Of a DNA stretch of 39,860 nt, positions 1-39,860 are shown piece by piece. Position 1 is the stretch's first letter. The number at the start of each line of letters is the position of its first letter. The notes beneath the pieces are model-generated. The model ran no database searches, had not been told where the DNA came from, and saw nothing but the letters and a program-made list of their open reading frames with translations. Made by a program: the position numbers and the translations under genes. This stretch comes from Roseicella sp. DB1501 (GTDB taxonomy: Bacteria > Pseudomonadota > Alphaproteobacteria > Acetobacterales > Acetobacteraceae). Location: the NCBI RefSeq assembly GCF_013112485.1, contig NZ_JABFHG010000024.1, positions 1 to 39,860 on the forward strand, written 5' to 3'.

Positions 1-98
1 CGTGCCCTTCCGACCGTCATAAGAACCCGCTCCGAGCGGTTCCGCCACGTCAGCTTCGTCCGTCATGCCCGCTATCTCGGCAGGCAAGCCCGGGCATC

Positions 99-785
99 TC
101 AAGGCCACTGATGGCTGACGCTTACGCTGTACCAACCTGGTGAGCCGAAGAAGCGGTCATGCGTCTCGCGCCAACCTGATGAGAGCACGGCGTTGCGCGG
201 CAAGGCCCTCTGGATCGCCATGCCGAGGGCGAAGTTGATCATCACCTCGACCTGCTTCGTGGCGGCTAGGCGTTCGATCGTGCTCCAAGAGATCTGCATC
301 CCGAACGGGTCGAGGAAGATCATGGCGCGGTGGCCGGAGCGACCCAGGTCGCTCTTCAATAGCTCGTCCAGTTCGTCGCCGGCCTTGCCCTGGCGCACCT
401 CGATCCGGTGGCGGCCGCCATACTCTTCGCGCATCCGCTCGAGTTCGGCTGCCCGCGCGGGGTCGCGCTCAATGAAGATGTAGCGGCTGAAGGGATTGGG
501 GATGTCGAGCGCCACGCGCGGTGAGCCGCGTATGTACTCCTCAGCCTCGGCATCGATCGGCGGTGGCTCGAGCTCGGCGAGGAGGTCGACGCCCCCTGCC
601 CCGCTGTGACGCCGCACCCGCGCTCGTCCCGCTCCGGCGAACGCGTCGACGAATGTGGTGCCCTTGAGCCAGGTCCTGCCCTGGTTTTTCAGGGCAGTGG
701 TGTAGAAGTCGAGGTACGCGCCCAGCGCTGCCAGCTTTTCTCGTGCCCACGGGCCGACCGTGGGACTTTGGTCGGGATCGTTCAT
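99..785 (-). CDS. tcmP: Three-Cys-motif partner protein (TcmP family), probably C-terminally truncated
   Basis: A 228-residue protein resembling the TcmP family, which accompanies DUF5131/Gp37-Gp68 three-Cys proteins. The family has a methyltransferase-like fold but no established reaction. Visible hallmarks are the N-terminal GPWAREKL stretch, the TFVDAFAGAG glycine-rich loop near residues 44-53, and MIFLDPFG near residue 155. The start overlaps the stop of the upstream DUF5131 gene in an ATGA junction (782-785), so the two are translationally coupled. The match fades after FFGSPGW near residue 218, leaving a short unrelated tail. Because many family members are longer, I infer C-terminal truncation or a frameshift. 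The role is unknown, possibly nucleic-acid modification with its partner. Confidence 0.72.
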   Translation of the reverse strand: MNDPDQSPTVGPWAREKLAALGAYLDFYTTALKNQGRTWLKGTTFVDAFAGAGRARVRRHSGAGGVDLLAELEPPPIDAEAEEYIRGSPRVALDIPNPFSRYIFIERDPARAAELERMREEYGGRHRIEVRQGKAGDELDELLKSDLGRSGHRAMIFLDPFGMQISWSTIERLAATKQVEVMINFALGMAIQRALPRNAVLSSGWRETHDRFFGSPGWYSVSVSHQWP

Positions 786-1531
786 TCAGCGGCGGCGAGC
801 ATCAGGGGTCGATCCTGTGGGAATTCGTCCCAGAGACGGCCATCCAGGGTGCGGCCATTCTGAGTGGGGCGGAAGCCACCCCATTGCTTGAAGAAGAAGG
901 GTACGCCGGCTGCCAAGCACTGGTCGCGGATCTCGCGCACCCAGTCCGGTGACATGGGCCGTGCACGCGGCCCGCTCTCCCCGCCGACGATGACCCAGTG
1001 GATGCCTGCCAGGTCGAGTTGACCAATGGGTCCGATGAGGGGCTCGATTGACAGGAAGCGCACCGCGGCTGGGGCTTGCTGCAGATGCTCGATCCGTGAC
1101 AGGCGGGCTTGGTCCTCAACGGAAACACCCAGCCAGATGTGTGGCGGCGCTGAGTGCTTCGCGTAGCGCCGTTTGAGGAAGTCACGCATCAGGCTGCTGC
1201 GTTTGGTCAGCAGCTGGAACTGGTGCCAGTGGGCCTGCTCCATCGTATCGAAGACCTTAGCGATGAAGGAAATCGGCACCTTCTTGTGGAACAGGTCGGA
1301 CATGGAGTTGACGAAGATGCGCCGGGGCCGCTTCCAGGCGAGCGGCTGCTGCAGCCGCTCCGGGCGCAGCGTCAGGTCGAAGCCGGTCTCAAAGGGGTGG
1401 CCGGGCGTGCCACGAAAGCGCTCGGAGAACCGGGCTGCGTAGCAGTTGTCACAGCCGGGGCTGATCTTGGTGCAGCCCGTTACAGGGTTCCAAGTCGCGT
1501 CGGTCCACTCGATGTCAGACGAATCGGCCAT
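782..1531 (-). CDS. DUF5131 (phage Gp37/Gp68-like) three-Cys-motif protein
   Basis: A 249-residue protein of the phage Gp37/Gp68, DUF5131 family. The N-terminal IEWTDATWNPVTGC block leads into Cys20-x6-Cys27-x2-Cys30 (CTKISPGCDNCYA). This is a radical-SAM-like cluster of three cysteines with family-specific spacing. Further conserved blocks are IFVNSMSDLFH, LLTKR, WLGVSVEDQ, FLSIEPLIG and VIVGGESG, the order expected for the family. It lies directly upstream of TcmP with a 4-base overlap, which is the known pairing. The substrate is not established. It begins about 80 bases below the kfrA-like gene on the same strand and may be cotranscribed with it. ATG start at 1531. Confidence 0.88.
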   Translation of the reverse strand: MADSSDIEWTDATWNPVTGCTKISPGCDNCYAARFSERFRGTPGHPFETGFDLTLRPERLQQPLAWKRPRRIFVNSMSDLFHKKVPISFIAKVFDTMEQAHWHQFQLLTKRSSLMRDFLKRRYAKHSAPPHIWLGVSVEDQARLSRIEHLQQAPAAVRFLSIEPLIGPIGQLDLAGIHWVIVGGESGPRARPMSPDWVREIRDQCLAAGVPFFFKQWGGFRPTQNGRTLDGRLWDEFPQDRPLMLAAAE

Positions 1532-1613
1532 ACCCTAAACCAGAACATTCTAGGAAGACTCTCACGGCCCTTCCCTGTTTCGCAACCCACAAGCTCACCG
1601 GGTCGGCTACCCA

Positions 1614-2663
1614 TTATCCCGTCGGGACGCTCATGGCGCCTCGCCGTTCGGCCTCCAGTGCCGCGGCCCGATCCTCTGCGACCTGTCGCCCACGGCTGAC
1701 CTCGGTCAACTCGGCCCTCAGGGCCGCATTCCGTTGTTCGGTTGCTGCGGCCTCTCGCTGAGTAGCCTGCAGCACCGTCTCGGCTTGGCGGCGCTCTGTG
1801 CGCTCGGCAGCCAGTTCCGTCAGCATGCGCTCCTGCTGAGCATAGAGAGTTCGTTCGCTCGCCTGCGCGGCGGCCGCTTCCTGACGTGCAGCAGTAAGGT
1901 CGGCCTGGTGGGCGTCGCGGGCTTCCTCGATTTGCTGCCGGGCCGCGGCCAGCTCCGCTGTCACGCGGCCGACGTCAGTCTGTCGGACGGCCTCCGCTCT
2001 CTCCAAAGCTGCGCGGAGGTGGCCGACCTCATCGCGCATGGCTGCCGCCTGTGCCTCGGCTCGTGTCTGGGCCTCTCGTGCGAGTTGGGAAGCCCTGGTG
2101 AGGCTGTCCCGCTCTGCCTGGAGAGCGGCGATCTGTGTTTCCGCCTCCTGTGCGCGGTCGAGGGCTTGCCTCTCTCGCTCTGTCAGGCCGGCTATCTGAA
2201 CGCGGGCTTCGCCGATCTCTGTTTCCAAGCTGGCGATCGCGTCCCCTCGCCGGTCCAGTTCGGTCTCTGTCGCGTCCACACTCGCCTCAGCGAGGTCGAG
2301 TTGCTCTTTGATGCGCTGTTCGGATGCCTGCAGATCGTCTGTGATGCGCCGGAACGTGGCATCCGCGTCCTCCCTCGCATGGCGATGGATCGTGCGGACA
2401 ATGGTGTCCAGCTCGATTGTGAGTGCGGTCTGCGCCGCGGCTACGAGCTCGAGCAGTGGGGCTGGCAGGCTGATAGTATCGACTGGCTCGGCTGCCGGTG
2501 GAGCCGCATCTCCCTTTGCTGTCCAGACGGCCAGTAGGCGGCGCGGGTTGCCGCGGTCACCAAGCTCGCGGCGTATCGACCAGCCGTTGATCTCCTTGCC
2601 GCGGGCGCGGACCCGACGCGCCGCCTCCAAAACCTCAGATTCTGTTACGAGCGGGGGACGCAT
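1614..2663 (-). CDS. kfrA: KfrA-like plasmid DNA-binding coiled-coil protein
   Basis: A 349-residue protein with KfrA architecture. A short N-terminal DNA-binding domain (residues about 1-60, with VLEAARRVRARGKEINGWS and a predicted helix-turn-helix) is followed by a very long alpha-helical coiled coil (about 85-340) rich in Ala, Glu, Gln and Arg. KfrA proteins of broad-host-range plasmids bind their own promoter and help organise or segregate plasmid DNA. The start codon lies 14 bases from a large inverted repeat (2678-2726), the expected place for an autoregulatory operator. It is divergent from the parA-like gene, as in plasmid partition regions. The family call rests on architecture and the N-terminal domain; the coiled coil is low-complexity and not diagnostic. 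Confidence 0.83.
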   Translation of the reverse strand: MRPPLVTESEVLEAARRVRARGKEINGWSIRRELGDRGNPRRLLAVWTAKGDAAPPAAEPVDTISLPAPLLELVAAAQTALTIELDTIVRTIHRHAREDADATFRRITDDLQASEQRIKEQLDLAEASVDATETELDRRGDAIASLETEIGEARVQIAGLTERERQALDRAQEAETQIAALQAERDSLTRASQLAREAQTRAEAQAAAMRDEVGHLRAALERAEAVRQTDVGRVTAELAAARQQIEEARDAHQADLTAARQEAAAAQASERTLYAQQERMLTELAAERTERRQAETVLQATQREAAATEQRNAALRAELTEVSRGRQVAEDRAAALEAERRGAMSVPTG

Positions 2664-2677
2664 CCGAGCTGGCTCCG

Positions 2678-2726
2678 TTAGTTAGTATGTTTGGTTAAAC
2701 AAACTAACCTCAAACAAACTAACTAA
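2678..2726. promoter_or_regulatory. Inverted-repeat operator candidate upstream of kfrA
   Basis: Two 16-base arms, 2678-2693 and 2711-2726, are reverse complements of each other with a single mismatch. The space between them holds a further near-palindrome around GGTTAAAC and a partial direct copy of the CAAACTAAC unit. The block is AT-rich in otherwise GC-rich DNA and abuts the kfrA start. KfrA proteins are known to bind inverted repeats at their own promoter, so an autoregulatory operator overlapping the promoter is the natural reading. Confidence 0.6.
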
Positions 2727-2849
2727 TGGCTACCTTGTGGCGTACTCCTCCGCTTGATCTGGGGCCGGACTGTGCCGAGGCCGATGACGGGGTGTCGGCT
2801 TCCCTTTGATCGTCCCCCCCTCCCCTACTGCGCTGTTCGGAGACAGCAG

Positions 2850-3016
2850 ATGCTATCTAACGATAGCGCAGCTATATTGATATCTGAAGATAGCGTCCGC
2901 TATTAGGGATTGCATGTGCTAGCGAGGGTAGCATAGAGAGGCAGGGGGTCAGGTTAGCCGGGCTAGCAGGGCGACTGTACCGCTAGGGGCGCTAGCAGAC
3001 GCTATTGGGGGATAGC
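2850..3016. repeat. TAGC/GCTA repeat cluster upstream of parA (candidate centromere/operator)
   Basis: This non-coding stretch contains about a dozen copies of TAGC or its complement GCTA, many as GATAGC, GCTATC or GCTAGC. One clear inverted pair is GCTATC-TAAC-GATAGC at 2852-2867. The last copy, GATAGC, directly precedes the parA-like ATG at 3017. Similar clusters recur at 3765-3806, 4139-4205 and 5456-5487. Repeats in this position next to parA and a small RHH protein typically act as centromere and partition-operon operator. The exact unit and spacing are not regular enough to define by eye. Confidence 0.55.
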
Positions 3017-3739
3017 ATGGGCAACATCGTGACGATTGCGACCAGCAAAGGAGGCGGCGGGAAAACCGCACTGACGACCCTCCTCGCTGCCAATCTGGCA
3101 CCGCGTCTGCGGGTCAGCGTCACCGACGCCGATCGCAATGCGTCGTTCGCTACCTGGTTCAGGCTCGGCTACGAGGGCCACCCCCTCACCTGCCAGACCG
3201 AAATCCGGCACGTCGAGGTGGTTGACGTGCTGCAGGCCCAGGCTGAGACGCATGACCTCGCGCTGTGTGATACCGCGGGATTTGAGAACCAGACCGCCGC
3301 AATGGCTATCGCCACATCGGACGCGGTCCTGATCCCTCTAATGGCAGACCGTGGAACAGCTAGGGAGGCGATCAAAACCGCCAAGCAGGTACTGGCCTGC
3401 GGCAAGTCCGCTCGCCGCGCCATTCCGTACCACCTCGTGCCGATGGCGTGGAATCCGCGAGGCCTGGCAGAGCGTGCCACGCTTGAGGATCTGGCTGAGG
3501 CCGAGGCCGGGCTTGGCATCAAGCTCCCTGTCCTCAAGCAGCACATCTCCAGCTCAGCCGAGATCCGGAAAATGTCCTACACGGGCCGGGTCCCAGTCGC
3601 GGGCACGATCGGCCTGGAAGTCGACCGGCTGATCGCTGAGCTGACTAGCATTGGTGTGCTGCCAGCAAAGTCTACTTTCCCGGCTGGCACACCTGTCCAA
3701 CCGGACCTTCTGGACGCCAAGCAGGATGCGGCTGGATAG
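3017..3739 (+). CDS. parA: ParA-like partition ATPase
   Basis: A 240-residue ParA/MinD-type P-loop ATPase. The deviant Walker A motif SKGGGGKTA lies near residues 10-18. A Walker A-prime stretch (VSVTDADRNAS) is near residue 37 and a Walker B-like LALCDTAGF near residue 82. There is no N-terminal HTH extension, so it is the short type that usually relies on a separate DNA-binding partner for autoregulation. I chose ATG 3017 because the motif follows at the normal distance; an in-frame TTG at 3005 adds four residues. The small downstream gene (3809-4141) and the flanking TAGC repeats support a plasmid partition locus. Confidence 0.88.
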   Translation: MGNIVTIATSKGGGGKTALTTLLAANLAPRLRVSVTDADRNASFATWFRLGYEGHPLTCQTEIRHVEVVDVLQAQAETHDLALCDTAGFENQTAAMAIATSDAVLIPLMADRGTAREAIKTAKQVLACGKSARRAIPYHLVPMAWNPRGLAERATLEDLAEAEAGLGIKLPVLKQHISSSAEIRKMSYTGRVPVAGTIGLEVDRLIAELTSIGVLPAKSTFPAGTPVQPDLLDAKQDAAG

Positions 3740-3764
3740 CACACGTTATCCCTCATAGCCCGGC

Positions 3765-3806
3765 AAGTACGTAATAGCGGCGCTAGCGCCGATAACGGGA
3801 GTAGCG
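3765..3806. repeat. TAGC repeats and 14-bp palindrome between parA and the RHH gene
   Basis: The intergenic space holds several TAGC units and a perfect 14-base palindrome, CGGCGCTAGCGCCG, at 3778-3791. The units match those upstream of parA and downstream of the RHH gene, suggesting one DNA-binding protein recognises all of them. Confidence 0.5.
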
Positions 3807-3808
3807 TT

Positions 3809-4141
3809 ATGGCTGCAGGATTGAAGCGCAAACCGACTGGTCTGGAATTGGCTGAGGCGCTGGTCCAGGTCACTGGCGATTTGCCTGCGACTACCGCGGT
3901 CCGCGCTGAACCGGAGCGAGGAACCGAACGCCGCCAAGTGGCAGTGCCTCCGGCACCCAAGGTCGAACTGGTGCAGATTAATTTCCGCGCCAGCAAGGAC
4001 CTCGCTAAGCTCATTGCTAGGCTCTCGGCCGAGCGTGGCAGCACCCGGCGCCTGGTCGCCCAGCTACTGCAGCTCGACGGCCACGAGGTGCCCGCGGCCG
4101 ACCTTAACCCGCCCGACACTCGCAGGCGTTACGACGACTAG
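3809..4141 (+). CDS. Small ribbon-helix-helix-like protein, likely partition partner of ParA
   Basis: A 110-residue basic protein placed where ParA-type loci carry their centromere-binding adaptor. The first half looks unstructured and rich in Glu, Pro and Arg. The second half, from VELVQINFRASKDLA near residue 50, resembles a ribbon-helix-helix domain: a short beta strand of alternating hydrophobics, then two helices. RHH adaptors of this kind bind short repeated sites. A GGGAG ribosome-binding site lies about six bases before the ATG. The fold is inferred from pattern only and I recognise no named family. Confidence 0.6.
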   Translation: MAAGLKRKPTGLELAEALVQVTGDLPATTAVRAEPERGTERRQVAVPPAPKVELVQINFRASKDLAKLIARLSAERGSTRRLVAQLLQLDGHEVPAADLNPPDTRRRYDD

Positions 4142-4205
4142 CGGGGCTAGCGCGTGGTAGCAGGGGAAGTAGGGCTAGCCATAGATAGCAACAGCTAGCG
4201 GGCTA
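4139..4205. repeat. TAGC repeat cluster downstream of the RHH gene
   Basis: About eight TAGC or GCTA units, including three GCTAGC-type copies and one GATAGC, occur in 67 bases of non-coding DNA right after the stop codon. They have the same unit as the clusters at 2850-3016 and 3765-3806. Confidence 0.5.
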
Positions 4206-4242
4206 TAAGGGTCGATGGGCCGAGCATCATGAAGAAGAGGGG

Positions 4243-4271
4243 AGGGCGCCTGATCGGCGCCCTTCCTTTTG
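4243..4271 (+). terminator. Rho-independent-type terminator after the partition genes
   Basis: A perfect 8-bp GC-rich stem (AGGGCGCC / GGCGCCCT, 4243-4250 and 4256-4263) has a five-base loop and is followed by the T-rich run TCCTTTT. It separates the partition genes from the next gene on the same strand. Confidence 0.65.
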
Positions 4272-4296
4272 GGTAAGCGAGCAAGGAGCCGGAGTG

Positions 4297-5007
4297 ATGG
4301 GGCAGGCGAAGCGGCGCCGTGAAGAGGGTGTGCGGGTGGTCTATCACCACACCAGCACCCTCCGAACGAACCTGTTGTGGATGTCCGGTGTGATCCAGGT
4401 CGAGGGACAGTCAGAGGGAGTCATCCATCCCGATCTGGGGGAGATTCTGACCGACGCCACTCTGCGGCGCCCCATGCGCGATTTCCCGCCGCTCGTGTGG
4501 TTCACGCGGCAAATCGTGGTGCCTCGTTGTCTGCAGCAATCGACGATGATGCTGCGGGACAAGGGTACAGGTGAGGTTCGCGCCATAGAGGCGCCGCATG
4601 GCGCGGCTAACGCAATCGCCCTAAATCGGGTGGCTCTGGGATTTCCGGTCTCGAGTATTCCAGTCGTCCCCTGGCAGCAGCACCTCGGCTACTCCACGGC
4701 CGAGGGGCGGGATCTAAACGAAAGCGCCCGCGCGGCCGGTGATGATCCGAACGATTGGTGGGTGGCGGAAGCGCCGGTTGATCTGCTGCAGATGTCGGAG
4801 ATCTGGATTTCGCCCAGCATAGCGAACCCAAAGCTCAAGCGCTCAGACCCTTATCTGCTCGACGTGCGGCGGATGGTTACGCTGTGTCGGACGGTCCCTG
4901 GCTCGTTCATTCCCCCCAGCTGGATGACCGAGGCGCAGGCGGCGCGTCTGGGAGCAAGGGCGGGCAGCCCTGTTGTCCAGTTCCGTGGCGGCTTGGTGCG
5001 CGACTAG
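4297..5007 (+). CDS. Hypothetical protein with a YHHTS-type N-terminus
   Basis: A 236-residue protein I do not recognise. An AAGGAG ribosome-binding site (4283-4288) with eight bases of spacing selects ATG 4297 over GTG 4294. The N-terminus MGQAKRRREEG is typical of phage and plasmid small proteins. The next segment pairs VVYHHTSTL, a GVIQ turn and FPPLVWFT near residue 65. That order is reminiscent of proteins with an ADP-ribosyltransferase-like fold, but this is only a pattern resemblance and catalytic residues cannot be assigned. No signal peptide or membrane segment is visible. It stands alone, after a terminator. Confidence 0.6.
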   Translation: MGQAKRRREEGVRVVYHHTSTLRTNLLWMSGVIQVEGQSEGVIHPDLGEILTDATLRRPMRDFPPLVWFTRQIVVPRCLQQSTMMLRDKGTGEVRAIEAPHGAANAIALNRVALGFPVSSIPVVPWQQHLGYSTAEGRDLNESARAAGDDPNDWWVAEAPVDLLQMSEIWISPSIANPKLKRSDPYLLDVRRMVTLCRTVPGSFIPPSWMTEAQAARLGARAGSPVVQFRGGLVRD

Positions 5008-5078
5008 GAGGGAGGGCCCTAGGCGGAGGATCGTCAACCATTCCTGACGCATGATGGGAGCCTGGAGCCGATAGAAAC

Positions 5079-5459
5079 ATGCCGCATTCCCAGCATACCC
5101 TGCGTCGCAGCGCCGCCAGCATTGGCGTGGTTCTCTGCGTCCTCTGCGCTTTCCCGGCCATAGCCAAGCAAGGCAGCTTCGGGGATCCCGGTCTGGACGC
5201 GACGATGGACGCACTGGTGCAGCGCCTCGATCGGCGCCTAGTGAGCAGCGGCAGCCTGCCGCCCGACCAGCGGCCGGAGACGATCTATCTTTCCTCGTTC
5301 AACGCGGAAGTGCGTCAGCAGGCCCCAGGGGGAGGGGAGCGCATCTGCCGGACTGCAGTCGTGAGTGCGGCGCGCAGGGGCGAGACCATAGCCCAACTGC
5401 AGGGCCTGGCCTGCCAGTCGCCCCAGGGCTGGGTGCTGCAAGATGGGGATTGGCGCTAG
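5079..5459 (+). CDS. Small exported protein, surface-antigen-like C-terminus
   Basis: A 126-residue protein with a clear signal peptide: basic start, then SIGVVLCVLCAFPAIA and cleavage after AIA near residue 29. The mature part has two cysteines. Its C-terminal segment (ERICRTAVVS to GLACQSPQGWVL) resembles the tail of 17-kDa surface-antigen-type periplasmic or outer-membrane proteins, where a Cys-x(~22)-Cys pair brackets a beta hairpin. It is likely periplasmic, function unknown. It is expressed separately from its neighbours, and its stop lies in another TAGC cluster. Confidence 0.6.
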   Translation: MPHSQHTLRRSAASIGVVLCVLCAFPAIAKQGSFGDPGLDATMDALVQRLDRRLVSSGSLPPDQRPETIYLSSFNAEVRQQAPGGGERICRTAVVSAARRGETIAQLQGLACQSPQGWVLQDGDWR

Positions 5460-5487
5460 CCCTCATAGCCATAGCTAGCGGAGCTAT
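5456..5487. repeat. TAGC repeat cluster (distal copy)
   Basis: Four to five TAGC/GCTA units (GCTAGC, ATAGCC, ATAGC, GCTAGC, GCTATC) lie within 32 bases at the end of the exported-protein gene. This extends the partition-locus repeat family about 1.3 kb beyond the RHH gene. Confidence 0.4.
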
Positions 5488-5542
5488 CCGGTTCTCGGGG
5501 CCGCTGAGGGTGTACTCCTCAGCGGCCCATGTCATTGGTCTA

Positions 5543-5800
5543 TTAGGCGAGGGCGGGGTGGTACCGCAGGGCGGCATTGGCGATCTCTATCACCGCTGCT
5601 CGTGCCCGTTCCTCCCGTTCTGGCGTTTCGCCCCAGGCACTGGTGCGGGCGTTTAGGCCGTCCAGGCAGTCGGCCAGTTGCCGCTTGCGGATGAGGTCGT
5701 TCAGGAACAACCCGGCTTCGGTCCAGGCCGCCCGGATCTCCTCCACGAGCCGCAGGCCGGTCCGCCGGAACTGCTCGATGTCGTCATCATGAACCTGCAT
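5543..5800 (-). CDS. Hypothetical small helical protein
   Basis: An 85-residue, charged, mainly helical protein with no recognised family. I chose ATG 5800 because an AAAGGAT ribosome-binding site sits about six bases upstream. The frame stays open further upstream to 6037, but that extension has no ribosome site and reads like non-coding sequence. Visible features are the acidic start MQVHDDDIEQF and the segments LVEEIRAAWTEAG and FLNDLIRKRQLADCLDGL. It is isolated and convergent with the exported-protein gene. Confidence 0.5.
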   Translation of the reverse strand: MQVHDDDIEQFRRTGLRLVEEIRAAWTEAGLFLNDLIRKRQLADCLDGLNARTSAWGETPEREERARAAVIEIANAALRYHPALA

Positions 5801-6416
5801 CGTCTTATCCTTTGAAATGCGCAGCAGATCGCCGCTGTTGAATGATTGCGTCACGACCAACGCCCAAAACGGGCGAAGCAAAAATGGTGCTTCCAGGGTG
5901 CTGGGCGGAGGGGTAGCGGGCCGCCAAACAGGTCTCCTGACCAGCAAGAAAAAGCATGCATATACAGCACTGTAGCCGCCGATTTGAACCGAAAACCGAC
6001 CTTTGGTTTCGCGCGGCGGGGGCTTCGAATATGGCATGTCCGGCTAACACGTCATAATAAGCCACTATGGCGTATTAGATAGCTCGTCGCAGGGCAGGAG
6101 AGGGACGCCAACCCGCCCTGTCAGGTAGCCCAAATCACGTCAGCGGATCCGATGAGGCGCCCCTGCGCGGCCAAGACGCGCCCTGGGTCACGTGAACAGG
6201 TCCTCAGCGCGCACCCTTGAGCATCCGCCACCGGCCAGTTGCGCCCTGACCGCAGGTCCACGTGGCAGCCGGTTCGACAGCGGTTGTTCTGGGCGATCAA
6301 GGTCCGCAGGATCCTGAACCAAGGAACGGCACAGAAGAGAGGAGTTTACGTGGTTGTCGGAGTTGTCGTAGTTGACTAAGGAGAGCAGGGGCGCCACGTT
6401 GGTGCGTGAGGACCCG
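5801..6416. other. Intergenic region of about 600 bases
   Basis: No convincing gene on either strand. The left end carries the ribosome site and promoter side of the small minus-strand gene. The right end carries the upstream region of the antitoxin gene, including three 9-base tandem units at 6353-6379. Base composition is slightly more AT-rich around 5940-6070. I see nothing else that can be named. Confidence 0.5.
6353..6379 (+). repeat. Three tandem 9-bp units upstream of the antitoxin gene
   Basis: GTTGTCGGA, GTTGTCGTA and GTTGACTAA follow each other without gaps and end 37 bases before the antitoxin ATG. Toxin-antitoxin operons usually have operator repeats bound by the antitoxin in this position. 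The third unit is degenerate, so this is only a candidate. Confidence 0.35.
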
Positions 6417-7127
6417 ATGACCAACACGAAGCACACAGAGCCCAAGACCCCCACCCGGCGTCCGCCGACGTCGGCTAAGTTAGGCTCCTATGTCATCAAG
6501 CGTGGGCGTTTGGCGGAGTTCGCCAAGGTCCTCGAGGATCCCGCGCTCCGGGGCGATGTGCAGGTCCTCGTAAAGCCTACTACCCCACGTGGTCGCCAGC
6601 AGCTCGCTGGCGCTGGTGTCCGTGAGTTGGTCATCCACCCTGGCGCTGGAGAGATCGTAAAGCGCGGTGCTGAGAAGCGCGTGTTCTATGGTGGAGGCAG
6701 GACCGAGATCGCGGAAAAGGCGTACGAGCCCGGTCCGAAGGCGCGCGCCCTCCTCCGTGGCCTCGAGATCGCCGAGGCCGACCTGAAGGCTGCCGGTGGC
6801 GCTTTCGAGCTCGCCGATGTCGAGCGCCTGTTGGGCATCAGCCGCCAAGCGATCGCGAAGCGCGTCGACGAAGGTTCGTTACTGGCCGTTCCCGGCCCTG
6901 GCGGCCGACGCCGTTACCCAGCCGTCCAGTTTACTCACGGCGGAACGCTCCCGGGTTTCCGGGAGGCTCTCAACATGCTGCCCAGCCGAAACCCTTGGGT
7001 GCGCCTGAACTGGCTGGTAAACCGCGATCCGCGCATGGGCGAACGCACGCCGGCACAGCTGCTTGAAGCAGGCGAGGTAGCAGCAGTCCTCGCTGCGGCG
7101 CGGTCTCAAGGCGAACAGGGCGGTTGA
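6417..7127 (+). CDS. Antitoxin of a RES-type toxin-antitoxin pair (Xre/MbcA/ParS-like)
   Basis: A 236-residue protein directly upstream of a RES toxin. The middle part (about residues 118-155) has a helix-turn-helix, FELADVERLLGISRQAIAKRV, followed by a wing-like GGRRRYP. The C-terminal 70 residues, ending NWLVNRDPRMGERTPAQLLEAG, match the helical toxin-binding pattern of the Xre-MbcA-ParS family. The first 80 residues are basic and not recognised. I chose ATG 6417, preceded by TGAGGA; frames from TTG 6372 or GTG 6402 are alternatives. The stop overlaps the toxin start by four bases. It should neutralise the toxin and repress its own operon. Confidence 0.78.
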   Translation: MTNTKHTEPKTPTRRPPTSAKLGSYVIKRGRLAEFAKVLEDPALRGDVQVLVKPTTPRGRQQLAGAGVRELVIHPGAGEIVKRGAEKRVFYGGGRTEIAEKAYEPGPKARALLRGLEIAEADLKAAGGAFELADVERLLGISRQAIAKRVDEGSLLAVPGPGGRRRYPAVQFTHGGTLPGFREALNMLPSRNPWVRLNWLVNRDPRMGERTPAQLLEAGEVAAVLAAARSQGEQGG

Positions 7128-7732
7128 GCGGTCATCCTCCGCCGCCTGCCGACCTCGATCGTCGCCAGCCTCGTCTTCGGACGTTGCCGGCTGGTGTGCG
7201 CCTCCACCGCTTTCACACGAAAGAGAAAGGCGGGCAGCGGCTCGACCCTATCTACTTCGACCAGAGTCTGGCCGGTCGTCTCAATGCCCCGGACGGCAGC
7301 TACGGTGTACTCTATGTGGCCCTTTCTGCATCCGGAGCCTTCGCTGAAACCTTCTTGCGTACTCCTGGCCGGACGCTTCTCGATCCCGATCTGATAGCGG
7401 CGAAGGCTTACGCCGAGCTGACGTTGACGCGCGATCTCGTCGTGATGGAGTTGCATGGTCCCGGTGCAGCCGCGATCGGTGCGACGGCCGAACTCGCCCA
7501 TGGCTCGCCGCCTTATGAACTCCCGCAGTCATGGTCTAAGGCCCTACACGGCCACCCCTGCGCCGCCGATGGACTCGCATACCGGGCCCGGCACAACGAC
7601 GACGAGGTATGCTTAGCGGTGTTCGAGCGGGCTACCTCCGCCGTCGCGGTTGTCCAGCGCGTGGAGAACCTTGATGTAGACTGGTTCTATGTGCTGGCCG
7701 AGGAGCACGGGATTGGTCTGCCGCCCCAATAG
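7124..7732 (+). CDS. RES-domain toxin (NAD+-degrading family)
   Basis: A 202-residue RES-family protein. Core motifs are LHRFHTK near residue 27, a GVLYVALSASGAFAETFLR block near residue 61 with the conserved Glu of the active site, and the C-terminal DGLAYRARHNDDEVCLAVFER segment. Characterised RES toxins such as MbcT are NAD+ phosphorylases that deplete cellular NAD+. The start is TTG, overlapping the antitoxin stop (TTGA), which is consistent with coupled and reduced translation of the toxin. The gene appears full length. Confidence 0.85.
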   Translation: MSGHPPPPADLDRRQPRLRTLPAGVRLHRFHTKEKGGQRLDPIYFDQSLAGRLNAPDGSYGVLYVALSASGAFAETFLRTPGRTLLDPDLIAAKAYAELTLTRDLVVMELHGPGAAAIGATAELAHGSPPYELPQSWSKALHGHPCAADGLAYRARHNDDEVCLAVFERATSAVAVVQRVENLDVDWFYVLAEEHGIGLPPQ

Positions 7733-7843
7733 TAGTCCTAGTTTATTGGCAGAACAGAGTTGTTGAACGGCAACCGTTCTCTCTACTAGGTACCCAGACC
7801 CTGCTGATGAAAGCCACTAAAGGCATACTGAGCGAGGCGGCTT

Positions 7844-8215
7844 GTGAGTGAAGGTGATCTGGTTCTGTATCTGCAGCCGGAAGACGGCGTCCCTCTGCCA
7901 AACGGTGACCTATGGACCGCTGATCGAGAGCTGAGGGCCAGCGGCGTGAAGGCGGACCCCCGGGTCTTCATCCAGGACGGCATGGAGCAGGCGATAACCC
8001 ACCTAGGGGAGTGGACCATCAAGGCGGGTCCCTTCGTCGCTCCGGCCGTGGCGGCGGTCGCCGGTGCCTGGCTGCAGGCCCGCGTCGGCCGGAAGGTCCG
8101 CTTGAAGTACGGCACCGTGGAGGTCGAGGCGCGCACGCCCGCCGAGGCCCAGAAACTGCTGGCGCTCATCCCACCGGAGCCGGTCTCCCCAACGCAGGAA
8201 GGCGGTGAGAAGTGA
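7844..8215 (+). CDS. EACC1-like small membrane-segment protein
   Basis: A 123-residue protein, GTG start, with a hydrophobic stretch AGPFVAPAVAAVAGAWL near residues 62-80. A short beta-rich tail follows: WLQARVGRKVRLKYGTVEVEA, then a helix AEAQKLLALI. This layout resembles the effector-associated constant component (EACC1) described in predicted bacterial conflict systems, though the match is by pattern and I cannot confirm it. It heads a three-gene operon with 4-base overlaps ending in a tyrosine recombinase, so a role tied to a mobile or conflict module is inferred. Confidence 0.55.
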   Translation: MSEGDLVLYLQPEDGVPLPNGDLWTADRELRASGVKADPRVFIQDGMEQAITHLGEWTIKAGPFVAPAVAAVAGAWLQARVGRKVRLKYGTVEVEARTPAEAQKLLALIPPEPVSPTQEGGEK

Positions 8216-8472
8216 CCGTCGAGGACCAAGCGAGACATCGGGCCAACGGTGCCACCTGGCCGGCGGAGTTCCCGCCGCTCAACATTGCCCTCCGCAGTGC
8301 TGAGGGGGCCGAGCTCGTCGCCGGCGTCAGCTACGAGACCCCCGACCGGCGGCCTGTGGCGTATGTGCGGAAGGGCTCGGTCGAGATTCGGATCGGCGCC
8401 GCCGAGCTACGCCGCCTGGCGCAGCTGGCGACCGATCATGAGCGCCGGGCGCAGGGGAGGGGAGGGGCGTGA
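8212..8472 (+). CDS. Hypothetical small protein in the recombinase operon
   Basis: An 86-residue soluble protein with no recognised family. It starts at GTG 8212, overlapping the previous stop (GTGA), and its own stop overlaps the recombinase GTG in the same way. Visible parts are a central beta-rich SYETPDRRPVAYVRKGSVEIRIG and a C-terminal helix with basic and Gly-rich tail. The tight coupling suggests a fixed stoichiometry with the EACC1-like protein and the recombinase. Confidence 0.6.
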   Translation: MTVEDQARHRANGATWPAEFPPLNIALRSAEGAELVAGVSYETPDRRPVAYVRKGSVEIRIGAAELRRLAQLATDHERRAQGRGGA

Positions 8473-9485
8473 GCACCCCTCCGAAGCCAACGCCGGTTCC
8501 GGCGATCTCCGGTGAGCCGGCCGAGGTGACGACGGCTGCCCTGTCGCCCGCGGCCCGCGACGCCATGGAGGAGGCGGTCAGGTTCGCCCGCGATGCCCTC
8601 TCCGACAACACGCGCCTCGCCTACGCCTCCGACTGGCAGAATTTCGCCGCATGGTGCAGCGCGGCCGGGCTTGCCTCCTTGCCGGCACCGCCGGAGACCG
8701 TCGCCGCCTATCTGGCCGTCCAGGCGCGCACCTATGCCGTCGCCACGCTGCGCCGACGGCTGGTGTCGATCAGCAAGGCCCACCGCATTGCCGGGCACAC
8801 TGCATTCTGGGCGGGCCACCCGGTCATCAGCGAGACCCTGCGCGGCGTGACACGCACGCGCGGCCGACCGCAGCGCCGCGCCGCCGCCCTCACCACCCCG
8901 GAAATCCGGCGCCTCGTCGCCGGCTGTGGACCCGACCTTGCCGGCCTGCGCGACCGGGCGCTCATCCTTCTGGGCTATGCCGCCGCCCTCCGCCGCAGCG
9001 AGCTGGTCGCCGTCGATGTGGAGCACCTCAGGTTCGACGCGCAGGGCCTGCGGCTGCATATCCCGCATAGCAAAGGCGACCAGGCGGGGGAGGGGGAGGA
9101 TCTCGGCATCCCGCGCGGCCAGCGCCGCGACACCTGCCCGGTCCGCGCCATCGAGGCGTGGCTGCAGGCCTCAGACACGCGGTTCGGGCCGGTGTTCCGC
9201 AAGATCAACCGATGGGGCGGGGTGGAGCCGGGACGGCTGCACCCGGACGGTGTGCGACAGATCCTCAGCCGGCGGGCCGAGCAGGCCGGGATCGCGGGCA
9301 CTGCGCTTGAGCCGGTCAGCCCGCACGGGTTAAGGGCGGGCTTCGTGACGCAGGCCTACAAGGCCGGCCTGCGAGACGAAGAAATCATGCAGCACAGCCG
9401 GCACCGCGACCTCCGGACGATGCGCCGGTATGTGCGACGGGCAAAGCTGCTCGAGGACAGCCCGGCGAAGCGCTTGGATCTGTAG
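8469..9485 (+). CDS. Tyrosine recombinase / site-specific integrase
   Basis: A 338-residue phage-integrase-family recombinase. The N-terminal SAM-like core-binding domain covers about residues 35-125 (LSDNTRLAYASDWQNFAAWC). The catalytic domain contains the Arg of ALRRSELVA, the beta-hairpin Lys of HSKGD, HGLR (His-x-x-Arg), the second His in MQHSRHRD, and Tyr nucleophile MRRYVRRA near residue 320. All catalytic residues are present, so it should be active in DNA strand exchange. Start GTG 8469 overlaps the upstream stop. Related recombinases are common on alphaproteobacterial plasmids, where they resolve or integrate replicons. No attachment site could be recognised. Confidence 0.9.
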   Translation: MSTPPKPTPVPAISGEPAEVTTAALSPAARDAMEEAVRFARDALSDNTRLAYASDWQNFAAWCSAAGLASLPAPPETVAAYLAVQARTYAVATLRRRLVSISKAHRIAGHTAFWAGHPVISETLRGVTRTRGRPQRRAAALTTPEIRRLVAGCGPDLAGLRDRALILLGYAAALRRSELVAVDVEHLRFDAQGLRLHIPHSKGDQAGEGEDLGIPRGQRRDTCPVRAIEAWLQASDTRFGPVFRKINRWGGVEPGRLHPDGVRQILSRRAEQAGIAGTALEPVSPHGLRAGFVTQAYKAGLRDEEIMQHSRHRDLRTMRRYVRRAKLLEDSPAKRLDL

Positions 9486-9912
9486 ATGGCTTTACGGCTT
9501 GGTGGCATGCCGTATAGGCATTCGGTCAACCTCCACGGGGTCACTGCACGACCCGTGAAAAACCGCACGCTACTGGATAAAACCTGACACTTGGGACCGA
9601 TCGGACAACCGGCGCTTTCAACCCTTCTCAGACCTTCCTGTGCAGTCCCTCCAAGGCCTGGATTCGAAGGCGAAGCGGTCATATGCCCTAGGACGTCCTG
9701 ATCGGCGGCTTCGCGCCCATCCTCGCCGTTCGGCCCGCGAATTGCTAATCCCAGTACCGGCCGCCTATTCGCGTGCTTTGCCGCGCCACTGGGCACCGGC
9801 AATTGGGAAAAAACCGTCCTCGGGGAAAAATTCACCGAATGTCAGTTTATAACCAAGAGCAGTTGTTATAGAAAAAGCCAGTTTACGCTGATAATCCACT
9901 TAGCCAAGATAT
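9486..9912. other. Intergenic region of about 430 bases
   Basis: No supported gene. An imperfect hairpin (CACGGGGTC to GACCCGTG, 9534-9557) lies just after the recombinase and could act as a weak terminator. Towards 9800-9900 the composition becomes distinctly AT-rich, continuous with the low-GC gene that follows. Confidence 0.4.
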
Positions 9913-10581
9913 TCAGAATACAGTGACACGGGCTCCTCGCTTGCCGCATTTCGAGCACTTAAACCGATCCTTTAGGACTTTCAAACTAATTCCTGATGCA
10001 TCGTACCGCCTAAGGTCATTTATATTGAAGATAGCGGGTTTGCGGCAGAAGTATATAGATCCGCAGCGTACTAGCATTTCCGAGTCGTCCTCTATCCATT
10101 CGGTCAGAGTTTCGGGCGATCTCGAAAGGCGTTCTATATCCGACCGCCACTGCTGGGCTTCGTCACTGTTCCAGTCAATCTGAATAGTCGATGATCTAGC
10201 AACGAAACGGGTTTTGCCGCAGTTTATAGAGGGCTCGTAGTCTTTGCCGTGATCCTTAATAAGGTCGGCTTCGTAGAGGAAATTGCCATCCTTCTCGAGT
10301 GTGTAATCAAAAATGATTTCTAATAAATTTGAAGTATCCTTCCCGTCGCTTTCTCTTCTGATGTAGAGGCCCTGTATCCCGCTGCCGTTTAAGTCCCGGC
10401 TGAAATCGAAGCGGAGACCTCGGCGAAGGGAGAAGAAATATTCATGATCATGCATGGCCAGTGCCAATCTGGCTATATCGTCGCACGTGACCTCCTGCAG
10501 GGTAGGCCCATCAACCGGTAACTTGATGGTTTCTCCCTGGCTTACGCTACGGATGATCGGTTTGCCGGTGTGCACATTCAT
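9913..10581 (-). CDS. Hypothetical protein, low-GC, C-terminal Cys-x2-Cys
   Basis: A 222-residue protein I do not recognise. I chose ATG 10581, preceded by AGGAAA; the frame is open further upstream, but that part is GC-rich and unlike the gene. The protein is acidic to neutral with no membrane segment. It contains EYFFSLRRGLRFDFSRD and ends FKCSKCGKRGARVTVF, a half zinc-ribbon that may bind metal in a dimer. Its codon use is far more AT-rich than every neighbour, which indicates recent acquisition. It sits between the recombinase and the helicase-methylase operon, so it may be part of the same island. Confidence 0.6.
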   Translation of the reverse strand: MNVHTGKPIIRSVSQGETIKLPVDGPTLQEVTCDDIARLALAMHDHEYFFSLRRGLRFDFSRDLNGSGIQGLYIRRESDGKDTSNLLEIIFDYTLEKDGNFLYEADLIKDHGKDYEPSINCGKTRFVARSSTIQIDWNSDEAQQWRSDIERLSRSPETLTEWIEDDSEMLVRCGSIYFCRKPAIFNINDLRRYDASGISLKVLKDRFKCSKCGKRGARVTVF

Positions 10582-11005
10582 GATGTTTCCTGCGTTTGGT
10601 ATCCAGTCGAGCCCGTTTAGGGTTCGTCCGAATATACGTCGTTTAGCGCGGCTCCGACTACCTGCCGTCCATCGAGCGAAAGGCGGCTTTTGTCGGGACC
10701 ACGCCATGCCGGGCGAGCGCGGGCGGGCTGCTGCCATGTCCGCTTATGAGGGTGAAGCAGACCTCCGTGCGGCAGCTGTCTACAGCCGCTTCACGCCTGA
10801 TTCGGTCAGCCACGGGCATGAGGCTTCCTCCGTAGCGTTCAGGAGGTAACAGGCCCTAATGTGCTTGCCCTTCTCTCGAGCAATTTTCATGAAGAACTAA
10901 ATTAGTATCAGCGGGCGCGGCTTGCCTCAGTAAGGGCGTACGGTCGCTCGAGTGACCGAAAGCGACTTCTCGCACACCACCTAGCGGGGCGATAATCGAC
11001 CTAAG
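10582..11005. other. Region upstream of the helicase operon
   Basis: No supported gene in about 420 bases. The right half should hold the promoter of the defence-like operon. A near-perfect 18-base palindrome around CTCGAG lies at 10941-10958, about 48 bases before the helicase start, and is a plausible operator site. The ribosome-binding site of the helicase gene is weak. Confidence 0.4.
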
Positions 11006-14000
11006 ATGGCGATATTCGAAGACATCAAGGCGGGCGCCCGGCTGCGGGGCCTCGATACGGCTGGCGTAGCCGAAGTCGTGCAAGTCACCAGGTTTGGCTT
11101 GGACGCGGTTAACCTCGTCTTTCGGGTGAACGGCCGTGTTGGCGAGCGGCTGGTCTACCGTGGTGAGGAGGCGGGCTTCGAGTTCCTCGAGGCGGGCCGG
11201 AGCTATGCCTTCGACGCCGACGGCGCTCTTCTCCGCCTCGCCTCGGAGGCCTACAGGCTTCGCTTGGCGCATCTCTTCGATCCCTACCTCGCAGTCAGCG
11301 CCTCTCAGATTGAGGCACTCCCTCACCAGATCACCGCTGTCTACGGTGAGATGCTGCCCCGCCAGCCTCTCCGCTTCCTGCTGGCCGATGACCCTGGCGC
11401 CGGCAAAACGGTCATGGCCGGTCTACTCATCAAGGAGCTCTTGATCCGCGGCGACCTTGAGCGCTGCCTCATCGTCGCCCCAGGTAGCTTGGTCGAGCAG
11501 TGGCAGGAGGAGATGTCCGAGAAGTTTGGCTTGGCCTTCGACCTCCTTTCCCGCGACCAGATCGAGAATTCCATCACCGGCAACCCCTTCGCCGAGCGGA
11601 ATCGGTTGATCATGCGCCTCGACATGGCCGCGCGCTCAGATGAGTTGAAGGCAAAGCTCCAGGCCGCGCCGGAGTGGGACTTGGTCATCTGCGACGAAGC
11701 CCACCGCATGGCAGCCTCATACTTTGGCGGTGAGGTAAAGGAGACTCAGCGGCACAAGCTCGGGAAACTCCTCGGTGGCCGGGCCCGCAACTTCCTCCTG
11801 ATGTCGGCCACCCCCCACAACGGCAAGGAGGCAGACTTCCAGCTCTTCATGGGACTGCTGGATGCCGACCGGTTCGAGGGGCGTTTCCGTGAGGGCGTCC
11901 ACAAGGCCGACGTCTCCGACATGATGCGCCGCTTGACCAAGGAGGAGCTGTACCGCTTCGACGGGAAGCGGCTCTTCCCTGAGCGTTGGGCGTACACGGC
12001 TAAGTACGCCCTCTCGCCCGCTGAGGAGATCCTCTACAAGGCTGTAACCACCTACGTGCGCGAGGAGATGAACCGCGCTGACCGGTCGGGCGACGGCAAC
12101 AAGCGCAGCAGCGTCGGCTTCGCGCTCCAGATCCTGCAACGGCGCCTCGCTTCCTCGCCCGCCGCTATTCACCGTTCCCTGGAACGGCGCCGGAAGCGGC
12201 TGGAGGAACGGCTGCGGGAGGAGAGGCTCCTCCGCAAGGCTGGCTCGGCGTCCCTCACGCGCGGCCCAGCCCTGCCTAGCCTCGACGCCGATGACCTTGA
12301 CGACGCACCCGGGGAGGAGGCAGAGGCGATCGAGCAGCAGATCGCTGATCAAGCTACCGCCGCCGCGACCCTGGCGGAGTTGGAAGCTGAGATCCTCATC
12401 CTCAAAGACATCGAAGCACAGGCGCTGCGCCTGAAGCTCTCCGGCCAGGACGCGAAGTGGCGAGAGCTTGAGGCGATCCTCGACGACCCGATCATGATCG
12501 ACCCGGCCACCGGGCTACGCCGCAAGATCCTGATTTTCACCGAGCCAAAGGACACGCTCGAATACCTGCAGCAGAAGATCACCGCCCGGACCGGTGATCC
12601 GGCTGCCGTGGTGGTCATTCACGGCGGCATCGCGCGAGAGGCCCGGCGTGCCGCCATCGCCGCCTTCAATTCCGACCCAGTCGTCCGGGTGATGATCGCC
12701 AACGACGCCGCCGGCGAGGGCGTGAACCTTCAGCGCGGCGCCCACCTGATGGTCAACTACGACCTGCCCTGGAACCCGAACCGGCTGGAGCAGCGCTTCG
12801 GCCGCATCCACCGCATCGGTCAGACCGAGGTCTGCCACCTCTGGAACCTGTGTGCGACCAACACCCGCGAGGGTGAGGTCTACCAGCGTCTTTTGGAGAA
12901 GCTGGAACAGGCTCGGGCGGCCCTGGGCGGTAGGGTCTACGACGTGCTGGGTGAGTTGTTCGAAGGCCAGGCCCTGCGCGACCTTCTGGTGGACGCCATC
13001 CGATACGGTGACGCGCCGGAGACCAAGAGCCGCCTCTTCCAGAAGGTGGACAATGCGGTCGACGTGGACGCGATCGAGCGTCTGGTCGCCGAGCGCAAGC
13101 TCACCTCGGAAGGCATGGACCCCAACGCTGTCGCCGCCATCCGCGAGGAGATGGAGCGCGCCCAGGCCCGCCGCCTGCAACCCCACTTCATCGGTGCCTT
13201 CTTCCGAGAGGCCTTCCAGATGCTTGGCGGCCGTATCGCCGAGCGGGAGAAGGGCCGCTTCGAGATCCTGCGCGTCCCGCCGGTCCTGAAGCATCGGGAC
13301 CGGCTGATCGGCCGTGGCGACCCCGTGCTGGATCGCTATGCGCGGGTAACTTTCGACAAGGCTCTCATCCCCGGTAAGCCACAGGCGGAACTGCTGGCCC
13401 CAGGACACCCATTGCTCGATGCGAGCATCGATGTAGTCCTTGAGCGCTTCCAGCCCCTGCTGCAGCAGGGCGGCGTGCTGGTGGACGACGCCGATGAGGG
13501 TCTCGCCCCGCGCCTGCTGGTCTATTTGGAACACGCCATCCGCGACGGTCGCGCCGCGAGGTCTGGCGAGCCTCGGGTCGTTTCCCAGCGGCTGCAGTTT
13601 ATCCAGCTGTGGGAGGATAGCCGAGCGGCCGATGGTGGCCCCGCACCCTACCTCGACTGTCGACCGATCACCGCGGAGGAGCGGGGGCTGGTCGCCGACG
13701 CTATCAACGCTCCCTGGCTGTCGGGCCATGTTGAGGAGCAAGCACTCGGCCATGCCATTGCCAAGCTGGTCCCTGAGCATCTGACCGAGGTGAAGCGCCG
13801 AAGGCTGGCAGAGATCGACAAAGTCGAGAGGGAGGTGCGGGCGCGCCTGACCCGCGAAATCAACTACTGGGACGCCCGCGCGGCCCGCCTGCGGGAGGAG
13901 GAGCGCGCCGGCAAAGAGCAGCGCATCAACGCCTCGAATGCCGAGGCGACTGCGCAGCGGTTGGTCGAGCGTCTGCACAAGCGGCAGGAGGAATTGGCGC

Positions 14001-14512
14001 AGGAGCGGCAGATCACCGCTCTGCCTCCGGTGCTGAAAGGTGCAGCGCTGGTCATCCCGAAGGGGCTCCTTCTGGCGCGGACCAAACCCGGCCCGTCCAG
14101 CGTACCTGCCGGCTTCTCGGATGATCCTGCCTCCCGCGCCGCGGTCGAGAAGCTGGCCATGGAGGCTGTCATCGCTGCGGAGCGGAAGCTGGGCAATGAG
14201 CCGCGAGACGTCTCCGCCGAGAAGAAAGGCTGGGATGTCGAAAGCCGTGATCCGCGCGCCGGTCATCTACGCTTTATCGAGGTGAAGGGTCGACATGTGG
14301 ATGGCGCGGTGATCATGCTCACCAAGAACGAGCTGCTCGCTTCCTTGAACAGCCCCGAAGCCTTCATCCTGGCCATCGTCCAAGTAGAGGCCGGCTTCGC
14401 GCGGGAGCCAATCTATGTCCGGCGCTTCTTCCAGCGGGAGCTGGGCTTCGCTGAGACGGCCGTGGCCTTCGACGTCAGGGATCTAATATCCCTGGGAAGC
14501 GCCCCGCTGTGA
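11006..14512 (+). CDS. SNF2/DEAH helicase with C-terminal DUF3883 nuclease-like domain (antiphage type)
   Basis: A 1168-residue superfamily 2 ATPase. Walker A is ADDPGAGKT (residues 127-135), DEAH lies at 230-233 and SATPHNG near 267. The helicase C-terminal half includes ANDAAGEGVNLQ and RFGRIHRIGQ, as in SNF2-type enzymes. After a long helical region, the C-terminus (about 1055-1150) carries GWDVES and RFIEVKGR, the DUF3883 domain, which has a restriction-endonuclease-like Asp...Glu-x-Lys arrangement. Helicases of this type sit with DUF1156 methyltransferases and DUF499 ATPases in predicted antiphage islands and resemble DrmD of DISARM. Its stop overlaps the next gene (GTGA). It probably translocates on DNA; the substrate is unknown. 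Confidence 0.88.
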   Translation: MAIFEDIKAGARLRGLDTAGVAEVVQVTRFGLDAVNLVFRVNGRVGERLVYRGEEAGFEFLEAGRSYAFDADGALLRLASEAYRLRLAHLFDPYLAVSASQIEALPHQITAVYGEMLPRQPLRFLLADDPGAGKTVMAGLLIKELLIRGDLERCLIVAPGSLVEQWQEEMSEKFGLAFDLLSRDQIENSITGNPFAERNRLIMRLDMAARSDELKAKLQAAPEWDLVICDEAHRMAASYFGGEVKETQRHKLGKLLGGRARNFLLMSATPHNGKEADFQLFMGLLDADRFEGRFREGVHKADVSDMMRRLTKEELYRFDGKRLFPERWAYTAKYALSPAEEILYKAVTTYVREEMNRADRSGDGNKRSSVGFALQILQRRLASSPAAIHRSLERRRKRLEERLREERLLRKAGSASLTRGPALPSLDADDLDDAPGEEAEAIEQQIADQATAAATLAELEAEILILKDIEAQALRLKLSGQDAKWRELEAILDDPIMIDPATGLRRKILIFTEPKDTLEYLQQKITARTGDPAAVVVIHGGIAREARRAAIAAFNSDPVVRVMIANDAAGEGVNLQRGAHLMVNYDLPWNPNRLEQRFGRIHRIGQTEVCHLWNLCATNTREGEVYQRLLEKLEQARAALGGRVYDVLGELFEGQALRDLLVDAIRYGDAPETKSRLFQKVDNAVDVDAIERLVAERKLTSEGMDPNAVAAIREEMERAQARRLQPHFIGAFFREAFQMLGGRIAEREKGRFEILRVPPVLKHRDRLIGRGDPVLDRYARVTFDKALIPGKPQAELLAPGHPLLDASIDVVLERFQPLLQQGGVLVDDADEGLAPRLLVYLEHAIRDGRAARSGEPRVVSQRLQFIQLWEDSRAADGGPAPYLDCRPITAEERGLVADAINAPWLSGHVEEQALGHAIAKLVPEHLTEVKRRRLAEIDKVEREVRARLTREINYWDARAARLREEERAGKEQRINASNAEATAQRLVERLHKRQEELAQERQITALPPVLKGAALVIPKGLLLARTKPGPSSVPAGFSDDPASRAAVEKLAMEAVIAAERKLGNEPRDVSAEKKGWDVESRDPRAGHLRFIEVKGRHVDGAVIMLTKNELLASLNSPEAFILAIVQVEAGFAREPIYVRRFFQRELGFAETAVAFDVRDLISLGSAPL

Positions 14513-15186
14513 TCGTCGGATACGTTTTTGAAGGCGACAGCGACAAGGCCACCAAATGGGAGCAGCACGATGTCTATGGGCGGGCATTGCAGATTATCGC
14601 TGCTGGCTGCCGCGAGCATGTTCGCCTTGCCGTAGCCCTACTCCAGACCGAGTGGCCGGCGCGCTGGGTAGCGGATGGCGCCTTCGACCATCGCACCTTG
14701 CAGGACGCTCACGATACGCTAGCTGCCGTATGGCGGCATGATGTCTGCCCGGCACAGCCCGAACTACCATTCCGTGTGGCTCGTCCGGATGCAGCCGACC
14801 GGATGAGCCGTTGGCTATCCTGGCTTTCGGCGGAGATGGAGTCCTGGCGTCATAGCCCGCGCGGCATCGTGCTGGTGATGACCATCTTGTCCAACCAGAA
14901 CACCCTGGTGGGCTACCAAGCGGAAGATGAACTCGCGGAATGGCTGCGCGAGCGCTTCCACACTGTACCTTGGCGCCGTCCGCGCATTCCTCTTCCTCCT
15001 ACTGCGGCCAGGATGGGGGTACCTGTCAGTGCCTCAGGCGGCACCGACGAGGCGGACCCAGACGACTTTCCTCGCGGGTTGGATGGCTGCGACTGCGTGA
15101 GGGTTGGGCGCCCACCTTGCCATTGCCTCCCCTGTATCACGCTCTGCGAGCAGGCCGAGCGTGAAGGGTGGGGGCCGCTCGAGTGA
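14509..15186 (+). CDS. Unrecognised protein with C-terminal cysteine cluster, in the helicase-methylase operon
   Basis: A 225-residue protein starting at GTG 14509 inside the helicase stop, and overlapping the methyltransferase start by four bases. It is therefore an integral member of the operon. I do not recognise the family. The first 150 residues look globular and Trp-rich (TEWPARW, VWRHDV, RWLSWLSAEMESW). A proline-rich linker follows. The C-terminus has six cysteines in about 30 residues: C-x-C near 197-199, then CHCLPC, then CEQ, suggesting a metal-binding module. No signal peptide or membrane segment. A role as specificity or accessory factor is inference. Confidence 0.75.
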   Translation: MIVGYVFEGDSDKATKWEQHDVYGRALQIIAAGCREHVRLAVALLQTEWPARWVADGAFDHRTLQDAHDTLAAVWRHDVCPAQPELPFRVARPDAADRMSRWLSWLSAEMESWRHSPRGIVLVMTILSNQNTLVGYQAEDELAEWLRERFHTVPWRRPRIPLPPTAARMGVPVSASGGTDEADPDDFPRGLDGCDCVRVGRPPCHCLPCITLCEQAEREGWGPLE

Positions 15187-18116
15187 GCGATTTCAAGACA
15201 GATGGACACATGACAATTCGAAAAAAGCTCATCGAGGTTTCCATCCCGCTGGAGGCCATCAACCAGTCCAGCGCGCGGGAGAAGTCCATCCGCCACGGCC
15301 ATCCCTCTACCCTGCATCTCTGGTGGGCGCGCCGACCCCTCGCGGCCTGCCGGGCAGTGCTGTTCGCGCAACTGGTGGACGATCCTTCGGCTTGGCCAGA
15401 CCGCTTCCAAACACCGGAGGCAGTGGAGGCGGAACGTGACCGACTGCACCGGCTGATCGGCGGCACCAAGGCGGCTGGCTACAAGGATGGCCTCGTCGCG
15501 TGGGAGAACGCGAACAACGAGGAGATGCTGACCAAGGCGCGCTGGGAGATCGCCCGCAGCGTTGCTTGGGGGCGTGGCGAGGAGCCGCCTCCGAAGGAGG
15601 ACGGCGGCGCCATCCTCCGTTATCTGCAGGAGAAGGCACCGCCGGTTTATGACCCTTTCTCGGGCGGCGGCTCCATCCCGCTGGAGGCGCAGCGGCTCGG
15701 CCTGCGGGCCTATGGTAGTGACTTGAACCCTGTGGCGGTGTTGATCGGTAAGGCTTCGGTGGAGATCCCACCAAGATTCGCCGGGCGGCCGCCAGTGAAC
15801 CCAGCTGCGCGGGGGCAACTCGGCCTTGGTGCCTGGCGCGGGGCACAGGGGCTGGCCGATGATGTGCGCTACTACGGTCAATGGATGCGGGAGGAGGCGG
15901 CGCGGCGTATCGGACATCTCTACCCGGAGGCAGTGCTGCCGGACGGCAGCAAGGCGACTGTCATCGCATGGCTCTGGGCACGCACAGTGCGCAGCCCGGA
16001 CCCGGCAGCGAGAGGGGCGATGGTGCCGCTTGTCTCCTCCTTCCTGCTCTCGACCAAAGGTAGCGAGAAGACATGGGTTGAGCCAGTGATCGACCCGGCT
16101 GCTCCTGACGGGTACCGCTTCGAGGTACGAAACGGGCAACTCTCGAAGGTAGACGAGGAGCGGCTAAAAAAAGGTACGATCGGGCGAAGTGAGGGAGGCA
16201 CTTGCATCCTCTCCGGCACAGCTATGCCTTTCAGTTACATTCGCAGCGAAGGCCAAAACAATGGGCTCGGTAACCGCCTCATGGCCGTGGTCGCGGAAGG
16301 TAACCGGTCTCGTGTTTATCTAAGCCCCTCAGATAAGCAGACAGCCGCAGCAATTAGTGCAGTTCCAGTCTGGGAACCAGAAGGCGAGTTGCCCAACAAT
16401 CCCCGCGACTTCAAGACTCCTAACTACGGGATGAAAACCTTCGCCTCGCTCTTCACTCCGCGTCAGCTTGTAGCGCTGACCACCTTCTCTGATCTGGTGG
16501 TAGAGGCGCGAGAAAGGGCGGTGGCCGATGCATGCGTCGCCGGTCTGCCAGATGACCCAACTCCGCTGCACAGCGGCGGCACCGGCGCCGTCGCCTATGC
16601 CGATGCGGTAGCAACGTATCTCTCGATGATAGTAAGCCGACTTGCAGATCGGTGCTCGAGCCTATGCTCATGGGATATCCGAGACGGCCAGGGCCGCAAG
16701 CCCGGCATCCGGAATGTGTTTTCTCGCCAAGCGATTGCTATGACCTGGGACTATGCTGAAGCGTATCCCTTGTCTGAGATCGCAGCAAGCCTAGACAGTA
16801 GTATTGGTCGTATTTTCGATGTGCTCCAGCGGCTTCCATCGGCTGGCCAAGGACAAATGCTGATCACTGACGCAGCGAAAAATTCTTTTGCTGTCCGCCC
16901 AATCGTCATATCTACTGATCCGCCCTATTACGACAACATTGGCTACGCGGATCTCTCGGATTTCTTTTATGTTTGGCTCCGACACTCGCTTGGCAGCGTT
17001 TGGCCGGATCTGTTTCGGCGTCTCGTTACGCCAAAGGCAGAGGAACTCGTCGCCACGCCCTACCGGCATGGTGGCCGAGCGGAAGCGGAAGCCTTCTTCA
17101 TGCAGGGCATGGGCCAAGCTCTGCACGCCATGAGGAATGCGGCGACGGAAGGCGAACCGCTGGCTATCTACTATGCCTTTAAGCAAGCCGAAGCCGCCGA
17201 GGACGGCATCACTTCCGCCGGGTGGGCCTCCTTCCTCCAGGCGGTGGTGGATGCCGGTTTGGCAGTGGACGGCACTTGGCCGCTGCGTACGGAATTGGCC
17301 AACCGGATGATCGGCCGAGACGCCAACGCCTTAGCTTCCTCTATCGTCCTGGTTTGCCGCAAGCGCGCTGCTGCGGCGCTGGTCGTTACCCGCGCCGAGT
17401 TCATCCGTGCCCTCAAGCGCGAACTACCCGACGCCATCGGTGACATCCGTAAGGCCGGTGTTGGCCCAGTGGACATGCAGCAATCCGTTATCGGCCCTGG
17501 CATGGGCGTCTTCACTCGCTTTGCCAAAGTGCTAGAGGACGACGACAACGCCATGACTGTGAGGACCGCGCTCGCCCTCATCAACCGCGTCTGGGACGAG
17601 TTGGAGAACGAGCTCTCCGAGAGCTTCGACGCGCCAACCCAAGTCGCCCTGGCTTGGTTCGCCACCTACGGCTTCGACGCCCGGCCCTCGGGCGAGCTGA
17701 TCACCCTGGCCAATGCCAAGAACGTCCCGCTCGGCACCCTCTTTGCCTCCGGCGTGTTCCAAGACCTCCGCGGTAAGGCAAACCTCATCCCTCGGGCCGA
17801 GTTGCCAGTAGATTGGTCGCCAGCCACCGATAAGGCGCCGACAGTCTGGGAATGCCTCCAGCATACCATCCGTATCCTAAACGCTGCGGACGGCGGCGCC
17901 GAGGCGGCGGCGGCGCTGGTGGTGCAGATGGGGCCGCGGGCCGAGGAGGCGCGGGCGCTGGCCTACCGCCTCTTTGATGTAGCCACCCAGAAGGGCTGGG
18001 CGGCCGAGGCGCTGGTCTACAACGCCCTAGCGGAGGAATGGCCGCGGCTACGCGACATGGCGCCCGAGATCGCCACCCACGGGCCGGCTGCTGCCGTGCA
18101 GGCATCGCTGTTCTGA
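15183..18116 (+). CDS. DUF1156-domain DNA methyltransferase (antiphage-associated)
   Basis: A 977-residue protein. The N-terminal DUF1156 domain begins RKKLIEVSIPLEAINQSS and includes HGHPSTLHLWWARRPLAA, the family signature. SAM-binding motif I is YDPFSGGGS (residues 156-164), followed by AYGSDLNPVAV. Catalytic motif IV is TDPPY at 578-582, so it is an amino-methyltransferase (N6-adenine or N4-cytosine). GTG 15183 is chosen because it gives the same 4-base overlap seen at the other junction; ATG 15210 is an alternative. In related systems the enzyme probably marks host DNA. The C-terminal 350 residues are family-typical but of unknown role. The target sequence cannot be read from the protein. 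Confidence 0.9.
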   Translation: MSDFKTDGHMTIRKKLIEVSIPLEAINQSSAREKSIRHGHPSTLHLWWARRPLAACRAVLFAQLVDDPSAWPDRFQTPEAVEAERDRLHRLIGGTKAAGYKDGLVAWENANNEEMLTKARWEIARSVAWGRGEEPPPKEDGGAILRYLQEKAPPVYDPFSGGGSIPLEAQRLGLRAYGSDLNPVAVLIGKASVEIPPRFAGRPPVNPAARGQLGLGAWRGAQGLADDVRYYGQWMREEAARRIGHLYPEAVLPDGSKATVIAWLWARTVRSPDPAARGAMVPLVSSFLLSTKGSEKTWVEPVIDPAAPDGYRFEVRNGQLSKVDEERLKKGTIGRSEGGTCILSGTAMPFSYIRSEGQNNGLGNRLMAVVAEGNRSRVYLSPSDKQTAAAISAVPVWEPEGELPNNPRDFKTPNYGMKTFASLFTPRQLVALTTFSDLVVEARERAVADACVAGLPDDPTPLHSGGTGAVAYADAVATYLSMIVSRLADRCSSLCSWDIRDGQGRKPGIRNVFSRQAIAMTWDYAEAYPLSEIAASLDSSIGRIFDVLQRLPSAGQGQMLITDAAKNSFAVRPIVISTDPPYYDNIGYADLSDFFYVWLRHSLGSVWPDLFRRLVTPKAEELVATPYRHGGRAEAEAFFMQGMGQALHAMRNAATEGEPLAIYYAFKQAEAAEDGITSAGWASFLQAVVDAGLAVDGTWPLRTELANRMIGRDANALASSIVLVCRKRAAAALVVTRAEFIRALKRELPDAIGDIRKAGVGPVDMQQSVIGPGMGVFTRFAKVLEDDDNAMTVRTALALINRVWDELENELSESFDAPTQVALAWFATYGFDARPSGELITLANAKNVPLGTLFASGVFQDLRGKANLIPRAELPVDWSPATDKAPTVWECLQHTIRILNAADGGAEAAAALVVQMGPRAEEARALAYRLFDVATQKGWAAEALVYNALAEEWPRLRDMAPEIATHGPAAAVQASLF

Positions 18117-18136
18117 CCGGCTGAAGGGGAAAACGC

Positions 18137-21100
18137 ATGTCGGCCGAAAAGGAAACCCTGCGCCGGGTGCAGGACGGGCTATTCCATATGCGTCAGGGGC
18201 TGAAGCCCTTCGTCGAGGCGCGGATGAAGAAGGTCCATGGCGCCAACTGGCTGCACTACGCCAGCCGAGCCACAGGCGGCGCTCCAAATGACGCACTGGA
18301 CGTCTACGGCTTGCTCAAGACCATGATCGACAACTGGCGGGAGGTGTTCGAAGACGCGTTCGGCCGAAATGAGAAGCACAAGGCCCGCAACTTCGCATCC
18401 ATGGCCCTAGAGGCGCGCAACGCCGCCTCCCATCTTGCCATCCCACTCGCTGACGATGAGGCGCTGCGTTACGTCGATGCGATGCACCAGCTGCTCAAGC
18501 TGGTGAAGGCCCCGGATGGGGAAGTGGCGGAGCTGAAGCGCCTGTACGACGAGCAGCGCCGCTCCGGCATGACGACCGCGCCTTCAACGCCCGTCACCCC
18601 GACGCCGGCTGCCCGCCTTGACCTGTCAGGGGAAAACACGTCGACCAAGGCGTTGAAACCCTGGATCGAGGTGGTGCTGCCCCATCCGGACGTCATCGCC
18701 AACCGCTTCAAAGAAGCGGAGTTCGCCGCCGACCTCTTCGCAGTCGATGCCGGCCACGCCACCGATGGCTATGCAACACCTACCGACTTCTTCGGCATTA
18801 CGTTCCTGACCGAGGGTCTGAAGCGCGTCCTGACCTCGGCCTTGCAGCGGCTCTCCGGCAGCGGTGGCGACCCGGTGATTGGGCTGCAGACCGCCTTTGG
18901 CGGCGGCAAGACGCACACCATGCTCGCTATCTATCATTTGGCGCGACACCTGCGGGAAGGCGGCGACCCACGTGGCCTGACCGGCATGGCGCCCCTGGTG
19001 GAACGGTTGAGCGTTGCCTCCTGGCCGAAGCCGCAGGTAGCCGTTTTCGTTGGCTCCTCGAAGGGTGCAGATGTCTCACTGAACCTGAAGAGCGGACCTT
19101 CAGTCCGCACCCTTTGGGGCTACATCGCATGGAGGTTGGCTGGCGAAGCTGGCTTGAAGCTGGTCGCGGAGGCTGAGGCGGCACGCACCAACCCGGGCTC
19201 CGAACTGCTAGTGGAGCTGTTCCGGCTGGCTGGACCGAGTGTGATCCTGCTCGACGAGCTGACCATGTTCGCCCGCCAGCTCGACGACGACCGCTTCGAG
19301 GCACTGCTCTCCTTTGTTCAGTCGCTGACCGAGGCAGCAAAGATGGCGCCCGGCGTGCTGATCATCGGCTCGCTGCCGGAGAGCCGGGCCGAGGCCGGTG
19401 GCCCTCGGGGTGAGGCCGCGCTGCTGCGGCTGGAGAAGGTTTTCGGCCGCGTGCAATCTGCCTGGTTGCCGGCTTCGGGCAACGAAACCTATGAAATCGT
19501 CCGCCGCCGCCTGTTCCAGCCGCTCGACGCAGACGGAGAGCGGGCGCGTGAGGAGACCATCAAGGCCTTCTACGATCTCTACAAAAAGAACACGGCCGAG
19601 TTCCCGCCTGAGACCAAGGAGCCACGCTACTTGGAGCTCCTCCGCCTCTCCTACCCGATCCATCCGGAGCTGTTCGAGCGGCTGTCGAAGGATTGGTCTA
19701 GCCTGCAGAAATTCCAGCGGACGCGCGACGTCATCCGCTTCATGGCAAACGTCGTTGGCGTGCTCTGGCACACGCAGAGCCGCGACCCGCTGATTACTCC
19801 CGCTCGGGTGCCAGTGGCACATGAAAAGGTGCGGACGGGCGTGCTCTATCCGCTCGATCCCGCCTTCGGGGCGGTGGTGGACAAGGAGGTGGACGGCGAT
19901 GGCGCACTCCCAGCGCGGATGGAGTCGAACCCCTCCCGTCGGATCTCCCAGCTACGGGCAGCGACGCGGGCCGCGCGTGCTGTGTTCCTGTGCTCGGCCC
20001 CTAGCGTGGGTCAGCCGAATGCCGGGCTGACGAGCCAGGGGTTGCGGCTCGCCTGTGCAGAGCCGGGCGACCAACTCGCCATTTTCGGGGAGGCGCTGCG
20101 CGAGCTGGCTGAGCGCGCGACCTACCTCTATGAGGAGGCAGGCCGCTACTGGTTCTCAACCCAACCGACACTCAATCGGCTGGCTGACGACCGAGCCAAG
20201 GCCCTGTTGGACCAGCCGCATGAGGTGGACGCCGAGATCGTCCGCATGCTGGTCGAGGATTCCGGCACGAAGGGCAACTTCCATCGGGTCTTTGTCGCGC
20301 CGAACGATCCAGTATCGATCGACGAGGCGCAGGCACTCTCGCTGGTGATCCTTGCACCGGCAACTCCGCATGCGGGGAAAGGTGGGACGAAGTCGGCCGC
20401 ATCGGACGCAGTCGCTGAGGCCCTGCTGCGGTGCCGCGCGGCGCAGCGGCGGTTCCGTAATACACTGGTCTTTGTTGCTTCAGACGAAGCGAACTTGTCC
20501 ACTGCCAGGGAGGTAGTGGCACGGGCGCTGGCCTGGGATTCGATCGTGAAGGATGGTCGTCTGCAGCAGCAGATGACGCAGGCCCAAGCCGCCGACGCGA
20601 AGGACAAGGCGAAGACCCACGGAGATGGCGCACGCAAGGCCGTGCGAGTGGCCTGGGGCCATGTCTTCTACCCAGTGAAAAGTGAAGCCGCGGGCAAGCC
20701 CTTCGACATCGAGCACAGCCTCGTCTCAATCTCGTCGCGGGACCGCGCTGCTATCCCGGCGGTAGTGTACGACAAGGCCAAGGCAGAGGGGATCGCACTG
20801 GAGAAGCTCGGCTCGGAGCGCCTGTGGCACGCGCTGCAGCCACTCTGGCCGGAGGACCGACCGCACTTACCGCTATCCGAGGTCGCAGACTGGTTCGCCG
20901 CCTACCCCTACATGCCGAGGCTGCGGGACCGTGTGGTCTTGGAGACGGCGCTCCGGGACGCCGTGGCCAAGCTGGATCCTCAGTTCGGCTACGCGGACGG
21001 ATTCGACGAGGCGACGGGTCAATACCAGAACCTGGTCTGGGCCAAGAACCCGCCGGAGTTGCCGCCGGCAGGCGCCGTGCTTGTGCGAGCGGCGGAGGCT

Positions 21101-21478
21101 CAAGCTCAGACAACCATCGTCGAACCGAAGAGGCCGACAGATCCTCCGCCTATCGGTCCTGCGATTCCGGGAGGAGGCGGAAAGCCAAACGGCGGTGGCG
21201 CCGAGCCGACCGGCTGGCCCTCAGGCAGTACGCCACAAAAGCCACGCCGCTTCTACGGCTCTGTCGAGATAGACATGGTACGGCCGGTGAAATCGTTCGA
21301 TGCCATCCTCAATGCCGTCGTCATGGAGCTGCAGCGGACCCAGGGAGCCAAGGTGAAAATCACACTCGAGATTGAGAGTGATGCGCCTGAGGGGTTCGCC
21401 GAAAGCGAAGTTAGTATCGTGCGGGACAATGCCAAGCAGCTGAAATTTAGACCTGAGGCAACGGGCTTTGAGGAATAG
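18137..21478 (+). CDS. DUF499 AAA-type ATPase with N-terminal Swt1-like HEPN domain (antiphage-associated)
   Basis: An 1113-residue protein. The first 140 residues are helical and match the Swt1-family HEPN pattern, with an RNAASH motif at residues 94-99, the Arg-x4-His signature of HEPN RNases. A short linker leads to the DUF499 ATPase: Walker A FGGGKTHTM (254-262) and Walker B VILLDELTM (369-377). The C-terminus has a proline/glycine-rich linker near 1000-1035 and a small beta domain. DUF499 ATPases accompany DUF1156 methyltransferases in predicted antiphage islands. It lies 20 bases after the methyltransferase with a GAAGGGG ribosome site. An RNase activity released during infection is possible but inferred. 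Confidence 0.88.
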   Translation: MSAEKETLRRVQDGLFHMRQGLKPFVEARMKKVHGANWLHYASRATGGAPNDALDVYGLLKTMIDNWREVFEDAFGRNEKHKARNFASMALEARNAASHLAIPLADDEALRYVDAMHQLLKLVKAPDGEVAELKRLYDEQRRSGMTTAPSTPVTPTPAARLDLSGENTSTKALKPWIEVVLPHPDVIANRFKEAEFAADLFAVDAGHATDGYATPTDFFGITFLTEGLKRVLTSALQRLSGSGGDPVIGLQTAFGGGKTHTMLAIYHLARHLREGGDPRGLTGMAPLVERLSVASWPKPQVAVFVGSSKGADVSLNLKSGPSVRTLWGYIAWRLAGEAGLKLVAEAEAARTNPGSELLVELFRLAGPSVILLDELTMFARQLDDDRFEALLSFVQSLTEAAKMAPGVLIIGSLPESRAEAGGPRGEAALLRLEKVFGRVQSAWLPASGNETYEIVRRRLFQPLDADGERAREETIKAFYDLYKKNTAEFPPETKEPRYLELLRLSYPIHPELFERLSKDWSSLQKFQRTRDVIRFMANVVGVLWHTQSRDPLITPARVPVAHEKVRTGVLYPLDPAFGAVVDKEVDGDGALPARMESNPSRRISQLRAATRAARAVFLCSAPSVGQPNAGLTSQGLRLACAEPGDQLAIFGEALRELAERATYLYEEAGRYWFSTQPTLNRLADDRAKALLDQPHEVDAEIVRMLVEDSGTKGNFHRVFVAPNDPVSIDEAQALSLVILAPATPHAGKGGTKSAASDAVAEALLRCRAAQRRFRNTLVFVASDEANLSTAREVVARALAWDSIVKDGRLQQQMTQAQAADAKDKAKTHGDGARKAVRVAWGHVFYPVKSEAAGKPFDIEHSLVSISSRDRAAIPAVVYDKAKAEGIALEKLGSERLWHALQPLWPEDRPHLPLSEVADWFAAYPYMPRLRDRVVLETALRDAVAKLDPQFGYADGFDEATGQYQNLVWAKNPPELPPAGAVLVRAAEAQAQTTIVEPKRPTDPPPIGPAIPGGGGKPNGGGAEPTGWPSGSTPQKPRRFYGSVEIDMVRPVKSFDAILNAVVMELQRTQGAKVKITLEIESDAPEGFAESEVSIVRDNAKQLKFRPEATGFEE

Positions 21479-21510
21479 AAGCTCGTAGGGTCGCAACCGC
21501 TTTATGATCA

Positions 21511-21539
21511 GCTGGGGACAGCCAACAGGCTGCCCCAGC
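21511..21539. terminator. Hairpin after the DUF499 gene
   Basis: A 12-13 base stem, GCTGGGGACAGCC and GGCTGCCCCAGC, with one bulged base and a 4-base loop lies 33 bases after the operon stop. It has no T-run in either direction, so it may end transcription weakly or with Rho. It sits between the operon and a convergent gene fragment. Confidence 0.45.
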
Positions 21540-21561
21540 AAAGCAGGTAGGAAAATAAAGC

Positions 21562-21727
21562 CTAGAGCCGATCTTTCCGCTCGACCTCTCGCTCGATAGC
21601 AGCTGCCAGCGACCGAAGCTGTGACACGAATTCAGTCACATTTTCTATACTCCTGAAATCGCACCTGAAATCAATCTTAGGGGGAGCCACCTCCCATATC
21701 CCAACTTGCCTATCGCCGCAGAACAAC
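21562..21727 (-). pseudogene. C-terminal fragment of an unknown gene cut by IS66
   Basis: An open minus-strand frame of about 54 codons runs from the left end of the IS66 element to a TAG at 21562-21564. It reads like real protein, with CGDRQVGIWEVAPPKIDFR and a charged C-terminal helix ending EREVERKDRL. It has no start codon on this side because the frame enters the IS end. I infer the 3-prime remnant of a gene interrupted by the insertion. Its 5-prime part is not found at the other IS66 end. Confidence 0.45.
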
Positions 21728-21751
21728 GTAACCGTCGTCCTGACCTCACCT
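21728..21751 (+). repeat. IS66 left terminal inverted repeat
   Basis: Starts GTAACCGTCGTC, with 12 identical bases to the inverted copy at the right end and scattered matches beyond. Confidence 0.65.
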
Positions 21752-21814
21752 TGCGAAACGCCCCCCTGATGATGCCGTGTCGGATGTCGGCATGCGGCGG
21801 AGGTGGCGTTGGAG

Positions 21815-22270
21815 ATGGAGGCGGAGGCGGTCGAGACCGGTCATAGGACTGGTCGTAGGACTGCTCGCAAGGCGCGGCCCGACGAGGTAGTCGAGGTTGT
21901 CACGCGCAGCGAGGGACGGCGGAGTTGGTCGGCGGACCAAAAGTGTCGGATCGTCGTGGAGGCGATGCAGCCCGGTGTGACGCCGACCGAGGTGATCCGG
22001 CGCTGGGGCCTTACCTCGAGCCTATTCTATACGTGGCGGCGGCAGGTGATGAGCGGCGAGCTCGGCGCGGTGCCGATGCCGCTGCCCGCTTTCGCGCAGG
22101 TCGCCATGGCAGAGGATGTGGCGATGCCGCCGCCGTCCGCCCTGGATACCCCAGCACGATCGCCGGCACGCATGGAGGTGGTGCTGCCCTGCGGGACGCT
22201 GCTGCGGCTCGACGAGGATGTCGGGGCCGAGGCGCTGCGCCGGGTCTTGGCGGTGCTGCGCGGCCGATGA
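21815..22270 (+). CDS. tnpA: IS66-family TnpA (accessory DNA-binding protein)
   Basis: A 151-residue protein with a helix-turn-helix typical of IS66 OrfA: SADQKCRIVVEAM followed by VTPTEVIRRWGLTSSLFYTWRRQ near residues 45-80. An alanine/proline-rich middle and a short basic C-terminal region with the conserved MEVVLPCGTLLRL follow. It overlaps tnpB by ATGA (22267-22270), as usual in the family. ATG 21815 is chosen; GTG 21803 is possible. Confidence 0.82.
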   Translation: MEAEAVETGHRTGRRTARKARPDEVVEVVTRSEGRRSWSADQKCRIVVEAMQPGVTPTEVIRRWGLTSSLFYTWRRQVMSGELGAVPMPLPAFAQVAMAEDVAMPPPSALDTPARSPARMEVVLPCGTLLRLDEDVGAEALRRVLAVLRGR

Positions 22271-22611
22271 TCGGTCCCCCGCCGGGCGCCCGCGTCCTTC
22301 TCGCCTGCGGCGTCACTGACATGCGGCGCGGCATGGACAGCTTGGCTGCGCTGGTCCAGCAATCGCTCGGCGCCGATCCGTTCGACGGCTCGCTCTACGC
22401 CTTCCGCGGACGCAAGGGGCGGCTGGTGAAATGTCTCTGGCACGACGGGGTCGGCCTGTGCCTGCTGACCAAGCGCATCGAGCAGGGTGCCTTCCCCTGG
22501 CCCACGACGCCGAATGGCAAGGTGGTGCTGTCGCCGGCTCAGATGTCCTTGCTGCTCGAGGGCCTCGAGTGGCGCCGGGTGCAGCCGGCCTGGCGGCCTA
22601 CGGCGGTGTGA
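22267..22611 (+). CDS. tnpB: IS66-family TnpB
   Basis: A 114-residue protein with the family signature GVTDMRRGMDSLAALVQ, LYAFRGRKGRLVKCLWHDG and LLTKRIEQGAF. It is required for IS66 transposition in characterised members but has no known enzymatic activity. Intact, and coupled to tnpA by a 4-base overlap. Confidence 0.9.
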   Translation: MIGPPPGARVLLACGVTDMRRGMDSLAALVQQSLGADPFDGSLYAFRGRKGRLVKCLWHDGVGLCLLTKRIEQGAFPWPTTPNGKVVLSPAQMSLLLEGLEWRRVQPAWRPTAV

Positions 22612-22669
22612 TCGCGCAACACGCTGCTTTCGCTTGGTGCGACGCGCGGGCGTCGGCGACGATTCTGCC

Positions 22670-24190
22670 GTGCCCGACACTCCGCCCCCTGTTGTGGTGG
22701 AACTGCGCACCGCGCTTGCCGCGGCGGAGGCGCGCATCGCGCAGCTCGAGCAGATCATCCACGACCTGCGACGGGCACGGTTCGGCCCGAGCATCGAGCG
22801 CGTCGATCCGGGCCAGCTCGCGCTGGCCCTCGGCGCGGCTCCGCCACCTCCGCCGGCGAATGGCAATGACACCCCGGTGCCGGAGCGCAAGCCTGCCGCC
22901 GAACGTCGGCGCAACCGTGGCGCGCTGCCGGTGCATCTGGAGCGCATCGAGGAGGTGATCGACATCGCCGACCGCGCCTGCCCCTGCTGTCGGGGCGAGA
23001 TGCACCGGTTCGGCGAGGACCGGGCCGAGCGGCTGGACGTCGTACCCGCCCAGTTGCGGGTCCGCGTCACCGTCCGGCCGCGCTATGCCTGCCGGCGCTG
23101 CGCCGAGGGTGTGCACCAGGCGCCAGCACCGGCACGGATCGTCGCCGGCGGCCTGCCGACCGAGGCGCTGCTGGCGCATGTTCTGGTCTCGAAGTACGCC
23201 GACGGCCTGCCGCTCTACCGCCAGTGCCAGATCCTCGCCCGCGGCGGCATCCATCTCGACCGCGCGACGCTCTGCGACTGGGTGCGCCAGGCCTGCTGGT
23301 GGCTCCGGCCGCTGCACGAGTTGGTCCTTGCCCATGTCGTCGGCCATGCGCGGGTGTTCGCCGACGACACGCCGCTGCCCACCCTGGCGCCAGGCAGGGG
23401 ACGGATGCGTGACGGGCGGATCTGGGCCTATGCCGCCGATGACCGAGCCTCGGGCGGCACCGGGCCGCCGGCGGTCGCCTACGTCTACGCCCTGGACCGC
23501 AAGGGCATCCGGCCAGCTCGGCATCTCGCCGCCTTCCGGGGCACGCTGCAGGTGGACGGCTATGGCGGGTTCCGCGCGCTGGCGGAGCGCAGGAACGACG
23601 GCGCGGTCGCGCTCGCGTTCTGCTGGGCGCATCTGCGCCGGCGCTTCCACAAGATCCACGCCCACACCGCCTCGCCAATCGCGGCCGAGGCCCTGCTGCG
23701 CATCGGCGCGCTCTACGCCGTCGAGCGCGAGGTTCGTGGCCGACCCGCCGAGGAACGCCAGGCCGTCCGCCAGGAGCAGAGCGCGCCGCTCGTGCGCGAT
23801 CTCCGCCTATGGCTCGATGCGCAGCTCGGCCGCGTCAGCCAGGGCTCGGCGCTTGCCGCGGCTATCCGCTACGGCCTGCGGCACTGGGAGGGCCTCTGCC
23901 GGTTCCTGGACGACGGCACGCTCGAACTCGACACCAACAGCGTGGAGCGGGAGATCCGGCCCGTCGTCGTCACGCGCAAAGCGGCGCTGTTCGCCGGCAG
24001 CGAGGGCGGCGGCGAGAACTGGGCCATCGCCACGACGCTGATCCGCACCGCCATCCTCAGCGGCGTCAACCCGCAGGCCTGGCTGACCGACGTGCTGGAG
24101 CGGATGGTCCGCGGCGAGGTCCGCTCGACGGAGCTCGCCTCGCTGCTGCCCTGGGCCTGGCGCCAGCCCGGCACCGCCGCCGCGGCGTAG
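22670..24190 (+). CDS. tnpC: IS66-family transposase TnpC
   Basis: A 506-residue transposase with the full IS66 domain order. An N-terminal leucine-zipper region comes first (LAAAEARIAQLEQIIHDLRR), then a zinc-binding CPCC...CRRC segment near residue 105-145. The DDE catalytic core follows, with FADDTPLP, VDGYGGFRAL and LDTNSVEREIRP, and then the C-terminal NWAIATTLIRTA block. GTG 22670 is used; GTG 22637 would add 11 residues. It appears intact, so the IS66 may still supply transposase in trans although the element itself is split. Confidence 0.9.
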   Translation: MPDTPPPVVVELRTALAAAEARIAQLEQIIHDLRRARFGPSIERVDPGQLALALGAAPPPPPANGNDTPVPERKPAAERRRNRGALPVHLERIEEVIDIADRACPCCRGEMHRFGEDRAERLDVVPAQLRVRVTVRPRYACRRCAEGVHQAPAPARIVAGGLPTEALLAHVLVSKYADGLPLYRQCQILARGGIHLDRATLCDWVRQACWWLRPLHELVLAHVVGHARVFADDTPLPTLAPGRGRMRDGRIWAYAADDRASGGTGPPAVAYVYALDRKGIRPARHLAAFRGTLQVDGYGGFRALAERRNDGAVALAFCWAHLRRRFHKIHAHTASPIAAEALLRIGALYAVEREVRGRPAEERQAVRQEQSAPLVRDLRLWLDAQLGRVSQGSALAAAIRYGLRHWEGLCRFLDDGTLELDTNSVEREIRPVVVTRKAALFAGSEGGGENWAIATTLIRTAILSGVNPQAWLTDVLERMVRGEVRSTELASLLPWAWRQPGTAAAA

Positions 24191-24192
24191 GG

Positions 24193-24288
24193 CTATCGCG
24201 TCGGCAGCGCCGCCGGCATCTCCTCCGCCTCGCTCGTGTCGGCGTGCACCGCGCCGTGGATGATCCGCGTCGTGACCTCCTGCAAGTG
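24193..24288 (-). pseudogene. 3-prime part of an IS66 accessory gene split by Tn3
   Basis: This minus-strand stretch is the C-terminal end of the gene whose N-terminal part lies at 36502-36854. Joining the two pieces and counting the AAGTG duplication once gives 444 bases, a single frame of 147 residues ending in TAG (24193-24195). The restored tail reads QEVTTRIIHGAVHADTSEAE and onward. It runs convergent to tnpC, with which it almost abuts. Function unknown. Confidence 0.75.
24284..24288. repeat. Left 5-bp target-site duplication AAGTG of the Tn3-family transposon
   Basis: AAGTG immediately before the left terminal repeat is repeated immediately after the right terminal repeat at 36502-36506. 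Five base pairs is the duplication length of Tn3-family insertion. Confidence 0.9.
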
Positions 24289-24326
24289 GGGGTCCGGACA
24301 CGAAAGTGCGCTGAGTGTCCGGTTCG
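24289..24326 (+). repeat. Tn3-family left terminal inverted repeat
   Basis: Begins GGGGTCCGGACACGAAAG. The first 33 bases match the inverted right end with one difference (position 7). It contains GGACAC and GTGTCC as inner inverted arms. Confidence 0.92.
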
Positions 24327-24344
24327 TGCGAACGGATCCGGAAC

Positions 24345-27323
24345 CTACGCGGCCAGGATGGAGGGCCTGTCGCGCAGCGGCCTGAGAGATCCGGCGGTGG
24401 GCTGGGCTTCGGCCGCCCAGACGTAGTCACCGGTGAGGCCGACATGTTCCCAGCCGAGCGGAGCGACGTGGCGGACCAGATCGGGCGTGACGGCCTGCCC
24501 GCGGGCGCGGAGCGCGTCGAAGGAGGCCTGCAGGTAGCGGGTGTTCCAGAGGATGATGGCCGCGACGAGCAGGTTCAGCCCGGAGGCGCGGTAGGCCTGG
24601 TTCTCGAAGGAGCGGTCGCGCAGTTCGCCGAGGCGGTGGAAGAAGACCGCCCGCGCCAGCGCGTTGCGGGCCTCGCCCTTGTTCAGCCCGGCGTTGGCGC
24701 GCCGGCGCAGGTCGCTGCTGCGCAGCCAGTCGAGGGTGAACAGCGTCCGCTCCAGCCGGCCGACCTCGCGCAGCGCCACGGCGAGGCCGTTCTGGCGCGG
24801 ATAGGCGGCAAGACGACGCAGCACGTCGGAGGCGGCGACGTGGCCGGAGCCGACCGAGACGGCGAGCCGCAGCGCCTCGTCCCAGTGGGCGCGCAGGTGC
24901 TCGATATCGACGGTGCCGCCCATCATGCCGGAGAAGGCCTCCGGCACCGCCATGCCGCGGAAGGTGTAGAGCCGGCGGTCTTTGAGATCGCGCAGGCGCG
25001 GCGCGAAGCGGATGCCGAGCAGCGCGAAGAGGCCGAAGACCTGGTCGGTCGCGCCGCCGGTGTCGGTGTAGTGCTCGGCGAAGCGCAGGCCTGTGCCGTG
25101 GCGCAGCAGGCCGTCGAGCACGTGCGGCGCCTCGGAGGCGGTCGCGGCGATGACCTTCGTGTGGAACGGCCCGAACTGGTCGGAGACGTGGGTGTAGAAG
25201 GCGACGCCGGGCTCGTTGCCGTGCCTGGCGTTGACGTCGCCGACTGCCTCGCCGCGGCCGCCGGCGCGGAAGAACTGCCCGTCCGAGCTGGAGGTGGTGC
25301 CGTCGCCCCAGGCCGCGGCGAGCGGCAAGGCGCGGTGCGCCTCGATCAGGCGGGCGAGGGCCGCCGCGTAGCATTCCTCGCGGACGTGCCAGTCGTGGGT
25401 CCAGGCAAGCTGGCGGAGCGCCGGACCGCGGCAGGATTCCGCCATGCGCGTGAGGCCGAGATTGATGCCGTCGGCCAGCACCGCGGTCAGCAGCGCAGCG
25501 CGGTCGGGTGCGGGCCTGCCGCTGCGCGCGTGGGTGAAGCACTCGGAGAGGCCGGTCCAGCCGTCCACCTCCAGCAGCAGGTCGGTGATGCGGATTCGCG
25601 GGAGGAGGGCGTAGGCATCGGCCGCGAACCGTTTGACCTCGGGCGGCGCCTCCGCCCGGATCGGCGTGATGTGCAGCCCGTCCTCGTCGAGCGTGGCGTC
25701 GGGCAGCCGACCGGCCCCGGCGAGTGCCGCGACCTCGGCCATGGCGGCTTCCAAGGCTTCCTGTCGCGATGCGAGGTGAGCCTCGATGTCCTCGGCCACG
25801 CCAACCGCCAGCGGCCCCTCCGCGCGCAGCGCTGCGAAGGTCGGCCGCGGCAGGAGGAGATCCTCGAAGTTGCGGTAGCGCCGGCTGCCGCGCACCCAGA
25901 CGTCGCCGGCGCGGAGCCGGTCGCGGAGTTCAGAGAGGACGCAGACCTCCCAGGCCCGGCGGTCCGGCTTGCCGGCGCCGCCGATCACGAAGGGCCGCCA
26001 AGCACGCCGGATGAAGCCCGTTGGCGCATCGTCCGGCAGGGTGCGCCGGCCGGCGGCGTCCATCTCGCGCAGCACCGCCAATGCCTTGCGCAGGCCTGCG
26101 GTGCCGGTCGCGCCCTCGAAGTCGAATGTCTCCAGCAGCGCCGGGGCGAAGCGCCGCATCGTCGGCCAGCGGCCGACCAGTTCGGCACGCATGTCGATCG
26201 CCTCCGGCCGGGCGAGGTCCTCCGCCTCGGCCACGGCGCGCAGGAACGGCGCCCAGCCCACTGCCTGCTCGACGGCGTCCGCCGCATCCGTCCCGCCCTC
26301 GCGGGCGGCGATCACGGCCCGGCCGGCACGGGCGAGCAGGCGGAGGTGGGCCTGCGCGTCCCGCAGCGCGCCGGCGGCACCCTCCGTGGCGCCCTGCTCG
26401 GCGCGGCGCGACAGGGTGCCCATGAGCTTGTCGAACATCAGCAGGGCGGCGTCGGTCAGCTCCGCCTCGAGCCGCAGGACGGCGGCGGCGAGGGTCGCGC
26501 CCCGCCGCGGCTGGGCCAGGTCGCGCAGGTGCTGCGCCGTCATGCGCAGGCCCTCCCCGGCGAGGGCGTCGAAGGCGATCGGCGGCACCGCGGCCTCCCG
26601 GCTCCGCTCGATGCCGAGCGCTCGGACTGCGCGCAGGCGCTCGACCAGGCCGTGCAGGTTGGCCGCCGCGGGCGAGACGGAGGCGCCGCGCAGCCATGCC
26701 AGGCGCGACGGGCTGCCGCCGGGCGCGGCCGCTATCAGCCCGTCCAGCTCGGCAAGCCGCGCCACGTCGAGCCCGTCCGTCAGGGCGCGGTGCGCGACCC
26801 GCTCGGCCCGGGCGCGCGCCTCGTGGATCAGCCCCTCCAGCACCCCGGGCGTGGGCAGCAGGATGCGCCGACGGCGGAGCTCCTCGATCAGCGTCGTGGC
26901 GAGTTCCGCCGGTGTGCGGCGCGAGCCGGCGATGGCGGTCAGCCAAGCGACGATCGCACGCGCCTCGGTGCGGCCGAAGCTCCGGAACCCGCCCTGCCGC
27001 ATCAGCTCGGCCAGATACTCGCGCCGGCTCTGCGGACGGAGACGGTGGACCTCCAGCGCCGTCGGATCGGCGTCGACCTGCCGGGCCACGTAGGCGGTCA
27101 TGAGTGCCGGTGGCACCTCGGCGGCCTCCAGCGCGCGGCCGGGGTGCCGGAGGGTGAGGAGCAGGAGCGCGTAGGCGAGCCGGCCGTGCGGGCTGCGCTT
27201 GGCCGCGACGAGGGCGAGGTCGTCGGGGGTGAGGGTGCAGTGCCGCACCACCTCCAATTCCTCGGTCGGCAGCGCGAACACCCCTGCCCAGAACGCATCA
27301 CCCAGCAATCGCCGCCTCGCCAT
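24345..27323 (-). CDS. tnpA: Tn3-family transposase
   Basis: A 992-residue DDE transposase of the usual Tn3 length. The N-terminal DUF4158-type region starts MARRRLLGDAFWAG. The C-terminal catalytic domain has Asp674 in WGDGTTSSSDGQ, Asp754 in HYTDTGGATDQVFG and Glu884 in NKGEARNALARAVFFHR, all in the expected order. It ends 18 bases from the inner edge of the left terminal repeat. It is divergent from tnpR across a 150-base region containing a likely res site, so both are probably repressed by resolvase. The gene is intact. Confidence 0.95.
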   Translation of the reverse strand: MARRRLLGDAFWAGVFALPTEELEVVRHCTLTPDDLALVAAKRSPHGRLAYALLLLTLRHPGRALEAAEVPPALMTAYVARQVDADPTALEVHRLRPQSRREYLAELMRQGGFRSFGRTEARAIVAWLTAIAGSRRTPAELATTLIEELRRRRILLPTPGVLEGLIHEARARAERVAHRALTDGLDVARLAELDGLIAAAPGGSPSRLAWLRGASVSPAAANLHGLVERLRAVRALGIERSREAAVPPIAFDALAGEGLRMTAQHLRDLAQPRRGATLAAAVLRLEAELTDAALLMFDKLMGTLSRRAEQGATEGAAGALRDAQAHLRLLARAGRAVIAAREGGTDAADAVEQAVGWAPFLRAVAEAEDLARPEAIDMRAELVGRWPTMRRFAPALLETFDFEGATGTAGLRKALAVLREMDAAGRRTLPDDAPTGFIRRAWRPFVIGGAGKPDRRAWEVCVLSELRDRLRAGDVWVRGSRRYRNFEDLLLPRPTFAALRAEGPLAVGVAEDIEAHLASRQEALEAAMAEVAALAGAGRLPDATLDEDGLHITPIRAEAPPEVKRFAADAYALLPRIRITDLLLEVDGWTGLSECFTHARSGRPAPDRAALLTAVLADGINLGLTRMAESCRGPALRQLAWTHDWHVREECYAAALARLIEAHRALPLAAAWGDGTTSSSDGQFFRAGGRGEAVGDVNARHGNEPGVAFYTHVSDQFGPFHTKVIAATASEAPHVLDGLLRHGTGLRFAEHYTDTGGATDQVFGLFALLGIRFAPRLRDLKDRRLYTFRGMAVPEAFSGMMGGTVDIEHLRAHWDEALRLAVSVGSGHVAASDVLRRLAAYPRQNGLAVALREVGRLERTLFTLDWLRSSDLRRRANAGLNKGEARNALARAVFFHRLGELRDRSFENQAYRASGLNLLVAAIILWNTRYLQASFDALRARGQAVTPDLVRHVAPLGWEHVGLTGDYVWAAEAQPTAGSLRPLRDRPSILAA

Positions 27324-27473
27324 CCGAGCCTCCCGTGAAGGGCCGGCACGTTACGGGCGGCTGTCCGACAAACGAACCCCAGCCGGCCAGCCCCGGGATG
27401 TCCGGCAACCCTGGCGCGGGGACGGGAAAGCGGACATGCTCCATTCCGGACGGCAATCCGGACAGGTGCAGCG
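27324..27473. promoter_or_regulatory. Divergent tnpA-tnpR control region with likely res site
   Basis: This 150-base gap holds at least four copies of TGTCCG or its complement CGGACA (27362-27367, 27399-27404, 27431-27436, 27459-27464) and a shorter CGGAC at 27447-27451. In Tn3-type elements with divergent tnpA and tnpR, the resolution site lies here and also contains both promoters. The copies are arranged two direct then inverted, as expected for paired half-sites. Confidence 0.6.
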
Positions 27474-28058
27474 ATGGCAGCAGTCGGTTACGTCCGGGTT
27501 AGCACGGCGGACCAGGACCCCGCGCTGCAGCTCGACACGCTGGCCGCGGTGGGCTGCGCCAAGGTGTTTGAGGATCGCGCCTCCGGCGCCCGCACCGACC
27601 GGCCCGGGCTGCGCGCCGCCCTCGACTATGTGCGCGAGGGCGACGTGCTGGTCACCTGGAAGCTGGACCGGCTCGGTCGTAACCTGCCGCACCTCATCGA
27701 GACCGTGGCGGCGCTGGAGCGGCGCGGGGTGGGGTTCCGCTCGCTCACCGAGGCGATCGACACCACCACCCCCGGCGGTCGCCTGGTGTTCCACCTGTTC
27801 GCCGCCCTCGGGCAGTTCGAGCGCGACCTCATCCGCGAGCGCACCCGCGCCGGCCTTGCCGCCGCGGCGGCGCGGGGGCGCACCGGCGGGCGCCGGCCAG
27901 CCGTGACGGAGGAGAAGCTCCGGCGGGCACGCGCTCTCATCGCCAAGGGCCTGAGCGTTCGCGACGCGGCGGTCCGGCTCAGGGTGGGCAAGACCGCACT
28001 CTACGAGGCGCTCCGCGGCCCACGAAAAGCGGCATCGGATCAGCCACGGACGGAGTAA
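27474..28058 (+). CDS. tnpR: Tn3-type serine resolvase
   Basis: A 194-residue serine recombinase. Catalytic Ser10 sits in VGYVRVST at the N-terminus. LDRLGRNLPHL and the GQFERDLIRERTRAGL segment of the long E helix follow. A C-terminal helix-turn-helix (LIAKGLSVRDAAVRLRVGKTALYEAL) binds DNA. It resolves cointegrates at res and represses the tnpA/tnpR promoters. Length and motifs are complete. ATG 27474 is the only start that places Ser at position 10. Confidence 0.95.
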   Translation: MAAVGYVRVSTADQDPALQLDTLAAVGCAKVFEDRASGARTDRPGLRAALDYVREGDVLVTWKLDRLGRNLPHLIETVAALERRGVGFRSLTEAIDTTTPGGRLVFHLFAALGQFERDLIRERTRAGLAAAAARGRTGGRRPAVTEEKLRRARALIAKGLSVRDAAVRLRVGKTALYEALRGPRKAASDQPRTE

Positions 28059-28183
28059 CGGGGCCGTCGTGCCCGGCATGCATCGTCCGGGTCATTAGGC
28101 TATGCCGCTCAAGCAGGTAGGGCGTTGGGGTTCAAGTGGGCCTTCCGGTCCAGAGCCCGCGCTCGCCACGAAAGGCAGAAATT

Positions 28184-28975
28184 ATGGCGCCGTTCGCACC
28201 CTCACCGGCCGACGAAGCGTCTCGGCGCGACGAAGGGCGACCTGCGGGCCGACCGAACCGGCAGCCCGAGCCTCCGCGGCGGCGCTGGCCAGAGCTTCGG
28301 ATCGTGCTGCCCTTTGCCATGCTGGCTGGCACCCTCTGGGGCTTCGTCTGGCTAGCGGGCGAGGTGGTGGAGGGGGACACCCGTGCCTTCGATACCCGCC
28401 TGCTTCTGCTGCTCCGTAACTCTTCAGACCCGTCTGATCCCATCGGCCCCCTCTGGTTCGAGGAAATGGCCCGGGACTTCACTGCTCTCGGCAGCGTCGG
28501 CGTTCTCTCTCTCGTCACGGTGGCCGTGGCTGGCTTCCTCCTTTTCGCTCGGCGGCGGGGGGCGGCGCTGCTGGTGGCCATGAGCATCGGGGGCGGATGG
28601 TTGCTGACCGAGGCGCTCAAGCACGGGTTCGAACGGCCGCGGCCCGACCTCGTGCCGCACGGCACCGTCGTCTTCACCTCCAGCTTCCCCAGCAGTCACG
28701 CGGCGATGTCCGCCGTCGTCTATCTCACTCTCGGCACCCTGCTTGCCCGCCTGCAGACCTGTCGCAGCCTGAAGATCTACGTCATGACCTCGGCCACGTT
28801 CCTAGCCCTGCTGGTCGGCGCCACCCGCGTGTACCTTGCGGTGCACTGGCCGAGCGACGTCCTGGCCGGCTGGGCTGTCGGTGCGGCCTGGGCGCTAGCC
28901 TGCTGGCTGGCCATGCGCTGGTTACAACGCTGCGGCCGGGTCGAACGGAACCTGCCCGAGCGAACCGAGGCATAG
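28184..28975 (+). CDS. PAP2-family phosphatase, membrane-bound
   Basis: A 263-residue integral membrane phosphatase. The acid-phosphatase signature is complete: KHGFERPRP, then SSFPSSHAAMS, then TRVYLAVHWPSDVLAGW, giving the Lys/Arg, Ser-x-His and Arg-x5-His-x3-Asp catalytic groups. About five to six hydrophobic segments are visible after a Pro/Arg-rich cytoplasmic N-terminus. Family members dephosphorylate lipid phosphates such as undecaprenyl pyrophosphate, phosphatidylglycerol phosphate or lipid A. ATG 28184 follows an AAAGG ribosome site; the frame is open to 28136 without one. It is the first cargo gene after tnpR, on the same strand. Confidence 0.88.
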   Translation: MAPFAPSPADEASRRDEGRPAGRPNRQPEPPRRRWPELRIVLPFAMLAGTLWGFVWLAGEVVEGDTRAFDTRLLLLLRNSSDPSDPIGPLWFEEMARDFTALGSVGVLSLVTVAVAGFLLFARRRGAALLVAMSIGGGWLLTEALKHGFERPRPDLVPHGTVVFTSSFPSSHAAMSAVVYLTLGTLLARLQTCRSLKIYVMTSATFLALLVGATRVYLAVHWPSDVLAGWAVGAAWALACWLAMRWLQRCGRVERNLPERTEA

Positions 28976-29103
28976 TGAGCGGAGCATAAGCAACCGTCTT
29001 GCTCGAGGGCTTGACCCGGCATGAAGCCCTCCGGCGAGGGATGCCGTTCCGCCGCTCGGGGCGGCACGCCGTCGCTGACCTGCTTGCGTGGAGAGAAGAT
29101 GAG

Positions 29104-29544
29104 ATGATCGGCAATCCGCTGTCGTCCTGGCAACTCTGGGCTTGCCTCTCGGCGGCCTTTGCAGCGCTTACCGCCATCTTCGCCAAGATCGGGGTCGAGG
29201 GCGTGGGGTCGGACTTCGCCACCTTCGTCCGCACCATCGTCGTCGTGCTGGCCTCCGGCGCCCTGCTGGCGGTGACGGGCGGATGGCAGCCGCCGGGTTC
29301 GGTGCCTGCACGGAGTTGGCTGTTCCTGCTCCTCTCCGGCCTCGGCACGGGGGCGTCATGGCTGTGCTACTTCCGCGCCCTCAAGCTCGGCGATGCGTCG
29401 CGCGTCGCGCCCATCGACAAGCTGAGCGTCGTGCTGGTCGCGGTGTTCGGCGCGGTCATCCTCGGCGAACGGCTCTCGGCCGCGAACTGGATCGGCGTGC
29501 TGCTGATTGCCGCGGGTGCCGTCCTCGCGGCATGGAAGGGCTGA
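29104..29544 (+). CDS. EamA/DMT-type small transporter (single EamA domain)
   Basis: A 146-residue membrane protein with about five hydrophobic segments and one EamA domain (half of the ten-helix DMT architecture). Family features are FAALTAIFAKIGVEGV at the start and SRVAPIDKLSVVLVAVFGAVILGE in the last third. One-domain members of this family probably work as dimers, and several export metabolites or drugs. ATG 29104 is chosen; the earlier open frame to 28999 has no membrane character. It shares its strand with PAP2. Confidence 0.82.
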   Translation: MIGNPLSSWQLWACLSAAFAALTAIFAKIGVEGVGSDFATFVRTIVVVLASGALLAVTGGWQPPGSVPARSWLFLLLSGLGTGASWLCYFRALKLGDASRVAPIDKLSVVLVAVFGAVILGERLSAANWIGVLLIAAGAVLAAWKG

Positions 29545-29595
29545 TCCCGGGCGAGGACGGCGGCTCGATCGGGGCGGCGCTCCCGGCGCCAGCCC

Positions 29596-30351
29596 TCATT
29601 GCTGAGCCGCCGGAGGTTCTTGGTCCGTGGGGATCCCGGCGGTATGGCGAAACATTGCAACGGCCCGATTGATCGACGACGCCTTGTGCCCCGAGGTGAA
29701 TGCGTTCGTTCGCAGACCCCACAAGCCGTAATAGCCCCAGGTGCCACGCTCCGGGAGCCGCTCAAGGAAGAAGGTGGTTTGCAGGTCACCTGGCGCGAAC
29801 AACGTCAGGAGGAACAGGCGCACCGGCGTCACGTTGTCGACCGAGATGACCAGCCGTTCCGGCTGCTTTTCCAGCACGCGCATCCGGTACACGACTTCCC
29901 CCGAAGAGCGGCTGTCGGATTGCACGAAGTAAAGCGCGCCGCCCTCGCCCATCTCGCCGGGAGTGAAGTCGGGGCGCCTTCTGGCCGGGTCGGGACCATC
30001 GAGGGCGGCGGCGTCGGTCACCAGCGTGCGCCAGCGATGGTCGCTGACGGACCAGTACCGCGTTCCGACCAGAGCGGAAATACGTCCGAATGCGGCCAGC
30101 AACGCCTCGACCCCGCCGTCATGCTCGAAGGCCCCCACCACCGCGACAAGCAGGGTGGAGCGCCCGGAGGTCCACCCAACGCAGGGCGCTGCCGTCCAAC
30201 CATCGACTTTCATGGTGCGGATGTGGGGCGGATGACCCGGCGCGGCATAGGATGGCACTGGTGGGCCCCCGCAAGGGGGACGCACACCCTCCTGGGCCAA
30301 GCTGCCGGACGTGCAGAACAGGATCGCGACGACCACCATCCCAAGTCTCAT
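29596..30351 (-). CDS. Exported protein of unknown function (DUF6675-like)
   Basis: A 251-residue protein with a signal peptide (MVVVAILFCTSGSLA, cleavage near residue 19). The mature part has a Cys pair in the first 40 residues. Conserved-looking blocks are RYWSVSDHRWRTLV, RRRPDFTPGEMGEGG and GTWGYYGLWGLRTNAFTSGHKASSINRA. The pattern is reminiscent of DUF6675-type periplasmic proteins, recalled and not verified. Likely periplasmic. It is convergent with the EamA gene and separate from the upstream minus-strand cargo by about 190 bases. Confidence 0.68.
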   Translation of the reverse strand: MRLGMVVVAILFCTSGSLAQEGVRPPCGGPPVPSYAAPGHPPHIRTMKVDGWTAAPCVGWTSGRSTLLVAVVGAFEHDGGVEALLAAFGRISALVGTRYWSVSDHRWRTLVTDAAALDGPDPARRRPDFTPGEMGEGGALYFVQSDSRSSGEVVYRMRVLEKQPERLVISVDNVTPVRLFLLTLFAPGDLQTTFFLERLPERGTWGYYGLWGLRTNAFTSGHKASSINRAVAMFRHTAGIPTDQEPPAAQQ

Positions 30352-30545
30352 GCCCGACTCCTGCGGCTTGGACTTCGCTCATCATACCGGCAGCGGACAC
30401 TCCCGGCGCAGGCAGACACGACCGGGCCCGGGAAACCGGGCGCCAAGCCCTGACAGCTCCGATTGTGCCCGCCCCGTTCCATATCGGCTACGGCATGCAG
30501 ATGCCCACGGGCGGCGGGCCGGCGCGTTCCTATCGCGCGGCGCCG

Positions 30546-30932
30546 TCAGGCTGCAGGCTGGTCCATGATCTGGAGCAGTTCGGTCAGCGTCCTCTCGCAG
30601 TTGGCCCTGTCCGGCGTGCTCGCCCGCAACGCGGCCAGGGCACGATCAATGGCCTTGTCGATGCGGTGCCACTCGGAGGGCGCCCGAGGCTTCAGCCCCG
30701 CTTCCGCGTCATCCCACGAGGCCTCCAGGTCCTTGATACGCGTCCTTGCCCCGACGAGGTCGCCCTTGTCGACCAATGCTTTCGTATCGACGACGACCGC
30801 GCGGAAGGCGGAGAGGTCGCCGAGCTGAGATTGCGCGGCAAGCGCCGGCCTGGTCCACGAGACCGCCAGGACGGGCGTGGCGGCTGCGCCGCCAAGCAAC
30901 GCGAGGGCGACAAGATACCGGGCAGTGCGCAT
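30546..30932 (-). CDS. Small exported helical protein
   Basis: A 128-residue protein with a signal peptide ([18 protein letters not shown], cleavage near residue 23). The mature region is purely helical, with repeated Asp/Lys-rich turns ([31 protein letters not shown]) and one cysteine near residue 112. I do not recognise a named family. It lies 24 bases after the COG4705 gene on the same strand, so the two are probably cotranscribed. Confidence 0.65.
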
Positions 30933-30956
30933 AGGCGGTCTCCTTCCGTAGGCAGG

Positions 30957-31760
30957 TCAGCCGCATTCGGCTGGCCCAGCCGGAGCCGGGCGGTCGAACC
31001 CCGTGACGCTGACCCAGGTCACGAGGGCGACGATCACGGCGAGGAAGACGATACTGGTCACGATCGTCCCGAGCCCCAGCCCGCCGTAATTCTGCGATTG
31101 CGACAGCAGGTCGCCAAGCGACGCGCCGAGCGGGCGCGTCAGGATGTAGGCGATCCAGAAGGTCAGTACCTCGCCGGCGCCGAGCCGGTACGCGACGTAG
31201 GTGGCTGCGATCAGCGCGCCGAACGCCAGCACGCCTATCGTGAAACCCATGCTGAGCGCTTCGGTGGCAAGGTCACCTGCCGCCGTGCCGAGTGCGAAGG
31301 TGAACAGGATCGCAAGCCAATAGAACGCTTCGCGCCGGGTCGTGTCGATCGAATGGATCGAGAGCGTCCGTTCGATCGAGTACCAGATGGCGAAGACGCC
31401 GGCCAAGCAGACCGCGAAGGCGGCGGTGCTCACATAGAGGCTGACCTCGAGCTCGTCGGTCAGGAAGTCAGTGATCTGCGTGCCGACGACGCTGATCAGC
31501 ACCACCGCGAGCCAGTAGCGCCAGGGGATGTATTCGCGTGCGGCGAATTGCGCGCTGAGGGAGAGGAGCAGCAGCGTCAGTGTGATCACGTCGGTGACAA
31601 GGGTGCCGAGCCCCACATGCACCGCGAGGTAGTCGGCGCCGGTCTCGCCCACGGTTGTCGACAAGATTTTAATGATCCAGAAGGCAAGCGTGACCTCCGG
31701 AACCTTGTTCAGCATCGTCGCCAACACGGTGCGTCGTCCGGTCGCCACCAATCCCCCCAT
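30957..31760 (-). CDS. COG4705-type multi-pass membrane protein (copy 1)
   Basis: A 267-residue membrane protein with about eight transmembrane segments. It belongs to the uncharacterised COG4705 type. The family signature is KVPEVTLAFWIIKILSTTVGET at the start, with related motifs near REAFYWLAILFTFALGTAAGD and ILTRPLGASLGDLL. The GT.xGD-type motif recurs, suggesting internal duplication. The function is not established. A second copy (35499-36299) sits at the other end of the same cargo. The first ATG (31760) is used; ATG 31715 would place the motif nearer the N-terminus. Confidence 0.8.
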   Translation of the reverse strand: MGGLVATGRRTVLATMLNKVPEVTLAFWIIKILSTTVGETGADYLAVHVGLGTLVTDVITLTLLLLSLSAQFAAREYIPWRYWLAVVLISVVGTQITDFLTDELEVSLYVSTAAFAVCLAGVFAIWYSIERTLSIHSIDTTRREAFYWLAILFTFALGTAAGDLATEALSMGFTIGVLAFGALIAATYVAYRLGAGEVLTFWIAYILTRPLGASLGDLLSQSQNYGGLGLGTIVTSIVFLAVIVALVTWVSVTGFDRPAPAGPAECG

Positions 31761-31916
31761 GAGCTCGAGAGGGAGGTGGACTACCCGGGCCGGGGTTGGC
31801 TCGACGTGGACTGAACCTTGGGAATTCCCAATCGGAAGCGCCCTCCGAAGTTCCGAGCGGCCGGCATGCGAGTGTGCGGGGCGCCCACCCCGCCTTTGGC
31901 TGAAAGCCTCCCGCGC

Positions 31917-33272
31917 TCACCCAACCGGCAGCAGCACTTCGACCCGCAACCCGGGCGCGGCATCCTGGAGGCTTACGCTGCCTCCGTGCCGCCCGGCGAT
32001 GGCCTCGACGAGACTCAGGCCGAGCCCGCTGCCCGGCGTCGTGCGGCTGGCCTCCAGCCGGTAGAATCGCCGGAACACCCGGTCGCGCTCGGCGGCCGGG
32101 ATACCGGGACCGTCGTCCTGCACCCAGAGCAGGACGAGCTCGCCGCGCACCTGCCCCCCGACCCGGATCCGGGTCCCGGGCCCGGTGTGGCGACAGGCAT
32201 TGTCGACCAGGTTTCCCAGCATCTGGATCAGCAACTCGCGGTCCCCGCGGAATCGGAAGTCCTCCGCTTCGCCGCTCAATGCCTGGCCCCGATCCTCGGC
32301 GAGCGGCTGGTAGAGCTCCACCACGGTGGCAACGAGTGTCGGCGCGTGCACCGGTGCGAGTCTCGCCTCGTCCGCGATGGACTCGATCTGGGCGATGCGC
32401 AACAGCGCCGCGAAGGTGTCCAGGATGGCGTCACTGTCGGTGATCGACCGGTCGATGGCCGCCTCGTATTCCGCGGCACCGCGGGGCCGCCGCCGCACCT
32501 CGCCGAGCCGGTTGCGCAGCCGCGACAGCGGCGTGCGGAGGTCGTGCGCGATGTCGTTGGTGACCTGCCGCATGGCCTCCATCAGGGCGCCGATGCGGTC
32601 CAGCAGCGCGTTGAAGCCCTCGACCAACTGGTCGAGCTCGTCGTCGGTGCCGCGGGTCGGCAGGCGGCGCGCCAGGTCGCCGCGCATGATGGCTTGCCCG
32701 GCCTGCCCAATCCCAGCGATCCGCCGCAGGACGCTCCGGCTCACCAGGAAGCCGCCCGCCAGCGCGAGGGCGAGCGTCAGCGCCCCGCCAAGGGCGAAGG
32801 CACGGAGGATGAGCTCGTCCAGTTCCTCCGCCGTGAAGGCGTCCTGGCCGATCAGCAGAGTGCCGCCGTCGGGCAACCGGATGGCCTGGGTCAGGATCGG
32901 GTGGGAATCGCCGCGATCATCCTCCGGCCCGGGCAGCCGCAGCGTGACCCAGCCCGTTCCCTCCAGCCGCGCCGGCGGCAGATTGCCGGCGAGCCGCCGC
33001 CCGGCGGCGTCGAGCAACAGGCCGTAGGCGCCGGGGTTCTCGGCGATCGTCTCGGTCACGCTCCTGGCCAGGCCGGCGCTGTTCGCCGCGTCCTCATCCG
33101 CCAGGATCGCCTCGAGCCGTGCGGCCACCGTGCCGCGCAGCTCGGCCTGCAGCGTTCCCACCGCATACCAGTGAATCGTTGCAAACAGCACCGCAATGCA
33201 CAGCAGGAGTAGCACCGCGAAAAGCCCGGTCAGGCGAAAGGCTGTGGTCCGGAACAGCCTAGGCAGACGCAC
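31917..33272 (-). CDS. Sensor histidine kinase (HAMP, HisKA)
   Basis: A 451-residue membrane kinase. A first transmembrane helix (about residues 12-36), a periplasmic sensor of about 115 residues and a second helix (about 155-178) are followed by HAMP. The HisKA motif DIAHDLRTPLSRLR has phospho-accepting His243. The ATPase part has the N box LVDNACRH near 355, the G1 box DDGPGIP (386-392) and G2 GSGLGLSLV. Its start overlaps the end of the response-regulator gene by 14 bases. With the PepSY gene upstream, it probably senses an envelope signal. Confidence 0.93.
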   Translation of the reverse strand: MRLPRLFRTTAFRLTGLFAVLLLLCIAVLFATIHWYAVGTLQAELRGTVAARLEAILADEDAANSAGLARSVTETIAENPGAYGLLLDAAGRRLAGNLPPARLEGTGWVTLRLPGPEDDRGDSHPILTQAIRLPDGGTLLIGQDAFTAEELDELILRAFALGGALTLALALAGGFLVSRSVLRRIAGIGQAGQAIMRGDLARRLPTRGTDDELDQLVEGFNALLDRIGALMEAMRQVTNDIAHDLRTPLSRLRNRLGEVRRRPRGAAEYEAAIDRSITDSDAILDTFAALLRIAQIESIADEARLAPVHAPTLVATVVELYQPLAEDRGQALSGEAEDFRFRGDRELLIQMLGNLVDNACRHTGPGTRIRVGGQVRGELVLLWVQDDGPGIPAAERDRVFRRFYRLEASRTTPGSGLGLSLVEAIAGRHGGSVSLQDAAPGLRVEVLLPVG

Positions 33273-33960
33273 GGATCATGTACCCGGCGCCGCGCACGGT
33301 GTGGATCAGTTCGGAGCTGAAGCCCTTATCCACCTTGCCGCGAAGGCGACTGACATGGCTCTCAACGACGTTGGTGCCGGGGTCGAAGTGCAGGTCCCAG
33401 ACGCCCTCGAGCAGCATGGTCCGCGTCACCACCTGCCCGGCGTGGAGCATCAGGTACTCCAATAACTGAAACTCCCGCGCCTGCAGCTCGATGTCACGCC
33501 CGGCGCGGCGAACCACACGGGACAGGCGGTCGAGCTCGAGATCGGCGACCCGCAGCACCCGCTCCTCCGTCACCCCGCCGCGCGGCCTGCGCCCGAGCGC
33601 CTCGACCCGGGCGGCCAGTTCCGCGAAGGCGAAGGGCTTGACCAGGTAGTCGTCGCCTCCGGCCTTCAGCCCGGCGACCCGATCGGTGACCCCGCCCATG
33701 GTGGTCAGGAACAGCACGGGCGTGGCGACCTTCGCCGCGCGCAGCGCCGTCACCAGGGCGAGACCGTCCACCCCGGGCAGCAGGCGGTCCACGATCAGCA
33801 GGTCGTAAGCGTCGCCGTCTGCAGCCCGGAACAGGCCCTCTCGGCCGTTGCCGCTGCGGTCCACCGCATGACCCAGTTCGGCCAAGCCGTCAGACACAAA
33901 GTCGAGCGTCTCGGGATCGTCCTCAATGACCAGGATGCGCACCGCCTTCCTCGCATTCAC
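33259..33960 (-). CDS. OmpR/PhoB-type response regulator
   Basis: A 233-residue regulator. The receiver domain has the acidic pair in VIEDD (Asp14, Asp15), phospho-acceptor Asp58 in IVDRLLPG, and Lys108 in LVKPFAF. The C-terminal winged-helix DNA-binding domain is about 130-230, with LQAREFQLLEYLM and VVESHVSRLRGKVD. GTG 33960 is used because the receiver begins directly after it; the frame is open further upstream but reads unlike protein. Translationally linked to the kinase by the overlap. It probably controls the neighbouring envelope genes. Confidence 0.92.
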   Translation of the reverse strand: MNARKAVRILVIEDDPETLDFVSDGLAELGHAVDRSGNGREGLFRAADGDAYDLLIVDRLLPGVDGLALVTALRAAKVATPVLFLTTMGGVTDRVAGLKAGGDDYLVKPFAFAELAARVEALGRRPRGGVTEERVLRVADLELDRLSRVVRRAGRDIELQAREFQLLEYLMLHAGQVVTRTMLLEGVWDLHFDPGTNVVESHVSRLRGKVDKGFSSELIHTVRGAGYMIRASA

Positions 33961-34063
33961 CCTGCCGTACCGATATAGGGCCTGACCCTTGCCGCGGCAC
34001 CGCGAGGCCGCTGCCGGGCCACCCGGTCCTCTGCGGCATCCCGGCCAGGTGCTGGATGGGGCG

Positions 34064-34669
34064 TCACCGGGATTCGCCTGGTTCGTGCCCCTCGGGCTTT
34101 TCCTGCTCCGTCCGTGCGGCCTGGCGGACAGTACCGTCGGCGGGATTGACACGGAAACTGTGGATCTTGCCGTCCATGGGCACGTCCACGGCCACGACCC
34201 ACTGGCCGTTGCGGAGGCTGTAGTTCGCCTCCAGCGCCCGGCCACCCGCCGCCTGCTCGGCCGCGGCGACGGCGGCGGCCAGGGAGCCTGGTGCGGCGGA
34301 GGCGTGCCGGAGCGCCGAAGCGGGCAGCCCATCCTCGGCGAGAGCGCTGGCGTTCACCACCTTGCTGCCGGCAACGGCGCCGGTCGAGGGATTGACCTGC
34401 ACCAGCCGCAGCCCGGTCGGGGTCTGCACCGTCACCTCGTAGGCATTGGTGTTCCGGTTCACCTCAAAGCCGAACACCAGCGCCCTGCCGTTCGTGTGGC
34501 TCTCGGCCGCCTCGACGGCCGCAGTGGGCGAAATGGACGCACTTTGCAGCGCGGTGATCTCCTGGCGCTCGGTCGCGTTCGGCGGAGCGGCCAGCGCTGC
34601 GGCGCCGCCGACCACCATCGCGCTCGCAAGTGCCGCGTGCACCATCCAGGACTTCGTCTTCGCCATCAT
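34064..34669 (-). CDS. Exported PepSY-domain protein
   Basis: A 201-residue periplasmic protein. A signal peptide (SWMVHAALASAMVVGGAAALA) ends near residue 28. Two tandem PepSY-like repeats follow: one around AVEAAESHTNGRALVFGFEV to LVQVNPSTGAVAG, the other AVAAAEQAAGGRALEANYSL to SFRVNPADGTV. PepSY domains bind or inhibit partner proteins at the membrane and often sit next to two-component systems. It lies 103 bases above the response-regulator gene on the same strand, so it is likely the first gene of a three-gene sensory operon. Double ATG at 34664-34669; the first is used. Confidence 0.85.
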   Translation of the reverse strand: MMAKTKSWMVHAALASAMVVGGAAALAAPPNATERQEITALQSASISPTAAVEAAESHTNGRALVFGFEVNRNTNAYEVTVQTPTGLRLVQVNPSTGAVAGSKVVNASALAEDGLPASALRHASAAPGSLAAAVAAAEQAAGGRALEANYSLRNGQWVVAVDVPMDGKIHSFRVNPADGTVRQAARTEQEKPEGHEPGESR

Positions 34670-34839
34670 CTCGATACCCGCCCATTCCGCCCCGTCATGG
34701 GGCGGAATGGGTGCCAGGATGGGAGCGGGCCGGTTACCGGCGCCTGTCGGCATCTGTGGGGATCTGTACACCGGCGGCGCGCTGCCACAAGAGCAGTTTC
34801 AGGAGTACGTCGGCGATTCGGGGACGCGGGTGGGCATGG

Positions 34840-35472
34840 TCACGAGCCATGGTTGCAGCGATGCCAGCGCTTCCGAACGAAGCGGACCACGGCCAGCACG
34901 GCGAAGGCGGAGATGGCGTAATCGAAATAGTGGAAGGCCTGGTTCAGCCCGGGGGACGAGCCCCACTGGTCGCCCAGCACCAAGCCGACATAGGCGAGCA
35001 GGAGGCACCAGGGCCAGGAGCCAATGAAGGTGTAGATGTGGAAGCGCAGCTGCGGCATGCCGGCGATGCCAGCCGGCAGCGCGATGAAGGTGCGGATCAC
35101 GGGCAGCATGCGCGCGATCAGCACGGCGGCGCTGCCGAAGCGCTGGAAGAAGCCGTCGGCACGCTCGAGATCCTTGTGGGTCAGCAACACGTACTTGCCC
35201 CAGCGCTCCACCGCGTGCCGGCCACCGTAACGGCCCACAGCATAGGCTACAGCCGAGCCAAGATTGCAGCCGAGCGCCCCGACCGTCGCTACCAGCCAGA
35301 GATTCATCTGTCCTTGCGAGACCAGGTAACCGGCGAAGGGCAGGATCACCTCGGAGGGCAGTGGCAGGCATGCGGATTCCGCCGCCATCAGCCCGGCCAG
35401 CCCGACGTAACCGGCGGCCGAGAGGACGCCGACGATAGCCTGCGCCAGCGTGCCGGTGACGCCTGCCTGCAT
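34840..35472 (-). CDS. DedA-family membrane protein
   Basis: A 210-residue membrane protein of the DedA family. Hallmarks are the re-entrant AESACLPLPSEVILPFAGYL near residue 30-50 and the Arg-rich VLIARMLPVIRTFIALPAGIAGM near residue 115-138. Family members (UptA, PopT and relatives) recycle undecaprenyl phosphate or move other lipids across the inner membrane. DedA mutants commonly lose envelope integrity and cationic-peptide tolerance. Its presence beside PAP2 phosphatase supports an envelope-lipid theme. It lies 26 bases below the second COG4705 gene. Confidence 0.9.
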   Translation of the reverse strand: MQAGVTGTLAQAIVGVLSAAGYVGLAGLMAAESACLPLPSEVILPFAGYLVSQGQMNLWLVATVGALGCNLGSAVAYAVGRYGGRHAVERWGKYVLLTHKDLERADGFFQRFGSAAVLIARMLPVIRTFIALPAGIAGMPQLRFHIYTFIGSWPWCLLLAYVGLVLGDQWGSSPGLNQAFHYFDYAISAFAVLAVVRFVRKRWHRCNHGS

Positions 35473-35498
35473 GGAAAGCCTCTACTCCCGCGGCCGCC

Positions 35499-36299
35499 TC
35501 AACTCGGTGCCGCGTATTCGCCGGGATGGCGGCCGGCGCGCTGCGGCAGGACCAGGATCAGGACGACCATAATGCCGGCAATGACCAGCGATGCGCTGAT
35601 GCGGCTCAGTGCCAAGCCGCCGTGCGTAATGGGCTTGTCGAGCAGGTCGCCGAGGGTGGCTCCGAGCGGCCGCGTTAGGATGAAGGCAGCCCAGAACAGC
35701 AGCGTGTGCGACAGGTTGGTCCGGTAGTAGGCCGCCGCGACCAGGGCCAGCAGGGCAAGGAAAACGAGGGCGCCGCCCTCGTAGCCGAGCCCGGTCGAAT
35801 CTGCCATCCAGTCGCCGAGCGCAGTACCAAGGGTTTGTGAGAAGGTGATCGTCATCCAGTAGAAAGCCTCCACCCGCGGCGTGTTGACGGTTTCCACCGA
35901 GACCGTCCCCTCCCACCAGTACCAGGCGGCGAGCGAGAGCAGCACGCAAAGCAGCAGCAGCGATGATCCGCCGACATAGCCGATGCCGAGCGAGCGGTCG
36001 GCAAAATCGGCCATCGTCGTGCCGGCCGTAGTCGAAGCAACGATCGTCGCCCAGTAGAGGGAGGGGTGAAACCGTTTGGCCGCGATCTGCCAAATGACGA
36101 GCGACACCAGGATGGCGAAGAACAGTGCGGTCCCGATGAGGTAGCCGCCGTTATGGGCATCCTGATCGGCGTGAAGGAGCGTCATCGTGAAGGCGTCGCC
36201 CCCGGTCTCGCCGAGCGTCGTCGCCAGGATCTTGATCACCCAGAAGGTCAGGGCGACCTCGGGCACCTTGCTGCAGCTTAACTGGTCGAGTCGGGTCAT
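35499..36299 (-). CDS. COG4705-type multi-pass membrane protein (copy 2)
   Basis: A 266-residue paralogue of the protein at 30957-31760, with the same KVPEVALTFWVIKILATTLGET start motif, the VEAFYWMTITFSQTLGTALGD centre and ILTRPLGATLGDLLDKP. About eight transmembrane segments. It differs enough from copy 1 to exclude a recent duplication. The first gene of the DedA unit and the last cargo gene before the right terminal repeat. Function unknown. Confidence 0.8.
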   Translation of the reverse strand: MTRLDQLSCSKVPEVALTFWVIKILATTLGETGGDAFTMTLLHADQDAHNGGYLIGTALFFAILVSLVIWQIAAKRFHPSLYWATIVASTTAGTTMADFADRSLGIGYVGGSSLLLLCVLLSLAAWYWWEGTVSVETVNTPRVEAFYWMTITFSQTLGTALGDWMADSTGLGYEGGALVFLALLALVAAAYYRTNLSHTLLFWAAFILTRPLGATLGDLLDKPITHGGLALSRISASLVIAGIMVVLILVLPQRAGRHPGEYAAPS

Positions 36300-36463
36300 G
36301 CCTGCGGCGGGTCCCTCTCTGGTTCAATGGCCGGGGCATGATGGGCAGCGCGAGTTGGGCGGTGCAGTTCGCCGGATTGGGAATCGGTAACTTCCTGATT
36401 GCACAGTCGGATCCCACCGCGAGGGCTATTCAAGCCTTCCGAGCGAGTTCATGGTTCGTTCCG

Positions 36464-36501
36464 GATAGCGGACACTCAGCGCACTTTCGTGTCCTGACCC
36501 C
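36464..36501 (-). repeat. Tn3-family right terminal inverted repeat
   Basis: Read on the minus strand it begins GGGGTCAGGACACGAAAG and matches the left end at 32 of the first 33 bases. It is followed on the plus strand by AAGTG. Confidence 0.92.
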
Positions 36502-36506
36502 AAGTG
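36502..36506. repeat. Right 5-bp target-site duplication AAGTG
   Basis: Identical to 24284-24288 and directly adjacent to the right terminal repeat. Confidence 0.9.
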
Positions 36507-36854
36507 GGCGGCGAGCGCCCGATCCAGTTCCACGAACTCGGGCCAGAGCACCGTGTCGTTGAACCCACGCGGCACCCGCAGCATCACCGTCGTGCGCTTC
36601 TGCCGCGGGTAGCGGAAGGGCTTGAGGCCGTAGCGCCGGCACAGCGCCACGAAGAGCTGCCGCGACCAGGCGTCCGGCATGGAGAACTGCAGCTCGACCG
36701 GCGGATCCCGCCGCGCCTGCTCCGCCAGCCGCGCCTTGACCCGCTCCAGCGCCGCGCCCGCCGCCTCACGCTCGCCGACCGTCCCCGCACCGGCCATCAG
36801 CACCTCGATCTTGCGCAGCCGCGCCAGCAGATCGTCCTCGACCGCCATGCCCAC
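36502..36854 (-). pseudogene. 5-prime part of the IS66 accessory gene interrupted by Tn3
   Basis: The N-terminal 117 or so codons of an IS66-borne gene, starting ATG 36854. It reads MGMAVEDDLLARLRKIEVLM with a helical first half, then SRQLFVALCRRYGLKPFRYPRQKR and a C-terminal FNDTVLWPEFVELDRALAAHL, where the transposon enters. Past the insertion the frame runs into the terminal repeat and stops at 36426. The missing 30 codons are at 24193-24283. The uninterrupted protein would be 147 residues. Family unknown; possibly an IS66 passenger. Confidence 0.72.
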
Positions 36855-36946
36855 CCCGCCACGTCGGAGCGACCAGGCTACCGCGCCAGCAGGCGCCGCA
36901 AAAACCCGCCGCGAAGCAGGTCAGCAGACGCTCCCCGTGGGGCCGC

Positions 36947-36958
36947 GACGACGGTTAC
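36947..36958 (-). repeat. IS66 right terminal inverted repeat
   Basis: GACGACGGTTAC, the exact reverse complement of the 12 bases that open the left end at 21728. The element ends at 36958. Confidence 0.65.
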
Positions 36959-37079
36959 GTCCGGACACGTGTGCCCTCCATGGCCAGCAATGTGGATCAC
37001 CGTCCTGCGCACCAACTCCATTGGCTCCAGGCACCGGCCACCGGGGCCACGCCGACGGCACTACGGCAACGCTTCCACG

Positions 37080-37116
37080 CCGCCACCGTGCTCTCGATTC
37101 AAGAGCACGGTGGCGG
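37080..37116. repeat. Perfect 15-bp inverted repeat (hairpin)
   Basis: CCGCCACCGTGCTCT at 37080-37094 is exactly inverted at 37102-37116, with a 7-base loop. It lies in a 277-base gap between the IS66 end and the sensor-kinase stop (37236), on the downstream side of the kinase gene. It could end transcription, although a T-run is lacking in both directions. Confidence 0.6.
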
Positions 37117-37235
37117 AAAAGCGCCAGAGGCCGGCAGAATGCCCGTCCAGTGCGATCTGGCCATCAGCCGGGGCCGGCGAGAGGTTTTGGGAGGGTGGCG
37201 AGCCCGTGGAAACGCTCGGGGCGAGAAGCCGGCCT

Positions 37236-38420
37236 TCAGCTCTCGCGGTTGAAGCGGACCACGACCCGGCCGCCCGGAGCGGCGCGGTCGATCTCGACCG
37301 CCGCGCGCGGCGGCTTGGCTAGGGCAGCGACAACGCGCATACCGAGGCCGCGGGAGCACCGCGGGTCGAAGTCGGGCGGGAAACCGGGCCCGTTGTCTTC
37401 CACCGACAGCTCGGCCGCTCGTTCCAGGCGACGGAACCGCACGCGCACCGTGCCCTTGCCGTATTTCAGGGCGTTAGTGATAAGTTCAGTGACTACGAGG
37501 CCGAAGGCGGGAGCATCATCGGCTGGCCAAGTGTCGCGGTCTGCTCCGACCAGATCTATACCGCACCCCTGCGCCGTGTCGGCGAGAGAGGCGCGGAGGT
37601 CGGCGATGAGGCCCTCCAGGTAGACCGACATCTCGATCTCGCCGAGGGAGCTGCCCCGGTACAACCGATCATGCACGGCCGCGATCGTCTTGACTCGCGC
37701 CGCCGCCTCTTCGAGGTGCGTGCGTGCCGGTTCCGCCTCGAAGCGAGCCTGCAGCGAGAGCGTGCTCTGCACGAGCTGAAGCGAATTCTTCACCCGGTGA
37801 TGGATCTCGCGCAATAGAAGTTCCTGTTGCCGGCCGGCTTCGCGGCGGGCCGCCTCGCGCTCTATGGCGACGGCGAGGGTATTGGCGAGCGCCTGGAGGA
37901 AGTGGATATCGTCCGCGCAAAACTCGCCCCGGTCGGTGCTGTCCGCCTCCAGCACGCCGAAGGAGGCGCCGTCGCCGCGGACGACAACGTTGATCGCGCG
38001 CCTGACGCCGTGTTCGGCCATGAGCGCCGGCGTGCGGAAGCGAGACTCGCCGTCGAGGTGGTTAGAGAGCACGGGCTGCCCGGTGTGCAAGGCGTAGCCC
38101 GCCGGGCTCTCCAAGTCGCCGCCCACGGTTGCGGTCCCGACCACGCCCGGGCGCCAACCCACTCCGGCACGGACCAGCAACCGGTTTTCTGCCGGCAGAT
38201 GTTCCAGCACCTTGGCGAACGGGCAGCCCAATCCCTCGACCACGCAATGCGCCGCCCGGTCGAGCGCGGGTTGCAGCGCGGGTTCGCGCAGCGCGAAGAC
38301 TCCAAACTCAGCGATCAATCGCTGCTGCCGCAGTCGGCGCGTGAGTTCCGGCTCCACAGGCGGTGCTTCGGGGGGGGCGGGCTTCGGAACGGCGGCTATC
38401 CTTGACTGCAGTGCCATCAT
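37236..38420 (-). CDS. GAF-domain HWE/HisKA_2-type sensor histidine kinase
   Basis: A 394-residue soluble kinase. A GAF domain (about residues 40-190) precedes the phosphorylation motif LLREIHHRVKNSLQLVQ (His207/208), which marks the HisKA_2/HWE class common in alphaproteobacteria. The ATPase part has VVTELITNALKYG, VEDNGPGFP and SRGLGMRVV. No membrane segment is visible, so it senses a cytoplasmic signal such as a ligand or light-linked cofactor through GAF. The double ATG at 38415-38420 is used; an in-frame ATG 38507 would add 29 unconvincing residues. An FNR-type box lies about 100 bases upstream. Confidence 0.87.
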   Translation of the reverse strand: MMALQSRIAAVPKPAPPEAPPVEPELTRRLRQQRLIAEFGVFALREPALQPALDRAAHCVVEGLGCPFAKVLEHLPAENRLLVRAGVGWRPGVVGTATVGGDLESPAGYALHTGQPVLSNHLDGESRFRTPALMAEHGVRRAINVVVRGDGASFGVLEADSTDRGEFCADDIHFLQALANTLAVAIEREAARREAGRQQELLLREIHHRVKNSLQLVQSTLSLQARFEAEPARTHLEEAAARVKTIAAVHDRLYRGSSLGEIEMSVYLEGLIADLRASLADTAQGCGIDLVGADRDTWPADDAPAFGLVVTELITNALKYGKGTVRVRFRRLERAAELSVEDNGPGFPPDFDPRCSRGLGMRVVAALAKPPRAAVEIDRAAPGGRVVVRFNRES

Positions 38421-38521
38421 AGCCGGCGGAAGTGGGTGTGGCGAAACCTGAAACCAACTCCCGCCCGATGTGGGCGTCGTGGGGAAGCGGCGGGGGTTGC
38501 CGGACATTTTTGTTGCACATT

Positions 38522-38535
38522 TTGATCGATATCAA
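38522..38535. promoter_or_regulatory. FNR/FixK-type operator (TTGAT-N4-ATCAA)
   Basis: TTGATCGATATCAA is a perfect 14-base match to the CRP/FNR-family consensus used by FNR, ANR, FnrL and FixK. It lies between the kinase gene on the minus strand and the small plus-strand reading frame at 38596. Confidence 0.55.
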
Positions 38536-38595
38536 CAGCCACGAGGTCGGGGCTGTCGAGATGACCAACCATCGCACAGCCTCGCCGAGACGGCG

Positions 38596-38730
38596 ATGTC
38601 ACGCATCAAGCACCTGGGCGAGCGCTTTGCGGCTCGCGATCCCACCAAGTTGCCAAGGGGGCAGATTCGCCGCGCCATTCTAAACACCTTCAACGCCCTT
38701 GGTATGCCCGACACCGTCGCGCGTGCCTAA
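38596..38730 (+). CDS. Possible small protein (44 residues)
   Basis: An ATG-started frame of 44 residues, MSRIKHLGERFAARDPTKLP, then a basic helix RRAILNTFNALG. It is divergent from the kinase across the FNR-type box. The peptide has a protein-like amino-acid pattern and vaguely recalls the tail of some insertion-sequence transposases, so it may be a remnant. I cannot assign a function. Confidence 0.35.
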   Translation: MSRIKHLGERFAARDPTKLPRGQIRRAILNTFNALGMPDTVARA

Positions 38731-38830
38731 TCAGGGCAGCAAAGACCGAACCGTGTCTTCACACTGAATTCTACGACAGCGCCTCGTGGAACGCAGCGAT
38801 AGGCGTGCGGATCGGCCCCGCGCGGAAGGT

Positions 38831-39520
38831 TCACACTGCCGGCGCTCCCCCATTGCTCCGACGCCGCTCTGCGCGCGCCGCTTCGACCGCTTCCCGAAGG
38901 CAGTGCGCCGCCACCTCGGGGTCGGGCGTTGAGCAGATCGCGGAGATGACCGCGACGCCGGCTGCGCCATCGCGTATCGCCGGGGCGAGGTTCTCGGCGG
39001 TTACCCCGCCGATCGCCATAACGGGCAATGGTGCGAGCGCGCGGACGAGCACCGCGCGTGTTTCGGGTGAAACAGGCACCGGAGCGTCTACCTTCGTGTC
39101 GGTCTGGAAGACTGGGCCGAGTCCAACGTAATCCACCGCGCCCCGATCGATGCTGGCCGCGTCTGCTTCCGTCACCACGGAAACGCCGATAACAGCATCC
39201 GGGCCGAGCAGCCGCCTCGCCTCCGACGCGGGCATGTCAGACTGGCCCAGATGCACACCGTCGGCCCTGGCGGCAAGCGCCACGTCCACCCTATCGTTGA
39301 CCAGCAGCGGCACACCCAGCGGCGCGAGCGCCGCCTTCAAGCGCACAGCGACTTCAAGCAATGCGCGGGTCGAGGCGGCCTTGTCGCGCAGCTGTACCAT
39401 CGTCGCCCCGCCGCGCACCGCCGCAAGTGCGACGTTCTCAACCGACCGCTGCCCGACGAGATGAGGATCGGTGACGAGGCACAGCGTCGGGTCGAAGCCG
39501 TGCCGACGGTTCAGCGCCAC
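38831..39520 (-). CDS. thiE: Thiamine-phosphate synthase domain (ThiE)
   Basis: About 229 residues of ThiE, the enzyme that joins HMP pyrophosphate to HET phosphate to give thiamine phosphate. Visible motifs are MVQLRDKAAS, LLVNDRVDVALAA, ADGVHLGQSDMPA, IGVSVV, VDYVGLGPVFQTDTK and AIGGVTAENL, in normal order, covering the TIM-barrel phosphate and Mg sites. The frame stays open upstream into a ThiM-like segment without a stop, so the protein may be a fusion; GTG 39520 would serve as a stand-alone start. Confidence 0.85.
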   Translation of the reverse strand: MALNRRHGFDPTLCLVTDPHLVGQRSVENVALAAVRGGATMVQLRDKAASTRALLEVAVRLKAALAPLGVPLLVNDRVDVALAARADGVHLGQSDMPASEARRLLGPDAVIGVSVVTEADAASIDRGAVDYVGLGPVFQTDTKVDAPVPVSPETRAVLVRALAPLPVMAIGGVTAENLAPAIRDGAAGVAVISAICSTPDPEVAAHCLREAVEAARAERRRSNGGAPAV

Positions 39521-39721
39521 GTGCACCCCCGCCAGCACCGTCGCCTCGTCGAGGCCGTGCAATGCATCGATGAGGCCGATTTGTAGTGACGCTGGGCCGC
39601 GCGCCCCGAGGTCCGCCGCGGCTTCGCCGGCGAGGCCAAGTAACGCTAGGGCGTGTGCGACGGCCGCAAAACGCTCGCTCCGGTCACGTGCCGCCAAGCA
39701 AGCCCCGACTAGGGCTGCGGC
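39521..39721 (-). pseudogene. thiM: C-terminal remnant of hydroxyethylthiazole kinase (ThiM-like), in frame with ThiE
   Basis: Sixty-seven codons resembling the end of ThiM: AAALVGACLAARDR, then a helix ending GLAGEAAADLGARGPASLQIGLIDALHGLD. The N-terminal two thirds, including the catalytic and nucleotide-binding parts, are missing. The frame breaks where GTAAGCGG, the end of an IS66-family element, begins at 39722. It continues without stop into ThiE, so the original gene was probably thiM-thiE fused or tightly overlapping. Confidence 0.65.
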
Positions 39722-39860
39722 GTAAGCGGGGAATTCAGGCCCATCTCGACTGCGGTTGACGCTCAGCCTTTTTCGGTGGTGGCCCAGCACCACGGCATGA
39801 GTTCGTCGATGCGGCTGTTGGGCCAGCCGTTGACGAGGCGGGTCAGCAAGTCGGCGAGAT
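39722..39860 (-). mobile_element. IS66-family element, end only, running out of the window
   Basis: GTAAGCGGGGAATTC at 39722 is an IS66-style terminus. The coding end of a TnpC-type transposase follows on the minus strand. It differs from the IS66 at 21728, which starts GTAACCGTC. Confidence 0.65.
39763..39860 (-). CDS. tnpC: IS66-family transposase TnpC, C-terminal fragment at window edge
   Basis: The last 32 codons of a transposase, ADLLTRLVNGWPNSRIDE then LMPWCWATTEKG and a TGA at 39763-39765. The LADLL...RIDELMPW ending is characteristic of IS66 TnpC proteins. The rest lies beyond the window. Confidence 0.75.
   Translation of the reverse strand, partial: LADLLTRLVNGWPNSRIDELMPWCWATTEKG

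What the first reader, a model, noticed from the sequence alone, without database searches (positions are those of the whole stretch)
11006..21478. Four-gene helicase / unknown / DUF1156 methylase / DUF499-HEPN ATPase defence-like operon
Four large co-directional genes with two 4-base overlaps encode an SNF2-type helicase with DUF3883, an unrecognised 225-residue protein, a DUF1156 methyltransferase and a DUF499 ATPase with a HEPN domain. From established knowledge, helicase-methylase-ATPase (Hma) sets and DUF499/DUF1156 sets are predicted antiphage systems, and DrmD-like helicases belong to DISARM. DrmA, DrmB, DrmC, BrxC and PglZ are absent. The fourth component is not one I know from these systems, so this may be a distinct variant.
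Basis: partly seen in the sequence, partly recalled or inferred. Interest (0 to 1): 0.78.

Follow-up and report, generated by a model that had tools for sequence, protein, structure and literature searches.

The report
Hma defence operon with exchangeable accessory gene
This is an apparently intact copy of a known bacterial anti-virus operon (Hma) that carries, at a position where other copies carry different defence or toxin-like genes, a small protein of an unrecognised family that also sits next to an unrelated kind of DNA-cutting system.

Summary
Observation confirmed: four co-directional genes at 11006-21478. Genes 1, 3 and 4 are HmaA, HmaB and HmaC of the known Hma system (PADLOC E 0, 0 and 5e-236), also called type-1 BREX-related. 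The DUF3883/NOV_C nuclease and HEPN-DUF499 fusion are published (PMC3710099, PMC12839542), so they do not make a new variant. DISARM is not supported: DrmD scores 371 bits against a cutoff of 610. Catalytic residues are present and conserved.

The new part is gene 2 (14509-15186), without a significant match in Pfam, NCBIfam, PADLOC, PHROGs or PDB sequences. I found 12 loci, each beside restriction-type genes: Hma in 4, an MmeI-like type IIG gene in 7, an N6-methylase gene in 1. An 11-sequence alignment has 18 invariant positions, 11 of them D, Q, H, R or Y, and gives an all-helical model (pLDDT 84, pTM 0.82) without a significant Foldseek match.

Gene 2 lies in the hmaA-hmaB junction, filled in 9 of 15 family operons and 14 of 29 non-redundant plasmid operons, elsewhere with PIN, PRTase-CE, Tiamat-like or Septu-like genes among others. 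Most likely gene 2 is an exchangeable accessory of restriction-type systems; effector rather than regulator is inferred, not shown.

The parts
11006..14512 (+). hmaA: SNF2-type helicase fused to a C-terminal PD-(D/E)XK-like nuclease domain, 1168 aa
   Evidence: PADLOC HmaA E=0 over residues 2-1163. Walker A in 26 of 27 aligned rows (the other is gapped), DEAH in 26 of 27.
14144..14389 (+). NOV_C (DUF3883) nuclease-like domain of HmaA, residues 1047-1128; candidate active site D1077 ... E1092-x-K1094
   Evidence: Pfam NOV_C E 1.2e-18. D1077 in 26 of 27 rows, E1092 and K1094 in 27 of 27.
14509..15186 (+). gene 2: accessory protein of an unrecognised family, 225 aa; conserved core 14509-14982
   Evidence: No match in PADLOC, Pfam, NCBIfam or PDB sequences; best PHROGs hit E 0.07. 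Homologues in 11 further loci. dN/dS 0.16 against L006.
14509..14512 (+). GTGA overlap of the hmaA stop and the gene 2 start
   Evidence: Sequence. The same GTGA stands at this junction in L006 and L007.
15183..15186 (+). GTGA overlap of the gene 2 stop with a possible in-frame GTG start of hmaB
   Evidence: Sequence. An ATG at 15210 is an alternative start.
15183..18116 (+). hmaB: DUF1156 DNA methyltransferase (predicted N6-adenine)
   Evidence: PADLOC HmaB E=0; Pfam DUF1156 E 4e-30. DPF of motif I and DPPY of motif IV in 25 of 25 rows.
16710..16859 (+). hypervariable stretch of HmaB just before DPPY; likely part of the target-recognition region
   Evidence: 30-38% identity in this 50-residue bin in 5 of 5 relatives, other HmaB bins 48-100%. 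The 1-kb block 16001-17000 has GC 0.567, against 0.664 before and 0.648 after.
18137..21478 (+). hmaC: DUF499 AAA+ ATPase with an N-terminal Swt1-like HEPN domain, 1113 aa
   Evidence: PADLOC HmaC E 5e-236 over residues 172-1106. Walker A GGGKT and the Walker B D-E in 21 of 21 rows.
18179..18505 (+). HEPN_Swt1 domain of HmaC, residues 15-123, with R94-N-x3-H99
   Evidence: Pfam E 2.2e-16. H99 in 17 of 21 rows, the other 4 being gapped there.

Best explanation
The operon is an Hma (type-1 BREX-related) restriction-like antiphage system with one accessory gene. Inferred working: HmaB marks host DNA by methylation; HmaC, a DUF499 ATPase, helps assemble on or sense unmarked DNA; HmaA translocates and cuts it with its C-terminal nuclease; the HEPN domain of HmaC is a back-up RNase. 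Gene 2 is an exchangeable accessory placed, with overlapping start and stop codons, between hmaA and hmaB; most likely it is an added effector that acts together with, or after failure of, the core restriction reaction. Shown here: family membership, presence of the catalytic residues, operon structure, change of contents at the junction, and the restriction-gene neighbourhood of gene 2. Inferred: all activities and the effector role. The confidence below is for the system and the accessory-slot reading; the effector role alone I put at about 0.5.
For: Strong HmaA, HmaB and HmaC matches. Catalytic motifs conserved in 21 to 27 aligned rows, window included. HmaB hypervariable stretch next to DPPY. 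Gene 2 overlaps hmaA, and possibly hmaB, by GTGA. All 12 distinct gene 2 loci lie beside restriction or methylase genes. The hmaA-hmaB junction is filled in 9 of 15 family operons and 14 of 29 non-redundant plasmid operons. Several other fillings are recognised toxin or defence families: PIN in 6 family operons, PRTase-CE in 1, Tiamat-like in 3 loci, a Septu-like pair in 1. In the HmaA tree the window (gene 2) is sister to L044 (PRTase-CE), support 94/93, just under the program's mark of 95.
Against: No activity was measured. The model of gene 2 matches nothing significantly, so no catalytic class can be assigned. In one genus gene 2 is divergent from the MmeI-like gene, which would also suit a regulator. 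Several slot proteins match no toxin family (L053, L063, L065, L073 and others). The hmaB-hmaC junction is filled too (2 of 12 family, 8 of 28 plasmid), and the excess at hmaA-hmaB is modest (Fisher p 0.014 pooled, 0.047 family, 0.18 plasmids). 6 of 15 family operons have no slot gene, so a slot gene is not needed by the type. Payne 2021 calls HmaB a predicted m5C methylase, against adenine in PADLOC and in the 2026 survey.
Confidence: 0.8

Rival explanations
1. Gene 2 is a regulator or brake of restriction, or a partner of the methylase-nuclease that limits self-cutting, not an effector.
For: It is linked to restriction systems of two unrelated kinds. It is divergent from the MmeI-like gene in 6 of 6 loci of one genus, an arrangement common for regulators. 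It is short and all-helical.
Against: No known regulator family is matched. Several other genes in the same slot look like effectors or whole defence modules. The invariant residues are rich in H, D, R and Q, which suits catalysis or ligand binding.
Confidence: 0.3
2. Gene 2 is an effector of one particular kind, a diverged HEPN-type RNase: it is helical and has an invariant R62-x5-H68.
For: R62 and H68 are invariant in 11 of 11 sequences. The model has six helices. HmaC already carries a HEPN domain, and PIN domains, mostly RNases, fill the same junction elsewhere.
Against: Foldseek against the PDB gave 0 matches at E <= 0.001, and no title among the 50 rows listed of 102 names a HEPN protein. 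No Pfam HEPN model matches any of 11 members. The spacing alone is weak evidence.
Confidence: 0.12
3. Gene 2 is a passenger that happened to land in the operon and has no role in defence.
For: The window also holds IS66 and Tn3 transposases and a KfrA-like plasmid gene, and slot contents change readily. Two of 12 copies are broken (L010, G740).
Against: Purifying selection (dN/dS 0.11-0.21). GTGA overlap with hmaA in the window, L006 and L007. All 12 loci beside restriction genes. In one genus gene 2 is in 5 of 100 genomes and the MmeI-like gene in 15 of 100; 4 of the 5 are shared and the fifth has an MmeI piece at a contig edge (p 0.0016).
Confidence: 0.1
4. The operon is a DISARM or BREX variant.
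For: HmaA cross-matches DrmD and BrxH models.
Against: The HmaA model beats DrmD by over 1100 bits; DrmD is below its curated cutoff. No DrmB, DrmC, BrxC or PglZ among the listed hits of 14 window proteins. A deeper kinship of these systems with BREX is argued in PMC12839542 and is not disputed here.
Confidence: 0.02

Closest known systems
Hma system (Payne 2021, PMC8565338; passages read)
   Same: HmaA, HmaB and HmaC, matched by the PADLOC models.
   Different: An extra gene between hmaA and hmaB. Payne describes a three-gene operon that often occurs with Septu type I and calls HmaB a predicted m5C methylase.
Type-1 DUF499-centred BREX-related (BR) system (PMC12839542; sections 28, 29, part of 35, and passages read)
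   Same: DUF499 ATPase with HEPN fusion (1370 of 2446 taxa there), DUF1156 methylase, helicase-nuclease fusion.
   Different: The survey calls type-1 the simplest organisation, with only the three core genes, and reports auxiliary nucleases in or beside loci. Its main text does not contain the words Septu, PRTase or Tiamat. Gene 2 matches no nuclease family tested.
HEPN-DUF499 / SNF2-DUF3883 restriction cluster (Anantharaman 2013, PMC3710099; passages read)
   Same: Same HEPN-ATPase fusion and helicase-DUF3883 fusion, predicted active there.
   Different: No gene 2 in the passages read.
MmeI-like type IIG restriction loci (L008, L013, L076, L077, L081, L082, L083)
   Same: Gene 2 homologue directly beside a methylase-nuclease gene.
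   Different: Unrelated restriction architecture; in 6 of 7 loci gene 2 is divergent rather than co-directional.

Membership tests
Hma / type-1 BR system | HmaA helicase | tested here: met
   PADLOC E=0, 1560.8 bits, residues 2-1163
Hma / type-1 BR system | HmaB DUF1156 methyltransferase | tested here: met
   PADLOC E=0, 1137.7 bits; DPPY in 25 of 25 rows. The base methylated was not tested.
Hma / type-1 BR system | HmaC DUF499 ATPase | tested here: met
   PADLOC E 5.2e-236; Walker A and B in 21 of 21 rows
Hma / type-1 BR system | C-terminal active REase on the helicase (79% of type-1 BR taxa in PMC12839542, so usual rather than required) | tested here: met
   NOV_C E 1.2e-18; E-x-K in 27 of 27 rows. 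Activity itself not tested.
Hma / type-1 BR system | Only three core genes, contiguous (as described; not a requirement for carrying extra genes) | tested here: not met
   Gene 2 lies between hmaA and hmaB; so do other genes in 8 further of 15 family operons. I read this as an accessory, not as exclusion from the family.
Hma / type-1 BR system | Protection against phage | not testable with these tools
   PMC12839542 cites Liu 2024 for phage defence by the helicase; that paper was not held
DISARM | DrmD at curated cutoff | tested here: not met
   371 bits against cutoff 610
DISARM | DrmA and DrmB (and DrmC) present | tested here: not met
   No DrmB or DrmC among listed hits of 14 window proteins; the only DrmA hit is a cross-match of HmaA. 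The rest of the genome was not searched.
BREX | BrxC and PglZ present | tested here: not met
   None among listed hits of 14 window proteins. The rest of the genome was not searched.
HEPN superfamily (gene 2) | R-x4-6-H motif | tested here: met
   R62-x5-H68 in 11 of 11 rows
HEPN superfamily (gene 2) | HEPN fold | tested here: inconclusive
   Helical model with pLDDT 84 but 0 Foldseek matches at E <= 0.001 and no HEPN title among 50 listed rows of 102; helical bundles are hard for such searches (my judgement)

The most novel reading that the evidence does not exclude
Gene 2 founds a new protein family, possibly with a new all-helical fold and a new active site built on H20-D21, D60-H61-R62 and H68-D69. 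It would be a portable restriction companion used by two unrelated systems (Hma and MmeI-type IIG), and hmaA-hmaB would be a dedicated cargo slot through which Hma operons swap whole effectors and even complete defence modules.
Probability: 0.45. Interest if true: 0.65.

Novelty: new variant of a known kind. Interest (0 to 1): 0.45.

Why it matters
Hma is widespread (26 phyla in Payne 2021), and how it senses and responds is open. A junction that accepts different genes in otherwise similar operons gives a natural experiment: the same core with different cargo. Gene 2 adds an uncharacterised family whose visible common factor is a neighbouring restriction or methylase gene, so a test in either system would inform the other.

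Tried and rejected
Gene 2 as a known family: PADLOC, Pfam, NCBIfam, PHROGs and PDB-sequence searches found nothing better than chance. Gene 2 on plasmids or phages: tblastn of P0002, P0005 and the L081 homologue in plasmids, and of P0006 and the window core in phages, no match. IMG/VR scan with A2: 71 stretches matched a pattern, none confirmed. The first structure model, from 5 sequences, was poor (pLDDT 44.7) and was not used for fold conclusions. Family search: 4 of 299 genomes matched, of which L004 was dropped: a weak hit (E 4e-4, 36 residues) on the strand opposite to ORFs that I recognise by recall as pyrH/frr-like. Class search: only the window in 385 genomes; phylum search: 2 of 398 including the window; relatives of G021: 0 of 59. 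Whether slot proteins of other operons are gene 2 was tested with the A2 profile on six frames of 73 loci: none from L044-L060 or L061-L073 matched at E <= 1. HEPN and HD-hydrolase ideas for gene 2 have no fold support.

Limits of the counts. Of 33 family genomes with an HmaB match, window's included, I fetched 17 regions; 14 of them plus the window show hmaA and hmaB on one contig and strand. L056, L058 and L059 were not counted because hmaA was not seen. Some counted operons are broken: L048 and L054 have hmaA in pieces or shortened, L054 has transposases inside hmaB, L049 and L060 lack part of hmaB or all of hmaC. Of the 55, 13 Thermus thermophilus records with hmaA inverted and one without an HmaB row were set aside, leaving 41 (A-B filled in 17 of 41, B-C in 11 of 40), or 29 after collapsing like gaps within a label. 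A filled junction there means a computed gap of 240 bases or more; I looked at the contents only for the 13 regions. Thermus oshimai has an IS4 transposase under its HmaB match. Loci found by searching with gene 2 itself (L006-L010 and one genus) are not in the occupancy counts. The 12 of 12 neighbourhood count holds 4 Hma loci (L006 lacks hmaB up to its contig end), 7 MmeI-like loci (G1200 shows only an MmeI piece at a contig edge; G740 holds a broken gene 2; the G1168 MmeI match is in two pieces) and 1 N6-methylase locus (L010, broken gene 2). The names Tiamat for TmtA, Rosmerta for RmrA and Septu for an ATPase plus HNH pair are recalled.
Full report
Observation. Gene 1 ends and gene 2 starts on GTGA (14509-14512), and gene 2 ends on a GTGA whose GTG is in frame with hmaB (15183-15186); hmaC starts 20 bases after hmaB.

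Identity of the core. PADLOC names genes 1, 3 and 4 HmaA (1561 bits), HmaB (1138 bits) and HmaC (784 bits). The HmaC match begins at residue 172, so it does not cover the HEPN domain; the domain is nevertheless published as part of these systems (PMC3710099, passages; PMC12839542, section 29). DISARM DrmD is far below its cutoff. In alignments of the operons fetched here, the helicase Walker A and DEAH motifs (26 of 27 rows each), the E-x-K of NOV_C (27 of 27), the methylase DPF and DPPY motifs (25 of 25) and the ATPase Walker motifs (21 of 21) are conserved; the HEPN H99 is present in 17 of 21 rows, the other four being gapped there. Nothing in the operon looks broken. HmaB has a hypervariable 50-residue bin just before DPPY (30-38% identity in 5 of 5 comparisons, other bins 48-100%), in a 1-kb block of lower GC (0.567 against 0.664 and 0.648 on either side), as expected for a target-recognition region that is exchanged. 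Sources disagree on the base: adenine in PADLOC and PMC12839542, m5C in Payne 2021.

Gene 2. It has no match in PADLOC, Pfam, NCBIfam or PDB sequences and only chance-level PHROGs hits. Homologues were found in 11 further loci: three beside Hma genes (L006, L007, L009), seven beside an MmeI-like type IIG gene (L008 co-directional; G740, G1108, G1168, G1184, G1196 and G1200 divergent), and one truncated copy beside an N6-methylase gene (L010). With the window this is 12 of 12. In 100 genomes of the last genus gene 2 was found in 5 and the MmeI-like gene in 15; 4 of the 5 are among the 15, and the fifth (G1200) has an MmeI piece at its contig edge; Fisher p 0.0016 on 4/11/1/84. So gene 2 is an optional companion: most MmeI-like genes there lack it. 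The family is under purifying selection (dN/dS 0.11-0.21 in six pairs). In 11 sequences, down to 30% identity with the window, 18 positions are invariant; eleven are D10, Q19, H20, D21, Y23, D60, H61, R62, Q65, H68 and D69. AlphaFold2 on this alignment gives pLDDT 84.1 and pTM 0.82, with six helices. Foldseek gave no match at E <= 0.001 in the PDB or in viral predictions; the best PDB hit has E 0.93, and TM-scores in the listed rows (50 of 102 and 50 of 150) are 0.31 or less. A missing Foldseek match does not prove a new fold.

The slot. Regions were fetched from 17 of the 33 family genomes that hold an HmaB match; with the window, 15 operons show hmaA and hmaB together. Nine have one or more genes between them and 6 do not, while hmaB-hmaC is filled in 2 of 12. 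Fillings: PRTase-CE (L044); a PIN gene in six operons, alone in L045 and, with at least one unmatched ORF, in L049, and together with a 143-aa and a 440-aa protein, the latter weakly RmrA-like in L054 (E 2e-5), in L048, L054, L055 and L060; an unmatched 182-aa protein (L053); and gene 2 (window). Outside this sample, L009 has a Tiamat-like ATPase followed by gene 2. Among plasmids the slot holds an ATPase plus HNH pair of Septu or retron type (L070), a 163-aa protein plus a Tiamat-like ATPase 82% identical to that of L009 in L061 and, with two more genes, L062, the 163-aa protein alone in L073, other unmatched proteins (L063, L065, L068) and DUF29, AAA and DUF4435 genes (L066). By coordinates, 14 of 29 non-redundant plasmid operons have hmaA-hmaB filled and 8 of 28 hmaB-hmaC. 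Pooled, hmaA-hmaB is filled more often (p 0.014; family alone 0.047), but not significantly in plasmids alone (0.18). In the HmaA tree the window is sister to L044 with PRTase-CE (94/93), with L006 (gene 2) next (99/97), and gene 2 recurs in a second clade (L007, L009) among operons carrying Tiamat-like and other genes: contents change between close relatives. The PIN operons, in contrast, form one clade there, so that filling is inherited.

Interpretation. The core is a known restriction-like defence system. That auxiliary nucleases sit in or beside such loci is published (PMC12839542 section 35, first of two parts read), and Payne 2021 reported frequent occurrence with Septu type I. I found no text on a cargo slot between hmaA and hmaB, or on a gene 2 family, in my searches; most subscription papers, preprints and all supplements were out of reach. 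Gene 2 is best read as an exchangeable accessory. I favour effector over regulator, because several slot neighbours are toxin or defence genes and the invariant residues suit catalysis, but the divergent arrangement at MmeI-like loci keeps the regulator reading alive.

Context. The window also holds IS66 and Tn3-family transposases, a KfrA-like plasmid gene and a pair matching the phage-defence candidates PDC-M41A and PDC-M41B at 99-1531, so the operon sits in a stretch with mobile and further defence-type genes.

Noticed in passing
window 99-1531 (- strand): Two adjacent genes match the PADLOC phage-defence candidates PDC-M41A (E 1e-53) and PDC-M41B (E 1e-105; Pfam DUF5131), a second candidate defence module in the same window.
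   Followed up: partly
window 22487-27323: An IS66 transposase and, on the other strand, a Tn3-family transposase lie downstream of the operon.
   Followed up: no
L009:5690-9925, L061:12734-17224, L062:13872-18095: A ~1400-aa GHKL/sacsin-type ATPase (TmtA-like by PADLOC for the L009 copy, E 1e-54; the three are 82% identical to it) lies inside the hmaA-hmaB junction, preceded by a conserved 163-aa protein in L061 and L062.
   Followed up: partly
L070:10688-12665: An AAA ATPase plus 'retron system putative HNH endonuclease' pair is nested between hmaA and hmaB on Rhizobium rhizogenes plasmid pC6.5e.
   Followed up: no
L055:12384-15905: HmaB appears to carry an in-frame insertion of roughly 180 residues near residue 450 (open frame 1196 aa).
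   Followed up: no
L071 and 12 other Thermus thermophilus plasmids: hmaA is inverted relative to hmaB; in HB8 pVV8 a Fic-family gene lies between them.
   Followed up: no
window 15088-15135: The C-terminal tail of gene 2 has a cysteine-rich stretch (CDCVRVGRPPCHCLPC) absent from the other four members aligned at full length; possibly a metal-binding addition.
   Followed up: no
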